From: Brumimicrobium oceani
GTDB taxonomy: Bacteria; Bacteroidota; Bacteroidia; Flavobacteriales_D; Crocinitomicaceae
NCBI RefSeq assembly: GCF_003143775.1
Contig: NZ_QFRJ01000002.1
Coordinates: forward strand, 516,501-580,500
Direction of reading: 5' to 3'
DNA: 64,000 nucleotides
Within the stretch, counting starts at the first letter, position 1. Every line of letters begins with the position of its first letter. The translations under genes and the position numbers were made by a program. The notes under the pieces were generated by a model. That model was not told where the DNA came from, did no database searches, and saw nothing but the letters and a program-made list of their open reading frames with translations. This document shows, piece after piece, positions 1 through 64,000 of this stretch.

Positions 1-176
1 CTAAGGAAATGATGGATTTAACTTCTGTCTCCATTTATTCTTCTCAAGGTCAATTAATTAAAGTATTTAAGAATGATCTACAAAGCATTAATGTTTCTGA
101 TTTGCCGAGAGGTCATTATATTTTAAAAATACAGAGTGCTATTAATTTGACCACGAAGCAAGTAATATTGAATTAA
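1..176 (+). CDS. 3' end of a T9SS cargo protein (partial)
   Basis: The window opens inside an open frame (codons from base 3) that ends at TAA 174-176 and encodes about 58 residues. These look like the last strands of a type A T9SS sorting domain: a strand ending in 'IYSSQGQLIKVF', then 'INVSDLPRGHYILKIQ' and a basic tail. In Bacteroidota such domains direct secretion across the outer membrane and attachment to the surface. The body of the protein lies upstream of the window, so its activity cannot be judged. Confidence 0.75.
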   Translation, partial: KEMMDLTSVSIYSSQGQLIKVFKNDLQSINVSDLPRGHYILKIQSAINLTTKQVILN

Positions 177-197
177 GAATTAAACCCCAAATCAAAA

Positions 198-235
198 AAA
201 CCCTGCTCTAAACATTTCTGTTCGGAGCAGGGTTT
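198..235. terminator. Bidirectional intrinsic terminator
   Basis: A perfect 11-bp stem (198-208 pairing with 225-235) has a 16-nt loop and an A-run on its left side, which reads as a T-run on the minus strand. It lies between the convergent ends of the partial gene at 1-176 and the CHRD gene at 268-2109, so it probably serves both. Confidence 0.8.
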
Positions 236-267
236 GAACTAAACCAGGCAGTTAAGCAAACAAACGC

Positions 268-2109
268 TTATTTTTTAATGATTCTGGTAACGTCATTTCC
301 AGCTTTCAACATGTAAACACCACTTGGTAAATTAGACATATCAATCGTTGCGTCATTTGCTTTAATTGATTTTGTTTGAATAACTTTACCGAATATATCT
401 ACTAACTGAACAGTCATTTCACCATTGAATTTTTCGAATGATAAAGTGATTTTATCTGATGTTGGATTTGGATAAGCCGTCAAACTATTTTGATTTAACG
501 CTTCATTTTCAGAAAGACCTAAAGTTTCTTGAACACATTCTGATCCACGTAAAACCTGACCACGAACCTCTCCATCAGGGTTTGCTGCTGTATGAATATT
601 CACATACATTTCATTGTTTCTGAATTTAGTTTCAGCGGCTGCATTCATTGGAGTTGCATCATCAGCAGTTAAATAACCGTAAGCACCATCATAATTTTCG
701 GTCATAGAGAACCATGAAGACAAGTTAAACTCTACTCCTCCATTCATTCCAGCTACTGCATTGTGAATGTGCGCTGCATCAATTGGTCCAGAAAGATCTT
801 TCACTACTAACATAACGTGTGCATTATCTCTGTCTCTTGAAATGGTAACAATTCCACCTCCATTCGCCATTGTAGAAACACTTGGAACCTCTTGGTCTCC
901 ACTTAAGTTTACAGAATAACCTTCACGAGCGACTCTATTAATTTGTGCTCTAATTTCTCCATTTGGATTCGCTGCAGTGTGAACGTTTAAATAAACATTT
1001 CCTTTCAACATTTCAATAACTAAGGCTTGATCAATTGCTCCTCCTGAAATTGTTCCAGAAATTGTGTTTCCTGTAACATCTCCAGTTAAATCAACTACTA
1101 CAGGACCATTAGCACCTGCTTCGGCATTGTGTAAATGCGCTCCCATAATTGCACCAGACAAACCTTCCACTTGTACCCTATAATCGATTGCTGTGAAATC
1201 ACTGTTTAAAGAAAACTGAGCTACACCCATTGCATTTGTTGTTACCGCTGGAACTTCTTGCATTCCTGAAAGCATACCATCAAAAGCCAATTGGTCATCA
1301 TACGCAAGTTGACCTCTAATTTCACCATTCATGTTTGCTGCAGTATGAATATTAATGTAAATATCACCTGCTGCTAAATCTGAAGCAAAACCAGCTACAG
1401 CAGAAACATCGGCAACACCAACTATTGAATTCCCCATAATTGAAGGTGTTAAGTCTACAACAACTCCTCCGTTTGTTCCGGCAGCTCCCATGTGTAAATG
1501 TGCTCCCATTATGGCACCGCTCAATCCATCAGCAGTTACCCAATACATTAGTTTTTTCTTATCTAATGAAAGGTTAAAAACTCCCAATCCTGTTGCAGAT
1601 GTAACCACCAAAGGCACCTCTTGAAGTCCATTTAATTCTGCACGGTAAGGCAAGTCTGTTTCTAATTTTACTTGACCTCTAATTTCACCGTCCATATTGG
1701 TCATTGTGTGTGCATTTACATAAATGTCACCTTCAATCATATTTGAAATTAAAGCTGGCGTTAAATCTGTGCCAGTAATAATTGTTTTTACATTACCATT
1801 AATTAAAAACGGTGTTAAATCATAAGCAACACCTCCATTCGTTCCCGCAGCTCCGTTATGCAAGTGTATTCCGCTGATTGCCTCTGGAACTCCTGCCGTA
1901 TAAATGGAAACACACAAGGTATCTCGTGTTCCGTTCAACACCATTGTAGCCACTCCTTGTCCAGTTGTTGTAACTGCTGGCACTTCTTGTAATCCGTCCA
2001 TTTTAGCAGAAAAAGTAAGTTGATCTCCTAAATGTGCAGCGAAACTCATTGCCGATGTGGAAATGGTTAGAACTGCTGCTATTGCAATTTTTTGTAAATT
2101 TTTCATCAT
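268..2109 (-). CDS. Secreted protein with four CHRD domains and T9SS sorting domain
   Basis: A 613-aa secreted protein. Residues 1-25 form a signal peptide. Four tandem CHRD (chordin-type) domains of about 120 residues follow, beginning near residues 29, 154, 276 and 400. Each opens with a GxQEVP motif and contains 'HLHN/HLHM/HIHN' and 'YVNVHTAANPNGEIRGQ'-like motifs. Residues about 541-613 form a type A T9SS sorting domain ('YPNPTSDKITLSF', 'LPSGVYMLKA', ending RIIKK). CHRD domains are extracellular beta-rich modules of unknown biochemical role in bacteria, so the protein is probably surface-attached or released. The second Met (2106) is an equally possible start. It lies downstream of the fasciclin gene on the same strand, with a hairpin between them. 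Confidence 0.9.
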   Translation of the reverse strand: MMKNLQKIAIAAVLTISTSAMSFAAHLGDQLTFSAKMDGLQEVPAVTTTGQGVATMVLNGTRDTLCVSIYTAGVPEAISGIHLHNGAAGTNGGVAYDLTPFLINGNVKTIITGTDLTPALISNMIEGDIYVNAHTMTNMDGEIRGQVKLETDLPYRAELNGLQEVPLVVTSATGLGVFNLSLDKKKLMYWVTADGLSGAIMGAHLHMGAAGTNGGVVVDLTPSIMGNSIVGVADVSAVAGFASDLAAGDIYINIHTAANMNGEIRGQLAYDDQLAFDGMLSGMQEVPAVTTNAMGVAQFSLNSDFTAIDYRVQVEGLSGAIMGAHLHNAEAGANGPVVVDLTGDVTGNTISGTISGGAIDQALVIEMLKGNVYLNVHTAANPNGEIRAQINRVAREGYSVNLSGDQEVPSVSTMANGGGIVTISRDRDNAHVMLVVKDLSGPIDAAHIHNAVAGMNGGVEFNLSSWFSMTENYDGAYGYLTADDATPMNAAAETKFRNNEMYVNIHTAANPDGEVRGQVLRGSECVQETLGLSENEALNQNSLTAYPNPTSDKITLSFEKFNGEMTVQLVDIFGKVIQTKSIKANDATIDMSNLPSGVYMLKAGNDVTRIIKK

Positions 2110-2136
2110 GTATATTTTTAGTTAAATTTTAAAGAA

Positions 2137-2161
2137 AGAGTCGATATCTTTTACCGACTCT
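2137..2161 (-). terminator. Hairpin between fasciclin and CHRD genes
   Basis: A 7-bp perfect stem (2137-2143 with 2155-2161) lies 3' of the fasciclin gene on the minus strand and is followed by a T-rich stretch (TTTCTTTAAAATTT as read on that strand). It is a plausible intrinsic terminator or attenuator separating the two secreted-protein genes. Confidence 0.5.
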
Positions 2162-2179
2162 ATATTAAGGTATTGGATA

Positions 2180-2743
2180 TTACATTTTTGGTAAAACCAC
2201 TTTGTCAATTACGTGGATTATTCCGTTTGATTGATAAACATCGTAAGTTGTGATGTTTGCCACGCCTCCATTTTCATCTGTAAGTGTAATGTTGTGTTTT
2301 CCGTTCATTTGCGCAGTCAATGTTCCACCAGAAACCGTTTTTAAATCTGCCGCACCTTTTCCTTTTTTGATCAATCCTGAAATTGCATCAAAATCATATT
2401 TTCCTGCGATTACGTGGTAGGTTAATACTGTGGATAAAGTCTTTTTGTTTTCTGGCTTCAATAGGGTTGCAACTGTTCCTTCTGGTAGGTTTTCAAAAGC
2501 ATCATTTACTGGTGCGAATACTGTGAAGGGGCCCTCTGTTTGCAAAGTTGCTACCAAATCTGCGGCTTTTACTGCTGCAACTAAAGTGGTGTGGTCTTTT
2601 GAGTTTACCGCATTTTCTACAATGTTCTTTTGAGGGAACATTTCCTCTCCTCCTACTTTTACTGTTTCTTGTGCATAAGATGCTGTTCCCATTAAGAATA
2701 TTGATCCTGCAATTAATCCGATTGTTTTGAATGATCTTTTCAT
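2180..2743 (-). CDS. Secreted fasciclin (FAS1) domain protein
   Basis: A 187-aa protein with a signal peptide (residues 1-24, cleavage near SYA-QE) and one FAS1 domain filling the rest. The family landmarks are present: 'FTVFAPVNDAF' (H1), 'TYHVIAGKYDF' in the middle, and 'NGIIHVIDKVVLP' (H2) at the C-terminus. FAS1 domains mediate adhesion to cells, matrix or polysaccharide. There is no T9SS domain and no lipobox, so export probably ends in the periplasm or beyond by another route. The length is normal for a single-FAS1 bacterial protein. Confidence 0.93.
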   Translation of the reverse strand: MKRSFKTIGLIAGSIFLMGTASYAQETVKVGGEEMFPQKNIVENAVNSKDHTTLVAAVKAADLVATLQTEGPFTVFAPVNDAFENLPEGTVATLLKPENKKTLSTVLTYHVIAGKYDFDAISGLIKKGKGAADLKTVSGGTLTAQMNGKHNITLTDENGGVANITTYDVYQSNGIIHVIDKVVLPKM

Positions 2744-3324
2744 GTTTTAATTTTTTGTATTTGTTAAATAATTTCTGTTTGTTGCCGAGACATACGCACC
2801 GGATTGAGTTTTGGATTTCAAAAAATGAAAATAAATTGAAATTAAATTGAAATTAAATTGAAAAATAGACGCAAAACCCTGTAAAACAACAATATAAATT
2901 GGATTTATTTTTATTAAAAAATCCAATAAAGCCATTGTGGCCCATCCAAATTCATCAGTTCTCGTTTTTTGGTAGGGGTAGGTATTTTATTTCCTCGAAA
3001 GAATAACATAACTTTAAAAGGCCTTACTAAGCATTTCGAAAAGCCTTGAAATACATTTACTCAATACAAGCCATATCGTTTTTCAAGTCTTAAAGTAATT
3101 CCGAGAAGTTTGAAGTATTAATAATAATGGATATTGATTGGCATTAAATCAAGACTAAATCTTACTGCGGTTTGTCATTGGTTTTTACAACTTGAATTTA
3201 CCAAAAAAGCAATTAAGCGAGTGAGAATTAGTTTCTAAAGCAATTGTTCCCCTTTCTATGTCTGCTGATAAATAATTTTGATGCACAGTTATTTTTGTTT
3301 AATTTCACTCCAAAACACATAGCC
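2744..3324. other. Intergenic region without a convincing gene
   Basis: About 580 AT-rich bases separate the divergent fasciclin and lipoprotein genes. Only an 11-bp tandem repeat (2833-2865) stands out. An open frame at 2747-2935 on the minus strand has no family features. Promoters for both flanking genes must lie here, but no clear TAnnTTTG box was found. Confidence 0.6.
2833..2865. repeat. Three-copy 11-bp tandem repeat
   Basis: The unit AAATTGAAATT occurs twice exactly (2833-2843, 2844-2854), then once more with changes (2855-2865). The period is close to one helical turn and the unit is A-tract rich, so the DNA may be intrinsically bent. It lies about 90-120 bp upstream of the fasciclin start codon. 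Confidence 0.75.
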
Positions 3325-3867
3325 ATGAAAAAGTACTGCTTACTATTCCTTTTGCCCTTATTCCTATTTGCTTGTCTTAAACCTAAATCAGAATTTAATC
3401 TTAAAAAATATGAATATGCCCAAGGCGAAGCTTTGATTTACGAGAACTTGTCGAAAAATAACAAAAATAGCAAATGGACAATTTTAAATAACGCTGGCGA
3501 TGAATTGCAATATTTTGAAGGCGCAAATCCAAACATAGTTACCGGAATTACTTTACCTGACGGAGTTTATACAGTTAGGCTGAATTCCCATAGAAATAAA
3601 AACAGAGCTTCCTCTACAGTTGAAAAAGATTTTTTATTGAAATCCTACAAACACTCATTGAGAATTAATAATTATCCGAACTCTACCATGGAAAAAGAAT
3701 ACGCTATTTATGTTGACAATCAACTCATTGGTCAATCTAATTATGCTGGTAGTTTTTCAGCCAAAATTCCAGAAGGACTGCGCCTAGTGAAATTAGTTTC
3801 AGCCACTCAAACCCAAGAAGGATTGTATGATATGATTGAAAATGTGAGTATTAGTTTTTATAAATAG
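3325..3867 (+). CDS. Small lipoprotein of unknown function
   Basis: A 180-aa protein. The frame is open further upstream, but the ATG at 3325 starts a textbook lipoprotein signal (MKK, hydrophobic stretch, then LFLFAC), so this start is preferred and Cys20 would be lipidated. The mature part is short, beta-rich and polar, with no recognised domain; it may be two small beta-sandwiches. It is followed 37 bp later by a beta-barrel gene on the same strand and then a Kelch-type cargo gene, suggesting a small envelope-protein operon. Function unknown. Confidence 0.75.
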   Translation: MKKYCLLFLLPLFLFACLKPKSEFNLKKYEYAQGEALIYENLSKNNKNSKWTILNNAGDELQYFEGANPNIVTGITLPDGVYTVRLNSHRNKNRASSTVEKDFLLKSYKHSLRINNYPNSTMEKEYAIYVDNQLIGQSNYAGSFSAKIPEGLRLVKLVSATQTQEGLYDMIENVSISFYK

Positions 3868-3904
3868 TGATTTTACTCCATAGAGAATCAATTTAAAATA
3901 AGCA

Positions 3905-4654
3905 ATGAAAACAACAGGTATCACTTTCTATATTTTAGTCTCATTTTTTCTAATTAGCAATTCAATTCAAGCGCAATTTGCATTAGACGCGGAAACGGGC
4001 GCACTATTTACAGGCTATAACGATGTGCGTATTCCTGGAGACCAAGGAACTTTTTTCTCTTTGAAAGATGATATTCAGTCAGCAACAACTGGTTTTATTA
4101 GAATTAGAGCCAACTATACGTTAAAAAAGCGACATACATTCTCACTTTTATATGCTCCTCTAAAAACAATTGGAACAGGAAAAGTTGAAAAAGACATTCT
4201 TTTTAATGGCAAAACATTTCTATCCAACACAGTACTCGCCAGCACCTATAAATTCAATTCTTACCGACTCACTTATAGATATAGAATTGTAGACAGACCA
4301 AAATTTAAATTCGGATTAGGTTTTACAGCCAAAATTAGAGACGCCGGTATTGGACTGAGTTCGGCAACTTTAAATTCCATTAAAACAAATGTTGGATTTG
4401 TGCCCATTATTAATTTTCGATTATGGTACAAATTAACAGATCAATTTGGATTAGTTTTAGAAGGAGATGCTTTGGCAGCACCCCAAGGGAGAGCGGAGGA
4501 TATTCAGCTGGCGGTAAGCTATAATTATTCCAACAATTTTGATTTTCGCCTAGGATATAGAATTCTTGAAGGAGGAGCAGATAACAACGAAGTTTACAAT
4601 TTCTCCCTATTCCATTATGCGTCTCTCGGAATTACTTATACTTTTAATCCCTAA
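3905..4654 (+). CDS. Outer-membrane beta-barrel protein
   Basis: A 249-aa protein with a signal peptide (cleavage near IQA-QF). Alternating hydrophobic/polar strands follow, with many aromatic strand ends ('YKFNSYRLTYRYRI', 'NFRLWYKLTDQFGLVL', 'FDFRLGYRIL') and a terminal aromatic strand ending in TYTFNP, typical of small Bacteroidota porin-like barrels. No ligand specificity can be read from it. It sits between the lipoprotein at 3325 and the Kelch protein at 4740, with short gaps. Confidence 0.8.
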   Translation: MKTTGITFYILVSFFLISNSIQAQFALDAETGALFTGYNDVRIPGDQGTFFSLKDDIQSATTGFIRIRANYTLKKRHTFSLLYAPLKTIGTGKVEKDILFNGKTFLSNTVLASTYKFNSYRLTYRYRIVDRPKFKFGLGFTAKIRDAGIGLSSATLNSIKTNVGFVPIINFRLWYKLTDQFGLVLEGDALAAPQGRAEDIQLAVSYNYSNNFDFRLGYRILEGGADNNEVYNFSLFHYASLGITYTFNP

Positions 4655-4739
4655 ATAAACTTTTTCATTTAAACCATTTCATGTGATCGTAGCGCTCCTT
4701 TCAACATCAAGTTTCATCAAAAGATATAGGATTAAGGCT

Positions 4740-5933
4740 ATGCTCACGATCTGTTTTGTATTTTCTTGCTTAGCACTAAACGCTCAATCTTGGATTCAAG
4801 TCGCAGATTTTCCTGCGGAAGAGAGAGATGACGGAACTTCATTTATCATAGGAAGTAAAGCCTATTGCGGAACAGGCTTCAAAGTGGGTTGGTCTGCCAC
4901 ACGCGATTTCTATGCCTTTGATATGAATTCTGAAACTTGGTCTGCAATTGCAGCAATGCCTGCAGGTAAAGAAAGACAATATGCTTCTGGATTTTCAAAT
5001 AACAACAAGGGATTTGTTTTCGGTGGATTAAAAGGCAATAATTATTTAAATGATCTTTGGATGTATGACCCCAGTCAAAACGAATGGAAAGAAAAAACCA
5101 GTTTGCCAAGTATGGGAAGACGGGGCTGTATTTCTTTTGTCATTGATAATATCGCCTATTTTATTGGAGGGCGAACAATGAACGATTTAGCAATAAATGA
5201 AGTTTGGGCTTATGATATGAGCGCTGATTCGTGGCAACAGAAATCCGATTTTCCTTTTGGAGCAAGATACCGCGGTTCTGGTGCAGCATCCAACGATAAA
5301 GGTTATTTAATTTTCGGAACGGACGAAAATGAGCATTTCCACAATGAACTATATGAATACAATCCTAGCGCAGACACTTGGTCTCTACTTTCGGTTTTTC
5401 CAGGAAATGGGAGAACACATTCCTCTCTGAACAGGCTGTCGAATAAATTAGTTGTCATGGGAGGAATGGATTCTATTAGTAATTACGCTGATGATATTTG
5501 GCGTTATAATTTAGACCTATCCACTTGGGAAGCCCTTGACGTTTTGCCTGCTATTGGAAGAAGAGGTGGAATGAGCTTTAACGACGGTACAAGTTTATTT
5601 TATGCCGCAGGAATAGATCCACAAAATATTCGTTTAAAGGAAACTTGGAAATATGTTAATGCCCTTTCTACTCATCAGTTTCCTGAGCAAAAGCCAATTG
5701 TAAAAATTTACCCAAACCCAAGCAATGATATTTTGAATTTGGAACTTGAAAATTGCTCATCCCATCAAAAAATTGTTTTTTCTGTTCTTGATTGCTTGGG
5801 AAAAGAAATTCTACAAGAGGAAATCACGCAAAGCAAAACCCAAATAGTTTTAAGCGGATTACCAAAAGGAATTTATACGCTAAACATTTTGAATAGAGAA
5901 CATACAAATCAGATGAAATTTGTGAAATTGTGA
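4740..5933 (+). CDS. Secreted Kelch-repeat protein with T9SS sorting domain
   Basis: A 397-aa protein counted from the ATG at 4740, which begins a signal peptide (MLTICFVFSCLALNAQ). The frame is open to a GTG at 4683, but that would put 19 extra residues before the signal. Five to six Kelch repeats follow, each with a small-residue pair, a 'YD/YN' turn and a Trp (such as 'YDPSQNEWKE' and 'YNPSADTWSLL'); together they should fold as a six-bladed beta-propeller. The last about 75 residues are a type A T9SS sorting domain ('IYPNPSNDILNLEL', 'LPKGIYTLNI', ending MKFVKL). Ligand unknown. Confidence 0.88.
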   Translation: MLTICFVFSCLALNAQSWIQVADFPAEERDDGTSFIIGSKAYCGTGFKVGWSATRDFYAFDMNSETWSAIAAMPAGKERQYASGFSNNNKGFVFGGLKGNNYLNDLWMYDPSQNEWKEKTSLPSMGRRGCISFVIDNIAYFIGGRTMNDLAINEVWAYDMSADSWQQKSDFPFGARYRGSGAASNDKGYLIFGTDENEHFHNELYEYNPSADTWSLLSVFPGNGRTHSSLNRLSNKLVVMGGMDSISNYADDIWRYNLDLSTWEALDVLPAIGRRGGMSFNDGTSLFYAAGIDPQNIRLKETWKYVNALSTHQFPEQKPIVKIYPNPSNDILNLELENCSSHQKIVFSVLDCLGKEILQEEITQSKTQIVLSGLPKGIYTLNILNREHTNQMKFVKL

Positions 5934-6110
5934 AATGAGGGTGCATTTCAAATAGCCCAGCTTCCTTCAAAAAAGCCTAAACCAAAGAACAATCTTCTTT
6001 TTTTAAATTTAAGAACATTTTCTTCCTTTAATAATTCTTAAATTTAGATGCTCAAACAACAAAACCGCTTATTTCGAATATACATTGACAATAAAACAAA
6101 ATAACAGAAT

Positions 6111-7298
6111 ATGATAATTGAACCAAGAACCCGTGGATTTATATGTACAACTGCTCACCCAGATGGCTGTGAACAAGGTGTATTGAATCAAATTGAATAC
6201 ATAAAATCGAAGGGAAAAATTGAAAGTCCGAAGAGAGTTCTTGTAATTGGAGCCTCCACAGGATTTGGATTAGCCTCCAGAATTACGAGTGCTTTTGGCT
6301 CTGAAGCATCAACGATTGGTGTCTTTTTTGAAAAAGCGCCTTCAGAAGGAAGAACAGCCTCTTCAGGTTGGTACAATACCGCCGCTTTCGAAAAACTAGC
6401 GCACAAGGAAGGATTATATGCAAAAAGCATAAATGGCGATGCATTTTCAAAAGAGGTAAAAGAACAAACGATTGATTTAATCAAAAAGGATTTAGGTCAA
6501 ATAGATATGGTTGTTTACAGCTTGGCTTCTCCTGTGAGAACACACCCAGAAACGGGCGTTCGCTACAAATCCTCACTAAAACCAATTGGATCTACTTACA
6601 CGAATAAAACAGTAGATTTTCATACTGGCGAAGTGAAAGAAGTAAGCATTGCTCCAGCAGAAGGTGATGATATCGAAAACACTGTGACCGTAATGGGTGG
6701 CGAAGATTGGGAAATGTGGATTGATGCTTTGAAAAAAGAAAATCTACTTTCTAAAGACTTTAAAACTGTGGCTTACTCATACATTGGACCAAAATTAACA
6801 GAGCCAGTTTATAGAAATGGAACCATTGGAAGAGCCAAAGACCATTTGGAAGCAACGGCTTTTAAAATCACGGATAAATTAAAAGACATTGAGGGTAAAG
6901 CGTACATTTCTGTTAACAAAGCGCTTGTCACTCAGTCAAGCTCTGCTATTCCGGTTATACCTTTATATATGTCATTGTTGTACCAAGTAATGAAAGACAA
7001 TAATGTGCACGAAGGATGCATCGAACAAATTCACAGATTATACACTGAAAGATTATTCTTGGATGAAGTTCCAACGGATGAAGAAGGAAGAATACGCATT
7101 GATGATTTAGAAATGCGTGATGACATTCAAGAGAAAGTGGCTGAACTTTGGGAAAAAGTAGATACTGAAAACGTGATGTCACTAAGTGATTTAGAAGGAT
7201 ACAGAAATGAATTTTTCCACCTTTTCGGATTTAATTTCGAAGAAGTTGATTATTCAAAAGAGACAGAAGAAGTTGTAAAAATTGCTGGATTACAGTAG
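6111..7298 (+). CDS. fabV: FabV-type enoyl-ACP reductase / trans-2-enoyl-CoA reductase
   Basis: A 395-aa protein that matches FabV along its whole length. FabV reduces the enoyl double bond in the last step of each type II fatty-acid elongation cycle, using NADH. Visible landmarks are the N-terminal 'TRGFICTTAHPDGC', the nucleotide-binding 'GASTGFG' (residues 48-54), 'FFEKAPSEGRTASSGWYNT', and the Y-x8-K catalytic pair Tyr234 and Lys243 in 'YRNGTIGRAK'. These distinguish it from FabI, which uses Y-x6-K. The gene is monocistronic with a strong terminator downstream. FabV enzymes are often tolerant of the FabI inhibitor triclosan; that is family knowledge, not visible here. Confidence 0.96.
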   Translation: MIIEPRTRGFICTTAHPDGCEQGVLNQIEYIKSKGKIESPKRVLVIGASTGFGLASRITSAFGSEASTIGVFFEKAPSEGRTASSGWYNTAAFEKLAHKEGLYAKSINGDAFSKEVKEQTIDLIKKDLGQIDMVVYSLASPVRTHPETGVRYKSSLKPIGSTYTNKTVDFHTGEVKEVSIAPAEGDDIENTVTVMGGEDWEMWIDALKKENLLSKDFKTVAYSYIGPKLTEPVYRNGTIGRAKDHLEATAFKITDKLKDIEGKAYISVNKALVTQSSSAIPVIPLYMSLLYQVMKDNNVHEGCIEQIHRLYTERLFLDEVPTDEEGRIRIDDLEMRDDIQEKVAELWEKVDTENVMSLSDLEGYRNEFFHLFGFNFEEVDYSKETEEVVKIAGLQ

Positions 7299-7324
7299 GG
7301 ATAAAATCAATATTAAATTATACG

Positions 7325-7359
7325 AAAGCACCTTAAATTATATTTTAGGTGCTTTTTTA
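7325..7359 (+). terminator. Intrinsic terminator after fabV
   Basis: A stem of 9 bp (7325-7333 with 7347-7355), extended by three further A-T pairs after one mismatch, runs directly into a T-run. It is 27 bp past the fabV stop codon. Confidence 0.85.
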
Positions 7360-7475
7360 TTGTGTTTTTTTAAAGCTAAATCAATCCGTTTTCATATATT
7401 TATGTAATAACGCCATTAAATCAAGTGAATTTAAACTAGTTAAATTCATCAGAACTTAAATACAAGACCTAACCT

Positions 7476-8036
7476 TTGAATAATATTCATTCATATAAAT
7501 TTCAAGTTTTAAATAACAATTCATTGAGCACTCAGTTTATTTTTGAGAGCAAAGGAGTGAGAACTATTGTAAAAGCCATAGAGTATAGCTTTATTAGAAA
7601 TATTTCAGGTAGAAAAGTTTACAATTTAGGATTCGGAGATTTTAATGAAAAAAGCGGTTTACTAATTGATGACATTAATAGTAATAATGGAGATATGCGA
7701 AAAGTATTCAATACTGTTTTAAATACGATTCCTATTTTTTTTTGCGATTAACAATGAAGCTGCGATTTGGGTGCAAGGAAGCGATAGCGCGGAGGACTTT
7801 AAAGATAAATGTGAAATCACTTGTAAAAAGAAATGTGGCCTAATTTGTAAAAATCACAACAGAAGAATTAAAGCATATAATATTACGTTGACAAAAATTT
7901 CAATGAATTGAGCAAAGAGTATGTCTTTTTTGGTTTCACTAGTGGAAAAAATCCTGAATTTGTTAAGTATATTCCAAATAGTGAGTATTTTGGAATTTTG
8001 GTGTATCAAAAAAATGAATTATCTTTACCTAGTTGA
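7476..8036 (+). pseudogene. DUF6934-like protein gene with two frameshifts
   Basis: Reading from TTG 7476, the first segment contains 'YNLGFGDFNEKSG' and 'NGDMRKVFNTVLNTI', which resemble the Bacteroidota family DUF6934 (recognised from memory). At a run of nine T (7735-7743) this frame stops at 7751. Removing one T lets it continue as 'FFAINNEAAIWVQGSDSAED', a Cys-rich 'CKKKCGLICKN' and 'RRIKAYN'. Near 7880 one base is missing, after which the original frame resumes as 'YVDKNFNELSKEYVFFGF' and ends at TGA 8034-8036. The restored product is about 186 aa. The two lesions cancel in frame and downstream coding quality is good, so the damage is recent, a sequencing error, or slippage at the T tract. 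Function unknown; a 56-aa gene follows. Confidence 0.7.
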
Positions 8037-8083
8037 TTCTTTTAATTAATCTACACATTATTCAAATCTAACTTTTGAAAAAA

Positions 8084-8254
8084 ATGGAACAGGAAAAACA
8101 AAATTTTAAAACTAAAAAAGCTAATTCAATGTCAAAATCGACAAAAGAAAGACTAGCTAGAGTTGCTCTTGAATTAAAAGGAAAAGAATTATTTCCAAAA
8201 AAAGTAGAACTAGCAAAAATAACACTGAGTAAGATTAAATCACTTCCAATTTAA
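8084..8254 (+). CDS. Small 56-aa basic protein next to DUF6934-like gene
   Basis: A short frame from ATG 8084 encodes 56 residues, rich in Lys, with a helical second half: 'STKERLARVALELKGKEL' then 'FPKKVELAKITLSKIKSL'. It begins 47 bp after the DUF6934-like frame. The pattern of a larger protein plus a small helical charged partner resembles toxin-antitoxin or other small two-gene cassettes, but no specific antitoxin fold is recognised. It may be transcribed with the damaged upstream gene. Confidence 0.55.
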   Translation: MEQEKQNFKTKKANSMSKSTKERLARVALELKGKELFPKKVELAKITLSKIKSLPI

Positions 8255-8306
8255 TAACATCTATTATTTCATTCTTATTAAATCTTAACCATGTAAAAAA
8301 TATAGA

Positions 8307-8930
8307 ATGAATTTAATTAAATACTATCTTTTATTCGCTTTCCTTTCCATTATCAACCTTTCATTCACCCAAATAAAACACTACGATTTTAATCTTTTGG
8401 CCTATGGCGGAATTGGATTTGGCGTAATGGAAAACGACAAAGACCCCAATTACAACATGAACAGCAACAATGCTGAAGTCCTAGTAAAATACAGAGTTAC
8501 CCATAAACTGGGGCTCGCCACAGGAGTAGGATTGAACGAATTATCTGGTGATGGTTTTAATTCAAACGGAAACTTCCATCATGAAAGAAAACTCTTGAAA
8601 ATTCCTTTCATTGCTATTTTAGACTACACTTTCAACGAAAATTTGAGCATGATTCCCAACTTTGGGTTTTATGCTAATTATCTTTTAGAAGAAAAGCACC
8701 GCTTCTTAAATTCAACCATTAAGAACAGCTTTGAAGGCTGGAACTTCGGTGCGCAACTTGGCGTTGGTCTGACCTATGAGTTATATAAAAATCTTCACCT
8801 TGGATTCAATTACAGTTTGCAATATGATTTGACAAAATGGTCAGCTGTTAAAAATCTACTGGTGATAAATGATAAACAAAAGTTAGGCAGAATGAACTCC
8901 ATTGGACTCGTAATGGTAATGGAATTATAG
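8307..8930 (+). CDS. Outer-membrane beta-barrel protein
   Basis: A 207-aa protein with a signal peptide (MNLIKYYLLFAFLSIINLSFTQ) followed by amphipathic strands typical of an eight-stranded barrel: 'EVLVKYRVTHKLGLATGVGL', 'IPFIAILDYTFNENLSMIPN', 'GFNYSLQYDLT', and a last strand 'MNSIGLVMVMEL'. It resembles the 'outer membrane beta-barrel' families common in Bacteroidota; no cargo or substrate can be assigned. It stands alone between the DUF6934-like cassette and a T9SS cargo gene. Confidence 0.78.
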   Translation: MNLIKYYLLFAFLSIINLSFTQIKHYDFNLLAYGGIGFGVMENDKDPNYNMNSNNAEVLVKYRVTHKLGLATGVGLNELSGDGFNSNGNFHHERKLLKIPFIAILDYTFNENLSMIPNFGFYANYLLEEKHRFLNSTIKNSFEGWNFGAQLGVGLTYELYKNLHLGFNYSLQYDLTKWSAVKNLLVINDKQKLGRMNSIGLVMVMEL

Positions 8931-8980
8931 ACCACCTATCAACCTGTAATTCAAAAAATAAGGTCTTAAATGAAAAATTA

Positions 8981-9001
8981 TTGTTTATTGTTTATTGTTT
9001 A
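8981..9001. repeat. Three-copy 7-bp simple sequence repeat
   Basis: The unit TTGTTTA is repeated three times without error, 68 bp upstream of the ATG at 9070. Copy-number change here would alter spacing in the likely promoter region of the T9SS cargo gene. Confidence 0.75.
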
Positions 9002-9069
9002 TTTTGTGTAAATTAGTGAAGAATTAAAGAAACTTGTTAACTAAAAAGTTGCAACAAAAAACACTCACT

Positions 9070-10749
9070 ATGAAAATTACAACTCTAATTTCCGTTTTAT
9101 TGATTTCTCTAGCTAGCTTTTCACAAGGTTTAAACGGAGAAATCGCATTGAATGATGACTACAATCAGGTTTCTGAAAACGTTGTGGTCATTGATGAGTT
9201 TTCCTACTTTATAAAACAACAGAGTTCTTCTGGATTTTTCACGTATTGTGATTTAATAAAAGCAGACACTGCTGGAAACATAGTTTGGAACACTCCAATT
9301 ACGCTTCAATCTGTTGAATACTTGAGAGGAATGGAAATAATTCCCTCTGAAAATGGTGGTGTTTATATTTTAGGTCACGCAAGACCAGGCTGTGATTATG
9401 GAGATGATAACTTCGACTTTCTACAAAAATACAATGCCAGTGGTGCGCTCATTTGGAACCGAAACTTTCTAGACTCGGATAATTATGACAACAAAATGAC
9501 TGGTCTTTCATTAGGACAAAATAATGAACTCTGCATTAGCAGGAGTTCTCCACAAGAATCAAACATTTACACATTAAATTATGATGGCATTTTTTTAGAC
9601 ACGCTTAACGTAAATAAGACCTATTTAGAAAGTATAATCAACTTTACAGGATACAGTAAAATTGCGCATAATGGAATTTCAATTTTCGGGTTTGACAACA
9701 ATGGAAATACAATTTCCTCGGTTGATTTTAGCAGTAGGGTAAAAGATATGGAGGTACTCAACGATACACTTTACGCTTTAACTTCTGACAGTATATTTAG
9801 TTTTAACACGAATTTCCAAACTATTGAAAGTTCTACTATTGCTGGCTATAATGGTTATTCAAATCTCAAAGTTGGAAATAATAAAATAGAATTTGTTAGT
9901 CAAGGAGTAAATGACCAGTTTATTCTAACAGTAAATCGTCAATTGGCAATAAATGATGTTCTTGCAATTCCAGCAAAAATTGATGCTGACCAGCCAAAGG
10001 ATTTTAATGATATTCATTTTACCACAACAATCAATTTCAATCTGACAAGTTATAAATCCATTCGCCACTTAGATTTTTCTCGTGAATCAACTCAAGATGC
10101 AGTAATAAATTCAACAGATATTGGAATTGTAGATATTCAACAAACGCAAGTTTCTGCAATCCACAATCCAGGATTTGAAGGTATTTACACCATCAAATTG
10201 TGGGCAGATGTGATGATTAAAAACTATGGAAATAAGACCCTAGAAAGTTGTAGAATTAACCATAAAATAAGTCCAGGGGTATGCGGTTATACTTATTACA
10301 CCGAACAATTCGAAAACTTAAATCTGGCTCCTAATGACTCAATGTGGGTTTCCTTAGGGTTTATGCACAACAACACCTACTATTTTACCGATAGCACAAT
10401 TTCCTTGGATATTTGTGTTTACACCAGTCATCCAAATTCCAAAACAGATTTAAACGTTCCAAATGACAATTATTGCGAAGAAATTATTTTTGGAACTCTT
10501 GATCTACTAGAAAATGAAATCGATGAAGTGAAAATTTATCCAAATCCTGCGAGCGAATTTCTAAATATTGAATTAGACAAAGAAAATTTGAGCTATTCAA
10601 TCATCAACATGCAAGGAGTTTTAATCGACAATGGAAATGTAAACGCAAAGCAAATTGATGTCAGCAAGTTGTCTTCCGGAATGTATGTTTTGCAGTTGAG
10701 TTCTAAAGATGGAAACTTGAATTATAGAAAGCAGTTCTTAAAAAACTAA
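9070..10749 (+). CDS. Secreted protein with T9SS sorting domain, unknown function
   Basis: A 559-aa protein. The ATG at 9070 gives a clean signal peptide (MKITTLISVLLISLASFSQG); a TTG at 9034 is also in frame but would bury it. Residues about 20-370 contain repeated WD/PQQ-like strands ('GGVYILGHARPGCDYGDDNF', 'NYDGIFLDTLNV'), suggesting a propeller-like region. A later beta-sandwich part (about 370-480) has several Cys ('ESCRINHKISPGVCGYTYY'). The C-terminal 75 residues are a type A T9SS sorting domain ('IYPNPASEFLNIEL', 'LSSGMYVLQL', ending YRKQFLKN). No enzyme motif was recognised. Confidence 0.85.
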   Translation: MKITTLISVLLISLASFSQGLNGEIALNDDYNQVSENVVVIDEFSYFIKQQSSSGFFTYCDLIKADTAGNIVWNTPITLQSVEYLRGMEIIPSENGGVYILGHARPGCDYGDDNFDFLQKYNASGALIWNRNFLDSDNYDNKMTGLSLGQNNELCISRSSPQESNIYTLNYDGIFLDTLNVNKTYLESIINFTGYSKIAHNGISIFGFDNNGNTISSVDFSSRVKDMEVLNDTLYALTSDSIFSFNTNFQTIESSTIAGYNGYSNLKVGNNKIEFVSQGVNDQFILTVNRQLAINDVLAIPAKIDADQPKDFNDIHFTTTINFNLTSYKSIRHLDFSRESTQDAVINSTDIGIVDIQQTQVSAIHNPGFEGIYTIKLWADVMIKNYGNKTLESCRINHKISPGVCGYTYYTEQFENLNLAPNDSMWVSLGFMHNNTYYFTDSTISLDICVYTSHPNSKTDLNVPNDNYCEEIIFGTLDLLENEIDEVKIYPNPASEFLNIELDKENLSYSIINMQGVLIDNGNVNAKQIDVSKLSSGMYVLQLSSKDGNLNYRKQFLKN

Positions 10750-10905
10750 TTAGTGACTGTAAATTACATGCAGATTTACGCTAGGAAATGAAAGAAAATG
10801 GCCTTGAATCAAAGTACTCTCAATAACTCCTAAAATTATTTAAAATCATTTTCCAATTCTCATTATTACAATGTTTTTCGCTACTTTCAATCCATTCTAA
10901 AACGC

Positions 10906-12021
10906 ATGAGAAGAACAGTAGAGAAATTCAAGAATAGTCGCTTTCGTAAATTTATTCGAAGAAATAATAAATACGCACCTATTATATTCTTTATCGGAGG
11001 ATTTATTTTCGATTCGCTAACTCTTGGTCGCATAGACAGGGTCTATGATTTGAGTATTCTTTGTGCTCACATGACCTTTCTAAGCATTGTGATTTATTTA
11101 TATAATCGCGTGGATGATGGAAGATGGAAAAACACCTTGTTAGAGAAGTATCAAATCTATTTGCCGTTGGCTATTCAGTTTTCTTTTGGTGGACTTTCTA
11201 GTGCTTATGTCATTTACTTCTCGCGAAGTGTTTCCCTGTCCAAAACCATTACTTTTTTCGTTATTCTAGTGGCTTTACTATTTGCCAATGAAATGCTTAA
11301 GAAACGTATTTCGAATAAATATTTACAATTCAGTGTGTATTTCTTCGTTAGTTTCACCTTTTTCACTTTCATGATTCCAGTTTTCATAAGAGAAATGAAC
11401 ACCACCATTTTTCTTATTTCAGGAATAATTAGTTTATTCACCACCTTGTCTTTAATCGCCTTTATTTACAAAAAAAGTCCTAGCACAAGGGCTGAAATTC
11501 GAATAAAAAAATTGCTTGGAATTATTTTAACGATGTATGCGACAATCAATCTGTTTTATTTTACCAACCTCATCCCTCCTGTTCCACTGGCCTTAGATTC
11601 TGGAATGGTGGCGCATAACGTTCAAAAACACAATGGTGAGTATTTGGTGACTTATGAAAGAGACGATTGGTTTGTTTTTTGGCGAGATCACAGAATAAAA
11701 TACATTCATCAAGAAAACGAAAATATTTATGTATTTACTTCAATTTTTGCACCCACTGAGATTTCTAAGGCAATATTTCACCGATGGAAATGGTACAATG
11801 AAAGCACAAAACAATGGGAAATAACTGATAATATTGGTTACGAAATAACAGGTGGTCGAGATGATGGTTTTAGGGGCTATACTTTTAAAAGTAATGTAAA
11901 GCCAGGCTTTTGGAAAGTAGATGTTGTTACAGAGGAGAATTTAGTACTGGGAATAATAGATTTCGAAATTATTATTGATTCCACAAAAGAACCCAAAAGA
12001 ATGATTGAAAGGAGCTTCTAA
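10906..12021 (+). CDS. Multi-pass membrane protein with C-terminal DUF2914 domain
   Basis: A 371-aa protein. After a basic N-terminus, about seven hydrophobic segments run from residue 25 to 225. The rest is a soluble DUF2914 domain with its characteristic 'VFTSIFAPTEISKAIFHRW', 'WEITDNIGYEITGGRDDGF' and 'PGFWKVDVVTE' stretches. DUF2914 domains are beta-sandwich modules of unknown function, found alone or attached to membrane regions in many bacteria. It precedes the CNNM/IRG/HipA_2 group by 141 bp on the same strand, so it could belong to that transcription unit, but the gap is larger than within the group. Confidence 0.8.
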   Translation: MRRTVEKFKNSRFRKFIRRNNKYAPIIFFIGGFIFDSLTLGRIDRVYDLSILCAHMTFLSIVIYLYNRVDDGRWKNTLLEKYQIYLPLAIQFSFGGLSSAYVIYFSRSVSLSKTITFFVILVALLFANEMLKKRISNKYLQFSVYFFVSFTFFTFMIPVFIREMNTTIFLISGIISLFTTLSLIAFIYKKSPSTRAEIRIKKLLGIILTMYATINLFYFTNLIPPVPLALDSGMVAHNVQKHNGEYLVTYERDDWFVFWRDHRIKYIHQENENIYVFTSIFAPTEISKAIFHRWKWYNESTKQWEITDNIGYEITGGRDDGFRGYTFKSNVKPGFWKVDVVTEENLVLGIIDFEIIIDSTKEPKRMIERSF

Positions 12022-12162
12022 TTTTCTATATCAGGAAGACTCCATTTTAAATTCCCTCTGAATATCTGTTAAATTAAACTTATCTTATCTATTAATTTGA
12101 TTTCCTCAGCCCTCGATTTTTATAGATTTAGTACTTTTAGGATATTCTAAAATTCAAACTAC

Positions 12163-13239
12163 ATGGTAGCCTTATTTGTCTATTTGTTTATTGCTTTATT
12201 TATTTCATTTCTGTGCTCAATCATGGAATCAGTTTTACTCTCTACCCCACAATCTTTCCTTATTGTAAAACAGAACGAGGGAAAAGCTTGGGCAAAATCA
12301 TTTATCGATTTAAAAATAAATATAGACAAACCTCTATCTGCTATTCTAACCTTAAACACAGTTGCACACACCGTTGGTGCTGCAGGTGTTGGTGCAGAAG
12401 CAGTAAAAGTTTTTGGAGAAGCTGCTTTTGGGGTTATTTCGGCAGTTTTAACTTTATTGATTTTGTTTCTCACTGAAATAATCCCTAAAACCGTAGGTGC
12501 TCAATACTGGAGTACTTTGACCAAGCCAGTCAACAAGCTAATAAAAATTACAATTTTCATCACTTACCCTTTTGTATTGATCTCGGCATTAATTACAAAA
12601 TTATTTTCCAAAAAAGGAAACGAAAGCACTACAAGTAGAGCCGAAATAGCGGCATTAACCAACATTGGAACCAAAGAAGGTTTGTTTTCGAACAAGGAAA
12701 ATAAAATTATTCAAAACATTCTTAGACTTAAGAATATAAAAGTTAAGGAAATTATGACGCCCAGGGTGGTTGTGGCCACTGTTGATGAAAACATGAGTTT
12801 ACTTGAGTTCCTTAAACATAAGGAGTTTCTAAAATTCTCAAGAATACCCGTCTATTCCGAAAATAATGAAAACATAACTGGATACGTCTTGAGACAAGAA
12901 GTTTTCGAAAACTTAGCTGAGGGAAAAAAAGAACTTAAACTAAAAGATTTAAAACACTCCATCCTCAAAGTACCCAATTTTACCGCTATTTTTTCACTTT
13001 GGGAAAGTTTGCTAGAAAAGAAAGACCATATCGCGTTAATCATTGACGAATATGGTGGAATGGACGGTATTGTCTCGATGGAAGACATTATAGAAACATT
13101 GCTGGGCTTGGAAATAATGGACGAAAAGGATACAGTCACAGATATGCAAAAATACGCCCGAGAAAGATGGGAGAAAAGACAAGTGAAATATGATTTAATC
13201 GACGATTTGAAAAACACAGGAAATGATGATAAATCTTAA
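12163..13239 (+). CDS. CNNM/CBS-domain membrane protein (HlyC/CorC family), short form
   Basis: A 358-aa membrane protein. Residues 1 to about 150 form a CNNM transmembrane domain with a small-residue helix ('ESVLLSTPQSFL'), the polar 'TLNTVAHTVGAAGVGA' and the signature 'LTEIIPKTVGAQY'. Residues about 190-325 hold a CBS pair ('VKEIMTPRVVVATVD', 'RIPVYSENNENITGYVLRQ', 'IDEYGGMDGIVSMEDIIETLLG'). The family is linked to Mg/Co or Na-coupled divalent cation transport. The usual C-terminal CorC/HlyC module is absent: the protein ends about 35 residues after the CBS pair. It lies 44 bp upstream of the IRG-like GTPase and probably shares its transcript. Confidence 0.92.
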   Translation: MVALFVYLFIALFISFLCSIMESVLLSTPQSFLIVKQNEGKAWAKSFIDLKINIDKPLSAILTLNTVAHTVGAAGVGAEAVKVFGEAAFGVISAVLTLLILFLTEIIPKTVGAQYWSTLTKPVNKLIKITIFITYPFVLISALITKLFSKKGNESTTSRAEIAALTNIGTKEGLFSNKENKIIQNILRLKNIKVKEIMTPRVVVATVDENMSLLEFLKHKEFLKFSRIPVYSENNENITGYVLRQEVFENLAEGKKELKLKDLKHSILKVPNFTAIFSLWESLLEKKDHIALIIDEYGGMDGIVSMEDIIETLLGLEIMDEKDTVTDMQKYARERWEKRQVKYDLIDDLKNTGNDDKS

Positions 13240-13283
13240 AACATGCACCACTTTTTTAACAAATCATCACTATCTTTATAAAC

Positions 13284-14390
13284 ATGGAATTCGATAAAAT
13301 GAACCCCAACGAGGTCATAAAAAAACTAAAAGCTGATTTAGAAAGTTACCAAAACGCTAAAATCAAATGCGGAATTATTGGAAGAAGCGGAACTGGAAAA
13401 TCATCTATGATTAATGCAATTGCTGGAGAACATATTGCTGAAGTGGGTGAGATAGAAACCACCATGAACGTGAATGAACCGATAGAAAGCAATGGACTGC
13501 TATTTTATGATTTACCAGGTTGTTCAACGTCAAAATTCCCAAAAGAAGGATACATAGAAGCATTCAATGTTCAGGAATTCGATTGTGTAATCTTGGTCAC
13601 ATCAGATCGCTTTTTTGAAGATGATTTGTATTTAATCAAAGAACTAATTAAAATAGAGATTCCTGTATTTACGGTACGCACAAAAATTGATTTCGCTATC
13701 GAAAGAGGAATGAAAAGAGGAGTTCCGGAAGGTGAAACACTCAAAAAAGTAAGAGACAACATTGCTGAAAATTTAAAAGGAATTGACGTTAAAGGAATTT
13801 ACTTAACCTCTGCGGATTACCCCAAAGAATATGATTTTAGCAAATTGCTAGAAGATGTTTTTTTTTCACTAAATGACTTTAAAAAGGAGCGTTTTATTGC
13901 AGATATCAATATTACCAGCAACAAAATATTAGAAGAAAAAAAAAGAATAGCTGAGAAAATTGTTACCCGACACTCGGCCATTGCAGCAGCTAATGGACTT
14001 AATCCAATTCCTGGTGTAGACATCAGCGTAGACATTGGAATTTTGGTGAAAATGTCGAAAGAAGTCTCCTCTATTTATGGACTTGACAAAGAACACCAAG
14101 AGTTCAACTTACAGTTTTTAGATAAAAAAAGCGCCAAAGCAATCGCTTCAATCGTTCTTCAATACACCACAAAATACGGAGGAAAAGAAGCCATTATGAT
14201 TTTACTGAAAAGAGTAAGTTCCTCCATTGTCACAAAAAGTGCATCAAAATGGGTTCCTTTTGTAGGACAAGCCATTGCCGCAGGAATAGGTTTCAAAATG
14301 ACCTCCTGGGTTGGAAAAGACATGATAAAAGATGCAGAGGAAATTGCTGTGGAAACTTATGAGGCTTTGAAAGCTTCGGTTTTTAGCTAG
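13284..14390 (+). CDS. IRG-like (immunity-related GTPase type) GTPase
   Basis: A 368-aa protein with an N-terminal G domain and a helical C-terminus. G1 is GRSGTGKS (33-40), the switch I Thr is near 59-60, G3 is DLPG (76-79) and G4 is TKID (133-136). The surrounding sequence follows animal interferon-inducible IRG proteins closely: 'FYDLPGCSTSKFPKEGY', 'EFDCVILVTSDRFFEDDLYL', 'VFTVRTKIDFAIERG', then 'KVRDNIAENLKG' and 'YDFSKLLEDV'. The C-terminal part (about 200-368) is predicted alpha-helical with a Gly/Ala-rich hydrophobic stretch ('WVPFVGQAIAAGIGFKM') that could insert in or lie on membrane. IRGs act on membranes of pathogen-containing vacuoles; bacterial members are little studied. It lies 42 bp upstream of the HipA_2 gene. 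Membrane remodelling, stress or defence roles are inference. Confidence 0.85.
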   Translation: MEFDKMNPNEVIKKLKADLESYQNAKIKCGIIGRSGTGKSSMINAIAGEHIAEVGEIETTMNVNEPIESNGLLFYDLPGCSTSKFPKEGYIEAFNVQEFDCVILVTSDRFFEDDLYLIKELIKIEIPVFTVRTKIDFAIERGMKRGVPEGETLKKVRDNIAENLKGIDVKGIYLTSADYPKEYDFSKLLEDVFFSLNDFKKERFIADINITSNKILEEKKRIAEKIVTRHSAIAAANGLNPIPGVDISVDIGILVKMSKEVSSIYGLDKEHQEFNLQFLDKKSAKAIASIVLQYTTKYGGKEAIMILLKRVSSSIVTKSASKWVPFVGQAIAAGIGFKMTSWVGKDMIKDAEEIAVETYEALKASVFS

Positions 14391-14432
14391 TTTTCTTTAG
14401 ATAAAGGATTAAAATATTGCAAAAGAAAACAC

Positions 14433-15215
14433 ATGATGCAAACATTGGAAATACGGACGGTTAATGTCGTTCAATACATAAGCCCTTTACGTGAAGGAGG
14501 CTCGATGCCTGGTCTTGTAAAAGCAGACGATGAATTTACTTATATCATTAAATTTAGAGGTGCAGGGCAAGGAAAAAAAGCCCTTATAGCCGAATTTCTT
14601 GGTGGTGAATTGGCTCGAGCTATTGGACTAAAAATGCCGGAATTGGTTTTTATGAATCTCGATGATTCTTTTTCTATAATGGAGCCCGATGAGGAAGTTC
14701 AAGATTTGTTAAAATTCAGCGTAGGATTAAATTTGGGAATGCACTTCTTATCTTCTGCCATCACTTACGACCCTTTGGTTTCGGAGGTTGATGCCATGAC
14801 GTGCTCTAAAATTGTGATGCTAGACAGTTTGATTTCTAACATTGATAGAACAACAAAGAACCCGAATATATTAATCTGGAAAAAAGAATTGTGGATCATT
14901 GATAACGGAGCAAGCTTCTATTTTCACCACAATTGGGACAACTGGAAAAACCATCTTACCCGCAGCTTCCCCATGATAAAAGATCATGTTTTACTAGAAA
15001 AAGCAACAAAACTAAAGGAAGCAGCAAAGAAAATTCAAAAAGATTTGAGTGAAGAAAAAGTTAAAACGATAATTCAAGCTATTCCAGAAGAATGGTTGGA
15101 AGATGAACAAGACCCCCTCAATCCAGATGAAAAACGTGCAGCATATCTTGAGTATATGATGGCAAAATTGGGATTAATTGATTTACTCGTAAAAGAAGCT
15201 CAAGATGCAAGATAG
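14433..15215 (+). CDS. HipA_2 kinase-like protein
   Basis: A 260-aa protein with features of the HipA-like (HipA_2) kinase fold. These are a possible ATP-lysine in 'YIIKFRG' (Lys40), a catalytic-loop-like 'SNIDRTTKNPN' (Asp138, Asn143), and a metal-binding 'WIIDNGASFYF' (Asp157). Full HipA toxins are about 440 aa; this compact form lacks the N-terminal HipA_N1 subdomain and has no HipB-type DNA-binding partner beside it. Its stop overlaps the start of the DUF3037 gene by 11 bp, implying translational coupling, and HipA_2-DUF3037 pairing is a recurrent bacterial arrangement. Substrate unknown. The second ATG (14436) is also possible. Confidence 0.82.
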   Translation: MMQTLEIRTVNVVQYISPLREGGSMPGLVKADDEFTYIIKFRGAGQGKKALIAEFLGGELARAIGLKMPELVFMNLDDSFSIMEPDEEVQDLLKFSVGLNLGMHFLSSAITYDPLVSEVDAMTCSKIVMLDSLISNIDRTTKNPNILIWKKELWIIDNGASFYFHHNWDNWKNHLTRSFPMIKDHVLLEKATKLKEAAKKIQKDLSEEKVKTIIQAIPEEWLEDEQDPLNPDEKRAAYLEYMMAKLGLIDLLVKEAQDAR

Positions 15216-15588
15216 ATATATATACGAATACGCCATCATCCGCTTCTCACCGCTCGTTGAACGTGGAGAATTTTTTAATATTGGAGCAATTCTTTATTCC
15301 AAACCAAAGAAATTTATAGCGATGCGATTTCATATAGACGAAGCCAAACTTTCTGCTTTCAAAAGTGAACATACCAAAGAAGAATTAGAAAATTACTTAA
15401 AAGCTTGGGAAGACATTTGTAATGCGCAACCAAAAAATAATGCCATTGCACAAATGGAAATGCCAAATCGATTCCGTTGGTTAGTTGCCACAAGAAGTAC
15501 GATTATTCAAAGTTCGCCTACTCACACTGGTGTTTGTGAAAATCCAGAAAAAGAATTGGAGGATATATTTGAACGCTTTGTACTTTAG
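15205..15588 (+). CDS. DUF3037 protein
   Basis: A 127-aa protein. The N-terminus 'YEYAIIRFSPLVERGEFFN' followed by 'GAILYSKPKKFI' matches DUF3037, a small family usually encoded next to HipA_2 proteins. Its ATG lies inside the last codons of the HipA_2 gene. No catalytic motif is visible; a regulatory or complex-forming role with the kinase-like partner is inferred from synteny alone. It is the last gene of the 12163-15588 group. Confidence 0.85.
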   Translation: MQDRYIYEYAIIRFSPLVERGEFFNIGAILYSKPKKFIAMRFHIDEAKLSAFKSEHTKEELENYLKAWEDICNAQPKNNAIAQMEMPNRFRWLVATRSTIIQSSPTHTGVCENPEKELEDIFERFVL

Positions 15589-15600
15589 AAAAAAAAAGAA

Positions 15601-15640
15601 TTACGCGGAGATTCGCAAAGGGCCAAAGGTTCGCGGAGGA
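15601..15640. repeat. Degenerate CGCGGAG / CGCAAAG repeat
   Basis: Units of the type TTCGCGGAG and TTCGCAAAG recur about every 11-20 bp here, in the pattern ACGCGGAG, TTCGCAAAGG, CCAAAGG, TTCGCGGAGG. It is GC-richer than its surroundings and has the look of the short-period intergenic repeats scattered in Bacteroidota genomes. Confidence 0.5.
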
Positions 15641-15658
15641 AGAAAGAAGAGTGTTGGA

Positions 15659-15686
15659 AATAATCAATTACGAATTTTGTTAATTT
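15659..15686. repeat. AATCAATTACGAATTTTGT-type dispersed repeat copy
   Basis: This stretch shares 'ATCAATTACGAATTT' with 56624-56638, next to the IS element, and on the other strand with the TTGATAATTCGTAATT-like sequence near 57139. It appears to be one copy of a short dispersed intergenic repeat. Confidence 0.5.
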
Positions 15687-15867
15687 GTAGGTTTCTAAAG
15701 AAAATTCCCAATCGAAGATACAATGTTGGGACGATTTGCAAATCCTCAAATATCATTGTAAAAACACAATTGAAGTCAAAGATTCAAAAGAGAATCAACA
15801 AATAATCTATTTACAATCACTATTTTAGAAGCACAATAAATATTTCACCAATTAAAAAGTCAGTAAT

Positions 15868-18279
15868 ATGAGATTTTTTTCATTTTTATTCATCCTTCTT
15901 TCCTTTTCAGCGCTCAACGCACAAGAAGGACTTAGCTACCAAAAACCATCACAAGAAATTTTAGATTTAGTTGATGTTCAAAGAGCACCGAGTGTTTTTA
16001 TGGACGAAGCTAAAAACTATATGATTTTAGTTTCTAGAAATGCTTATGGTTCAATTGAGGAACTTTCTCAAGAAGAATTACGATTGGGAGGTTTAAGAAT
16101 TGATCCTAAAACCAACATCGGTAGCCGAGTGAATTACTTTAACAATATTGAAATTAAAAGTTTAAAATCTAAAAACACCCAAAGAATTCAAGTGGAAGCT
16201 TTGCCACAAAATCCAAGATTGACAAACTTTAGTTGGTCACCAGATCAAACAAAAATAGCGTTTACACACACCACAGAAAATGGTGTTGAGCTTTGGGTTT
16301 TAGATTTAAAAACGGCAAAAGCTATAAAATTAACAGACGCCAATCTCAATGCGAATATTGGAGACGCCATAAACTGGTTTGCTGATGGAAAATCTATCCT
16401 TGTTAAAATGGTTTCTTCTGAAAAAGAAGATTTAATCAACACGAAAACAGCTGTTCCAAAGGGGCCAACAATTTCTGTAAATGACGGTAAGAAAGCACAA
16501 AATAGAACCTACCAAGATTTATTGAGCAACAAAAGCGATGAGCACAACTTCGAACAATTGGCACGCGCTGAACTTTATCAAGTAACTTTAGAGGGTACAA
16601 GTAAAAAATGGTTGACGGACGATATTTATACAACGGTTTCCTTCTCGCCTGACGGAAATTATGTAATGATTGAAACAGTGGAAAAACCTTTCTCCTACCT
16701 TGTTCCCTATTACAGATTCCCTTCAAAAACTACAATCTACACAAAAGAAGGTAAAAAAGTAGAAACAGTTTTAGAAGTTCCTTTAATCGAAGACCTTCCA
16801 CAAGGATTTATGGCGGTTCGTACCGGAAAAAGAAATTTCTCTTGGAGAAACGACAAAGCAGCCACTTTAATTTTCACCAAGGCATTGGACGGCGGAGATC
16901 CTGAAAATGAAGTTCCGTTTAGAGATGAAACTTTCGAAATGGATGCGCCTTTTAACGGCAATGAAAGAAGTTTGATTAAGACAATTAATCGCATGGGTGG
17001 AATTCAATGGGGAGATAACTCAACAGCCATTGCAAGTGATTATTGGTGGAATACAAGAAACACCAAAACATACCTTTTCAATCCTTCAGACAACAGTCAA
17101 GAAGCCAAAGTAATCAGGGACAGAAGTTACCAAGATGCATACAGTGATCCGGGTAATTTTGTAACGAAAAGAAATCAATTTGGAGAAAGTGTGTTGGCAT
17201 TAAACAACAACAAAGCTTATCTTTTGGGAGCAGGTCACTCTGCCGAAGGTCAATTTCCATTTTTGGATGAATTGGATTTCAACACCCTAAAGAAGAAAAG
17301 AATTTACCAGTCAGAATACACGGACAAGGTGGAAAGTTTAAGAGATTTTGATCCAGAAAGTAAACGCATGTTGGTAAGAATAGAATCGCCAACAGAATAT
17401 CCTAACTACTTTTTCAGAAATATAAGAGGGAAGAAACTCACGCAAATCACCTTCTTTGAAAATCCATTTAAAAGCATTCAAAATGTGCACAAAGAGGTAA
17501 TAAATTACAAACGTGACGACGGTCTAGATTTATCAGGAACTTTATATCTGCCTGTTGGATATGATAAAGAAAAGAAGGAAAAAGTACCATTAATCATTTG
17601 GGCTTATCCAAGAGAATATAAAAATTCAGCAAGTGCGGGCCAAAACACACAAAACCCTAATAAATTCACTTTCCCTTATTATGGTTCAATGATTTATTGG
17701 GTAACTAAAGGTTATGCCGTACTAGACAATGCTGCATTCCCAATTGTAGGTGAAGGCGATGAAGAACCGAACGATACTTATGTGAAACAACTCGTTGCCA
17801 ACGGAAAAGCTGCAATAGACGCCGTAGACGAAATGGGTTATATCGACAGAGACAGAGTTGCTGTTGGAGGTCATTCTTATGGTGCATTCATGGTGGCTAA
17901 TTTACTTACGCATTGTGATTTATTTGCAGCAGGAATTGCGCGAAGTGGAGCTTATAACAGAACATTAACGCCTTTTGGATTCCAAAGTGAAGAAAGAAAT
18001 TATTGGGAAGCACCAGAAGTTTACAATACCATGTCACCATTTATGAATGCCGATAAAATGAATCAGCCTTTATTGCTTATTCATGGAGAAGCCGACAATA
18101 ATTCCGGAACTTATCCTATGCAAAGTGAGCGTTATTTCAATGCTTTAAAAGGTTTGGGAGCTACCGTAAGATTAGTGGTTTTACCAAAAGAGAGTCATGG
18201 ATACAAAGCCAAAGAAAGCATTCTGCATTTATTGTGGGAGCAAGATCAATGGTTGGAAAAGTACGTTAAGAATAAGTAG
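15868..18279 (+). CDS. S9 family (prolyl oligopeptidase-type) secreted serine peptidase
   Basis: An 803-aa protein with a signal peptide (residues 1-18), a beta-propeller region (about 30-530) and a C-terminal alpha/beta-hydrolase domain. The triad is visible: Ser670 in GGHSYGAF, Asp743 in HGEADNNSGTY and His777 in ESHGYK. The long, complete sequence and the 'GEGDEEPNDTYVKQLVANG' region resemble the glutamyl-endopeptidase-like branch of S9 peptidases. The likely role is degradation of exported or imported peptides in the periplasm. It is monocistronic, with about 280 bp upstream and 200 bp downstream free of genes on this strand. Confidence 0.93.
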   Translation: MRFFSFLFILLSFSALNAQEGLSYQKPSQEILDLVDVQRAPSVFMDEAKNYMILVSRNAYGSIEELSQEELRLGGLRIDPKTNIGSRVNYFNNIEIKSLKSKNTQRIQVEALPQNPRLTNFSWSPDQTKIAFTHTTENGVELWVLDLKTAKAIKLTDANLNANIGDAINWFADGKSILVKMVSSEKEDLINTKTAVPKGPTISVNDGKKAQNRTYQDLLSNKSDEHNFEQLARAELYQVTLEGTSKKWLTDDIYTTVSFSPDGNYVMIETVEKPFSYLVPYYRFPSKTTIYTKEGKKVETVLEVPLIEDLPQGFMAVRTGKRNFSWRNDKAATLIFTKALDGGDPENEVPFRDETFEMDAPFNGNERSLIKTINRMGGIQWGDNSTAIASDYWWNTRNTKTYLFNPSDNSQEAKVIRDRSYQDAYSDPGNFVTKRNQFGESVLALNNNKAYLLGAGHSAEGQFPFLDELDFNTLKKKRIYQSEYTDKVESLRDFDPESKRMLVRIESPTEYPNYFFRNIRGKKLTQITFFENPFKSIQNVHKEVINYKRDDGLDLSGTLYLPVGYDKEKKEKVPLIIWAYPREYKNSASAGQNTQNPNKFTFPYYGSMIYWVTKGYAVLDNAAFPIVGEGDEEPNDTYVKQLVANGKAAIDAVDEMGYIDRDRVAVGGHSYGAFMVANLLTHCDLFAAGIARSGAYNRTLTPFGFQSEERNYWEAPEVYNTMSPFMNADKMNQPLLLIHGEADNNSGTYPMQSERYFNALKGLGATVRLVVLPKESHGYKAKESILHLLWEQDQWLEKYVKNK

Positions 18280-18373
18280 GGAATGCTGAGTGGAGAGTAG
18301 TGAGGCAATTCATTTAATATCACCTCTAATTCAAGATAACCAAATGAAAAAAACAAATCCACAATTACTTACT

Positions 18374-18381
18374 TATCTTTG
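18374..18381 (+). promoter_or_regulatory. TAnnTTTG -7 box upstream of rlmF
   Basis: TATCTTTG matches the Bacteroidota sigma-A -7 consensus TAnnTTTG. No TTG at -33 is found at the proper spacing, so confidence is moderate. It would give a leader of about 95 nt before the preferred rlmF start. Confidence 0.45.
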
Positions 18382-18481
18382 TGCTTTTAAGGATTCCATT
18401 TAGAATATTAGAACCTAAAAAGTTATCAATAAACAAACTATTTTATTGATCAATCTCATTCAAATAACACATTCAAATAAA

Positions 18482-19375
18482 GTGTCAAAATCACAATTAC
18501 ATCCGCGCAATAAAAATGTAAATCGTTATGATTTATCTGCATTAGTGAAAGCAAAACCTGAGTTGAAACAACATATTCAACCCAACAAATTTGGGGAAGA
18601 CTCAATTAATTTTTCTGATGCTAGAGCAGTGAAGTTTCTAAATACAGCGATTCTGAATCATTATTATGGAATAAAAAACTGGGATTTTCCAGCGCAGAAT
18701 TTAACACCGCCAATTCCAGGACGAGCTGATTATATTCATCATATTGCTGATTTATTAGCAGAAAATAATAATGGAAAAATCCCAACTGGAGATAAAATCA
18801 CTTGTTTAGATATTGGTGTTGGAGCGAGTTGTATTTATCCAATTCTTGGCGTAACAGAATACGGCTGGAACTTCATTGGAGCGGATGTTGACCCGAAATC
18901 TATTGCCTCTTCTGCAAATATTGTAAAATCCAACCCTTCATTAAAAGGAAAAATTGAATTAAGACTTCAAGAAAATCCATTAAATATTTTATTTGGAATT
19001 ATTGAAAAAGAAGATAAAATTGACATCGCCATTTGTAATCCACCATTCCATTCTTCAAGAGAGGAAGCAGAGAAAGGAACTCGTAGGAAAGTCAAAAATC
19101 TGAAAGGAAAAGACAGCAAAACTCCAGAACTTAATTTCGCAGGAAAAACAAACGAATTGATTTTCAAAGGCGGAGAATATGTTTTCATTCATACGATGAT
19201 CAAACAAAGTAAAGTCTTTGCCAAAAACGTGACTTGGTTTTCCACTTTAGTTTCTAAGCAATCCAACATGAAAGGAATCTTAAACGCCCTAGAAAAAATT
19301 GGAGCGAAGCAGGTAAAAGAAATTCCGATGGGAACTGGGAATAAGGTGACGCGGGTTGTGGCTTGGAGGTTTTAA
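18482..19375 (+). CDS. rlmF: 23S rRNA (adenine(1618)-N(6))-methyltransferase RlmF
   Basis: RlmF adds a methyl group from SAM to N6 of A1618 in 23S rRNA. The protein follows the family throughout: 'LHPRNKNVNRYDL' at the N-terminus, 'PPIPGRADYIHHIADLL', the SAM-binding 'LDIGVGASCIYPI', 'IGADVDPKSIASSANIV', and the N6-adenine MTase catalytic motif NPPFHSS. The GTG at 18482 (297 aa) is preferred because it leaves only five residues before LHPRN, as in characterised homologues. A TTG at 18446 in the same frame (309 aa) is the alternative. No ATG is available. Confidence 0.93.
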   Translation: MSKSQLHPRNKNVNRYDLSALVKAKPELKQHIQPNKFGEDSINFSDARAVKFLNTAILNHYYGIKNWDFPAQNLTPPIPGRADYIHHIADLLAENNNGKIPTGDKITCLDIGVGASCIYPILGVTEYGWNFIGADVDPKSIASSANIVKSNPSLKGKIELRLQENPLNILFGIIEKEDKIDIAICNPPFHSSREEAEKGTRRKVKNLKGKDSKTPELNFAGKTNELIFKGGEYVFIHTMIKQSKVFAKNVTWFSTLVSKQSNMKGILNALEKIGAKQVKEIPMGTGNKVTRVVAWRF

Positions 19376-19447
19376 GTGTAATCATTAATAGTGTAACTAT
19401 TGTACGATTTAATGTTATACTTATAATTGAACCTATAAGACAGAAAC

Positions 19448-20620
19448 ATGAAGACAATAGCCATCCTAACTTTTATATTTTTTTCAACTTGTATTTTTGC
19501 TCAAAAGGCGCATCGAACGATTGATGACATTATCCATCAAGGAGATAAAAAAGCAGGGATTTATCGTGTTTCAGGTACACATCTCCAAACCGCTGTTGTA
19601 AATATGCATTATGGTAGCGCTAAAATTCTGTCTGTGATGGATAAAAAAGTCTTGCAGAATGCCAATATAATTCAAATTGATTTAGTGTACACAAACTATC
19701 CAAAAGATCAGGATATTACTGAATTAAACAAACAACGCATCTTAAACATGTTGAGCATTCGCCCCGATATAATTAAAAATAGAGGGATAACTTGGAGCAT
19801 CGTTCGTCAAATGTATTGCAGTAGCGAATCTCAAGCAAAAATGATGTTTCATGGAGCTGTAATTTATTACCAGCCCGAACAAGGTCAATTGTTGAATAAA
19901 ATTGAACAAGAAGAATACGCTGCGTTACCTATAAAAGATGATAAAAAAATAACAGACAAAGAATTAGAAAAGAAATTTAGAGACGACCCAGTTGTATTAA
20001 AAGCATTTGAACGAAACAATTGGATTAATCCTGTTATTGTAGCAGATGTTACTTGCAGTATGTATCCCTATATGGAACAAATGGCTTTTTGGTTTTTGTT
20101 GAAAATGAATAAAAATGAAGAGGCTTATATTGCCCTTTTCAATGATGGCGATGGAATGCCAAATAATCAAAAAGCAATTGGAATTACAGGAGGAATTCAT
20201 ACGATTAAAACCAAAGAATATAAACAGTTCAGGGAAAATTTACTTCACTCAGTTTCCTTTGGATGCAGTGGTGATAGGGAGGAAAACGACATCGAAGCCC
20301 TTTTGAAAGCACAAAAAGAAAATCCAAAAGCTAAAGAAATTATTTTAATTGCTGATAATTTATCGGACTTTAGAGACCATGAATTAATTTCTAAAGTTAA
20401 AACTCCTGTTCGCATCGTTCTTTGCGGAACAAAATATAGACTGAATGTACAGTATTTAAACCTTGCATTTGCAACTGGTGGATCTATACACACAATTAAG
20501 GAAGATCTTAATGATTTAATCGGTAAATCAGAAGGAGAAACATTCAAATTTATGGGTAGAAAATACAGTATTCAAGACGGAATAGTTGTAGAAAACATTA
20601 GCGAAAAAATTCAAATGTAA
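19448..20620 (+). CDS. Secreted von Willebrand factor A-like protein
   Basis: A 390-aa protein with a signal peptide (MKTIAILTFIFFSTCIFAQ). The C-terminal half (about 195-360) looks like a vWA domain. 'VIVADVTCSMYPYM' carries a MIDAS-like D-x-T-x-S at residues 200-204, followed by 'YIALFNDGDGMP', an acidic 'GDREENDIEALLKA' and 'EIILIADNLSDFRD'. The N-terminal half has an OmpA/LysM-free region with 'DLVYTNYPKDQDITELNKQR'. Such proteins bind protein partners through a metal ion; the partner is unknown. It is convergent with the metal-transporter operon. Confidence 0.72.
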   Translation: MKTIAILTFIFFSTCIFAQKAHRTIDDIIHQGDKKAGIYRVSGTHLQTAVVNMHYGSAKILSVMDKKVLQNANIIQIDLVYTNYPKDQDITELNKQRILNMLSIRPDIIKNRGITWSIVRQMYCSSESQAKMMFHGAVIYYQPEQGQLLNKIEQEEYAALPIKDDKKITDKELEKKFRDDPVVLKAFERNNWINPVIVADVTCSMYPYMEQMAFWFLLKMNKNEEAYIALFNDGDGMPNNQKAIGITGGIHTIKTKEYKQFRENLLHSVSFGCSGDREENDIEALLKAQKENPKAKEIILIADNLSDFRDHELISKVKTPVRIVLCGTKYRLNVQYLNLAFATGGSIHTIKEDLNDLIGKSEGETFKFMGRKYSIQDGIVVENISEKIQM

Positions 20621-20687
20621 GATTGATTTCGTTTTAACACACCAAACTCTACCGTTCTCAGCAGATTCTAGTCAGCGCTTGAGTGCA

Positions 20688-21848
20688 TCACCCCCTAAAC
20701 AAAAAGAAATCCTCCTTCATATCTTCTATCAAACTATCTTCATTGGTTAAGATATATTCAATTGCTTTTGAAGTGAACTCCTCCCCTTTTTCGGTTAAAG
20801 AAACAACATCATTTGAAATGCTAATCATATTGTTTTTTTGAGCCAATGAAAGAATGGTTTTACTGCGGACTTTCTGCCAGTTAATGTGTTCGTTGAGATG
20901 ATTTACATGGCGTTCTTCAATTTCAATATGGTTTTTTAGATGCAGCAAAAAAGTGATTAATGAAACTTCTCTGCGCTGTTGTTTTTCACGGTATAAAACT
21001 GCAAAAAAGCCTTTGCTTGGAGCGAATAAATAAACCATTAAAAATACTAATCCCAACATTGTGGCGATGCTTCCTGCGATAGAAGCATCCAGAATATTGG
21101 CCATCCAGTATCCAGAAATAGCACTGAAAACACCGAAAAAACACGCCAAGCCAATCATCTTCTTTAAATTGGTAGTCAATAAATACGCAGAGGCTGCTGG
21201 TGCGATCATCAATGCCACAACCAAAATTGCTCCAACGGCATCAAAAGCACCAACGGTCGTTACTGATGCCACGCTCATCAATCCGTAATGAATTACAATA
21301 GGCGAAAATCCGAGGGAGGTAGCCAGCCCTGCATCGAAGGTACTCATCTTTAATTCTTTGAAAAAGGCAAACAATAAAATGAGTGTTAGGACTAAAATAC
21401 TTCCAATAACCCAAAGGGATTTTGGTCCTAAATCCATATCTCCATAATACACTCGATCGAAAGGTGCAAAAGCCAATTCCCCGAGTAAAACAGCATCAAC
21501 ATCAAGGTGAACATCGTTGGCGTATTGTGCGATCATGATTACACCAATACTGAATAATGCGGGAAACACCAGTCCAATAGCAGTATCTTCTTTCACCAAT
21601 TTGGTTTGTTGTATTTTCTCTACTAAAACCACAGTTAAAACTCCAGTAATTGCCGCAAACAAAATTAACCAAGGTGAATTTAAATCTTGCGTTAGGAAGA
21701 ATCCCACTACAAGACCAGGCAATATAGAGTGACTAATTGCATCACTGATCATCGCCATTTTTCGCAAAACCAAAAAAGTTCCAGGAATCGCGCAAGCAAC
21801 AGCCACAAGACTCGCAATCAACTGAATTTCAATTTGTGCATCAGTCAT
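20688..21848 (-). CDS. Metal ABC transporter permease with winged-helix-like C-terminus
   Basis: A 386-aa ABC-3 family permease counted from the ATG at 21848. The frame is open 13 codons further upstream, but this ATG overlaps the preceding stop as ATGACTGA, a classic coupled start. About eight hydrophobic helices contain the family signature 'AMISDAISHSILPGLVVGFF', 'EDTAIGLVFPALFSIGV' and 'VGAILVVALMIAPAASAYLL'. Beyond the usual end (about residue 285), some 100 extra residues include 'VRSKTILSLAQKNNMISIS' and 'VVSLTEKGEEFTSKAIEYIL', which read like a winged helix of the DtxR/MarR type. It is the last gene of the four-gene importer operon. Confidence 0.9.
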   Translation of the reverse strand: MTDAQIEIQLIASLVAVACAIPGTFLVLRKMAMISDAISHSILPGLVVGFFLTQDLNSPWLILFAAITGVLTVVLVEKIQQTKLVKEDTAIGLVFPALFSIGVIMIAQYANDVHLDVDAVLLGELAFAPFDRVYYGDMDLGPKSLWVIGSILVLTLILLFAFFKELKMSTFDAGLATSLGFSPIVIHYGLMSVASVTTVGAFDAVGAILVVALMIAPAASAYLLTTNLKKMIGLACFFGVFSAISGYWMANILDASIAGSIATMLGLVFLMVYLFAPSKGFFAVLYREKQQRREVSLITFLLHLKNHIEIEERHVNHLNEHINWQKVRSKTILSLAQKNNMISISNDVVSLTEKGEEFTSKAIEYILTNEDSLIEDMKEDFFLFRG

Positions 21849-22965
21849 TTTTCCCGTTTTGATTATACAAATTCTTGGCAACAGCAAAGCCTTTAGGAGT
21901 CATTCTCCACATATCACCTTCTAGTTTCACATAGTTTTTATCGACTAATTTTCTCAATCCTTTTCTACTGTATCCTCTAAAATTATTTAAAATTCTAATC
22001 GCATGAGGGTGAGAAATATCATCATGATCTTCCACAATATGGTACATAAATGACAAGGTTTTTTGCAGTTCTAAATCATTTCTGTTTTTAATTAATCGAA
22101 TGCGCTTAAATAATAAACCACGATTTGGAGAGAAAATAAATGAAACCAATACAAAAACGGAGGCAACTAAAACAATGACGGGACCTGTGGAGAGATTGTT
22201 TTGAGTTGCACTAATGGCGGTTCCAAAAACTCCAGCACTGGCTCCGAAAATTGCCGCCAAAAAAACCATCATTCCCAAACTATTGGTCCACTGTCTAGCT
22301 GCAGCTGCCGGAGCTAAAAGCATTGCACTCATCAATATTACTCCAACGGTTTGCAATCCCAACACAATGGCTAAAACTATAAAAGTGGTAATAAGAAAAT
22401 CGATAAACTTGGTATTAAAACCCAAAGTTTGTGCATAATCTTTATCAAAAAGCAAAATCTTAAATTCCTTCCAAAACAGTAAAAGCACGACTAAACTTAA
22501 GCCCGTTACCAAAGCCATTAGCCACACGTCGCTTTCCACCAAAGTAGCTGCCTGACCAAATAAGTATTTATCCAATCCCGCTTGATTTGCATCGGGCAGC
22601 TTTTGAATGTAAGTCAACAAAAGAATTCCAAAACCAAAGAAAATAGATAGAATTAGTCCCAATGCGGTGTCAGACTTTAAGTGTGTTCTTCGCGTAATCC
22701 CTCTAATCCAAAGTGTACCAATCAATCCACTAATTAAAGCTCCAATTAACAAAACGTTTGAATCCTTAGCTCCTGTCAACAAGAAAGCTAAGGCAATTCC
22801 AGGCAATGCAGCATGAGAAATGGCATCCCCCAACAAACTTTGTTTTCGCAATACAGCAAAGCTACCCAACATTCCCGTGACCGCTCCTAGAATAGCAGTT
22901 CCCAGCGTGATGGTACGCAAAGTGTAATCACTAAACACCAATTGTATGTATTCAATTATTCCCAT
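21841..22965 (-). CDS. Metal ABC transporter permease with winged-helix-like C-terminus
   Basis: A 374-aa ABC-3 family inner-membrane permease with about eight helices: 'SLLGDAISHAALPGIALAFL', 'SDTALGLILSIFFGFGILLL' and 'VGVILMSAMLLAPAAAARQW'. It carries a cytoplasmic C-terminal extension from about residue 300: 'HIVEDHDDISHPHAIRIL', 'GYSRKGLRKLVDKNYVKLEG', 'MWRMTPKGFAVAKNLY'. That pattern resembles the DNA-binding N-domain of DtxR/MntR repressors ('..G.v......ltp.G...a..'). It pairs with the second permease (8-bp overlap) and the ATPase 82 bp upstream. Confidence 0.92.
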   Translation of the reverse strand: MGIIEYIQLVFSDYTLRTITLGTAILGAVTGMLGSFAVLRKQSLLGDAISHAALPGIALAFLLTGAKDSNVLLIGALISGLIGTLWIRGITRRTHLKSDTALGLILSIFFGFGILLLTYIQKLPDANQAGLDKYLFGQAATLVESDVWLMALVTGLSLVVLLLFWKEFKILLFDKDYAQTLGFNTKFIDFLITTFIVLAIVLGLQTVGVILMSAMLLAPAAAARQWTNSLGMMVFLAAIFGASAGVFGTAISATQNNLSTGPVIVLVASVFVLVSFIFSPNRGLLFKRIRLIKNRNDLELQKTLSFMYHIVEDHDDISHPHAIRILNNFRGYSRKGLRKLVDKNYVKLEGDMWRMTPKGFAVAKNLYNQNGKND

Positions 22966-22990
22966 TAATTTTCAATTATTCAATAAACAG

Positions 22991-23007
22991 GACGTTTTCA
23001 AAACGTC
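22991..23007. promoter_or_regulatory. Intercistronic palindrome in the metal-transport operon
   Basis: GACGTTTT, one central C, then AAAACGTC form a perfect 8-bp inverted repeat in the 82-bp gap between the ATPase and first permease genes. The loop is too tight to be an ordinary terminator. It could be an RNA processing or stability element, or an operator. Confidence 0.45.
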
Positions 23008-23047
23008 ATTACATTGTATCTCTGTAAAATGTTTATTGATATTTCTT

Positions 23048-23785
23048 TCATTTCTGAATGCTCACCTTATAATTAATACCATAGGTTTTTGTCAAGTTAT
23101 CGTCGTTAAAAATTTCTTTAACTGGACCGGTTGCAATTTTCTTTACGTTCAAAAATGTTACCCAATCAAAATATTCGGGAACAGTTTGCAAGTCATGGTG
23201 AACCACAATTACCGTTTTACCCGCTTTTCTGAGTTCCTTCAAGATATTGATGATCGCCACCTCTGTTGTAGCATCCACCCCTTGAAAAGGTTCGTCCATA
23301 AAATAAATAGAAGCGTCCTGCACCAAGGCACGAGCTAAGAAAATACGCTGCTGTTGTCCGCCAGAAAGTTGACTAATTTGACGATTTTTAAACGAAAGCA
23401 TGCCTACTTTTTCAAGTGCTTCCAGAGCACTCTTCTTTTCTTTGGTGCTTGGTCGTCTAATCCAACCTAAACTTCCGTAAGTTCCCATCATAACTACATC
23501 TAAAGCCGTGGTGGGAAAATCCCAATCTACACTTCCTTTTTGGGGAACATAGGCCACGTGTTTTCGATGAGATGTATAAGCTTTACCGAAAATGCTAACA
23601 CTGCCAGCAATAGGTTTTATAATTCCTAAAATAGCTTTTATCAGTGTTGACTTCCCCGCTCCATTTGGACCAACAATGGCCATCAAAACACCTTCGGGGA
23701 TTTGTAAATCTATATCCCAAAGCACGGGTTTATAGTTGTAAGCTACGGTGAGGTCATCTACTTTTACTGCTATTTTTCCTTTCAT
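23048..23785 (-). CDS. Metal ABC transporter ATP-binding protein
   Basis: A 245-aa ABC ATPase that energises the divalent-metal importer. Walker A is GPNGAGKS (39-46), the ABC signature LSGGQQQR (140-147), Walker B IYFMDEP (160-166) and the H-loop VVHHD. The Q-loop region '[17 protein letters not shown]' is typical of the Mn/Zn (TroB/ZnuC) branch. It starts 7 bp after the substrate-binding protein gene. Confidence 0.95.
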
Positions 23786-23792
23786 TGATTTT

Positions 23793-24722
23793 TTACTTTA
23801 ATGCATCAACGATTGTTTTCACATTATACCTGAACATTCCGATGTAAGTTCCTTCCTCTGTATCTGGATTTCCTAAAGCGTCAGAATATAAAGTTCCTCC
23901 AATAACAACATCATGATCTTTTGAATTTACGGAAGCCTGAAGCGCTTCAACAGTTCTTCTAGGAACAGAGCTTTCTATGAATATAGCTTTCACTTTATGT
24001 TCTATAATGTAAGCTGCCGTTTCTTGAACATCCTGCACTCCTGCTTCGGTGGCAGTAGATAAACCCTGTAATCCAACAACATCGAAACCGAAGGCTTTGC
24101 CAAAGTAGTTAAAAGCATCGTGGGCAGTAACTAATCTGCGTTTATCTTCGGGAAGAGTTGCTATTTGATCAGCTACTTCTTGCTGAAGGATTTTAAGTTG
24201 TCTGAGGTAAGCTTGGGCATTTTCCTTAAAATAATCGCTACTTGCTGGAAGAGCATCAGACAGCTGCTTTTCTACAAATAAGGTAATCAACTCCCAATAA
24301 CGGATATTAAACCAAATATGTGGATCATAATTCGATTCAAAAAGTTCTGATCCTATTAAGAATTTACTACTCAGTGCATCTGTCACCGCAATAGCATTAA
24401 TATTTTGTTTTTCCATTCGTTCAAAAACGTCAACCAACTTCCCTTCCAAATGTAAACCATTATACAAAATCATATCAGCGTTGGAAAGTTTATTCACATC
24501 ACCTTCACTCGCTTTGTACAAATGTGGATCAACACCAGCCCCCATCAAACCATGAACAACAACGCTATCTCCACCGATATTCTTCACTAAATCAGTTATC
24601 ATAGTCGTTGTTGTTACAATACTGAAGACTTTATTCTCCTTTACTGGAAGTCCTTCGTCTGTATTATTATTACAACTCACTAAAAGCAGGGTAAGTAGAA
24701 CTAAAATTGAAATTATTTTCAT
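23793..24722 (-). CDS. Metal ABC transporter substrate-binding lipoprotein (TroA-like)
   Basis: A 309-aa cluster A-I solute-binding protein. The N-terminus has a lipobox (LLLVSC), so it should be anchored by lipid. Metal ligands can be placed as His in '[10 protein letters not shown]', His in 'YDPHIWFN', His in '[15 protein letters not shown]' and Asp in '[10 protein letters not shown]'. This 3-His/1-Asp set matches TroA-type proteins that bind Zn or Mn. There is no His-rich loop, unlike many ZnuA proteins. Mn, Zn or Fe cannot be decided from sequence. First gene of the operon 24722-20688. Confidence 0.93.
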
Positions 24723-24746
24723 TCGTCTAAATATTTATTGCGAATG
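24720..24746 (-). promoter_or_regulatory. Inverted repeat covering the start codon of the metal-binding protein
   Basis: CATTCG (24720-24725) and CGAATG (24741-24746) flank a perfect 10-bp palindrome TAAATATTTA (24728-24737). In the transcript the start AUG lies in the 3' arm, so folding would hide it. As DNA it could be an operator for a DtxR/Fur-type regulator. No experimental basis. Confidence 0.35.
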
Positions 24747-24923
24747 TACGGAAATTATAGAAGATGGAGTTTGGATTTACAGGGAATTTATGATCTCTGC
24801 TTCTTTCTTGGAATTAAAGAATCGTAATCTTTAAATAAAATCTAATTATACATTAAATAAGTTTTCAAAAACTCAATTATTTCACTATCTTAATTTAGAA
24901 TAACCACTTAAAATCAAAATATT

Positions 24924-25418
24924 ATGAATTTTACACCCATTTCAAAACAAGAGTATGTAGCCTTACATTTATTGAATAACCCATCCACAAATGAGGCAGA
25001 ATTACGAAACAATTTAGATCAGAAAATAACAGATTTCAAAAATAACGTGAGGTGTTCTTGCGGAAACGACATTTGGGTTATCGGATCAGCATCATTGGGA
25101 AACGGTTGCTACAAGTGTTTGACAGGAGAAAATTTACCGACAAAGCATTACGAGATTGACAGTGCTCTGCCTTGCTACACAGAAGCAGATGCATTCACGG
25201 TTGATGACTGGGGAGAATTTAGTCTCGACTTTTTAGGTGAAGGAAATTATCGCGATGATGATGGAACAATCATCGATCCTGATTTATATCCAACTCCCAA
25301 AATGTGCCTTTCGTGTAAAAACTTTATTCTCAAAAGTCAAAAGGTACTTTGCACATTAAACAAAATAAGTCAAGAGGAAGGTGAAGATTTTGAATGTGGA
25401 GGATTTGACGCTGTTTAA
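24924..25418 (+). CDS. Hypothetical protein with two Cys clusters (zinc-ribbon-like)
   Basis: A 164-aa soluble protein with no signal peptide. Two Cys groups could each bind Zn: Cys44, Cys46, Cys62, Cys65 ('CSCGNDIWVIG...GCYKC'), and Cys128, Cys131, Cys143, Cys158 ('CLSCKNF...CTLN...FECGGF'). The region between is acidic ('DDWGEFSLDFLGEGNYRDDD'). No family was recognised. It stands alone, divergent from the metal-transport operon with about 200 bp between them, so a link to metal homeostasis is possible but unproven. Confidence 0.75.
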   Translation: MNFTPISKQEYVALHLLNNPSTNEAELRNNLDQKITDFKNNVRCSCGNDIWVIGSASLGNGCYKCLTGENLPTKHYEIDSALPCYTEADAFTVDDWGEFSLDFLGEGNYRDDDGTIIDPDLYPTPKMCLSCKNFILKSQKVLCTLNKISQEEGEDFECGGFDAV

Positions 25419-25508
25419 GAGGAGTAGAACGCAATCAAAACTACAAATAGCTTTGAACTCTAGTAATTTTAGGCTTCACAAACTTTCTTTTTTCGACTAA
25501 AAGCCATG

Positions 25509-25534
25509 CCAGCTACAATACGATTTGTAGCTGG
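25509..25534. repeat. Inverted repeat, 10-bp stem
   Basis: CCAGCTACAA (25509-25518) and TTGTAGCTGG (25525-25534) form a perfect stem with a 6-nt loop, between the Cys-cluster gene and the secreted protein at 25586. No T-run follows, so it is not a standard terminator; it may end or stabilise the upstream transcript. Confidence 0.55.
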
Positions 25535-25573
25535 TAAAACCTTTTAGAGATAGGGTAAAATATAGAAAATTAG

Positions 25574-25581
25574 TATCTTTG
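25574..25581 (+). promoter_or_regulatory. TAnnTTTG -7 box just before the 25586 start codon
   Basis: TATCTTTG ends 4 bp before the ATG. With the usual distance to the transcription start, the mRNA would begin at or next to the start codon, so it would be leaderless or nearly so. No clear -33 TTG is found. Confidence 0.5.
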
Positions 25582-25585
25582 TAGG

Positions 25586-26233
25586 ATGAAAACTACACAA
25601 CACTTATTTTTTATATTTCTTTTTATTCCATTCCTCAATTTTAGTCAACTTCAGGAGGGATTTCTCCAGTTTCACATTGATGTAACAGCTGTTGACACCT
25701 CTTTAAACGCCAGACAAACAGCCAGCATGATGAAGAACAGCAAAATGGAAATCTATTTTGCCAAAGACCTTTCAAGAGTTGACTTCGAAATGGGTAAAAT
25801 CACTCATTCCTCAATAAGAATTAATAGAAAACTTGACAAAGGAATTACGATTACAAAAAGTATTTATGGCAATTATGCTAATCAGGGAAGTGTTGATGAA
25901 ATATCAGGCTCACAACCAGAAACATCCACAACAGATTTTGAAATCACCCCTTTTAATGAGTACAAAAACATTTTAGGTTTTAAATGTAGAAAATATGTAA
26001 TGGAAGAAAATGGATCTTATGCCACATATTGGTTAACTGATGAAATTATTCTGGAAGACATGGGACAACACATTATTAATCCCAATTTACCAGGTTTTCC
26101 TTTAGAGTTTGTTTCCATAAGCAATGGGATAAGAATGAGTTTTAAAGCTTCTAATTTCAAGAATGAGCTAGACAACAAAACAGAGATTTTTTCCACTGAA
26201 CCTCCAGAAGGATATACCCAAATGAAGCGCTAA
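25586..26233 (+). CDS. Secreted protein of unknown function (DUF4412/GLPGLI-like)
   Basis: A 215-aa protein with a signal peptide (MKTTQHLFFIFLFIPFLNFSQ). The mature part begins 'LQEGFLQFHIDV' and contains 'MEIYFAKDLSRVDFEMG', 'NILGFKCRKYVMEENGSYATYW' and 'GFPLEFVSISNGIRMSFKAS'. This order (a short beta-sandwich, an 'xILGFxCxK' strand, 'TYWLTDEI', then a late hydrophobic strand) resembles the DUF4412 and GLPGLI families of Bacteroidota periplasmic proteins. Function unknown. Apparently monocistronic. Confidence 0.75.
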   Translation: MKTTQHLFFIFLFIPFLNFSQLQEGFLQFHIDVTAVDTSLNARQTASMMKNSKMEIYFAKDLSRVDFEMGKITHSSIRINRKLDKGITITKSIYGNYANQGSVDEISGSQPETSTTDFEITPFNEYKNILGFKCRKYVMEENGSYATYWLTDEIILEDMGQHIINPNLPGFPLEFVSISNGIRMSFKASNFKNELDNKTEIFSTEPPEGYTQMKR

Positions 26234-26783
26234 ACAACAAGATTACACTATAATTAAGCGGGTTTGATTATTGATTTTTTGACGTTCATTTGTGTGTCAC
26301 AATAAAACAACATCACCTTTTCAATGGTGCGCACACAATACAATTAACCTGAATAGCTCAACTATAAGACTACTCCAGTAAAGCGACCATTATTTGTATC
26401 AGCTCAGAAACTCATGAATTTAGTTTTTAAGATAATAAAGAATATCATCCATGAAGGTTCCTATAGCAACAAAATATCAGGTCTTAGACAAGTATTCCAC
26501 ATGTTGCCTAAATGCTACAAAATTGCTTGAGATTTGACAGACCCTGTGGAAAGTTTTGCTAAAAGTTAACGATCAAAATGAAAATGGTGTATCAGTTAAA
26601 ATACCTATCCGATACTTTACCAGTAAATACATCAAACCAAACAATAATGTGATTCAGCGGTAAACTAACAAGATCCTTCGAAAATTTCTATTTCCAACCA
26701 GTTAAAAAAAGAAATCCGCTTCAGGATGGAATTAGGCTAGTGCCATATTTCAAGTGAGAGGAGAAAAGCATTTAAGTTAAAGA
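26234..26783. other. 550-bp region without an intact gene, possibly decayed
   Basis: No frame of useful length exists. Short coding-looking fragments occur on both strands, for example 'NGVSVKIPIRYFTSKYIKPN' on plus near 26570-26640 and 'TIEKVMLFYCDTQMNVKKS' on minus, ending at 26254. All are broken by stops, so an old, decayed gene or mobile element is possible. Confidence 0.4.
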
Positions 26784-28418
26784 TTATTCAATAATACTTA
26801 TTTCCACAACCCTATTCAATTTATGTTCTTCTTCACTAAATCCTTTTTCAGATGGATAAGGTAAATCCTCTTTTCCTTTGGCTACAATACTGATTCTTGC
26901 CTTATTAAATTTATTTTCAAGGAGGAAATCATTTACGTTTCTCGCTCTTTTTTCGGCCAAGATCTTGTTGTAGCGCTGAGAACCTCTGGTATCTGTATAG
27001 CCAGTTAATTGAATGGTACACGTAGGACATTTCTCCATTATTTCATGCAAAGCAATCAGTTTATCTTCCGACAGGGCTTCTTCATAGGTAGACTTATCAA
27101 ACCCGAAGTAAATCCCAGTAGTTTCCCACTCCACTATAAAAGGTGGCTCCACCTCCTCTACTGGTTCTTCCTCCTCTACTTTCTCTTCTCTTTTAAATAT
27201 AATATAGTATATATCATCGTCTCCTACCCCTCCTGCTCTATTCGATGTAAAAAGTGCACTATCGGCAGTTGCAAAAGAAATATTAAAGTCATCTTGAAAT
27301 GAATTAATAGGATGCTTAAAATGTCTTACTTTGGTATTTTGCAAAGGATAATTTACTGAATAAAGATCTAATCCTCCATATCCTATTCTCCCGTTAGAGG
27401 AAAAGGTCAGCAATGTATCGCCAGTAAAAACAGGAAACATTTCGTCATTTACTGTATTAAGTTCAGTAAGCGGTTCTGGTTGGGTCCATTCTTCATTCAC
27501 CAATTGTGAATGATATAAATCAGCTCCATTCGTATTTTTCCCGATTTTACTAAATACCAAAGTATTTCCTAATTCATTAAATGATCCATGAGCTGTAGAG
27601 CTTTCATCAAACAGACCAGAATATTCGAAGGGTTTGATGTCGGTAAAAGTAAACTCATCACCAAGATTGGCCCAATACAAATTTGGTGCTTTTTCTAATT
27701 TGTTTGAAGAAAGCGGGTAAGTAATCGTTAATAAAACCCTCTTTGTTCCCGGCACAAATGAAAGCCCAATAATAGATGCAAAGTCCTTCCCTTCCAATTT
27801 AATAATCTTTTCCTCACCATTTATAGAAATTTGAGGCCTTGTTAGAAATAATTCAGCCTGGGAATCATTTTCATTATTCACTTCTTCTATTAAGTTACCA
27901 GCATTATCTACACCAAACTCAATCAGCTTAACTGGATTATTGTCATAGTTACCATAGTTAATATCTGCCTTTGGGCCATTATCGCTTGCCAAATCAAATG
28001 CGACAAACTTTTCAGGCTTCCATTCTTCAATGGCTTTACAAGAGGCTATCTTTACAGAAACATCCTCTTCTCCCCCATTTAGCTGATACTTTTTGTAAGC
28101 GTTAATACTCTCTGCATAATTGCCTAAACTTCGATTAACTTCTCCGCTAATGAAATAAAACATCGGATCGATTGGCTCTTGATTTTCGAGTGTTAACAAA
28201 ACAGGATAACAGGATTCATAATCTCCTAGAATGTAATAAGAATAAACCAATTGTTTTAAGTTTTCTTTCTTTAGCCCCTGTTCTTCATAAATTACTTGCA
28301 GCGTTTTCGCAGCCTTTTCATACTCGTAATTTATAAAATAGTTTTCAGCCTGTTCAACCGACTGAGAGAATGCCTGTGCGCTTATAAAAGCGAATACTAT
28401 TAAAATGACTTTTTTCAT
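26784..28418 (-). CDS. OmpA-family protein with TPR-like and PD40 regions
   Basis: A 544-aa protein with a signal peptide (1-18). Residues about 20-130 contain TPR-like helices ('AENYFINYEYEKAAKTLQ', 'GNYAESINAYKKY'). About 200-400 hold WD40-like PD40 strands ('NTLVFSKIGKNTNGADLY', 'TLLTFSSNGRIGYGGLDLY'). About 430-544 form an OmpA C-terminal peptidoglycan-binding domain ('IQLTGYTDTRGSQRYNKILAEKRARNV' region, with the Asp and Arg that bind diaminopimelate). Such proteins are usual partners of PorP/SprF proteins and T9SS adhesins and anchor the complex to peptidoglycan. Its ATG shares one base with the porP/sprF-like stop codon (TAATG), so the two are coupled. Confidence 0.92.
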   Translation of the reverse strand: MKKVILIVFAFISAQAFSQSVEQAENYFINYEYEKAAKTLQVIYEEQGLKKENLKQLVYSYYILGDYESCYPVLLTLENQEPIDPMFYFISGEVNRSLGNYAESINAYKKYQLNGGEEDVSVKIASCKAIEEWKPEKFVAFDLASDNGPKADINYGNYDNNPVKLIEFGVDNAGNLIEEVNNENDSQAELFLTRPQISINGEEKIIKLEGKDFASIIGLSFVPGTKRVLLTITYPLSSNKLEKAPNLYWANLGDEFTFTDIKPFEYSGLFDESSTAHGSFNELGNTLVFSKIGKNTNGADLYHSQLVNEEWTQPEPLTELNTVNDEMFPVFTGDTLLTFSSNGRIGYGGLDLYSVNYPLQNTKVRHFKHPINSFQDDFNISFATADSALFTSNRAGGVGDDDIYYIIFKREEKVEEEEPVEEVEPPFIVEWETTGIYFGFDKSTYEEALSEDKLIALHEIMEKCPTCTIQLTGYTDTRGSQRYNKILAEKRARNVNDFLLENKFNKARISIVAKGKEDLPYPSEKGFSEEEHKLNRVVEISIIE

Positions 28419-29365
28419 TATATACTAGGTGCATAAATTCTATTTCTCTGTAACCAAGGGGTTTTAGCTTGCGTGTTACCTTTAAATATTTGTAATTCCA
28501 GAAAAACCTCATGAGAGCCAGTAGAATGATTCATAATGTCTGTGATATTATAGTCGTAAGCATAGCCAACTTTAAAAACACCCAATTGAACACCACCAAG
28601 GAATACCACTGCTTCTTTGTTTCTATAACTTGCTCCTAGCCAAAACCTATCTTTGTACGTCCCCACTGCAGTTATGTCAAACTGTGCTGTGGAAGTCTCT
28701 ATTATTTGACCAAGTGTAGAAAGTTTTAAGCCGAAATCATTTTCAAAATCAAAGTTATATCCTCCTGTTAGGTAATAAGTACGCACCAGTGGATTTACAA
28801 AAGAAGTATTAAAGTCATACAAATCACGATTCACCTCCACTAAATTATAAGCAGAAATACCTGCATAGGCTTTATCTTTGAAATAATAGAAAGCGCCGAA
28901 ATTAGCATCAGGAATCATTTGGTTATTGAATCCTCGAGTAACTGCTGGATCATCTGGAAGATAGGTTTCCATTTTATTGGGATCAACAATATGCTGAGTA
29001 ATGGAAAGGCCTAATCCTAGTCCAATTTTATGTTCCCCCCTTTTATCCAGCTTAAGATGATATGCGCCATTAATGTTAAATCCAGACCTTCTGCTTGGTC
29101 CTGACACATCATTAAAGAATGAGCCACCAATTCCAAAATTATTAGCAATCTTAGCATTAGTTGAAATCAACTGTGTTGTTGGTGCACCTGGAAAACCTGC
29201 CCACTGCTTTCTAAAATTGACATGAACAGGAATATAATCTTTGGCACCAACAGCCCCAGGATTAACCATTACATCATTAAATAAATATTGTGAACTCAGG
29301 GCGACTTGTTGCGCATTTACTCCAAAACCAAAGGCGATAAATGCGAGTATAATTAAATTTTTCAT
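28418..29365 (-). CDS. PorP/SprF family T9SS outer-membrane protein
   Basis: A 315-aa beta-barrel protein with a signal peptide (1-18) and the family opening 'QQVALSSQYLFNDVMVNPGAVGAKDYIP' in pieces ('YLFNDVMVNPGAVG'), followed by 'FRKQWAGFPGAPTTQLIS' and 'NFGIGGSFFNDVSGPSRR'. These N-terminal motifs define PorP/SprF. SprF-type members are needed for secretion or surface attachment of their SprB-like adhesin, which is usually the gene just upstream. Here it begins 3 bp after the 1052-aa SprB-repeat protein, in line with that pairing. Confidence 0.94.
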   Translation of the reverse strand: MKNLIILAFIAFGFGVNAQQVALSSQYLFNDVMVNPGAVGAKDYIPVHVNFRKQWAGFPGAPTTQLISTNAKIANNFGIGGSFFNDVSGPSRRSGFNINGAYHLKLDKRGEHKIGLGLGLSITQHIVDPNKMETYLPDDPAVTRGFNNQMIPDANFGAFYYFKDKAYAGISAYNLVEVNRDLYDFNTSFVNPLVRTYYLTGGYNFDFENDFGLKLSTLGQIIETSTAQFDITAVGTYKDRFWLGASYRNKEAVVFLGGVQLGVFKVGYAYDYNITDIMNHSTGSHEVFLELQIFKGNTQAKTPWLQRNRIYAPSI

Positions 29366-29368
29366 TGC

Positions 29369-32300
29369 TTATCTTATTATAGTAATATTTCCATTTAATA
29401 CATTATTTTCTTCATCATTCAAATTCAGCACCCAATAATAAACTCCCGCAGGCAATAGCTTACCATTTGTAGTCCCATCCCAAGGAGAGTACTCATTTTC
29501 CATACTTCGAACTAAATTACCCCACTTATTAAATATTTGCATTTTAAAATTTGGGTACAACTCAATATTGTCAATAATCCATGTATCGTTATAGTTATCA
29601 TTATTGGGGGTAAATGTGTTCACAGGGTCAATACAAGTTATTGGATTGATTGGTATCAAAACAGAATCTGTAAATGTGCAACCCAACATATCCGTAACTT
29701 CAACACTGTAATATTGATTTGACAAGCCTTCGTTGTATGCATCATTTACGTTATTCTCCCAAAAGAAATTATACCCCCCATTACCACCTTTAGCTATCGC
29801 ATAGGCAGTACCATCATTTTGGTCTTTGCAAGACACCTCTGTTGTGGTAAAACTCATAGATATTGCTTCTGGCTGGGTTATTTCAACTATTAAAGAATCT
29901 CGACAACCATTCTGATCTACCAAAGATAATTCATAAACGCCAGAAGATATACTCAACAAATCCTGTGTTGTTGCTCCATTATTCCATGCGTAGTTGTAAG
30001 TTGGTGTTCCTCCTGACACCTCCACATCTATAACTCCGTCGGAGGAGCCGTTACAACTTGCAATTTCATAAACGTATTCAATTTGAATTAATTCTGGTTC
30101 TTCAATGGCAAGGAACATTTCATAATTACAGCCGTTAGCATCTACTATTTCTATCTGATAGGTTTCGGCAGGAAATAATTCCAGATCTTCCGTTTGTGTA
30201 GCTAATGCATAATCTGAATTAAACCATTTAAAGTCGTAAGGAGCAGTTCCTCCTGTTGGTGAAATATCAATTTTCCCATCTTCCAATTCGAAACACGAAA
30301 CATCAGTAATTACCTCGTTCAAGCTTAAGGCATTCGGCTGGTTTACAATTAAAGTATCCGAAATCATGCAGCCATTTTGATCTACAACATCAAAGAAATA
30401 ACTCCCTGAACTAAGATTGTTGATCGCTGTAGTCGTTTCACCATTAGACCAACTATAAGAATAAGGGACTGTTCCACCCGCCACAGAAAGTGAAATCGAA
30501 CCTTCGTTTCCTGAGTTACAAAGTACATCGCTTACTGTTAAGTTATAAGTCAAACTATCTGCAGGTTCTGTTAAAGTATGAGCTATTGATGAGGTACACC
30601 CTTGATTATCTGTAACTGTAACATTATAATTCCCTGCCGCTAGCTGGATTAAATCTTCTGTTATACCACCATTATTCCAAGCATAAGTATAAGGAAAAAC
30701 CCCTCCTGTTACACTTAAATCGATAGTTCCCGTGCTGTCCGAATTACAAAGAATATTTGTACCCATTGTTGATGTTTCCAATAAAGCGGGCTCATTAATA
30801 GTTAAAGTATCTATCACTTTACACCCATTTTGATCTGTCACCTCAAATCTGTAATCATCTGCTCCGTAATTAACGAGGTCTTCATTCGTATTACTTAACT
30901 GAAATGAAGCGCTAGACCATTGAAAACTGTAATTAGGTGTTCCACCTGTTACTGTTAAGTCAATTCCTCCGTTCGACTCACCAAAACAGTTTACGTCATT
31001 GACAATACCTGACACTGCTAGTGGAGAAGCGGGCTCTGTTATTACCACATTTCCAACATTTGTGCATCCATTATTGTCAATTACCGTATAAGTGTAATTC
31101 CCTGCTAAAATGTTATCAATATCCTTACTTGTTTGACCCGATGACCAGCTGTAGCTAAAATTTGATGCTCCACCACTCACCATTAAATTGATAGCTCCTG
31201 TATTGTTTCCAAAACAGAGTACAGGTTCAACGCTAACACTCACATTTATCGGAGATGCAGGTTCATTCACTGTTGCTGATAATGTTGCCATACATCCGTT
31301 ATCATCTGTTACTTCCGCAGTATATACACCTGCTGTAACTCCCGTAAGATCTTGTGTTGTTGCAAATGTATTTCCTAAGCTATTTTTCCAGTTATAAGTA
31401 AAAGGCCCAATTCCCCCAGACACGTTCAAATTAATTTCTCCATCTGTACCACCATAACAATTAACATTTATGATATCTGCACTTAATTGGATTTTATTTG
31501 GCTCTAAAATAGTCGCCTGATCAACCAGTTTACAGCCTCTTGCATCGCTTACTGTAACTTCATACACGTTTGCTTTAACATTGTTTAAGCTAGCGGTATT
31601 AGCCACTAGGAAACTTTGGGCGTTTTTCCATGAATAGTGATAAGGCAATGTACCACCCAACACGGTTATTCCCACCACTCCTGTAGCATCTCCGTTGCAA
31701 AGAACATCCACTTTAGCCATCGCCCCTGAAAGAGCGTCTGGTTCTGTAATGTTGTAGGTTTCTTGTATGGAACACCCTTTGTTATCTGTGATAGTTACAG
31801 AGTAACTCCCTGCTGATAAACCGCTTATTTCTGCCTGCGTTTGACCATTGTCCCATAGGAAAGCATAAGGTGGTGTTCCCCCCCAAACAGAAACATTAAT
31901 TTTCCCGGTAGTATTTCCAAAACAATCCACATTAGTAAGTGCAGCCGAAGAGCTAAGTGCCTCTGTTGGTCCGTTGATATTAAAAGTTTGTGAGGCACTA
32001 CAAGAAGCATTTGGCGCGTTAACGGATAAAGTATAAGTTCCACTTGGAACATTTGTTAAATCCTTATTGGTTGAAACAATAGCACCAAAACTATTTTTCC
32101 ATGAAAAAGAGTAGGGCATCATCCCTCCTGAAAGGTTGATTGAAACACCCCCAGTAGAGCTTCCAAAACAATCAATATTCTTAACCACTCCTGAAATTGA
32201 AATCGGATTTGGTTCTGTCACCACATAGGCTCCAACGACTGAGCATCCTGTGTTATTATCTTTTATTGTAACAGTATAGGTACCTGCAGACAAAAAATCA

Positions 32301-32527
32301 ATTGTACTTGTGTTCCCACTTTTAATAGTTCCATTTGACCACGTGTGGGTATAACTTCCGCTTCCACCGGAAATAATTGAAATTGTAGCACTACCATCCG
32401 AAACATTGTAGCAGGATGTGTTTGTACCTGTGACTGCTATCGTGGGGCAGGCAGACATTGCCAATTCAGCCGAAACGGTATTTATAATACCAAGCAGACC
32501 TATGAATATTGAAATTAGTTTTTTCAT
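29369..32527 (-). CDS. SprB-repeat adhesin with type B T9SS C-terminal domain (1052 aa)
   Basis: A signal peptide (1-20) is followed by 12 tandem SprB repeats of about 75-80 residues. Each has a 'V.CFG...G.I.L.V.GG..PY.Y.WSNG' core and a 'AG.Y.VTVTDNNGC' end. The last about 85 residues match the gliding-motility-associated (type B) sorting domain: 'NTFTPNNDNYNDTWIIDNI', 'YPNFKMQIFNKWGNLV', 'PWDGTTNGKLLPAGVYYWVL', ending NGNITIIR. SprB-type proteins are long surface adhesins moved by the gliding machinery or used in attachment. It forms a unit with the PorP/SprF gene downstream and the larger paralogue upstream (4-bp gap). Confidence 0.94.
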   Translation of the reverse strand: MKKLISIFIGLLGIINTVSAELAMSACPTIAVTGTNTSCYNVSDGSATISIISGGSGSYTHTWSNGTIKSGNTSTIDFLSAGTYTVTIKDNNTGCSVVGAYVVTEPNPISISGVVKNIDCFGSSTGGVSINLSGGMMPYSFSWKNSFGAIVSTNKDLTNVPSGTYTLSVNAPNASCSASQTFNINGPTEALSSSAALTNVDCFGNTTGKINVSVWGGTPPYAFLWDNGQTQAEISGLSAGSYSVTITDNKGCSIQETYNITEPDALSGAMAKVDVLCNGDATGVVGITVLGGTLPYHYSWKNAQSFLVANTASLNNVKANVYEVTVSDARGCKLVDQATILEPNKIQLSADIINVNCYGGTDGEINLNVSGGIGPFTYNWKNSLGNTFATTQDLTGVTAGVYTAEVTDDNGCMATLSATVNEPASPINVSVSVEPVLCFGNNTGAINLMVSGGASNFSYSWSSGQTSKDIDNILAGNYTYTVIDNNGCTNVGNVVITEPASPLAVSGIVNDVNCFGESNGGIDLTVTGGTPNYSFQWSSASFQLSNTNEDLVNYGADDYRFEVTDQNGCKVIDTLTINEPALLETSTMGTNILCNSDSTGTIDLSVTGGVFPYTYAWNNGGITEDLIQLAAGNYNVTVTDNQGCTSSIAHTLTEPADSLTYNLTVSDVLCNSGNEGSISLSVAGGTVPYSYSWSNGETTTAINNLSSGSYFFDVVDQNGCMISDTLIVNQPNALSLNEVITDVSCFELEDGKIDISPTGGTAPYDFKWFNSDYALATQTEDLELFPAETYQIEIVDANGCNYEMFLAIEEPELIQIEYVYEIASCNGSSDGVIDVEVSGGTPTYNYAWNNGATTQDLLSISSGVYELSLVDQNGCRDSLIVEITQPEAISMSFTTTEVSCKDQNDGTAYAIAKGGNGGYNFFWENNVNDAYNEGLSNQYYSVEVTDMLGCTFTDSVLIPINPITCIDPVNTFTPNNDNYNDTWIIDNIELYPNFKMQIFNKWGNLVRSMENEYSPWDGTTNGKLLPAGVYYWVLNLNDEENNVLNGNITIIR

Positions 32528-32531
32528 TTGC

Positions 32532-35500
32532 TTATCTTACTATTGTTATGTTCCCTGTGTACTTATTCTCTTCCTTATTAGAAAGAATGATGATATAATA
32601 ATAAACGCCGGCAGGTAGTGCTTTCGCATTATGTGTTCCATCCCAAGCTTCATACTCACCCTCTGAAGAGAAAATTTCATTCCCCCATTTATTGTATATT
32701 TTAACTGTGTTATTTGGATATAAATCAATGTTTCCAATCACCCATGTATCATTATACAAATCTCCATTAGGAGAAAAGGTATTAGGAATGATTAAACACT
32801 CCTCGTTATTTGCAATTACATCAAGCTCAAAACTATTTGAACAGTTATTATTATCCAGAATTGTTAAGGTATAAATACCAGGTCCTACATCTTCAAGATT
32901 TTGACCAAAGGAGCTATTAGACCAAGTGTAAATATAAGGTTGCGTTCCGCCATAAGGTTCAACATAAATTGCAGCGTCACTTTGATCCACACAGCTCACA
33001 GGATTCATTTCGTAGGTAATTCCAATTTCATCTGGTTCATTAACAGATAATTTTGTTTCAATTATACATCCTTGCGCGTCTTCTGCCCTAAGATTGTACT
33101 CCCCCTTACTCAAGCCTTGAAGATCTTCATCTGTAGAATTGTTAGACCATAAATAGCTGTAAGGAGTAGTACCACCATTTAATGTTAAATCAATCGAACC
33201 ATCGTTACCATCATAACAAGATGCGTCATTAACAAAGGCTTGGAAGGTAAATGGCGCTGGCTCATCCACGAATAATAACTCTTCATAAATACAATTGTTT
33301 TCGTCCGATACTCTAATGAAATATTCACCTGTTGGGATATCATTAATTGTTTCAGAAGGATTGTTTAATAGAATTTCATTTTCATCTCCCCAATTAAAGT
33401 AATAAGGTTGAACGCCTCCTGTGATTGTTAACTCTATTTTTCCATCTGAATATCCAAAACAACTTGGGTCTGTTGCTGCTACCGCAACATCAAGTAACTG
33501 CGGTTCATTAATTGTAGCACCAGAGAAGGCAACACAGCCGTTATTATCTGTTACCGTTACAGAATACATTCCGTCTGTTAAACCTGAAAGATGATTACTT
33601 GTAGCACCGTTTGACCAATTGTAGGAATAAGGCAAAGTTCCGCCAACAACTTGTGTTTCTATACTCCCTGTTGAATCATCAAAACACAACACATCTTTAC
33701 TAAATGTGGAAACCACCAATGACGCCGCTGGCTCATCAACGGAGATCGTTTTTTGTATATCACACCCATTTTGATCGACAACCGTAACGATATAAACACC
33801 CGCAGAAATATTAAGCAAATCCTCTGTCGTAATTCCATTAGACCAATTGAAAGAATAGTTTCCTGTTCCTCCACTAACAGAAATATCTATCGCTCCAGAT
33901 GTTCCTCCAAAACAATCCACATTTGTTACTGAAGAAACTATGGCTAGCGGAGCACTTGGTTGGCCTATTACGCTAGTATTGGTTTCAGAACATCCGTTTG
34001 CGTCAGTGACCACAACTGAATAAGCGCCAGACTCAAAGTTCAAAAGGTCTTGCGTGGTATCTGCTAGAATGTTAGTCATCCCATCAGACCATTCATAACT
34101 ACAGGGTGTTGTTCCCCCTGTAACTGATACATCAATTCCTCCATCGTTATCACCGAAGCAAAGCACATTAGTCGCTACACTATTTACAAGTAAAGGGTTT
34201 GAAGGCTCTGTAATCGTAATTGTATTGCTTTCTGCACAGCCCAAGCTATCCACAACATTAATGGTATAAACTCCAGCAGTCAATGAATTGATATTTTCGA
34301 CTGTCTGTCCATTATTCCAAAGTATTGTATAAGGAGAGGTTCCTCCAGAAATACTAGTCATTATTTCACCTGTTGAGTCCCCGTTACAAAGAACATCGCT
34401 TTGAGTTGAAACTATTGCTAAAGGGGCGTCAGGTGAAGTTATTGAATAATTGAAAACTGTATTACATCCCATGTGATCAGTTACTGTTAAAGAATAATCC
34501 CCAGCTACCACATTTAGAAGGCTCGGGTTCACTGTTCCATTAGACCACAGATAGTTATAAGGTGCTGTTCCTCCAGAAACCTGAGGGTCTATTTGGCCGT
34601 TTGAAGCCCCAAAACAGTCCACATTGGTTATTATTTCATTATCATTCAATGACATAATTGGCTGGTCTATTGTTACTGTAATCGTGCTAGAGCAAGCGTT
34701 AGCATCGTAAACAATTACTGTGTAATCATCAGCAGCTAAACCTACCAAGTCTTGACCGTCAAACGCCATCAAACCAGATAGGTTACTATACCATTGGTAG
34801 TTATAAGGAGGTGTTCCTCCTGTAACAGTAAGGTCAATATTTCCATTCGCGCCACCATAACAAGACACGTCAGTTGAAAGTTCCGTTAAGGTAACGCCTT
34901 GAGCAGGTTCCGTTATGGTGTAACTATTTGTGCTTGTACATCCCTTATCGTCTGTAACCGTAAAACCATAAGTTCCGGCAGTAACATTTGAAAGGTCTTT
35001 TGTTAAATCACCATTAGACCAACTGTAAACATAAGGAAGTGTTCCTCCGTTTACAGTAATATCCACCCCACCAGTGCTAGAAGAATGACATTCCACATTG
35101 CTTACAATAGCAGAATGAGTAAGGTCAAAAGGTTGTTCTATTACAACAGATAGCGTTTCTGTACATCCGTTTTGGTCAGAAACTGTAAGGGTATAAATAC
35201 CTTCATCTAATCCACTAACATCTTTAGTTGTAGCACCATTCGACCATAGGAAACTGTAAATTGGAGTACCTCCCGAAACGGTGATATTTATACTTCCATC
35301 ATTCAGACCTAATCCACATGACTTATCTTGCTTAGTATAGCTGATATTGAGCTGTTCTGGCTCTTTTATTGTTGCGCCATCGAAAAGCTGACATCCGTTA
35401 TTATCGACAATATTTACTTGATAAGCCCCTTCCTGCAAGTCAATTAATGTGGTTGAATTTCCGACTGTAGCATTGACACCGTTTGTCCATACATAGGAAT

Positions 35501-37193
35501 AAGGCAAAGCGTCGGTAGCGGCAGAAATATTTAGTTCGATTGTTCCATCATTCCCTCCATAGCAACTAACATCTGTAACGACAGTATTCGTTTGAAGTTT
35601 ATTAGCAATCATTTTAAAAGAGGTAAAAGTAGTATCTTGGAACCCTTCCAACTCCCATGTTTCATTAAACCAGTCATAAGAAAAACCACCAATCGGAATC
35701 GATTTATCCCATAAAGGACCAACATTTAAAGCATAGCCAGGAAATCCGATTTCTGGAATTTTCACTGATGGAGTACATACTCTCTTTCTACAAATCTTAA
35801 AAAATCCACAAGGATAAGGAATAGAAATACAAACTTCTGGAATGGTATAACCAGGGACTACTGTAACTTTTGGTACATCAAAACCAAATTGAAAGGCACT
35901 CATCAAAAAATCAAAGTCCACTTGGTCATAAGTATGGTTTTTAAACATACCATCGATGGAATAGGTTGGTGTAATATCTAATTCTTCGAAAAAGCATGGA
36001 AATTTATAATTCAATGATTCTCCAATTTCCAAATTAACAATGCTACTTTGTTGCACTTGAGAGGTCGTTCCATTTGCTTTGGTTATAGAATAATCAACTG
36101 GAATGGGAAATTCGAATTTCCCAAAAACTTTAGGATTAAAATCAAAACATTGATTGTTACTAATATTGGCATCAAAACTAGCCGAGAAGAAATTCCATTC
36201 TAACTCTGCAATCCCTACACTTTCTGACCCTGAGAGAGACGACAATGCAATCCCAGCAGCGGGAAGAGGTGGTGGTGAGTATTGCAGGATTTTACCTAAG
36301 ACCTTGAAGACCTCTAAATTAAGATTGAAATATGTACTATCTCCGCACGCAGACAAAGATAAATTGGCCGGGTTTACAGCAGAAGATGTCTCAACATATG
36401 GAATGGTTACTTCACCTGACAAACCAAAACTTGTACTTGGTATCTCCGCTGGAAAAGCAGGTATGTGCACCTGCCACGGAAGGTTAGAACTAATATCTAA
36501 AGGTTTAGCATAAGGCCAACCTGCGGCACCGGGAAGATTTGGTGCTAACATTTCTGCAGGACCTAAAAACCAAACTCCTGTGTTTCCGCCTGTAGAAGCA
36601 CCGTTACCACTAATTGTAGCAATATTTATGGTTTGCAATCCTGTATTAAAATTAGGAATAATTGGAAAAGCAGTACAGCCAAAGAAACAAAGTTGAGCGG
36701 ATGCTGAAGCGCCCATTTCAAAGTATAAATCCCAAAAGAACTCCCCAGCTGAAGGGTAAAGACTTTTTAACTCCCATCCCGGCATCAGGTCATAATTCGT
36801 TTGTATCGTAACATCATCCCCCTGATCGTAAGAGAGGTCTGTTGGCATATTCAGTTCAATATCTACTGGATACTTAACTTCAACAGTTCCAGTGGTAAAA
36901 CCTTCTATTCGGATTTCACTTCCTAGTCTTCCAGAAAAAGAACCATTTAACTTACCCCCAAAAGGGTTTCCGACAATATTTGTTATTCCTCCATTACCGG
37001 TATTAAAATTCACATTCCAAGACTCATCAAACAAAGTAACGGTTTGATCTAAGGTTACAGGTGAAAACGAGGGCCCCCACATATTTTGCTTTCCGGAATT
37101 AAATTCTGCATGATGATTTACAATTTGTTGAGCAAAAACATTTTCAAATGTAAAAAACACTAGCAAAAAAGCGGATACGACGATGTACTTCAT
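32532..37193 (-). CDS. Giant SprB-repeat adhesin with type B T9SS C-terminal domain (1553 aa)
   Basis: A signal peptide (1-21) precedes a unique region of about 500 residues that includes the Cys-rich 'CISIPYPCGFFKICRKRVC' and several lamina-like beta stretches. From about residue 530, 12 SprB repeats follow, close in sequence to those of the 1052-aa neighbour. A type B sorting domain ends the protein ('PNTFSPNGDLYNDTWVIGNI', 'DGTHNAKALPAGVYYYIIIL', ending TGNITIVR). The two adhesins look like a duplicated pair sharing a CTD, with the larger having gained or kept an extra N-terminal module that may determine the ligand. It starts 4 bp after the 37198 gene. Confidence 0.93.
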   Translation of the reverse strand: MKYIVVSAFLLVFFTFENVFAQQIVNHHAEFNSGKQNMWGPSFSPVTLDQTVTLFDESWNVNFNTGNGGITNIVGNPFGGKLNGSFSGRLGSEIRIEGFTTGTVEVKYPVDIELNMPTDLSYDQGDDVTIQTNYDLMPGWELKSLYPSAGEFFWDLYFEMGASASAQLCFFGCTAFPIIPNFNTGLQTINIATISGNGASTGGNTGVWFLGPAEMLAPNLPGAAGWPYAKPLDISSNLPWQVHIPAFPAEIPSTSFGLSGEVTIPYVETSSAVNPANLSLSACGDSTYFNLNLEVFKVLGKILQYSPPPLPAAGIALSSLSGSESVGIAELEWNFFSASFDANISNNQCFDFNPKVFGKFEFPIPVDYSITKANGTTSQVQQSSIVNLEIGESLNYKFPCFFEELDITPTYSIDGMFKNHTYDQVDFDFLMSAFQFGFDVPKVTVVPGYTIPEVCISIPYPCGFFKICRKRVCTPSVKIPEIGFPGYALNVGPLWDKSIPIGGFSYDWFNETWELEGFQDTTFTSFKMIANKLQTNTVVTDVSCYGGNDGTIELNISAATDALPYSYVWTNGVNATVGNSTTLIDLQEGAYQVNIVDNNGCQLFDGATIKEPEQLNISYTKQDKSCGLGLNDGSINITVSGGTPIYSFLWSNGATTKDVSGLDEGIYTLTVSDQNGCTETLSVVIEQPFDLTHSAIVSNVECHSSSTGGVDITVNGGTLPYVYSWSNGDLTKDLSNVTAGTYGFTVTDDKGCTSTNSYTITEPAQGVTLTELSTDVSCYGGANGNIDLTVTGGTPPYNYQWYSNLSGLMAFDGQDLVGLAADDYTVIVYDANACSSTITVTIDQPIMSLNDNEIITNVDCFGASNGQIDPQVSGGTAPYNYLWSNGTVNPSLLNVVAGDYSLTVTDHMGCNTVFNYSITSPDAPLAIVSTQSDVLCNGDSTGEIMTSISGGTSPYTILWNNGQTVENINSLTAGVYTINVVDSLGCAESNTITITEPSNPLLVNSVATNVLCFGDNDGGIDVSVTGGTTPCSYEWSDGMTNILADTTQDLLNFESGAYSVVVTDANGCSETNTSVIGQPSAPLAIVSSVTNVDCFGGTSGAIDISVSGGTGNYSFNWSNGITTEDLLNISAGVYIVTVVDQNGCDIQKTISVDEPAASLVVSTFSKDVLCFDDSTGSIETQVVGGTLPYSYNWSNGATSNHLSGLTDGMYSVTVTDNNGCVAFSGATINEPQLLDVAVAATDPSCFGYSDGKIELTITGGVQPYYFNWGDENEILLNNPSETINDIPTGEYFIRVSDENNCIYEELLFVDEPAPFTFQAFVNDASCYDGNDGSIDLTLNGGTTPYSYLWSNNSTDEDLQGLSKGEYNLRAEDAQGCIIETKLSVNEPDEIGITYEMNPVSCVDQSDAAIYVEPYGGTQPYIYTWSNSSFGQNLEDVGPGIYTLTILDNNNCSNSFELDVIANNEECLIIPNTFSPNGDLYNDTWVIGNIDLYPNNTVKIYNKWGNEIFSSEGEYEAWDGTHNAKALPAGVYYYIIILSNKEENKYTGNITIVR

Positions 37194-37197
37194 GTTT

Positions 37198-37695
37198 TTA
37201 AGGGTTTAGATTAATGGTGTTGATACTTTTAAGAACTTCCATTTCTATTATTTCTTGCAACATTTCTGGATAAGTAATATTTAACCAGAGTGTCTTAGAA
37301 AGGTCACCAGCATAAACCATGTAGCGGATATACCTATCCCCTTTTAACTCAAACCACAACTTATAAATGACCCCGTTTACTTTATAATCAGATACAAAAG
37401 ACTCCTTACTTATAAAATTTAATTGATTTAACTCATAGAATTCCTCATCCATTCCTTCCGAAACCCTTTTGTAATTTACATTATTGATTTGCGTCATTAT
37501 GATGGCAGAAGCATTCTCGATTGAGATATACCCGTTAAAGGCATCCGAAGGAACGAAAGTTTCAGGAGGTACGATCATTTCCAAATTGGCACTAACCGAC
37601 TCCGGTTCTTTTCGATCGAGTTTCTCATCATCTGTTTGAGCTGAGCTTAAAGAAGATATGATTAGGGCGAGGAGAATAAGTAAAATTGATTTCAT
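37198..37695 (-). CDS. Small secreted protein heading the SprB operon
   Basis: A 165-aa protein with a signal peptide (MKSILLILLALIISSLSSAQ). The mature part is acidic ('DDEKLDRKEPESVSANLEM'), with later 'YVAGDLSKTLWLNITYPEML'-type strands, actually 'YMVYAGDLSKTLWLNITYP'. No family was recognised. As first gene of the five-gene operon with 4-bp spacing to the next, it may be a chaperone, accessory or processing factor for the adhesins; that is inference from position only. Confidence 0.7.
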   Translation of the reverse strand: MKSILLILLALIISSLSSAQTDDEKLDRKEPESVSANLEMIVPPETFVPSDAFNGYISIENASAIIMTQINNVNYKRVSEGMDEEFYELNQLNFISKESFVSDYKVNGVIYKLWFELKGDRYIRYMVYAGDLSKTLWLNITYPEMLQEIIEMEVLKSINTINLNP

Positions 37696-37718
37696 CAGTA
37701 ATTTTTAGTTGTATATCA

Positions 37719-37726
37719 CAAAAATA
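37719..37726 (-). promoter_or_regulatory. Possible TAnnTTTG -7 box for the SprB operon
   Basis: On the minus strand this reads TATTTTTG, 23 bp upstream of the ATG at 37695. The same octamer recurs at 37758-37765. Neither has a TTG at standard -33 spacing, so the assignment is tentative. Confidence 0.35.
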
Positions 37727-37870
37727 TATAATAATTGTAAAATTATTATTTTTATTTCAAAAATAAACGGGAAACATGAATTAAGTCATTTTTAAGCCCA
37801 ATTAGCTCATATTTATACCTTTTGATTTGCCTTACACCATATTTTGTTTCATTTTTGTAGTCCTAATTCG

Positions 37871-37888
37871 TAATGGATTATTCCATTA
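37871..37888. promoter_or_regulatory. Palindrome upstream of the giant RCC1/Ig protein
   Basis: TAATGGA, a 4-nt spacer and TCCATTA form a perfect 7-bp inverted repeat, 14 bp before the start codon at 37903. It could be an operator or a 5' UTR hairpin. It lies in the 207-bp region between divergent surface-protein operons, where shared regulation would be economical. Confidence 0.4.
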
Positions 37889-37902
37889 ATTAACTTTATC
37901 TT

Positions 37903-40900
37903 ATGAAGCGTATAATTTTAATTTCTGTGCTTTTCGCATTAAATGCTTTTGGCGCAACAGCAGCAGATTTTTATTGGATAGGTGGTCCTGGTTCATGGTC
38001 AGACACAAACCACTGGTCAAACACCTCAGGTGGTACCACAAGTACAGGCCTGATTCCTGCTAAAGGAGACAGCATCTATTTTGACCAAAACTCAGGGCTA
38101 TCTAGCCTGACAGACACTGTTAAAATTGACACAACGATTTTAGCTGATTTTATCACATTCCAAGGCGTAAATAATTCTTTCACTATGGAGGCCCTCGTGA
38201 ACTTTAATCACACAATTTATGGTTCTATCGTTGGAAATTCAAATGGAATCAATTTCATAGGTAACTGGGGTGAAATAATCATGGACGCCGAAACACCTGG
38301 GCAAACAATAAGCTCTTCTGGAATTATCTGGGAACAAGATTTCCGATTTATCGGACTTACTATCAAGCTCCTAGACGACTTCATAACGAACGATAAGGAT
38401 TTATACATAGACAGCTTTGGCTTTCATTCTAATAAACACTCCTTAACATTAGGTTCCTTCTTCAGTACTCTTACAAGTCCGAGGACTTTCCATTTTGACT
38501 CAAGCTTAATTATCGTGAACAATGGAGTTTGGGACGTGAACGGAAGCAATCTCACCTCTTCTTTTACGGGCACAGAAATAAAACTGGGAAATACAGCCAA
38601 TTTCGCGAGTTTTAAAGGTGGAAACCAAATATATGATGAGGTGAACTCATTGTCCGCGTCAACGACTAGTGTGCTTGACAGCAATTCATTTAAACTATTG
38701 GAATTGCAAGCTTCAGGTTCTTTAACCATTAACAATAATGCCTTGGTGAACGCAGATTCTATTGTAGCATCAGGAACATGCGGAATGCCGTTTACAATTA
38801 GGACAACATCTATTGGCACAAATGCAATGATTGCCAAAACTGGACACCCCGTTCTTTCCTTATCAAATGTAATAATTAAGAATATTGATGCAATTGGCGC
38901 AGCAAATTATGACTTATTTTTATCTGAAACCCAAAACTCAAGTGGTTGGAAATTGGCACCATCTAATTTTTATTGGATTGGTGATAGTGGTTCTTGGGGA
39001 GATCCAAACCATTGGTCCAACACAAGCGGAGGAACTGCCTTTGGATGTATTCCAAAAGTCTCAGATTCTGTTTTCTTTGATGCGAACTCCTTTTCATCAA
39101 GTAATCAAACAGTGAGCATAGTAGACTCTTCCTACTGTGGCTTTATGGATTGGTCTGACCTAAACGCAACGCAAACAATGGAGCTGGTTACTGCACTCAG
39201 CGTTTATGGCGACATGGTTTTAAGCAATCATCTCAATATTAAAAAGGAAAATCAAACGAGCTCAATAATAGTGAAAGACGATGTGGGAATTCAATCAAAT
39301 AATGCCAGCATAGATTGTAACCTTATTATCTACATGGAGGACAGCGCTTCAATATTCGAGCTGAATGATGACTTGATTACATCCGATTCTACAAATTTTC
39401 TTTTTTATAATGGGGTTTTGAATACTTCGGGACATAAGCTAAGAACAGGCTCCATATTCACCTCCGATTTACCTACCTTAGATGACCAAAGAACTATCTA
39501 TTTTGGGAGTTCCGAAATAGTTCTAGCCAGTAGTTTTAATGCCCAGGATGATTCCCTGCTGAAGATATTTCCAGGTACATCTCATCTCTTTTTAACCGAC
39601 ACCATAAATCTATCTAATGACCTTATTACAGAGGGGAAAAACTTTTATGATGTAACCTTAGATTTCTCTCCAAACTCAGATGCTCAAAAGGTAATGGGGA
39701 ATAACAACTTCAATAAATTAATCATTACACCAGGTTCAAAAGTTTATTTTGAGCAAGGAACAACTCAAACCATTGGAGACAGTTTAATTGCAAAAGGGAA
39801 CTGTAGAGATTCAATTTTTCTTTATTCTTTAGATACAATTCACCAAGCCAATGCATTGATAAGCAAAACCGGAACAGACGTTATAGCTGAATGTCTAAAC
39901 ATAGCAGGGTTAACCAACGCAGGTGACCCATTAAACGCTTTGTTCTCTAAAGATATGGGAGCGAATAGCAACTGGATTTTTGATGCTAGACCTCCTGTAA
40001 CATCCGATTTTTCCCACACTGGACCAATTTGTAAAGACGATACTGTACACTTTACTAACAATTCTACTGCTTTTTCAGGGGACCCGAATGACATCACTAA
40101 TTATTGGTACTTTAATGATGGTTCAACAGGATATTTTGCAAACCCACCAATTGACAGCACATTCATCGACTATGAACTTGACACGTTAAAACACGTTTTC
40201 ATAGGTTCTGGGACTTTTGATGTAGTTCTAAAAGCAGAATATAAAAACTATTGTTTTGCAACAGACACAGTTGCTATTGATGTAATATTGGCAAACGTTT
40301 CTATGCTTAGCTCCACAAACGACTCAATTGTATGTTCTAACTCTCCATTAGTATTTGAGGCTTTTAGCGCAGTAAATGGAACGCAATTTGAATTCTTTTA
40401 TAATGGCGTCTCACAAAACACACCAAGCGCTAACGACAGCATTTTCACGCTAAACAATATCTCTCAGGGTGATTCGGTCTCTTTAGTCGCTTATGAACAA
40501 GGTTGTATAAGTGAAACAATCCCGTTCAAAACCTTTGATGTTTTTGCTCCTTCCACCTACAGTTGGGGGAATAATTCGGCATCTGGTGAAATTTGTAAAA
40601 ATGATACCGTAACTTTTTTAGCAACATCTCCAGACTCAACAAACTCTTTCCAGTTTTTATTGAATAACAATTCTGTTACAGGAGTTTTAGACTCTTTAGC
40701 CACTTATAAAGTATCAACACTCAACAACAACGACTTAGTTACTTTAATTTCTATTGATACCAACCAATGTCGCGATACGGTTTCCAGTATTTTCACGGTT
40801 AATCCTTTACCCAATACAACACTTTCGGAATCTTCCGGTGGGAACGTAATTTGCCAAAACGAGGAACTTACTTTTACTGCAAATAATGCCGATTTATACG

Positions 40901-43900
40901 CCTTCTATAAAAATGATGTGCTTGTTCAAGGCCCTTCGGTAGTAGATACGTTCTGGACAAATAACTTAACGAGTGCAGATATAATTAGTGTAACAGGTTT
41001 CACAAACCAAGGCTGTCAATTTGAAGCTAATTCAGAATTTAATTACATCATAAACTCAGCTCCAACTGTTGTTCTCTCAAGCTCTGTTGCGAATAACACT
41101 ATTTGCTCTGGTGAAAATGTAACATTTACTGCAACAGGCGCCGCAACCTATGAATTCTTTAAAAACGGTGTCACTCTTCAAGGTCCTTCAACCTTAAATT
41201 CCTTCGCTTCAAACAGTTTAAATGATAATGACATCATTTCAGTGCGTGGTAAAACATCTGGATGTTTTTCAACAGAACCAAGCATACAGTTTACTGTTAA
41301 CAATTCCCCAACGACAGTTTTAACAAGCAATGATTCCGATAATGAAATTTGTCAGGGTACAGAAGTCGAATTCCAAGCCTCAGGAGCAAATAATTATGAG
41401 TTTTTCTTGGATGGCATGTCTCAAGGTGCATCTTCAAGTCTGAATACATTCACCAGCAGCACAATTCAAAATGGACAAGTAATTGAAGTTTTAGGAGAAA
41501 GTAATGGATGTGAGGTTAGCGCCTCCGTTATATTTAGCGTTTTAACAAAGCCTAATGTAGGTATAGTTTCTAGTAACGCAAATAATGAAATTTGTGATGG
41601 TGAAAGTATTTCTTTTGTTGCGACAAATGCGTCCAACTACGAGTTTTTTATTAATAGCCTGAGTGTTCAAGGCTATAGCAACAACGCTGTTTTAAACGCA
41701 TCTAATTTCAACTTCGGAGCAAATACAGTGTTCGCTGTAGGAAGCTCAAACAATGGATGTGTTGACACAAGTCAAGTTATCCCAGTTCTATTCAAACCAA
41801 CACCTACACTTTTGGTGAGCAGTTCGGATGCAAACAACACCATTTGTCAAGGCGAGTCTGTAACCTTTACGGCATCGGGTGGTGACAACTATCAATTTGT
41901 TTTAGATGGAACTCCTCAGACCAGCATGACGGGCAACAATAGCTTCACAACTAGCTCATTATCCAACGGACAAAATTTAATCGTTAATGGTAGCTTAAAT
42001 GGATGCGCTAGTGTTTCAAACTTAATCTCGACAATTGTAAATCCTTCACCAAACATTGCACTAAGTAGCAGTGATGTTGATCTGATTTTTTGTGAAAATG
42101 AAATAGTTGATTTTACCGCCAGTGGTGCAACAAATTATGAATTCTTTATTGATGGTGTAAGTCAAGGACTCCCCTCAACGACAAACACTATAAACTCTTC
42201 AAACATTTTAGCAGGAAGCCACACAGTAATGGTTGAAGGGGAATCTAACAATTGTGTGTCCACCGAAAGTCTCATCATTAACATCAACAACGTACCATTG
42301 GTAAACCTTGTCACTTCGGATGTAGACAACTCAATTTGTAATGGGGAGGCCGTTACTTATACTGCTTCGGGCGCAAGTCTATATGAGTTCTTCATCAACG
42401 GGACTTCGCAAGGTGTTTTGAGCCCTACAAGTACGCTTCAAATAAATAGTCTGGCTAATAATGATATTGTAAGCGTTCAAGGTTCTTCAGCTTTAGGCTG
42501 CCAGGATTTAGAAGCCTACTCACCAATTGAAGTGCTGCCGCTCCCAAATGTTTCATTAACGAGCACAAGCGCGAATCAATCTATATGTACAGGAGAATCA
42601 GTGATCTTTACAGCTAACGGCGCTTCTTCTTACCAGTTTTTCGTAAATGGAACGAGCATAGGCGCTTCTTCTCCAACCAACACAACAACATTAAATACTC
42701 TAAACTATGGAGATGTGGTTAGTGTAACAGGTGATTTATTAGGTTGCACAGCTACTTCTAACGCTCTAAGCTTTCAAGTTTTTGGCTACCCTACAGTGAG
42801 TCTAACAAACAATGCCGACACTGTATTGTGTGTAGGTGAACCCGCTAACATAACTGCAAATGGAGCCAACGAATATTTGTTCTACGTGAATGGTGCTCCA
42901 ATGGGTAATTTTGCACCAAACAACAATTTCATGTCCGCTGTGAACAATGGGGACATAATAACAGTTGAAGGACAAGCAAATGGTTGTAGCAGTTTTTCAT
43001 CATCTTCTGTGACTTACTCTGTATTTAATTATCCAAACATTAATGTTATTTCCTCTCATCCAAACTTAAACATCTGCTTGAATGATACGGTTGACTTTAA
43101 CGCAACTGGAGCCAATGAGTATACTTATGCTTTAAATGGCCTTCAATTAAGTAGTAATGCAACAGGTTTTTTCCAAACAAATAACATCCCTAACAATGGT
43201 GTAGTTTCTGTAACTGGTTTTAATGCGCACTGCGCCTCAAATCCCGCAGATTTTACTTTTACAGTAAATGAAATGAACCTGGAGATGTCTATTTCACCAT
43301 CAAACATGATTTGTGAAGGTGACAATGTTCAATTTACCGCAACAGGCGCCGATGAGTATGAATTCCTTGTAAATGGTCTCTCGGCTTCTCCACAAGGACC
43401 TTTGAACACATTTACGAGTAACTTCCTCAATCATCACGATGAAGTCACCTTTAAAGGATTCAATACGACATCGGGGTGTACTCAAGATTTTAACGATTTC
43501 ATAATTATGAATGTTCTTGAAACTCCTGTAATCACACCCCTAACAGGTACTACATTTTGTGAAGGAGACTCAGTTATCCTTTTAAGTAATGCGGTATATG
43601 GAAACACATGGCTATTCAACAACAACCCTATCGCTGGGGAATCTGACACCCTATATGTAGCAGATACCACAGGGAGTTATTCTCTTCAAGTTACTATGGG
43701 GGGAACAAATGATCTTTGGTCTTTAGGACAAAATTCAAACGGAGTTTTTGGGAATGGAAGTTCTTTCAACAGTTCTTTACCAGTAGCCTCTAACAGCGGA
43801 ATTAATTTCACAGAAATATCTGCAGGTTTTAATTTTGTAATGGGTATTGATGAAAATAAATCACTTTTCGCTTGGGGTAATAATGCTTCTGGTCAATTGG

Positions 43901-45261
43901 GTAATGGAACTTACACCTCAACAAATTCACCAATTCAGATTGGATCGTTTACTAATATTAAAACAATTGCTACAGGAGCCAACAGTACGATGGCCACTAC
44001 AGAGCAAGGTGAGGTATATGTTTGGGGAAACAATAATCATGGTCAATTAGGTTTAGGAAACAATGCTGTTGTTAATTTCCCAGTTGTGAATACAACGCTA
44101 ACGAATATTGATACAATTGCAGCAGGAAGATCTCATTACGTTATACTTAGCACTAATGGTACCGTTCAAACAGTAGGAAATAATGATTTTGGTCAATTAG
44201 GAAATGGAACTTTAAATGGAAGCTCTACTCCGATTGCATTGGCGCTAAGCAATATAGTTGCAGTGGGTGCCAATGAATATGCAAGTTTTGCAATTGACAG
44301 TAATGGCGAACTGTACGCATGGGGTAATAATTCATCTGGGCAACTTGGTTTGGGGGATGTCGTGAGCCGATTAACACCAACTCTTTCTGATCTAAAAGAC
44401 GTGGTAAGTGTTCAAGGAGGAGCTAATCACACCGTATTCTTAACCGAAGACCACAAAGTATATAGCACAGGAGGTAATTCTTATGGTCAATTGGGTAATT
44501 CTTCTCAAACCCCTTCTCTCTACCCTAGAGAAATTGATATCCAAGGTGTAAATATGATTGCTGCTGGTCAATATTCAACTTTAATGAAAAGAAAAGACAA
44601 CTCTGTTTTTGCAGCAGGAAACAATACAGAAAACCAGCTTTCTGAAATTGCGGATACAGCAATAATAAGCCCTGTGCACATGAGTCAATTGGAAGGTGTT
44701 ACTTTCATCGAATCCAGCAGAAACGCTTCGCACTTTTTATATGGACAAAATAAAACTTGTGCAAGTGCAGCTGTAACCACAAGCTTCTCTCCTGCTCCAG
44801 CTGTTTCTATTTCATCGGTAGGTGATGTTTTAGAAACCAATCAACCAGTAGCTGACAACTACCAATGGTTCTTTAATGGAAATCTAATCCCAGGAGCCAA
44901 TTCACCAACATACAGCGCAAATAGCTCTGGTATTTACACTGTAGAAGTCTTTTACGCTAATGGTTGCAGTTCTTTCTCCGATGATTATTACCATAGCGTT
45001 GCGAATTTAGAAAAGTATGGTTCTTTTTCTTTAACACTCTATCCTAACCCTGCAAATGATGAATTAAATGTCGAATTTAGCGAATCAATTGAGATGGCAG
45101 AAATCATCATTTTTGATGCTGTTGGTAAGGTCATTTCAATGATTGATGTGAATAGCAACAAACTTTCTATTTCATGTCAGCATCTTGAAAACGGAGTTTA
45201 CTATTTACAGATTTCTGGAAAATACGGAACTGCTCTGAAAAAATTTATCGTTAAACACTAA
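37903..45261 (+). CDS. Giant T9SS surface protein: Ig-like array with inserted RCC1 propeller (2452 aa)
   Basis: A signal peptide (1-20) precedes two copies of a 'FYWIGGPGSWSDTNHWSN' module (starting near residues 23 and 357) of a kind found in Bacteroidota adhesins. A PKD-like domain follows (about 697-800). Then come about 13 Ig-like repeats of 75 residues, each with 'ICxGExVxFTAxGAxxYEFF' and a final 'NGC'. A 14th Ig-like unit is interrupted near residue 1935 by seven RCC1 repeats ('VWGNNNHGQLGLGNN', 'AWGNNSSGQLGLG'), which end about residue 2280. The rest of the Ig-like unit, another Ig-like unit and a type A T9SS sorting domain ('LYPNPANDELNVEF', 'ENGVYYLQIS', ending FIVKH) complete it. 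It is probably a very long adhesin. Confidence 0.9.
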   Translation: MKRIILISVLFALNAFGATAADFYWIGGPGSWSDTNHWSNTSGGTTSTGLIPAKGDSIYFDQNSGLSSLTDTVKIDTTILADFITFQGVNNSFTMEALVNFNHTIYGSIVGNSNGINFIGNWGEIIMDAETPGQTISSSGIIWEQDFRFIGLTIKLLDDFITNDKDLYIDSFGFHSNKHSLTLGSFFSTLTSPRTFHFDSSLIIVNNGVWDVNGSNLTSSFTGTEIKLGNTANFASFKGGNQIYDEVNSLSASTTSVLDSNSFKLLELQASGSLTINNNALVNADSIVASGTCGMPFTIRTTSIGTNAMIAKTGHPVLSLSNVIIKNIDAIGAANYDLFLSETQNSSGWKLAPSNFYWIGDSGSWGDPNHWSNTSGGTAFGCIPKVSDSVFFDANSFSSSNQTVSIVDSSYCGFMDWSDLNATQTMELVTALSVYGDMVLSNHLNIKKENQTSSIIVKDDVGIQSNNASIDCNLIIYMEDSASIFELNDDLITSDSTNFLFYNGVLNTSGHKLRTGSIFTSDLPTLDDQRTIYFGSSEIVLASSFNAQDDSLLKIFPGTSHLFLTDTINLSNDLITEGKNFYDVTLDFSPNSDAQKVMGNNNFNKLIITPGSKVYFEQGTTQTIGDSLIAKGNCRDSIFLYSLDTIHQANALISKTGTDVIAECLNIAGLTNAGDPLNALFSKDMGANSNWIFDARPPVTSDFSHTGPICKDDTVHFTNNSTAFSGDPNDITNYWYFNDGSTGYFANPPIDSTFIDYELDTLKHVFIGSGTFDVVLKAEYKNYCFATDTVAIDVILANVSMLSSTNDSIVCSNSPLVFEAFSAVNGTQFEFFYNGVSQNTPSANDSIFTLNNISQGDSVSLVAYEQGCISETIPFKTFDVFAPSTYSWGNNSASGEICKNDTVTFLATSPDSTNSFQFLLNNNSVTGVLDSLATYKVSTLNNNDLVTLISIDTNQCRDTVSSIFTVNPLPNTTLSESSGGNVICQNEELTFTANNADLYAFYKNDVLVQGPSVVDTFWTNNLTSADIISVTGFTNQGCQFEANSEFNYIINSAPTVVLSSSVANNTICSGENVTFTATGAATYEFFKNGVTLQGPSTLNSFASNSLNDNDIISVRGKTSGCFSTEPSIQFTVNNSPTTVLTSNDSDNEICQGTEVEFQASGANNYEFFLDGMSQGASSSLNTFTSSTIQNGQVIEVLGESNGCEVSASVIFSVLTKPNVGIVSSNANNEICDGESISFVATNASNYEFFINSLSVQGYSNNAVLNASNFNFGANTVFAVGSSNNGCVDTSQVIPVLFKPTPTLLVSSSDANNTICQGESVTFTASGGDNYQFVLDGTPQTSMTGNNSFTTSSLSNGQNLIVNGSLNGCASVSNLISTIVNPSPNIALSSSDVDLIFCENEIVDFTASGATNYEFFIDGVSQGLPSTTNTINSSNILAGSHTVMVEGESNNCVSTESLIININNVPLVNLVTSDVDNSICNGEAVTYTASGASLYEFFINGTSQGVLSPTSTLQINSLANNDIVSVQGSSALGCQDLEAYSPIEVLPLPNVSLTSTSANQSICTGESVIFTANGASSYQFFVNGTSIGASSPTNTTTLNTLNYGDVVSVTGDLLGCTATSNALSFQVFGYPTVSLTNNADTVLCVGEPANITANGANEYLFYVNGAPMGNFAPNNNFMSAVNNGDIITVEGQANGCSSFSSSSVTYSVFNYPNINVISSHPNLNICLNDTVDFNATGANEYTYALNGLQLSSNATGFFQTNNIPNNGVVSVTGFNAHCASNPADFTFTVNEMNLEMSISPSNMICEGDNVQFTATGADEYEFLVNGLSASPQGPLNTFTSNFLNHHDEVTFKGFNTTSGCTQDFNDFIIMNVLETPVITPLTGTTFCEGDSVILLSNAVYGNTWLFNNNPIAGESDTLYVADTTGSYSLQVTMGGTNDLWSLGQNSNGVFGNGSSFNSSLPVASNSGINFTEISAGFNFVMGIDENKSLFAWGNNASGQLGNGTYTSTNSPIQIGSFTNIKTIATGANSTMATTEQGEVYVWGNNNHGQLGLGNNAVVNFPVVNTTLTNIDTIAAGRSHYVILSTNGTVQTVGNNDFGQLGNGTLNGSSTPIALALSNIVAVGANEYASFAIDSNGELYAWGNNSSGQLGLGDVVSRLTPTLSDLKDVVSVQGGANHTVFLTEDHKVYSTGGNSYGQLGNSSQTPSLYPREIDIQGVNMIAAGQYSTLMKRKDNSVFAAGNNTENQLSEIADTAIISPVHMSQLEGVTFIESSRNASHFLYGQNKTCASAAVTTSFSPAPAVSISSVGDVLETNQPVADNYQWFFNGNLIPGANSPTYSANSSGIYTVEVFYANGCSSFSDDYYHSVANLEKYGSFSLTLYPNPANDELNVEFSESIEMAEIIIFDAVGKVISMIDVNSNKLSISCQHLENGVYYLQISGKYGTALKKFIVKH

Positions 45262-45394
45262 AACCGATTATGACTAATTTCTATGCTTACCTGTTCAATT
45301 TCAAGATCGTTTATATTGATCTGGTTTATGAGATCTGAGGACGATGGAAGTGAAACTAGAGGATGGAATAATTAATTAAGCATAAAAACTCATC

Positions 45395-45441
45395 ATCCTT
45401 CAATCCTGTAAAAGTTAATTTTATGGATTGAAGGATTTTTT
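45395..45441 (+). terminator. Intrinsic terminator after the giant adhesin
   Basis: A perfect 12-bp stem (45395-45406 with 45425-45436) with an 18-nt loop is followed by TTTTTT. It lies 134 bp downstream of the stop at 45261. Confidence 0.88.
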
Positions 45442-45522
45442 ATTTATGACACTTTTTGAACTAATTTAGCAGAGATACTCATTTAGCCTTTCTCTATTTT
45501 CAAAAAAGCCAAAGTTCCTCCA

Positions 45523-45556
45523 TTTGTTTTACCTAAACTCAGATAAAATAAGTTTG
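45523..45556 (+). promoter_or_regulatory. Possible promoter upstream of fabD
   Basis: TAAGTTTG (45549-45556) fits TAnnTTTG, with TTTG at 45523-45526 as a -33 candidate 22 bp away, slightly longer than usual. It would give fabD a leader of about 130 nt. The remainder of 45442-45693 shows no gene. Confidence 0.4.
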
Positions 45557-45693
45557 TAGCGGAGATGAACAACGAAGTAAAATACACTTCCTAAATAAGA
45601 TTGAAAATAATTAAAGTAAAGTTTCATTTCCTAAGCCAAGCCCTCCATTATCAACCAAATAATTTTAATTTAGCAACACAAAATTGATAGAAT

Positions 45694-46578
45694 ATGAAAG
45701 CATACGTTTTTCCGGGTCAAGGTGCCCAATTTATAGGAATGGGAAAAGATCTTTACGAGGCTTCTCCTGTTGCACAAGAATTATTTAAAAAAGCCAACGA
45801 GATTTTGGGTTTTGACATTACTGAAATCATGTTTAATGGAACTGATGAGCAGTTGAAAGAAACCAAGGTAACTCAGCCAGCCATATTCTTGCATTCCGTG
45901 ATTTTAGCGAAAGTACTGGGAGATGATTTTAAACCAAACATGGTTGCAGGACACTCTTTGGGGGAATTTTCGGCACTGGTAGCTAGCGGAGTATTGTCTT
46001 TTGAGGATGGACTGAAATTAGTTTATCAACGTGCTTTGGCTATGCAAGACGCTTGTGAAGCTGAACCTTCGACAATGGCGGCTATTTTAGGTTTAGAGGA
46101 CGAAAAAGTTGAAGAAATCTGTGCAAATATTGACGAGGTTGTTGTTGCAGCAAACTATAATTGTCCAGGTCAGTTGGTGATTTCGGGATCTAATAAAGGA
46201 ATCGAAATAGCATGTGAAAAAGCCAAGGAAGTCGGAGCAAAAAGAGCATTACCGCTACCTGTTGGAGGAGCATTTCACTCGCCATTAATGGAGCCAGCTA
46301 GGGAAAAATTAGAAAAAGCAATTAAAGACACACCATTTTCAGAAGGTATTTGCCCAGTATATCAAAATGTAACGGCAAATGCGGTAACAGACATTGATGA
46401 AATTAAGAATAATTTAATTGCCCAATTAACTGCTCCAGTGCGCTGGACACAAACTATGCAACAAATGATTGCTGATGGATGTGAGGAAGTAATTGAGGTT
46501 GGTCCTGGAAAAGTTTTACAGGGATTATTTAAAAAAGTAGATAGAAAGTTCCCGACGTCTAGTGCGGGGATTGAGTAG
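45694..46578 (+). CDS. fabD: Malonyl-CoA:ACP transacylase FabD
   Basis: A 294-aa enzyme that transfers malonyl from CoA to acyl carrier protein and so supplies fatty-acid elongation. Visible landmarks are 'FPGQGAQFIGMG' at the N-terminus, the nucleophile Ser88 in GHSLGE, 'YQRALAMQDA' with the carboxylate-binding Arg, and catalytic His195 in GGAFHSPLM. The C-terminal 'VIEVGPGKVLQGLFKK' is also typical. The length is usual for the family. Monocistronic here, with a long inverted repeat right after it. Confidence 0.96.
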   Translation: MKAYVFPGQGAQFIGMGKDLYEASPVAQELFKKANEILGFDITEIMFNGTDEQLKETKVTQPAIFLHSVILAKVLGDDFKPNMVAGHSLGEFSALVASGVLSFEDGLKLVYQRALAMQDACEAEPSTMAAILGLEDEKVEEICANIDEVVVAANYNCPGQLVISGSNKGIEIACEKAKEVGAKRALPLPVGGAFHSPLMEPAREKLEKAIKDTPFSEGICPVYQNVTANAVTDIDEIKNNLIAQLTAPVRWTQTMQQMIADGCEEVIEVGPGKVLQGLFKKVDRKFPTSSAGIE

Positions 46579-46593
46579 TAAGGGATTTCTGTA

Positions 46594-46646
46594 GGGGCGA
46601 TTTGCTGTAAGGGCGATTTGCAAATCGCCCCTACAGCAAATCGCCC
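46594..46646. repeat. Long near-perfect inverted repeat after fabD
   Basis: The arms 46594-46620 and 46621-46646 pair over about 26 bp with a single mismatch (46610/46631) and almost no loop. Each arm contains the GGGGCGATTTGC motif twice. It is much GC-richer than the surroundings. It sits between the convergent fabD and phosphatase genes, so it could end both transcripts, but its form suggests a dispersed palindromic element. Confidence 0.8.
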
Positions 46647-46655
46647 CGAAAGACA

Positions 46656-47402
46656 TTAAATCAGATTTTTATTCAAAAATTTCATTTCATTTAGCTTTCT
46701 GAAATGCTTTCTGGTGAGGTTACTTTCTAAAATGTCCAAATGTTCTATGCGGTGGCAATCTGTTCCCAAATAGTCAATCAATTCACTATCCACCAACATT
46801 TCGGCTTGTCTTTTAATGGCTGATCCATAATGTCCGGTTAAAGAATTCAAGTTCATTTGAATCCTCACTCCATTCTCTCTTAATTTCCGTGCGGGCTCAA
46901 TCCCCTCGTCAAGAAAGAAAAGGTATCTTTCATAATGTGCCAAAACGGGTTTATACCCCTTGGTTTTTAGTTTGAAGATTAATTCATCAATGTTGTTTGG
47001 TTTTGCGCCAAATGAAAACTCAAAAAGTAATTCACTATCTCCAAAAGTGAGTAGCTTTTCATTCTCTATTAATTTCAAAAATTCTTCATCATAAAAGTAT
47101 TCTGCAGCGGCATCTACTTCAATTGGTATATTCAATCGTTTGACTTCAGCACGTACCTCTTCTAGTCCACTATGAATAATTTCAGGAGTATTTTTGTAAT
47201 AATCAGACATAATATGAGGAGTCGTGATTACTTTCCTATATCCCAATTCTACAAAACGCAAAAGCATTCCTATGGTATGATCCATTGACTGAGAACCATC
47301 ATCAATACCTGGAATGAGATGACTATGCATATCCACTTTAAGCGCACTCAAATCTAGAGGAGTTTTTGGCTTCGCTCCAAATACCGATTTAATTAAACCC
47401 AT
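46656..47402 (-). CDS. CpsB/YwqE-type PHP-family protein-tyrosine phosphatase
   Basis: A 248-aa protein of the PHP metal-dependent phosphatase family that dephosphorylates bacterial tyrosine kinases controlling capsule or exopolysaccharide export. Metal-binding motifs are 'DMHSHLIPGIDDG', 'VITTPHIMSDYY', 'AAAEYFYDEEF', 'VLAHYERY' and 'LGTDCHRIEH'. It lies 10 bp downstream of rfbB at the end of the nucleotide-sugar gene group, which fits a role in polysaccharide control. The cognate Wzc-type kinase is not in the window. Confidence 0.9.
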   Translation of the reverse strand: MGLIKSVFGAKPKTPLDLSALKVDMHSHLIPGIDDGSQSMDHTIGMLLRFVELGYRKVITTPHIMSDYYKNTPEIIHSGLEEVRAEVKRLNIPIEVDAAAEYFYDEEFLKLIENEKLLTFGDSELLFEFSFGAKPNNIDELIFKLKTKGYKPVLAHYERYLFFLDEGIEPARKLRENGVRIQMNLNSLTGHYGSAIKRQAEMLVDSELIDYLGTDCHRIEHLDILESNLTRKHFRKLNEMKFLNKNLI

Positions 47403-47412
47403 GATTTAAAAT

Positions 47413-48459
47413 TTATGAATTGTATTGTTTTTCGTAATAAGTTTGATATTCTCCCGAAATAACGTTTTTCACCCAGTCTTGGTTGTCTAAATACCAATCT
47501 ACTGTTTTTTCTAAACCTTCCTCAAAGGTAATGGATGGTTTCCATTTCAATTCCTGCTCTAATTTTGAAGCATCAATTGCGTATCTTCTATCGTGCCCTG
47601 CTCTATCTTTGATGAATTTTATTTGCTTGATGGTCTCCCCTTTTTCTCTTCCCAAACGTTGGTCAATAATTTCTGACAAGCGCTTAATCAAATCTAAGTT
47701 AGTCCATTCGTTTAAACCTCCAATATTGTAAGTTTCTCCATCTCTACCTTCATGAAAAATCAAGTCAATTGCACTTGCATGATCCTCCACCCAAAGCCAA
47801 TCTCTAATATTCAAACCGTCTCCATAAATTGGTAAATCTTTTCCTTCAACAGCGTTGTGAATCATTAAAGGAATAAGTTTCTCTGGGAATTGGTGACTTC
47901 CATAGTTGTTGGAGCAATTCGAAATACGAATATTCAAACCATAAGTATGGTGATAAGCGCGCACAAAATGATCTGAACTCGCTTTGGAAGCTGAATAAGG
48001 GCTCCTTGGGTCGTAAGAGGTTGTTTCCTCGAATAAGCCTTCTACGCCCAAACTTCCGTAAACCTCATCCGTTGAAATTTGGTAAAAAATATGTTTTGAC
48101 AAGTCAGACCAATTCGCTCTGCAAACATTCATCAAGTTAACCGTTCCCACAACATTGGCCAAGACAAAATCCATTGGACCAGAAATTGAACGGTCAACAT
48201 GCGATTCGGCAGCTAAATGAATTACATCCGAGATATCAAACTTTGAAAAGACTTCTTTTAAATCAGCCTCACTACAAATATCTCCTTTAAAAAATGAATA
48301 ATTGGCTTTTGACTCCACATCAGCTAAGGTTTCCAAGTTACCTGCGTAAGTCAATTTGTCAAAGTTTACAAAATGTGTTTCAGGATAACGATTCACCATG
48401 CGACGAACCACATGCGAACCAATGAACCCTGCTCCTCCTGTTATTAATATAGTCTTCAT
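47413..48459 (-). CDS. rfbB: dTDP-glucose 4,6-dehydratase
   Basis: A 348-aa extended SDR enzyme that converts dTDP-glucose to dTDP-4-keto-6-deoxyglucose. The NAD-binding motif is GGAGFIGSH (8-16). Catalytic residues are Thr130-Asp131-Glu132 in 'STDEVYG' and Tyr155-x3-Lys159 in 'YSASKASSDH'. 'HLAAESHVDRSI' is diagnostic. RfbA, RfbC and RfbD are absent from the window, so the final sugar (rhamnose, fucosamine or another 6-deoxyhexose) is not determined. A 320-bp spacer with hairpins separates it from the upstream sugar genes. Confidence 0.95.
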   Translation of the reverse strand: MKTILITGGAGFIGSHVVRRMVNRYPETHFVNFDKLTYAGNLETLADVESKANYSFFKGDICSEADLKEVFSKFDISDVIHLAAESHVDRSISGPMDFVLANVVGTVNLMNVCRANWSDLSKHIFYQISTDEVYGSLGVEGLFEETTSYDPRSPYSASKASSDHFVRAYHHTYGLNIRISNCSNNYGSHQFPEKLIPLMIHNAVEGKDLPIYGDGLNIRDWLWVEDHASAIDLIFHEGRDGETYNIGGLNEWTNLDLIKRLSEIIDQRLGREKGETIKQIKFIKDRAGHDRRYAIDASKLEQELKWKPSITFEEGLEKTVDWYLDNQDWVKNVISGEYQTYYEKQYNS

Positions 48460-48541
48460 TTTAATTATATTTTATGCTTATTGAAATGTAGTTAATCCTC
48501 AAAAATTTAATACATTTTAAAATCCGTCTTCCTCTTCTTTT

Positions 48542-48679
48542 CAATTTCTGCAACGCCTTCGACAAGCTCAGTCTCCGCAGAAATTGGATTACTCTTCTAA
48601 ATCAGTTGCCTTCGACGGGCTCAGTCAACGGGATTGCTCTTCGTTGACTGAGCCTGCCGAAAGCAATGAAAAGTAATCC
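48542..48679. repeat. Nested inverted repeats with CTTCGACnnGCTCAG motifs
   Basis: In the 320-bp gap between the UDP-HexNAc dehydrogenase and rfbB. Hairpin 1 has stem 48542-48551/48577-48586 (10 bp) and carries CTTCGACAAGCTCAG in its loop. Hairpin 2 has arms about 48607-48630 and 48642-48665, which pair with three mismatches in 25. An outer stem, GGATTACT (48586-48593) with AGTAATCC (48672-48679), encloses hairpin 2. A related motif occurs at 57068-57083. Confidence 0.75.
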
Positions 48680-48778
48680 TGAAAACAGCTATTTTTAAAA
48701 CACTAAAACCTCAACAATGTGAGGCTTCAGCGGTAATTCTATGACAATCATCAGACGAAAAAAAGAAAGTTCTAATGA

Positions 48779-50089
48779 TTACAAACTCCAGTATTCTAAA
48801 TCTTTAATTTCCTTTTTGAAAACACCTTTGATATCAACAAAAACGCCTTTTTCGTCTTTTAAGTATTTTTTGAAGTCACTTTCTTTTAACTCTGCATATT
48901 CAGCATGGTTAACCGCCACAATCACAGCGTCATAATCATTACTAAGGCTCTCCTTATCTGTAAGTTCAACACCATATTCATGTTTCATTTCGTCAGATGA
49001 AGCATGTGGATCGATTAAATCAACTTTTACAGAGAAAGACTTTAATTCATTTACAACGTCAATTACTTTAGAATTTCTAATGTCTGAAACGTTTTCCTTG
49101 AAAGTAGCTCCCATAATCAACACTTTCGCATCGTTCATGTTTTTTCCTTGGGCAATCATCATTTTAACGGTTTGCTTTCCAATATAGAATCCCATCGAGT
49201 CATTCACCGAGCGACCGCTGTTGATAATCTCAGCATGGTAACCTACTTGTTTCGCTTTGTAAGTCAAATAATAAGGATCTACGCCTATACAGTGACCTCC
49301 AACAAGTCCGGGCTGGAATGGTAAAAAGTTCCACTTTGTTCCTGCCGCTTCTAGCACTTCGTAGGTATTTATACCCAACTTATTAAAAATAATGGAGAGC
49401 TCATTAATCAACGAAATATTTACGTCACGCTGCGTATTTTCGATGATTTTTGCTGCTTCCGCTACCTTAATTGATGTTGCGCGATGTACTCCAGCTCCAA
49501 CGACTTCCTCGTAAACTTTAGCGATTTGTTCTGCAGACTCTTCATCACTTCCGGAAACGACTTTCACTACATTCTGCAAAGTATGCACTTTATCTCCTGG
49601 ATTAATACGTTCTGGAGAATAGCCCACTTTAAAATCTGTTCCAAATTTCAATCCGGACTCCTTTTCTAAAACAGGAATACAATCTTCCTCGGTACAACCT
49701 GGATAAACAGTAGATTCAAAAACAACATAATCACCTTTTTTCAACACCTTACCAACTGTGGAAGACGCGCCCAAAAGAGGGCCTAAATTAGGTCTATTAG
49801 AATCGTCGATGGGTGTAGGAACTGCCACAACATAAAAAGTTGCTTCTTTTAAATCCTCCAAATCTGCAGTAAATTCTATGCTACAACCTTCAAAATCTGA
49901 AGCCTCTAACTCTTTACTTGGATCAATATTGTTTTTCATTAACTCCACTCTTTCTGCGTTAATGTCAAACCCAATAACATTCATTTTTCGAGCAAATTCA
50001 AGGGCAATAGGCAATCCTACATATCCCAAACCGATTACGGCTAATTTCTCTTCTCTTTCTATTAATTTAGTGTGCATTGATTTGTTCAT
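48779..50089 (-). CDS. UDP-N-acetylhexosamine 6-dehydrogenase (TviB/WbpO type)
   Basis: A 436-aa NAD-dependent dehydrogenase that oxidises the C6 of UDP-GlcNAc or UDP-GalNAc to the uronic acid. It has the Rossmann motif GLGYVGLP (20-27), 'VPTPIDDSNRPNL', 'VFESTVYPGCTEEDCIPVLE', and the catalytic Cys267 in GGHCIGVDPYYLT. 'LSPERINPGDK'-like 'GYSPERINPGDK' places it in the TviB/WbpO branch rather than the UDP-glucose branch; the other dehydrogenase at 52673 fills that role. It overlaps the oxidoreductase upstream by 23 bp. Met5 is an alternative start. GlcNAc versus GalNAc cannot be decided. Confidence 0.92.
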   Translation of the reverse strand: MNKSMHTKLIEREEKLAVIGLGYVGLPIALEFARKMNVIGFDINAERVELMKNNIDPSKELEASDFEGCSIEFTADLEDLKEATFYVVAVPTPIDDSNRPNLGPLLGASSTVGKVLKKGDYVVFESTVYPGCTEEDCIPVLEKESGLKFGTDFKVGYSPERINPGDKVHTLQNVVKVVSGSDEESAEQIAKVYEEVVGAGVHRATSIKVAEAAKIIENTQRDVNISLINELSIIFNKLGINTYEVLEAAGTKWNFLPFQPGLVGGHCIGVDPYYLTYKAKQVGYHAEIINSGRSVNDSMGFYIGKQTVKMMIAQGKNMNDAKVLIMGATFKENVSDIRNSKVIDVVNELKSFSVKVDLIDPHASSDEMKHEYGVELTDKESLSNDYDAVIVAVNHAEYAELKESDFKKYLKDEKGVFVDIKGVFKKEIKDLEYWSL

Positions 50090-51098
50090 TTCGTACTGTG
50101 TATATTCGTTCTATGATTTCAACAACTTTTAATCCTTCCAAAGCATTTGTAGTTGCCGTATTTCTTCCTTTAAGTGTGTCCACCACATTATTAATAACGT
50201 AGTGATGGTTGGCCGCAGAGCCTTTATAAGCTCCATAATCATTGCCTGGATTAGTTTCCGCTAATTGAGGCATTTCATATCCTTCGATATTACAGACTTC
50301 CACCTCGTTCATATATTGTCCGCCAATTTTAACAGATCCTTTTTCACCGATTATGGTAATGGATGATTCTAGGTTTTGACCAGCAACCGCAGTTGAGTAA
50401 TTAATAGACCCCATTCCTCCTTGAATAAAATCAAAATTTACAAAACCCGAATCTTCAAAATCTGTTGAATCTTTGTGCGTAAAGTCAGCAAATTTACCTT
50501 GAATATTTTTAATATCACCAAAAAGCCAATACATAATATCTACAAAATGAGAGAACTGTGTAAACAAAGTTCCACCATCAAGTTCCTGAGTTCCTTTCCA
50601 ACCTCCCTTTTTATAGTATCTATTGTCACGATTCCAATAGCAATTTAACTGAACCATGAATATCTTGCCAAGTACTCCCTCATCCACCACAGATTTAATC
50701 CATTCCGATGGTGGTGAATATCTATTTTGCATCACACAAAACACATGTTTAGACATTTGCAAAGATTTAAAAATAATCTTTTCACAATTATCTTTAGTGA
50801 GTCCCATGGGTTTTTCGCAAACAACATGTTTATTCTGTTCAAGAATTTGGATACTTTGTTCGGCATGCAAACCATTGGGTGTACACACGCTGGCGATATC
50901 GTATGCTATATTAGAAGCTAAAAAGTCCTCAATTGAGTTAAAGAAAGGAACATCAAAATGGTCTATTCCTAAATTTTCTTTCGGTTGAATATCAATTAAA
51001 GCAACCAGTTCTGCTTCCTTATTTTCATTGACCATCGTAGCATGACGCTTGCCAATATGACCTGAACCAATAATTACAAATTTTATTTTTCCATCCAT
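50067..51098 (-). CDS. Gfo/Idh/MocA oxidoreductase (WbpB-like sugar 3-dehydrogenase)
   Basis: A 343-aa NAD(P)-dependent oxidoreductase. The Rossmann motif is 'IGSGHIGKRHA', and the family Lys is in 'VVCEKPMGLT'. 'GGWKGTQELDGGTLFTQFSHFVDIMYWL' contains the typical 'GG' and His. With an aminotransferase and a hexapeptide acetyltransferase in the same operon, the likely job is oxidation at C3 of a UDP-N-acetyl-hexosaminuronic acid (WbpB/WlbA step). Overlap with the following gene implies translational coupling. Confidence 0.88.
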   Translation of the reverse strand: MDGKIKFVIIGSGHIGKRHATMVNENKEAELVALIDIQPKENLGIDHFDVPFFNSIEDFLASNIAYDIASVCTPNGLHAEQSIQILEQNKHVVCEKPMGLTKDNCEKIIFKSLQMSKHVFCVMQNRYSPPSEWIKSVVDEGVLGKIFMVQLNCYWNRDNRYYKKGGWKGTQELDGGTLFTQFSHFVDIMYWLFGDIKNIQGKFADFTHKDSTDFEDSGFVNFDFIQGGMGSINYSTAVAGQNLESSITIIGEKGSVKIGGQYMNEVEVCNIEGYEMPQLAETNPGNDYGAYKGSAANHHYVINNVVDTLKGRNTATTNALEGLKVVEIIERIYTVRNEQINAH

Positions 51099-51108
51099 AA
51101 TTTTGGTT

Positions 51109-51678
51109 CTAAATTTTATTTACTCTGCCGTCTAAAAGTTGATATCTCTCTTTGCTTTCTTCACAAACGGCTTCATTGTTTTCATCAAATTCTAAGCGGT
51201 GACCAAACTCACTCATCCAACCCATTTGCTTTCCTGGATTCCCTACAATCAATGCATAAGGCAGAACCTCTTTGGTGACCACAGTTCCTGCGCCAATAAA
51301 TGCATATTCACCGATATCATGGCCACAAACAATAGTTGCATTTGCTCCAATAGAAGCACCTTTTCTCACCAAAGTTTTGCTGTACTGTCCTCTTCTATTC
51401 ACCGCACTTCTTGGGTTAATAACATTCGTAAAAACCATTGAAGGTCCTAGGAAAACATCATCTTCACATTCAACACCAGTATAAATTGAAACGTTGTTTT
51501 GCACTTTTACATTGTTTCCCAAAACAACATCAGGAGAAATGACCACATTTTGTCCAATGTTACAGTTTTTTCCTATTGTACAGTTAGGCATAATATGAGA
51601 AAAGTGCCAAATTTTAGTCCCCTCTCCTATTGTGCAGCCTTCATCAATTACTGCCGTGTTGTGTGAAAAATAGCTCAT
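51109..51678 (-). CDS. Left-handed beta-helix N-acetyltransferase (WbpD-like)
   Basis: A 189-aa hexapeptide-repeat acyltransferase. Repeats run through the whole chain: '[20 protein letters not shown]', '[20 protein letters not shown]', then an insertion '[19 protein letters not shown]' and '[20 protein letters not shown]'. This insertion and the catalytic His/Asn region match WbpD/WlbB enzymes, which acetylate the 3-amino group of UDP-2-acetamido-3-amino-glucuronic acid. It is 10 bp upstream of the oxidoreductase gene on the minus strand. Confidence 0.9.
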
Positions 51679-51679
51679 A

Positions 51680-52669
51680 TTATTTTATGTATCCCTCAAA
51701 GTTATTGTGTTCTTTCTTGAAAAGCTCATCTTTAGATAATCCCTTAAAATAAGCGTAAGTAATTTTCAAACCTTCTTCACGACTTACTTTGGGTGACCAA
51801 TCTAAAATTTCTTTCGCTCTGGTAATATCTGGTTGTCTTTGCTTTGGATCATTTACGGGTAAATCTTGATAAATTACCTTTTGCGTTGTTCCTGTCAATT
51901 TTATAATTTCTTCTGCGAAATCACTGATTGTAATTTCATCAGGGTTTCCAACATTCACTGGCTGTGTATAATCAGAATGTAATAATCTGACGAGCCCTTC
52001 TACTAAATCATCAACATAACAGAAAGACCTGGTTTGACTTCCGTCTCCAAAAACAGTTAAATCCTCACCACGCAAAGCTTGTCCTATAAAAGCTGGTAAA
52101 ACACGTCCGTCATTCAAACGCATTCTTGGTCCGTAGGTGTTAAAAATACGTGCTATTCTTGTTTCCAAACCATGATAAGTATGGTAAGCCATTGTTATTG
52201 CTTCTTGAAAACGCTTTGCTTCATCATATACGCCGCGTGGTCCTATCGGATTTACATTTCCCCAGTAATCTTCCGTTTGCGGATGAACTTCAGGATCGCC
52301 ATAAACCTCGGAAGTTGAAGCGATTAAAACACGTGCATTTTTCACTCTCGCCAATCCTAAACAGTTATGAATTCCTAGTGATCCAACTTTTAACGTTTGA
52401 ATAGGAATCTTTAGATAATCGATTGGGCTTGCTGGCGAGGCGAAATGTAAAATATAATCTAACTTACCGGGTACATGAATAAAGTTTGAAACATCTTGAT
52501 GATAGAATTCAAAGTTCTCCTTTGGCATCAAATGTTCAATATTCGACAACCTTCCAGTAATTAAATTGTCCATCGCAATTACGTGATAATCATCTTTGAC
52601 AAAACGTTCACACAAATGTGATCCTAAAAACCCTGCTGCTCCGGTAATTAAAACTCTTTTTCTCATCAT
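51680..52669 (-). CDS. uxs: UDP-glucuronic acid decarboxylase (UDP-xylose synthase)
   Basis: A 329-aa extended SDR enzyme converting UDP-glucuronate to UDP-xylose. The NAD motif is GAAGFLGSH (10-18). Catalytic Tyr148-x3-Lys152 lies in '[17 protein letters not shown]', a sequence typical of UXS, and '[11 protein letters not shown]' and '[17 protein letters not shown]' are further signatures. It follows ugd by 3 bp, so substrate and next enzyme are made from one message. The second Met is an alternative start. Confidence 0.95.
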
Positions 52670-52672
52670 CTT

Positions 52673-53992
52673 CTATACTTTAGGTAAAATAGTTTGACGT
52701 CCAATAGAACTGTAGTACACTCCTTTTTCCTGAATATCAGAAAGGTTAAATAGATTTCTACCGTCAAAAATTACTGGACTATTCAACTTGTTTTTGATGA
52801 CTTCAAAATCTGGATTTTTAAAAACAGACCATTCAGTGGCAATCAACAATGCATCTGCGCCTTCCAAAGCTTCGTATTGATTTTCGACATAATCGATTTT
52901 ATCTCCAATTTGCATTTTCACATTGTCCATTCCTTCAGGGTCGAAAGCTACCACTTCAGCTCCTCTATTGACCAATTCATCCACTAAATAAAGTGCTGGC
53001 GCTTCACGAATATCATCTGTATCTGGTTTAAAAGCCAATCCCCAAAGGGCAAACTTTTTTCCTTTTAAATCTCCGAAGTAATCGAGTACTTTATCTAAAA
53101 GCTTAATGCGTTGCTTACTATTTACTTTGAGAACTGCATCAATAATTGAAAAATCAAAATTGTGGTCTAAGCCACTTTTCATTAACGCGCTCACATCTTT
53201 CGGGAAGCAGCTTCCTCCAAATCCAATTCCTGGATATAAAAAACGGTGTCCAATTCTTGCGTCAGACCCCATTCCCTCACGAACTTTATCTACATCCGCA
53301 CCTACAATTTCACAAAAATTAGCCACTTCATTCATAAAAGTGATTTTTGTAGCTAAAAAAGCGTTGGCTGCATATTTTGTTAATTCTGCTGATTTTTCAT
53401 CCATAAAAATCAAAGGATGTCCGTCACGAATAAAAGGTTGATATAATTCTTTCATTACCACCCTTGCCTTTTCATCTTCTGTTCCGATAACCACACGGTC
53501 TGGATTCATGAAATCGTCTACCGCAAAACCTTCTCTCAAAAATTCTGGATTAGAAACTATCGCAAATGGCACTTGTGTTTCTGCTTTAATTGCAGCGGTA
53601 ACTTTCTCTGCGGTACCCACAGGAACTGTAGATTTATCAATAATCACTTTATACTCAGTAATTATCTTCCCCAAATCCTTTGCTACTCCAAGCACATAAG
53701 ATAAATCTGCAGATCCATCTTCTCCTGGAGGAGTTGGCAATGCTAAAAAAATGATCTCTGCATCTTTAACCGCTGCGGCTAAATCTGTAGTAAATTTCAA
53801 TCTTTTTTGCTTTATATTTCTTTCAAATAAAACATCTAAGTGTGGCTCATAAATTGGAACCTCACCATTTTTCAGACGTTCAACTTTGTTTTCATCTATA
53901 TCTACACAGATTACATTATTACCCGTTTCGGCAAAACAAGTTCCCGTAACCAAGCCCACATATCCTGTACCAATAACTGCTATATTCTTCAT
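52673..53992 (-). CDS. ugd: UDP-glucose 6-dehydrogenase
   Basis: A 439-aa enzyme that oxidises UDP-glucose to UDP-glucuronate with two NAD. Visible are GTGYVGLVTGTCFAETG at the N-terminus, 'PTPPGEDGSADLSYV', 'VSNPEFLREGFAVDDFMNPDR' and the catalytic Cys262 in 'GFGGSCFPKDVSAL'. Length and order of the three domains are normal. Its start overlaps the aminotransferase stop by 4 bp (ATGA). Confidence 0.96.
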   Translation of the reverse strand: MKNIAVIGTGYVGLVTGTCFAETGNNVICVDIDENKVERLKNGEVPIYEPHLDVLFERNIKQKRLKFTTDLAAAVKDAEIIFLALPTPPGEDGSADLSYVLGVAKDLGKIITEYKVIIDKSTVPVGTAEKVTAAIKAETQVPFAIVSNPEFLREGFAVDDFMNPDRVVIGTEDEKARVVMKELYQPFIRDGHPLIFMDEKSAELTKYAANAFLATKITFMNEVANFCEIVGADVDKVREGMGSDARIGHRFLYPGIGFGGSCFPKDVSALMKSGLDHNFDFSIIDAVLKVNSKQRIKLLDKVLDYFGDLKGKKFALWGLAFKPDTDDIREAPALYLVDELVNRGAEVVAFDPEGMDNVKMQIGDKIDYVENQYEALEGADALLIATEWSVFKNPDFEVIKNKLNSPVIFDGRNLFNLSDIQEKGVYYSSIGRQTILPKV

Positions 53993-55122
53993 CCTTTCAT
54001 AAATTCTTTAACTGTTGAACAAATGTAATCCAATTGATCTTTTTCTAATTCCGTATGCATTGGCAAAGAGAATACTCTTGTGGTTAACCAGTCTGTATTT
54101 TCTAAACTCCCACTTGAAGTTTCTAGTGAAGCAAACATTTTTTGTTTATGAGCAGGAACTGGGTAATAAATCATTGCTGGAATATTCTTTTCTCCTAAAA
54201 ACGCCACCAAGGCATCACGGTCAATTCCGTCATCTAACTGCAAAGTGTATTGATGAAAAACATGTTTAGAATTACCAACTCTTTTAGGGATTGTTAATCC
54301 TTTTACTTCAGAAAATTCAGCGTCATAGTAGTCCGCTGCTGCTCTTCTTGCGTCAATGTAGTTATCTAATTCTCTTAGTTTGATGCGTAAAACCGCTGCT
54401 TGAATGGTATCTAAACGCGAATTACAACCCACAACATCGTGATAATATCTTTTGCTTTGTCCATGATTGGCAACCATAGCCAATTTCTCCGCAATCTCGT
54501 CGTTATCTGTACACATTGCACCACCATCTCCATAACAACCTAAGTTTTTGGAAGGAAAGAAGCTTGTACAACCCACATCTCCGATAGTTCCCGTCTTTTT
54601 AACTGTTCCATCCGAGAAAGTATAGTCCGAGCCAATTGCTTGAGCATTATCTTCAATTACCTTCAAATCGTACTTTTCTGCAATCTTCATAATCGCCTCC
54701 ATATCGCATGCTTGTCCATACAAATGAACAGGAACTATTGCTTTTGTTCGAGCAGTAATTGCTGATTCAATAGCTTTTGGAGAAATATTAAATGTATCCT
54801 TTTCACAATCTACAAACACAGGTTTCAACCTCAAAAGGCCCATCACTTCCGTAGTGGCGATATAAGTGTATGATGGTGTAATCACCTCATCGCCCGGTTT
54901 CAGACCAAGTGCCATCATTGCAATTTGTAAGGCATCTGTTCCATTAGCACACGGAACAACATGTTTTGCTCCAAGGTAAGCACCTAGCTCATCCTTAAAA
55001 CTGTGAACATCTGGTCCGTTTATAAACTGGGCATTATCTAGGATATTGTTAATTGAAGACTGAACTTGAGGTTTGATTTTCTCATACTGGCTAATCAAAT
55101 CAACCATTTGTATTTTTTTCAT
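53989..55122 (-). CDS. DegT/DnrJ/EryC1-type sugar aminotransferase (WbpE-like)
   Basis: A 377-aa PLP-dependent aminotransferase. The frame is open upstream to 55191, but the ATG at 55122 begins the normal N-terminus 'MKKIQMVDLISQYEKIKPQV'. The PLP-lysine is Lys192 in 'TSFFPSKNLGCYGDGG', with 'VIEDNAQAIGSDY' carrying the cofactor-binding Asp. In this operon it most likely adds the 3-amino group to a UDP-3-keto-hexosaminuronic acid (WbpE step). First gene of the operon, 80 bp from the IS element. Confidence 0.93.
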   Translation of the reverse strand: MKKIQMVDLISQYEKIKPQVQSSINNILDNAQFINGPDVHSFKDELGAYLGAKHVVPCANGTDALQIAMMALGLKPGDEVITPSYTYIATTEVMGLLRLKPVFVDCEKDTFNISPKAIESAITARTKAIVPVHLYGQACDMEAIMKIAEKYDLKVIEDNAQAIGSDYTFSDGTVKKTGTIGDVGCTSFFPSKNLGCYGDGGAMCTDNDEIAEKLAMVANHGQSKRYYHDVVGCNSRLDTIQAAVLRIKLRELDNYIDARRAAADYYDAEFSEVKGLTIPKRVGNSKHVFHQYTLQLDDGIDRDALVAFLGEKNIPAMIYYPVPAHKQKMFASLETSSGSLENTDWLTTRVFSLPMHTELEKDQLDYICSTVKEFMKG

Positions 55123-55153
55123 AAAGACGGTTTTACACTTTTTGTGAGTCTGA

Positions 55154-55161
55154 CAAAAATA
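55154..55161 (-). promoter_or_regulatory. Possible -7 box of the nucleotide-sugar operon
   Basis: On the minus strand this reads TATTTTTG, a TAnnTTTG match 32 bp upstream of the ATG at 55122. The IS element begins 41 bp further upstream, so the promoter core would be intact but anything beyond about -55 has been replaced. Confidence 0.4.
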
Positions 55162-55201
55162 ACAAATCATAATTGATAATTGATAATTCACAATTGAAAA
55201 A

Positions 55202-55219
55202 TCACTGGCGTCCGATAAA
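55202..55219 (+). repeat. IS left terminal inverted repeat
   Basis: 18 bp, a perfect reverse complement of 56603-56620. Confidence 0.92.
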
Positions 55220-55251
55220 GATTTAAAAAAAGCTTAGTTTTGTATATGAAA

Positions 55252-55287
55252 AAAGGGAGCTTATGTTTTGGCCAACAAGCTCCCTTT
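55252..55287. terminator. Hairpin inside the IS left end
   Basis: AAAGGGAGCTT (55252-55262) pairs with AAGCTCCCTTT (55277-55287): an 11-bp perfect stem with a 14-nt loop. It lies between the left end and the transposase start. Such hairpins in IS elements block transcription entering from the flank and so limit transposase expression. Confidence 0.7.
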
Positions 55288-55313
55288 AAATTGTTCCACT
55301 TTACATTTAGAAC

Positions 55314-56536
55314 ATGAGCAAAATTAGTAAAAAATCTGGTATTCCTGTTTTCGGACAGCTGTTATCCCTAATCCCTCGTCAGGATTTCAATATTAGTGTT
55401 AAAAATCATCAATCTGATCGTTATATTAAGCGTTTTACTTCATGGGATCATTTAGTTACTATGCTTTTCGGAGTGATTCATAAGGTAGGTGGATTACGTG
55501 AACTTTGCTCAGGTCTAGCCGCACACAATCAAAGTCTGAAGCATCTTGGAGTAAAGTCTTTACCTACTAAAGCACCCTTAGTGATAGAAACAAGAGCCGT
55601 ACACCAAAAGTCTTTGAAGAGCTGTTTTTTAGCATCTATAAAGCTAATAAGTGGATTTTATCGGACAGCAGTTTATCTAAAAATGAAAAATGGCTCTCTC
55701 GTCTTTTTTTAATTGACTCTACAACAATTACTTTGTTTAAAAATATAATGAAAGCTTGCGGGAATTCTATGGCTAATGGCCGTCGAAAAGGAGGTGTAAA
55801 GGTTCATGCGGGCATGTGGTTAAATGAACAAGTGCCTTCATTAATACGAATTTCTAAATCTGCCGAGAGTGATAAGAAGTTTATGGTGCGTTTTAAAAAT
55901 ATGCCTGCTGAAACTATTTTGGTTTTTGATAAAGCATACGTAAACTATAGTTTATACAAGCATTGGAGTAAAATTAAAGTGAGTTTTGTAAGCCGTTTAC
56001 ATAAAAGCTGTGTTGTTACCAAAGGTAATCTACGATTATTATCAGTTGAAGATGAGGAGTATAATATTCTAGAAGATTGTGAAGTACAACTAGGTCATAA
56101 AGCACAGAAAGACAAGGTAAACGTAAGGCTCATCAAGTTTTTTGATAAAGAACATAATCGAGAAATAGAGTTTATTACCAACGACAAAAGGTTGGAAGCT
56201 TGGGAAATAGCAGAAATATATAAACAACGTTGGGCAATAGAGTTACTTTTCAAAAGGCTTAAACAGAATATTAAAATCACTAGCTTTTTAGGAGATAATG
56301 AGAATGCTATTCGCATTCAAATCTGGTGCGCACTTATCGCTGACTTATTAATGCAAATAGCTCGTAAAGGTATGAGAAAAGGTGAAATGGCCTATTCAGT
56401 GGTGTGCGGTTTAATCAAGCTACATCTCATGAATTATGTGCAAATTAAACAGTTGCTTCAAACTCCAACTGATCCCTCCATTTTTCATCGGAAACCTCAA
56501 GAAAATTACGACCTATTTAATCAAGCCCCCCCTTAG
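55314..56536 (+). pseudogene. IS4-family transposase with a -1 frameshift
   Basis: The first frame starts with an N-terminal DUF4372-like segment ('GQLLSLIPRQDFN', 'FTSWDHLVTMLFGVIHKVGG'). One A appears to be missing at 55569-55571; restoring it continues the protein as 'KSTLSDRNKSRTPKVFEELF', 'ANKWILSDSSLSKNEKWL' and 'LFLIDSTTITLF', joining the second part. DDE residues are the Asp in LFLIDST, the Asp in VFDKAYVNY and the Glu in the IS4 Y-(2)-R-(3)-E-(6)-K motif 'YKQRWAIELLFKRLK'. The restored length is about 407 aa. In the unrepaired frame the protein stops at 55712. The copy is probably inactive unless frameshifting rescues it. Confidence 0.85.
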
Positions 56537-56602
56537 TTTTATGAATTTGAGCTAGGGGTCGAAAATATTGACCTACAAAGACAAAAATAGCCGAAATTAG
56601 TT

Positions 56603-56620
56603 TTTATCGGACGCCAGTGA
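56603..56620 (-). repeat. IS right terminal inverted repeat
   Basis: 18 bp, a perfect reverse complement of 55202-55219. Confidence 0.92.
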
Positions 56621-57160
56621 ATTATCAATTACGAATTTGTTTGACTTTCCAATTGAAGGGATGGGCAGCAAAACATTATCCCTCACTAAAGACATTAAAC
56701 TCGACATTGAAAAGTAGCACGCAGATTTTATGGGATTCAAAAGATTAAAAGAATTGATTTGACTTATTACTCCTAATTTTTGAGACTTTTCGCAAACAGT
56801 ACTTACAACGCATTGTTAGAGGCCCAAGCAAATCAAACTTATAAAATGGCAGATAAAGCATATAGCCTAAAGCTTACCGCCTATTGTTCCCACACAAACA
56901 AAATCTTTTCAATCCTTTCCATCTGCGCGCAAACAAAAACAAAGCTTCACCTCTAAGAAATTCAAGCAGAATACGACAAAAAAAGAAAGGTTTTTTAATG
57001 ATGAATTTTGGCTGACTTGATGTTGGCTCGATGGGTAATTTATAATAACTCTAGTACGGCAAACTCGCTTCGACAAACTCAGCGCATCACTCTACCGCGT
57101 TTTAAGGACTTCGCCATTGGCTCTCGCAAAAATTCGAAATTGATAATTCGTAATTCTTAA
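56621..57160. other. Intergenic region between IS and ffh
   Basis: About 540 bp with no credible gene. It holds copies of the AATTGATAATTCGTAATT-type repeat (56624-56638 and about 57135-57160) and one CTTCGACAAACTCAGC motif (57068-57083). It looks like an accumulation site for small repeats next to the IS. Confidence 0.6.
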
Positions 57161-57190
57161 TTGTATAATACGTGCGTTTTATTAAATTTG
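57161..57190 (+). promoter_or_regulatory. Promoter of ffh
   Basis: TTG (57161-57163) and TAAATTTG (57183-57190) are separated by 19 bp, fitting the Bacteroidota -33 TTG / -7 TAnnTTTG arrangement. The -7 box ends 25 bp before the ATG. This is the best promoter match in the window. Confidence 0.75.
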
Positions 57191-57215
57191 CGGACTAAAC
57201 AAAATTTTTGCCAGC

Positions 57216-58556
57216 ATGTTCGAGAATTTAACAGACAAATTTGAAAAAGCATTTAAGGTCCTTAAAGGTCAGGGACAAATCTCTGAAATAAATATTGCCG
57301 AGACACTCAAAGAAGTTCGTCGCGCTTTACTTGATGCCGATGTTAACTTCAAAACAGCCAAGGAGTTTACTAACATTGTAAAAGAGAAAGCTTTAGGTAG
57401 AGATGTATTAAACGCCGTTTCTCCGGGACAATTAATGGTTAAAATTTGTCACGAAGAACTGATCGAATTGATGGGTGGCGATGAAACAGAAGTAAACTAT
57501 CAAGGAAATCCAGGGATTATTTTAATGTCTGGGCTTCAAGGTTCTGGTAAAACAACTTTCTCTGGAAAACTGGCCAATTTCCTAAAAACTAAAAAAGGAA
57601 AAAATCCTTTGTTGGTAGCCTGTGACGTTTATCGACCTGCTGCGATTGACCAGCTTCATGTTCTGGGAGAGCAAATTGGAGTTGAAGTATATTCGAATAA
57701 AGAAGAAAAAAATCCTGTTAAAATTGCGCAAGCCGCTGTTCAACATGCAAAAAGTAAAGGGCATAATGTTGTGATTATCGATACCGCCGGTCGATTAGCA
57801 ATAGACGAACAAATGATGTCGGAAATTGCAGATGTAAAAAATGCAATTAAACCTACAGAAACACTATTTGTTGTTGATGCCATGACAGGACAAGATGCTG
57901 TAAATACTGCAAAAGCCTTTAATGAAAAAATCAATTTCAATGGTGTAATCTTAACCAAACTGGATGGTGATACCAGAGGTGGTGCCGCTATTTCTATTAA
58001 AGCTGTAGTAGACAAACCAATAAAGTTTGTAGGAACAGGTGAGAAAATGGATGCGATAGACATTTTCTACCCGAAACGTATGGCGGACCGTATCTTAGGT
58101 ATGGGAGACGTTGTTTCTTTGGTTGAAAGAGCGCAAGAGCAATACGACGAAAAAGAAGCCCGAAGATTACAAAAGAAAATTAAGAAAAATCAATTTGATT
58201 TCAATGATTTCTTAAGTCAGTTACAGCAAGTTAAAAAAATGGGTAACGTAAAAGACTTAATGGGAATGATTCCTGGAATGGGGAAAGCCATGAAGGATGT
58301 TGAAATTGAAGATGATGCCTTCAAACATATTGAGGCGATTATTTACTCAATGTCACCAGACGAAAGAGAACGACCGGAAATCATCGACACAAGTCGCAAG
58401 AAAAGAATTGCCAAAGGAAGTGGACAAAGCTTAACTGAGGTGAATAAGCTTTTAAAACAATTTGGCGACACCAAGAAAATGATGAAAATGATGAGCAATA
58501 AGAAAAATATGGCCAGCATGATGAAACAAATGAAAGGAGGAATGCCGGGGATGTAA
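57216..58556 (+). CDS. ffh: Signal recognition particle protein Ffh
   Basis: A 446-aa SRP GTPase that binds signal sequences of nascent membrane proteins and delivers ribosomes to FtsY. The N domain is residues 1 to about 85 ('LKEVRRALLDADVNFKTAKEF' region). In the G domain, G1 is GLQGSGKT (107-114), with 'DVYRPAAIDQL', 'DTAGRLAIDE' and 'TKLDGDTRGGAAISI'. The methionine-rich M domain ends 'MMKMMSNKKNMASMMKQMKGG'. The full family length is present. The 4.5S RNA gene was not seen in the window. Confidence 0.98.
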   Translation: MFENLTDKFEKAFKVLKGQGQISEINIAETLKEVRRALLDADVNFKTAKEFTNIVKEKALGRDVLNAVSPGQLMVKICHEELIELMGGDETEVNYQGNPGIILMSGLQGSGKTTFSGKLANFLKTKKGKNPLLVACDVYRPAAIDQLHVLGEQIGVEVYSNKEEKNPVKIAQAAVQHAKSKGHNVVIIDTAGRLAIDEQMMSEIADVKNAIKPTETLFVVDAMTGQDAVNTAKAFNEKINFNGVILTKLDGDTRGGAAISIKAVVDKPIKFVGTGEKMDAIDIFYPKRMADRILGMGDVVSLVERAQEQYDEKEARRLQKKIKKNQFDFNDFLSQLQQVKKMGNVKDLMGMIPGMGKAMKDVEIEDDAFKHIEAIIYSMSPDERERPEIIDTSRKKRIAKGSGQSLTEVNKLLKQFGDTKKMMKMMSNKKNMASMMKQMKGGMPGM

Positions 58557-58638
58557 TTTTTTAAAAAAATTACAGTTGCGAGATTTGAGTTCAGAGTAGA
58601 GAGGCAAGATCAAATCGCATTTATAAAATAGATATGAG

Positions 58639-58672
58639 AATCCCAGGAGTTTAGGCTTTTGGGATTTTTTTG
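58639..58672 (+). terminator. Intrinsic terminator after ffh
   Basis: AATCCCA (58639-58645) pairs with TGGGATT (58660-58666), followed by a T-run. Confidence 0.75.
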
Positions 58673-58725
58673 TTTAAAAGGCAAAAAATCCTTACTTTTC
58701 AGCTAGTAATTAACACTTTACTATC

Positions 58726-60066
58726 ATGAAACTAAAACAAAGATTACTTTTCATTCTTTTATCTCCTTACATTTTAATTGCTCAGACCTTGCACTTAGCA
58801 ATCGAAACAGAATCGCCGAGAATGCGAACAATAACTGTTTTTGTGAATGACAATTTGTTCAAGAAAGAAACAAAACGAACACTATTTATTCCAATCAAAA
58901 GCTCAGATAGAATTACTATTCAACAAGAGCTTTATTCTGATTTCAATTACTCTATTCCTCAAGGATTGAAGAAGGAAGACACAATATATAAAACAATAAA
59001 ATTGATTCCGAAAACAGAAAACATGCGGGTTCAGAATTTAGAGGAATTTTCTGTTTCAAACTCAAAGTATCAAAACCTATTCAAAAACAAAAATGAATTC
59101 ATCATTGACTACTACCCTTTTCCAGAAGACAAATTCTTTGTGATTACCCGACTAAAAGGAACATATTACATTAAAATGATCAACGAGATTGGAAATGAAC
59201 TATTGGTGAGTCCACTTAACTTTAAGCCCACAGAAATATTCCTCGATGTTATCGGCAACTTTCATTTGATTGCAAAAGATTCTGTTTATCAAATCTACAC
59301 CGAAACCGATGCTATTTTCCTGATGAAAGCCATCTCTAAACATGACTATGAAAAGAATATTGAAAATCTTGTTGCCCTTGGAGAATACGGAGCTTTTCAT
59401 CAGAATCTAAGCTTACATAACCAAAACTATACGGTTTCTAAAGTCATCAATAAAAATGCCAATAATATATACCAAACCTTTGATTCAGAGCAATACAAAA
59501 CGGCAGAACACTATTATAATCGAGCGATTGGATTCTATATGGGGAACACCAGAAACGAAGAAAACATAATTTCTATGGGACTTTGGGATGGAGATTTAAT
59601 GACCTTAAATCATAGCTTCGAAACAAGGAAATCATCCAGTTGTAACAATGGTGGAGGAGCTAAACTAGATATTTCAGGCTTCATAAGCTGGAGTGAAAAA
59701 ATTGCTTCTAAACCGCTCAATGTAAAATCTTATGGATTATCCGAGAAAATCATTGTGCTAGACGGAGTAAAAGACAGTGTTTTTCAGATTCAATATTCCA
59801 CTTTAGAAGAAGACAAGTCCAAGGCAAAATTTGAACTATCAGGCGAATATTTTAAAGACTACTTCTACGATGAAGTGTATATGTATTCCAATGAAAAAGG
59901 TGAAATTACAGTATCAAAAATAAACCCCACGAAAGGAACCTCCACCAATATATCCCAGTTAACAGGCATTCACGAACCTCGGAATATAAAAGTGCTCAAC
60001 AACAAAGTGTTTTTTACAGTTTTGGATAAAAATCAATTTAACAGAATTGTTCAAGTAAAGAATTAA
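58726..60066 (+). CDS. Secreted protein of unknown function
   Basis: A 446-aa protein with a signal peptide (MKLKQRLLFILLSPYILIAQ). The mature part is beta-rich and contains no recognised domain, lipobox or T9SS sorting signal. It includes a single 'SCNNGGGAKLD' Cys and repeated strand patterns ('YPFPEDKFFVITRLKG', 'LVSPLNFKPTEIFLDV', 'EYFKDYFYDEVYMYSN') that could be a beta-propeller, since each stretch of 45-60 residues ends in a polar turn. Monocistronic. Function unknown. Confidence 0.8.
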   Translation: MKLKQRLLFILLSPYILIAQTLHLAIETESPRMRTITVFVNDNLFKKETKRTLFIPIKSSDRITIQQELYSDFNYSIPQGLKKEDTIYKTIKLIPKTENMRVQNLEEFSVSNSKYQNLFKNKNEFIIDYYPFPEDKFFVITRLKGTYYIKMINEIGNELLVSPLNFKPTEIFLDVIGNFHLIAKDSVYQIYTETDAIFLMKAISKHDYEKNIENLVALGEYGAFHQNLSLHNQNYTVSKVINKNANNIYQTFDSEQYKTAEHYYNRAIGFYMGNTRNEENIISMGLWDGDLMTLNHSFETRKSSSCNNGGGAKLDISGFISWSEKIASKPLNVKSYGLSEKIIVLDGVKDSVFQIQYSTLEEDKSKAKFELSGEYFKDYFYDEVYMYSNEKGEITVSKINPTKGTSTNISQLTGIHEPRNIKVLNNKVFFTVLDKNQFNRIVQVKN

Positions 60067-60169
60067 ATAGAATTTGCTCAGAAAAAATGATTTTCAAAAA
60101 TAGATCAATCTCGATGTGGTTCCGGTAAACCACTAAACACAAACAAAGAACTAAGAGCATCCCAAACCT

Positions 60170-60700
60170 TTAGTCTGTCATAAGATTCACTTTGTTTACT
60201 AAATTTTTCTCATAGGCTTTTCTTGCTTTCCCTCTGAAATAGACTTCTCCACAATACTTATACCCCAACTGCTCAAAGAGAAATAACATTGGTTCATTGT
60301 CAAAATTGGTGTCGGCTTTAACGCTATAAATCTTGTTTTCCAATGCAAACTCCTCAATGAATTTTAGCATTTTTTTTGCCAAACCTCTTCCTAGATAATT
60401 TTCAGCAATTGCCACCCTATGATAAACAACAAAGTCTCCACTGCTCAGCCACTCCCCTTCAATATTTGCATATTCAGGCTCGTCGTTGATCAATACCGCG
60501 CAGTAACCAGCAATCTTTTCATTTTCTGTCAGCACAAAGCCAACTCCATTTTCAATATCATTATTTACCACCTCTTTGTTAGGGTAACCATCTTGCCATT
60601 GATCGCTACCATCCGCTTTTCTTCGTGCAATGGCACTACTTAAAATATCCCAAATCATAGGGACATCAATCATGCTAGCCTTTCTAAAGCTCAATTTCAT
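60170..60700 (-). CDS. GNAT-family N-acetyltransferase
   Basis: A 176-aa acetyl-CoA-dependent transferase. The GNAT core is visible: an N-terminal 'RKASMIDVPMIWDILSSAI', a central beta-bulge region 'VVYHRVAIAENYLGRGLAKKML' carrying the acetyl-CoA pyrophosphate loop (GRGLA), and 'LFLFEQLGYKYCGEVYF' at the end. The substrate cannot be told. Its start overlaps the stop of the cytochrome c'-like gene by one base (TAATG). Confidence 0.9.
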   Translation of the reverse strand: MKLSFRKASMIDVPMIWDILSSAIARRKADGSDQWQDGYPNKEVVNNDIENGVGFVLTENEKIAGYCAVLINDEPEYANIEGEWLSSGDFVVYHRVAIAENYLGRGLAKKMLKFIEEFALENKIYSVKADTNFDNEPMLFLFEQLGYKYCGEVYFRGKARKAYEKNLVNKVNLMTD

Positions 60701-61164
60701 TACTTAAGTTTAGTTTCCAATTTATAATTACGATGACAAGCTACGCAATTCTTAAGTAAAAGGTCCAATTGTTCACGAGATTTTTTAGGCTTAAAGTCAC
60801 TTTGCGCAGACTCCGCTATGTCATCAAAGATTTGATGCGTTGAAAAACCTAAAGTTTTGAAAGCCATTGGAAGAGATTTAACCAAGCCTGGTGGCGCATG
60901 ATCTACCGCTGATCCTCCAGATTGCACTCCAGCTTCAGCAACTTTTCCAGCATCTTCCTCTATAATTCCTTGATTAATTTGTTGAACACTTTCGAGAAAT
61001 AGCCGCATTTCGGCCAGCACAAAATCCCTATTATCTGGACTCACCGCTATCGCTGTTCTATTATCTTCTGCTTGGACAGTATCTCCCTTGATAAAGAAAA
61101 AATAAACTAACCCTAGATTAAGCAACACAGAGACAGTTAGAAATATTGGAAGTAATTTTTTCAT
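60700..61164 (-). CDS. Cytochrome c'-like membrane-anchored heme protein
   Basis: A 154-aa protein with one N-terminal hydrophobic helix (residues 4-25), serving as signal or anchor. A four-helix-bundle-like mature part ends in CVACH (Cys140, Cys143, His144), the covalent heme c site close to the C-terminus, as in cytochrome c' and c-556 proteins. It probably faces the periplasm and binds electrons or small ligands such as NO. It is cotranscribed with the GNAT gene by a one-base overlap. Confidence 0.8.
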   Translation of the reverse strand: MKKLLPIFLTVSVLLNLGLVYFFFIKGDTVQAEDNRTAIAVSPDNRDFVLAEMRLFLESVQQINQGIIEEDAGKVAEAGVQSGGSAVDHAPPGLVKSLPMAFKTLGFSTHQIFDDIAESAQSDFKPKKSREQLDLLLKNCVACHRNYKLETKLK

Positions 61165-61438
61165 CGTTTTTTTTTGAGGCTAATTTAGAACAATTCTATA
61201 TTGCACACCTTTAAAATACAAAAAGAGATCACAAAACCGATAAAAGTCAGTTTTTGTGCGTTGGAAATTTAGCGACGAGAAGAGAAGTCAAAAGATTAAA
61301 GCACCATATTTTTTTTTAAATTAGCGCTGGCTTGACATTCAAAACGGAGCACCACTGTGATGATTAAATCAGTAAGCATTCGACAGAAAAGTAAAGTTAT
61401 CTCTTATAAAAATGTTACTCTGCTCTATCAGGGGGGAT
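61165..61438. other. Intergenic region with nothing recognised
   Basis: About 270 bp. A 29-codon plus-strand frame near 61360 has no supporting features. No terminator hairpin was seen for the CDP-alcohol phosphatidyltransferase gene on the left-hand side. Confidence 0.5.
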
Positions 61439-62206
61439 TCACTTTAAAAAGAGCTTGCGAATAGCGATAAACACCAGAATTAAAGCAGTGAACGATATAA
61501 AGAAAGGAATGATATATTCTGCCACATTTAACATAAGTAGAATGGCCATAATCAACAATTGAAAACCTAATCCAAATACGGAAAGAGCGGTCATAAACCA
61601 CTTTGGAAAAGGTTTGCTTTCTGCTGCTTTTCTATCCATGGCATATATAATTTTATCAAATGGGCCGTAAAGAGCTAAATAGATTGCATATAACTTATTG
61701 ACCGTGCTCTGCTTTTCACCAGGAAGTGCTTTTGGCGTTTCGTTTTCAAACACCCTACTGGTTGAATCCCCATTCACTGAATTTCTCAAAATGACGTAGT
61801 AAAAATTATAGAGCGTTCCTTGCAATTGAATACCAAAAAAAGCCAAAAGCATTTCCCCGAAACGTGCATCTGAAATGTAAGCAACGGCAGAAAGAAATAA
61901 AAAGTTGAGTACTAAATCAGCCAAGGAATCGTAGTATCGCCCAGTATGAGAAGGTGTTTTTTTCAGACGTGATAACTCACCATCTGCCGCATCAATAATA
62001 GACTTTAATACGATCAAAAAAGCTGCGGTATAATAATATCCAAATAAAATGCAGGCAATTGCTGCTAAACCAACGACTATAAAAAGAGTGGTCACATGCA
62101 AAGGTGTCGCTTTTGTGTTTACCAGAGATTTTGCAAACCATCTACCTGGTTTTCTACCGTAATCTGAAACATCGAGAAATTGATACTCTAAAGGAAGTTT
62201 GGACAT
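61439..62206 (-). CDS. CDP-alcohol phosphatidyltransferase family protein
   Basis: A 255-aa integral membrane enzyme. The family motif is complete: Asp72-x2-Asp75-Gly76-x2-Ser79-Arg80-x8-Gly89-x3-Asp93-x3-Asp97 ('DAADGELSRLKK', 'GRYYDSLAD'), with Ser in the usual Ala position. About six hydrophobic helices are present. The enzyme joins a CDP-linked group to an alcohol acceptor in phospholipid synthesis. Its neighbour is a serine-palmitoyltransferase-like gene 233 bp upstream on the same strand, so a sphingolipid head-group role is possible. Confidence 0.92.
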   Translation of the reverse strand: MSKLPLEYQFLDVSDYGRKPGRWFAKSLVNTKATPLHVTTLFIVVGLAAIACILFGYYYTAAFLIVLKSIIDAADGELSRLKKTPSHTGRYYDSLADLVLNFLFLSAVAYISDARFGEMLLAFFGIQLQGTLYNFYYVILRNSVNGDSTSRVFENETPKALPGEKQSTVNKLYAIYLALYGPFDKIIYAMDRKAAESKPFPKWFMTALSVFGLGFQLLIMAILLMLNVAEYIIPFFISFTALILVFIAIRKLFLK

Positions 62207-62350
62207 TTATAGAATGAATAAAGTGAACTTATAAGCACATTTATTTTGTGATAATATAATCGAGTGTGTAAAAATAAAACATATTTGAACGATTCCTTAC
62301 ATGTTCTTGTTTAATGAATGACAAATCCTTCGACTTTTAGCTTTTCACCA

Positions 62351-62381
62351 AAAAAAATGCCACCCGCAGAAACGAGTGGCA
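62351..62381 (-). terminator. Intrinsic terminator of the 62440-63705 gene
   Basis: TGCCAC-C-CG (62358-62366) pairs with CG-A-GTGGCA (62373-62381), with one mismatch. The A-run at 62351-62357 is the T-run on the minus strand. Confidence 0.82.
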
Positions 62382-62439
62382 CCATTTATATTAACAAGAC
62401 TTTTTAAATAAAAAGACTACTAATTGTATATGCAGATCA

Positions 62440-63705
62440 TTATTTATCTACCTCTACACTTGCAAGTTCTTCTGCTTTGTAATCCCCTTTATCTAATTTC
62501 GCTTTCACTTTTTTGAAAGTTTCAATTGTGTATTCTACATCCTCAATAGTATGAGCCGCTGTAGGGATTAAACGCAACATTATTGTGTCTTTAGGAACAA
62601 CAGGATATATAACAATTGAACAGAAGATACTATAGTTCTCACGTAAGTCAAAAGTCATATTTGTTGCTTCTGCAAGATTTCCTTGAAGATTAACTGGAGT
62701 TACAGCAGAGTTCGTTTCTCCAATGTTAAATCCATTTTCTTTTAATCCTTGTTGTAAAGCCGAGGCTATTCTCCAAAGATTTTCTTTATGCTCTGGTTGA
62801 GTTCTCAATAACTCTAAACGCTTACGCGCTCCAACAACTAAAGGCATTGGAAGCGATTTAGCAAACATTTGAGAACGCATGTTGTAACGCATAAATTCAA
62901 TAATATGTTCTTTCGCAGAAATAAATGCACCTATAGAAGCCATTGATTTAGCAAAAGTTCCGAATAATACATCAATTTCTTCATGAACGCCCTGTGCTTC
63001 ACCAGCACCCATTCCTTTTTCACCAATCGTTCCAAAACCGTGTGCATCATCCACAAACAGTCTAAAATTGTATTTACCTGATTTTCTAAAATCAACAATA
63101 CCTTTCAAGTCTCCTTGATCACCAGCCATTCCAAAAACACCTTCAGTAATAACAAGAATTCCTCCGTCGGTATTCTCAACCAATTTCGTTGCTCTCGCCA
63201 TTTGCTTATCAAAGCTTTCCATGTCGTTGTGCTTGAAAACAAAACGTTTTCCTGCGTGCAACCTCATTCCATCTAAAATACAAGCGTGAGATTCACTATC
63301 GTAAACAATAACGTCATTACGGTCTACCAAACAGTCAATAGCTGAAACCATTCCTTGGTAACCAAAGTTTAAAAGAATTGTATCCTCTGTTCCCATGAAA
63401 TCAGATAACTCATTCTCTAAAGCTTCATGCTCACTTGTTTGTCCAGTCATCATTCTAGCTCCCATTGGATAAGCCATTCCCCATTTTGCTGCTGCATCGG
63501 CATCTGCCTTACGCACTTCTGGGTGATTAGCTAAACCTAAGTAGTTATTCACTGACCATACAAGGCATTCTTTACCACGAAATAACATTTTGTTACCGAT
63601 TTCCCCTTCCAACTTTGGGAAAGTAAAGTAGCCATGAACTCCTTTAGCATGTTGTCCTATCGGACCTCTATTTTCTTTTATTTTTTCAAATATGTCTTTA
63701 GCCAT
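62440..63705 (-). CDS. Alpha-oxoamine synthase family enzyme (serine palmitoyltransferase-like)
   Basis: A 421-aa PLP enzyme of the family that condenses an amino acid with acyl-CoA. It has 'SVNNYLGLANHPEV', the PLP-stacking His140 in 'DSESHACILDG', the Asp-His of 'VDDAHGFGTIGEKG', and PLP-Lys253 in 'FGTFAKSMASIGAF'. An N-terminal 'HAKGVHGYFTFPKLEGEIGN' and an extended C-terminus fit the Bacteroidota serine palmitoyltransferase group. The cysteate acyltransferases that make sulfonolipids are close relatives, and so is glycine C-acetyltransferase. The product is a 3-keto-sphingoid or capnoid base; which one cannot be decided here. Confidence 0.9.
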   Translation of the reverse strand: MAKDIFEKIKENRGPIGQHAKGVHGYFTFPKLEGEIGNKMLFRGKECLVWSVNNYLGLANHPEVRKADADAAAKWGMAYPMGARMMTGQTSEHEALENELSDFMGTEDTILLNFGYQGMVSAIDCLVDRNDVIVYDSESHACILDGMRLHAGKRFVFKHNDMESFDKQMARATKLVENTDGGILVITEGVFGMAGDQGDLKGIVDFRKSGKYNFRLFVDDAHGFGTIGEKGMGAGEAQGVHEEIDVLFGTFAKSMASIGAFISAKEHIIEFMRYNMRSQMFAKSLPMPLVVGARKRLELLRTQPEHKENLWRIASALQQGLKENGFNIGETNSAVTPVNLQGNLAEATNMTFDLRENYSIFCSIVIYPVVPKDTIMLRLIPTAAHTIEDVEYTIETFKKVKAKLDKGDYKAEELASVEVDK

Positions 63706-63756
63706 AAAAGTCTTTTTTTAGCCAACTTAAATTTTAGTTGCCCTTAATTATGTTTG

Positions 63757-63764
63757 CAAAGATA
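63757..63764 (-). promoter_or_regulatory. TAnnTTTG -7 box for the serine palmitoyltransferase-like gene
   Basis: On the minus strand this reads TATCTTTG, about 52 bp upstream of the ATG. No matching -33 element was seen. Confidence 0.5.
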
Positions 63765-63867
63765 GCCGATTTTTAGAGATTCTCATACTCTAATGCGGGA
63801 ATTATTACACAGGAACATCTTTAAATACTTATTTTGGAGTACTCTAAGAACAAAGTCTCTCCGTAAA

Positions 63868-64000
63868 TTAAATAATATTCACCTCTCTTTCCAATTGAAT
63901 TCCATATCGGCTGTGAATATCTCGGATTATTTGCTCAGATAAGTCAAAAATATCTGCCCCTTTAGCATTCTCATAATTCACAAGAACTAATGCTTGGCGC
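63868..64000 (-). CDS. murB: 3' end of UDP-N-acetylenolpyruvoylglucosamine reductase (partial)
   Basis: The minus strand is open from the window edge to TAA 63870-63868 and encodes about 44 residues: 'RQALVLVNYENAKGADIFDL', then 'SEQIIRDIHSRYGIQLEREV' and 'NII'. This is the typical MurB C-terminus, where the Glu of 'LEREV' is conserved. MurB reduces enolpyruvyl-UDP-GlcNAc to UDP-MurNAc in peptidoglycan synthesis. The rest lies outside the window. Confidence 0.85.
   Translation of the reverse strand, partial: RQALVLVNYENAKGADIFDLSEQIIRDIHSRYGIQLEREVNII

Follow-up and report, generated by a model that had tools for sequence, protein, structure and literature searches.

A probable homologue of the animal immunity-related GTPases in Brumimicrobium, with a DUF697-type C-terminal domain

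What use might a free-living bacterium have for a GTPase that looks like the immunity-related GTPases (IRGs) of animals, which attack the membranes that enclose invading microbes? The question is raised by a gene of Brumimicrobium oceani within the stretch of 64,000 nucleotides analysed here (the window), and the features of its locus are collected in Table 1. An initial reading of this DNA from its letters alone (the sequence-only reading) had called an open reading frame that we recover, intact, with exactly the same coordinates, strand and ATG start. It had also pointed to three motifs in an IRG-like environment, and these indeed occupy residues 33-40 (GRSGTGKS), 76-79 (DLPG) and 132-136 (RTKID), with DRFFEDDLYL at residues 108-117, i.e. 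the GX4GKS, DLPG and TKxD signatures are present in IRG sequence context. The position equivalent to Q61 of Ras is occupied by Cys80, which is not Gln but is not a large residue either; the Azospirillum and Deinococcus relatives described below have Tyr. A large hydrophobic residue at this position is an IRG feature, albeit one that the accessible part of a 2005 survey calls "far from diagnostic" (PMC1297648). The reading frame is open in all six Brumimicrobium genomes that carry it, with a mean dN/dS of ~0.07 (12 of 15 pairs), a value that is only rough because dS is saturated (1.7-3.5) in the 12 pairs used. In these six Brumimicrobium species purifying selection acts on an intact gene, whose chromosomal position is conserved in part.

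Table 1. Features of the GTPase locus, in window coordinates
Feature	Position	Strand	Basis or remark
CNNM + CBS membrane protein	12163..13239	+	Neighbour, not part of the system; Pfam, genome comparison
Promoter-like block TTAACAAATCATCACTATCTTTATAAAC	13256..13283	+	Directly before the start codon
TATCTTTA within the block	13271-13278	+	Resembles what we take to be the Bacteroidota -7 element (element name and promoter class are our assumption)
IRG-like GTPase gene	13284..14390	+	368 aa; ATG start; ORF, Pfam, PDB-sequence matches
G1/P-loop GRSGTGKS (residues 33-40), GKS class	13380..13403	+	Sequence, alignment
Switch I GEIETT (residues 55-60)	13446..13463	+	E58 = Irga6 E106, T60 = Irga6 T108 (alignment)
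G3 DLPG (residues 76-79)	13509..13520	+	Next residue Cys80 = Ras Q61 position
Putative trans-stabilising loop RFFEDD (residues 109-114)	13608..13625	+	R109 = Irga6 R159, D114 = Irga6 D164
G4 TKID (residues 133-136)	13680..13691	+	Sequence, alignment
C-terminal helical domain, DUF697 type (residues 212-366), NPIPGVD and WVPFVGQAIAAGIGF motifs	13917..14381	+	Pfam, profile alignment with the IRGB10 C domain
HipA_2 kinase (PADLOC candidate PDC-M66A)	14433..15215	+	Not an obligate partner; Pfam, PADLOC
DUF3037 protein (PADLOC candidate PDC-M66B)	15205..15588	+	Overlaps the kinase gene; Pfam, PADLOC
Peptidase, presumably S9-type	15868..18279	+	Neighbour; of the ten Brumimicrobium genomes, those with a match at E <= 1e-50 are the six with the GTPase

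The resemblance to IRGs proposed in the sequence-only reading is strongly supported by Pfam, PDB sequences, profile searches and hhalign, and extends to the linker and the start of the C-terminal domain. The Pfam IIGP model (PF05049) matches residues 9-271 at 122.6 bits (E 2.8e-35; curated cut-off 24), 75 bits ahead of the best generic GTPase model; the other scores are 47.8 bits for MMR_HSR1, 29.3 for FeoB_N, 27.5 for DUF697 and 24.5 for Dynamin_N (PF00350), the last of which stays below its cut-off of 27 and covers residues 31-64 only. Among PDB sequences the best 13 matches are all IRGs (E 3.4e-22 to 6.3e-16), including Irga6 (3.4e-22), IRGB10, TGTP2 (which we take to be Irgb6) and interferon inducible GTPase 1C, followed by Era at 2e-6. 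A profile built from eight relatives (A1), all of which match IIGP at E <= 0.01, reaches the IRGs at 4.4e-33, and the IRG alignment of the window GTPase itself runs past the G domain, via the linker, to residue 270. No second IIGP match at E <= 0.001 is encoded in the 3.85-Mb genome (all 17 candidates scored), even though a further GTPase of this genome reaches E <= 1e-8 with the family profile, and none was found among 14 control genomes. In a sample of 395 Bacteroidota genomes, eight have an IIGP match at E <= 0.001 and two one above the cut-off, namely the window gene and a 214-aa gene of another genome that presumably encodes an EngB/YsxC-like GTPase; as the latter passes at 25.5 bits, the cut-off is imperfectly specific. 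The sequence-only reading had named DUF697 or dynamin as alternative affiliations, to be preferred if they scored best and no IRG match was seen: the IIGP match is clear, although the C-terminal domain does match DUF697. From these comparisons the window GTPase is almost certainly a homologue of the animal IRGs, with a homology that, at the level of sequence, runs from the G domain through the linker into the first part of the C-terminal domain.

The G domain also retains residues on which catalysis in Irga6 depends. In the accessible parts of two studies, the G domains of Irga6 are described as pairing through an interface that triggers hydrolysis, for which E106, R159 and D164 are crucial, and the regulatory GMS proteins as carrying different residues at these positions (PMC3042988, PMC4774019). 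The equivalents in a HMMER alignment are E58, R109 and D114 (with G103=G55, T108=T60 and S132=T82), and the three are retained in all six Brumimicrobium proteins, while none of the 11 other GTPases that could be aligned has all of them (12 were chosen; one FeoB gave no match and was dropped). Several observations count against the reading favoured below: the Azospirillum and Deinococcus relatives have D, K and D at the E106, R159 and D164 positions, and Irga6 E77, K161 and K162 are replaced by R, F and E in the window GTPase. Over 12 interface positions of Irga6 the identity is partial, with five matches by HMMER and four by MAFFT, which moves G103 by one column; IRGB10 itself is identical at seven.

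Beyond the linker, the protein continues into a domain that matches DUF697 (PF05128) over residues 212-349 with an E-value of 3e-6, just below the cut-off of 27.7 bits; five of the eight members of profile A1 match the same model at E <= 0.01, and both motifs of the domain recur in variant form in stand-alone proteins. Its description as helical with a Gly/Ala-rich hydrophobic stretch holds: the stretch comprises residues 323-341, and the domain is helical in AlphaFold2 models of low confidence (alignment of the window protein, L022 and L023; pLDDT 39.5 over the full length and 40.2 over the C-terminal domain). When the family is aligned to IRGB10 and Irga6 with hhalign, residues 22-358 fall on IRGB10 64-403 with a probability of 99.75, and in phmmer the Azospirillum relative aligns with IRGB10 61-407, including the C-terminal domain, at an E-value of 4.5e-13 for the whole. 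The C-terminal domain alone gives hhalign probabilities against IRGs of 11-15 (model A2) or 1-2 (A1), with pairwise E-values of 4e-4 to 0.03, and a search of solved structures with its profile, up to E 10, gave no IRG. A model of this domain scores 10.4 bits on the corresponding domain of IRGB10, which none of 5000 shuffles reaches, and 5.7 bits on the part of IRGB10 beyond the region aligned by the window protein itself, which six of 5000 shuffles reach. With real proteins as the control, 29 of 2169 segments reach 10.4 bits, and among the matches listed these are family members, stand-alone C-terminal domains or another GTPase-DUF697 protein. By profile, therefore, the domain is colinear with the IRG helical domain, though that part taken alone is weak evidence; common ancestry of the two domains is likely, if unproven.

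The protein departs from vertebrate IRGs at its other end. As only ~25 residues precede the G domain, helices A-B of the IRG fold are absent; the profile alignment starts at Irga6 56 (TGTP2 chain 37). The bipartite helical domain of IRGs (helices A-C and F-L) is accordingly not found as such, its C-terminal half being colinear with IRGB10, and with the first two helices missing the protein is better termed an IRG homologue than a vertebrate-type IRG. The window GTPase also has no clear transmembrane segment: its best 19-residue Kyte-Doolittle mean is 1.1, with none reaching 1.6, and the same measure gives 0.98 for the IRGB10 fragment and 1.44 for that of Irga6. Such hydropathy would suit a peripheral rather than a transmembrane protein. 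In the Azospirillum and Deinococcus relatives, whose C-terminal domains reach 1.67-1.68, a membrane-spanning segment is possible.

The gene has a narrow phyletic distribution. It is present in six of ten Brumimicrobium genomes, the other five copies being 74-80% identical to that of the window. We searched samples of 395 genomes of the phylum, 395 of the class and 349 of the order with about five candidates scored per genome, so that rare misses are possible; in neither the phylum nor the class sample was a full-length match found beyond the window's own genome. In the order sample at least 251 of the 349 genomes match profile A1 at E <= 1e-8; among the matches listed, those of full length are the six Brumimicrobium genes only, and the remainder cover the G-domain part alone, except for a 30-residue C-terminal fragment in G004. 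Most of the G-domain-only matches are taken for Der/Era-type GTPases, judging by length and a few sequences read. Two full-length relatives emerged from 72,556 plasmid records, one in Azospirillum thermophilum (34.8% identity over 96% of the length) and one in Deinococcus sp. QL22 (27.5% over 95%); two weak plasmid matches (H16 and H17), presumably ordinary FeoB- and EngB-like GTPases, were dropped, and scans of viral contigs for more diverse relatives yielded none.

Other matches, in eight plasmid and three phage records, comprise the C-terminal half alone or little more, and those whose genes were read are short stand-alone proteins. They come from Acinetobacter, Paenibacillus, Chimaeribacter and Staphylococcus records, with one annotated as "domain associated with GTPases" and the gene of a Staphylococcus plasmid record split over two frames. 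Of the stand-alone domains of 146-180 aa (L039, L040 and L111-L112), that of the Acinetobacter record lies beside recC, that of the Paenibacillus record beside the M gene of a type I restriction-modification system, and that of the Staphylococcus record beside a pair of genes for an rRNA methyltransferase and HPr. The phylum also has a second architecture that joins a GTPase to DUF697: in ~370-aa GTPases of one Bacteroidota genus (L025, L027), a different G domain is combined with a DUF697-type C-terminal domain (28-34 bits with the C-domain model).

Within Brumimicrobium, the sequence-only reading had noted a kinase-like gene and a CBS membrane protein beside the GTPase. The adjacency is real, with the CNNM/CBS gene upstream and the HipA-like kinase downstream; a synteny survey across the genus shows that neither is a conserved partner. 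The CNNM/CBS gene adjoins the GTPase only in G000 and G005: a single gene separates the two in G002, the distance is ~6.6 kb in G003 and ~25 kb in G004, and in G001 the closest CNNM gene (61% identical) is on another contig. The HipA_2 kinase occurs in four of the ten genomes, all four with the GTPase: directly 3' of it in G000 and G001, ~2.5 kb downstream in G003 and on another contig in G004, with none in G002 or G005. Similar kinases are encoded on five plasmid records without an IRG-like match, three of them annotated as HipA family and two of these with DUF3037. The overlapping HipA_2 and DUF3037 genes of the window (14433-15588) each match the PADLOC candidate PDC-M66, and 52%-identical relatives, likewise annotated with DUF3037, reside on Parabacteroides and Bacteroides plasmids.

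The peptidase gene follows the GTPase in five of the six genomes; in G004 it is on another contig, with HipA_2 ~2.6 kb before it. The four GTPase-free genomes lack the peptidase too, a pattern more in keeping with a locus long present in one branch of the genus than with recent mobility. In G004 the stretch 7995-10136 of L044 holds a two-gene insert right after the GTPase gene. One of its genes encodes a DUF2188 protein, which is the PADLOC candidate PDC-S16, and the other a protein of 206 aa with no assigned family; behind the insert, 88 bp from the 3' part of the GTPase gene are repeated at 95.5% identity, and a transposase gene is found ~4 kb further on. Synteny to HipA_2 and the peptidase is broken in this stretch. 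A promoter-like block, AACAAATC...TATCTTTAT, precedes the gene in G000, G003 and G004; since it is common to these despite different upstream genes, the GTPase gene probably has its own promoter. G005 shows the TATCTTTA part only, and no such block was seen before the orthologues of G001 and G002. Elsewhere, the window contains a type IX secretion and adhesin cluster (26784-37190) with SprB-repeat, CHU_C-tailed proteins of 1552 and 1051 aa and PorP/SprF and OmpA-family genes, adjoined by an ORF of 2452 aa (37903-45261).

Outside the genus, a link to defence comes from Deinococcus, where the gene of the relative, together with another GTPase gene related to it, sits within a BREX operon, on the opposite strand, between the side with DarT, methylase, brxC and brxB and that with pglZ and brxL. 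This stretch of the Deinococcus sp. QL22 plasmid (L115, 8869-12257) comprises the two related GTPase genes and a 515-aa protein inside the operon; the second GTPase begins with a hydrophobic stretch, and the annotation names a large DarT-like protein close by. The Azospirillum relative has genes for phosphatidylserine synthase and decarboxylase nearby, on the opposite strand, and, against a defence role, no defence-annotated gene within 8 kb. In PADLOC-DB no defence model covers most of the length of the window GTPase; there are four weak partial matches, the best to LeoBC (1.4e-4, residues 14-108). The one relative in a BREX operon is thus the only contextual support for defence outside the genus.

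We tentatively favour, on the strength of sequence and of analogy to Irga6, the reading that the protein is an IRG homologue, capable of self-assembly on membranes, that may serve in phage defence or in envelope stress, and hold this combined reading at a little under even confidence. Its individual parts differ in standing: assembly on membranes driven by GTP, as an analogy, is moderately probable, whereas phage defence as the main role is possible and short of an even chance. Upon GTP loading, two G domains would pair face to face, so that E58 can trigger hydrolysis in trans, in the manner of Irga6. The helical C-terminal domain would attach to the inner membrane without spanning it, and oligomers driven by the GTP cycle could bend the bilayer or breach it. 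With a promoter of its own, the gene would act alone. As a free-living bacterium has only its own membranes at hand, these would be the target, and the outcome might be either repair or remodelling of the inner membrane under attack, or its breach as an abortive defence. We infer that the protein would most likely serve cell-autonomous defence, acting at the membrane while a phage enters, assembles or lyses the cell; repair under envelope stress is a near rival.

That rival deserves weight. YcjF is a DUF697 protein, and the window GTPase could be a GTPase of membrane homeostasis or envelope stress, comparable to YcjX paired with YcjF in the phage-shock neighbourhood. DUF697 would then be the membrane-facing domain, and there would be no immune role; we consider this a serious possibility, short of probable. 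The DUF697 match and the annotation of the stand-alone relative are in keeping with it, as are purifying selection and the fairly stable chromosomal position of a gene whose defence-candidate neighbours are not conserved, a combination that counts against defence. The structure of YcjX is likewise cited, in the accessible part of one study, in connection with a family of GTPases whose predicted role lies in membrane-related stress (PMC11237479). What speaks for the IRG-type reading is that the G domain is IRG-like, with no YcjX family among the 15 Pfam families listed, that the gene occurs sporadically, both in its genus and in the phylum and class samples, and that the Deinococcus relative has its BREX context.

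The origin of the gene raises a further alternative, namely that an ancestor of these Brumimicrobium species captured a eukaryotic IRG gene. In its favour, the accessible parts of the sources place IRG genes in vertebrates (PMC1297648) and attribute homologues of interferon-inducible GTPases to Acanthamoeba (PMC4053784). One G-region tree unites the Brumimicrobium, Azospirillum and Deinococcus proteins and two IRGs against other GTPases with a support of 98/96 and, within this group, joins Brumimicrobium with the IRGs, apart from the other two bacteria (98/91), albeit with two long outgroup branches; the IIGP score, too, is higher in Brumimicrobium than in Azospirillum (63.7 bits). In a second tree, with two GTPase-DUF697 proteins added and four of the 11 outgroups kept, the larger group has 87/82 and support for the join falls to 67/94; here the AU test rejects neither bacterial monophyly (p 0.517) nor a union of Azospirillum and Deinococcus with the IRGs (p 0.534). 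We therefore dropped the placement of Brumimicrobium as the sister of animal IRGs. Capture is improbable also in that the C-terminal domain is closest, of those found, to bacterial DUF697-type domains, stand-alone ones included, and that the G region is nearer to Azospirillum (33% identity) than to Irga6 (26%). The proteins of the three bacterial genera and the IRGs probably form one family, for which the trees leave the direction of descent open. The G1, G3 and G4 motifs are common to TRAFAC GTPases in general. A generic similarity of that kind, with the IRG label a naming accident, is very improbable and already disfavoured by the gap between IIGP and the best generic model, the lack of another IIGP match at E <= 0.001 in the genome and the continuation of the IRG alignment through the linker, even if the EngB-like gene passes the cut-off and bacterial IRG-like GTPases were called too distant to place in the accessible part of the 2005 survey (PMC1297648).

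Taken furthest, these parallels would mean that bacteria use IRG-type GTPases as a cell-autonomous immune weapon to breach or remodel membranes under phage attack, that animal IRGs descend from such a GTPase-DUF697 protein, and that the IRG helical domain is a DUF697 domain; as a whole this is rather unlikely. The accessible part of the 2005 survey reported IRG-like GTPases in cyanobacteria with their relation to IRGs left open, called the origin of IRGs obscure, and held that the case would be strengthened by structural evidence for the IRG fold in organisms other than vertebrates (Bekpen et al., PMC1297648). Bacterial IRG-like GTPases as such are thus already known, while the DUF697 and BREX links were not found in the literature searched, from which subscription journals are largely missing: among the matches listed there is neither a characterised bacterial IRG nor a DUF697-IRG or BREX link, and DUF697 and GTPase occur together in work on silver resistance only. 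The terms IRG and DUF697 are likewise absent from the accessible part of a 2020 eLife survey of GTPase conflict systems (PMC7159879). This gives two leads, a possible kinship of the IRG helical domain with bacterial DUF697 and the possible presence of IRG-like GTPases as passengers in anti-phage islands, and small bacterial proteins make the age of the IRG machine, i.e. whether it is older than animals, directly testable.

Set beside known systems, the window GTPase shares with the vertebrate IRGs (Irga6, IRGB10, Irgb6) the GX4GKS, DLPG and TKxD motifs, the block DLPGxxTxxFPxxxY...DRFxxDDxxL, the equivalents of E106, R159 and D164, a linker in which KKERFIADIN stands against KRHNFMVSLP, and a colinear C-terminal domain; it differs in lacking helices A-B, in having Cys against Ile/Val at the Q61 position and in a C-terminal domain that scores as DUF697. 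To our knowledge, neither myristoylation nor interferon control is to be expected in a bacterium. With DUF697 (PF05128) proteins, which occur alone or fused to GTPases, it has in common the C-terminal 150 residues with the NPIPGxD and VPFVGQ motifs, whereas the stand-alone DUF697-type proteins that were read have no G domain. LeoA/LeoBC and the bacterial dynamin-like GTPases combine a GTPase with a helical, membrane-related part, and the weak LeoBC match (1.4e-4) is a point of likeness; the window protein is shorter than these, has a different C-terminal domain and matches Dynamin_N only below the cut-off, over residues 31-64. The cyanobacterial IRG-like GTPases, judged outside the G domain too distant to relate to IRGs in the accessible part of their description, can be likened to it by that description, as bacterial GTPases with IRG-like sequence features (PMC1297648).
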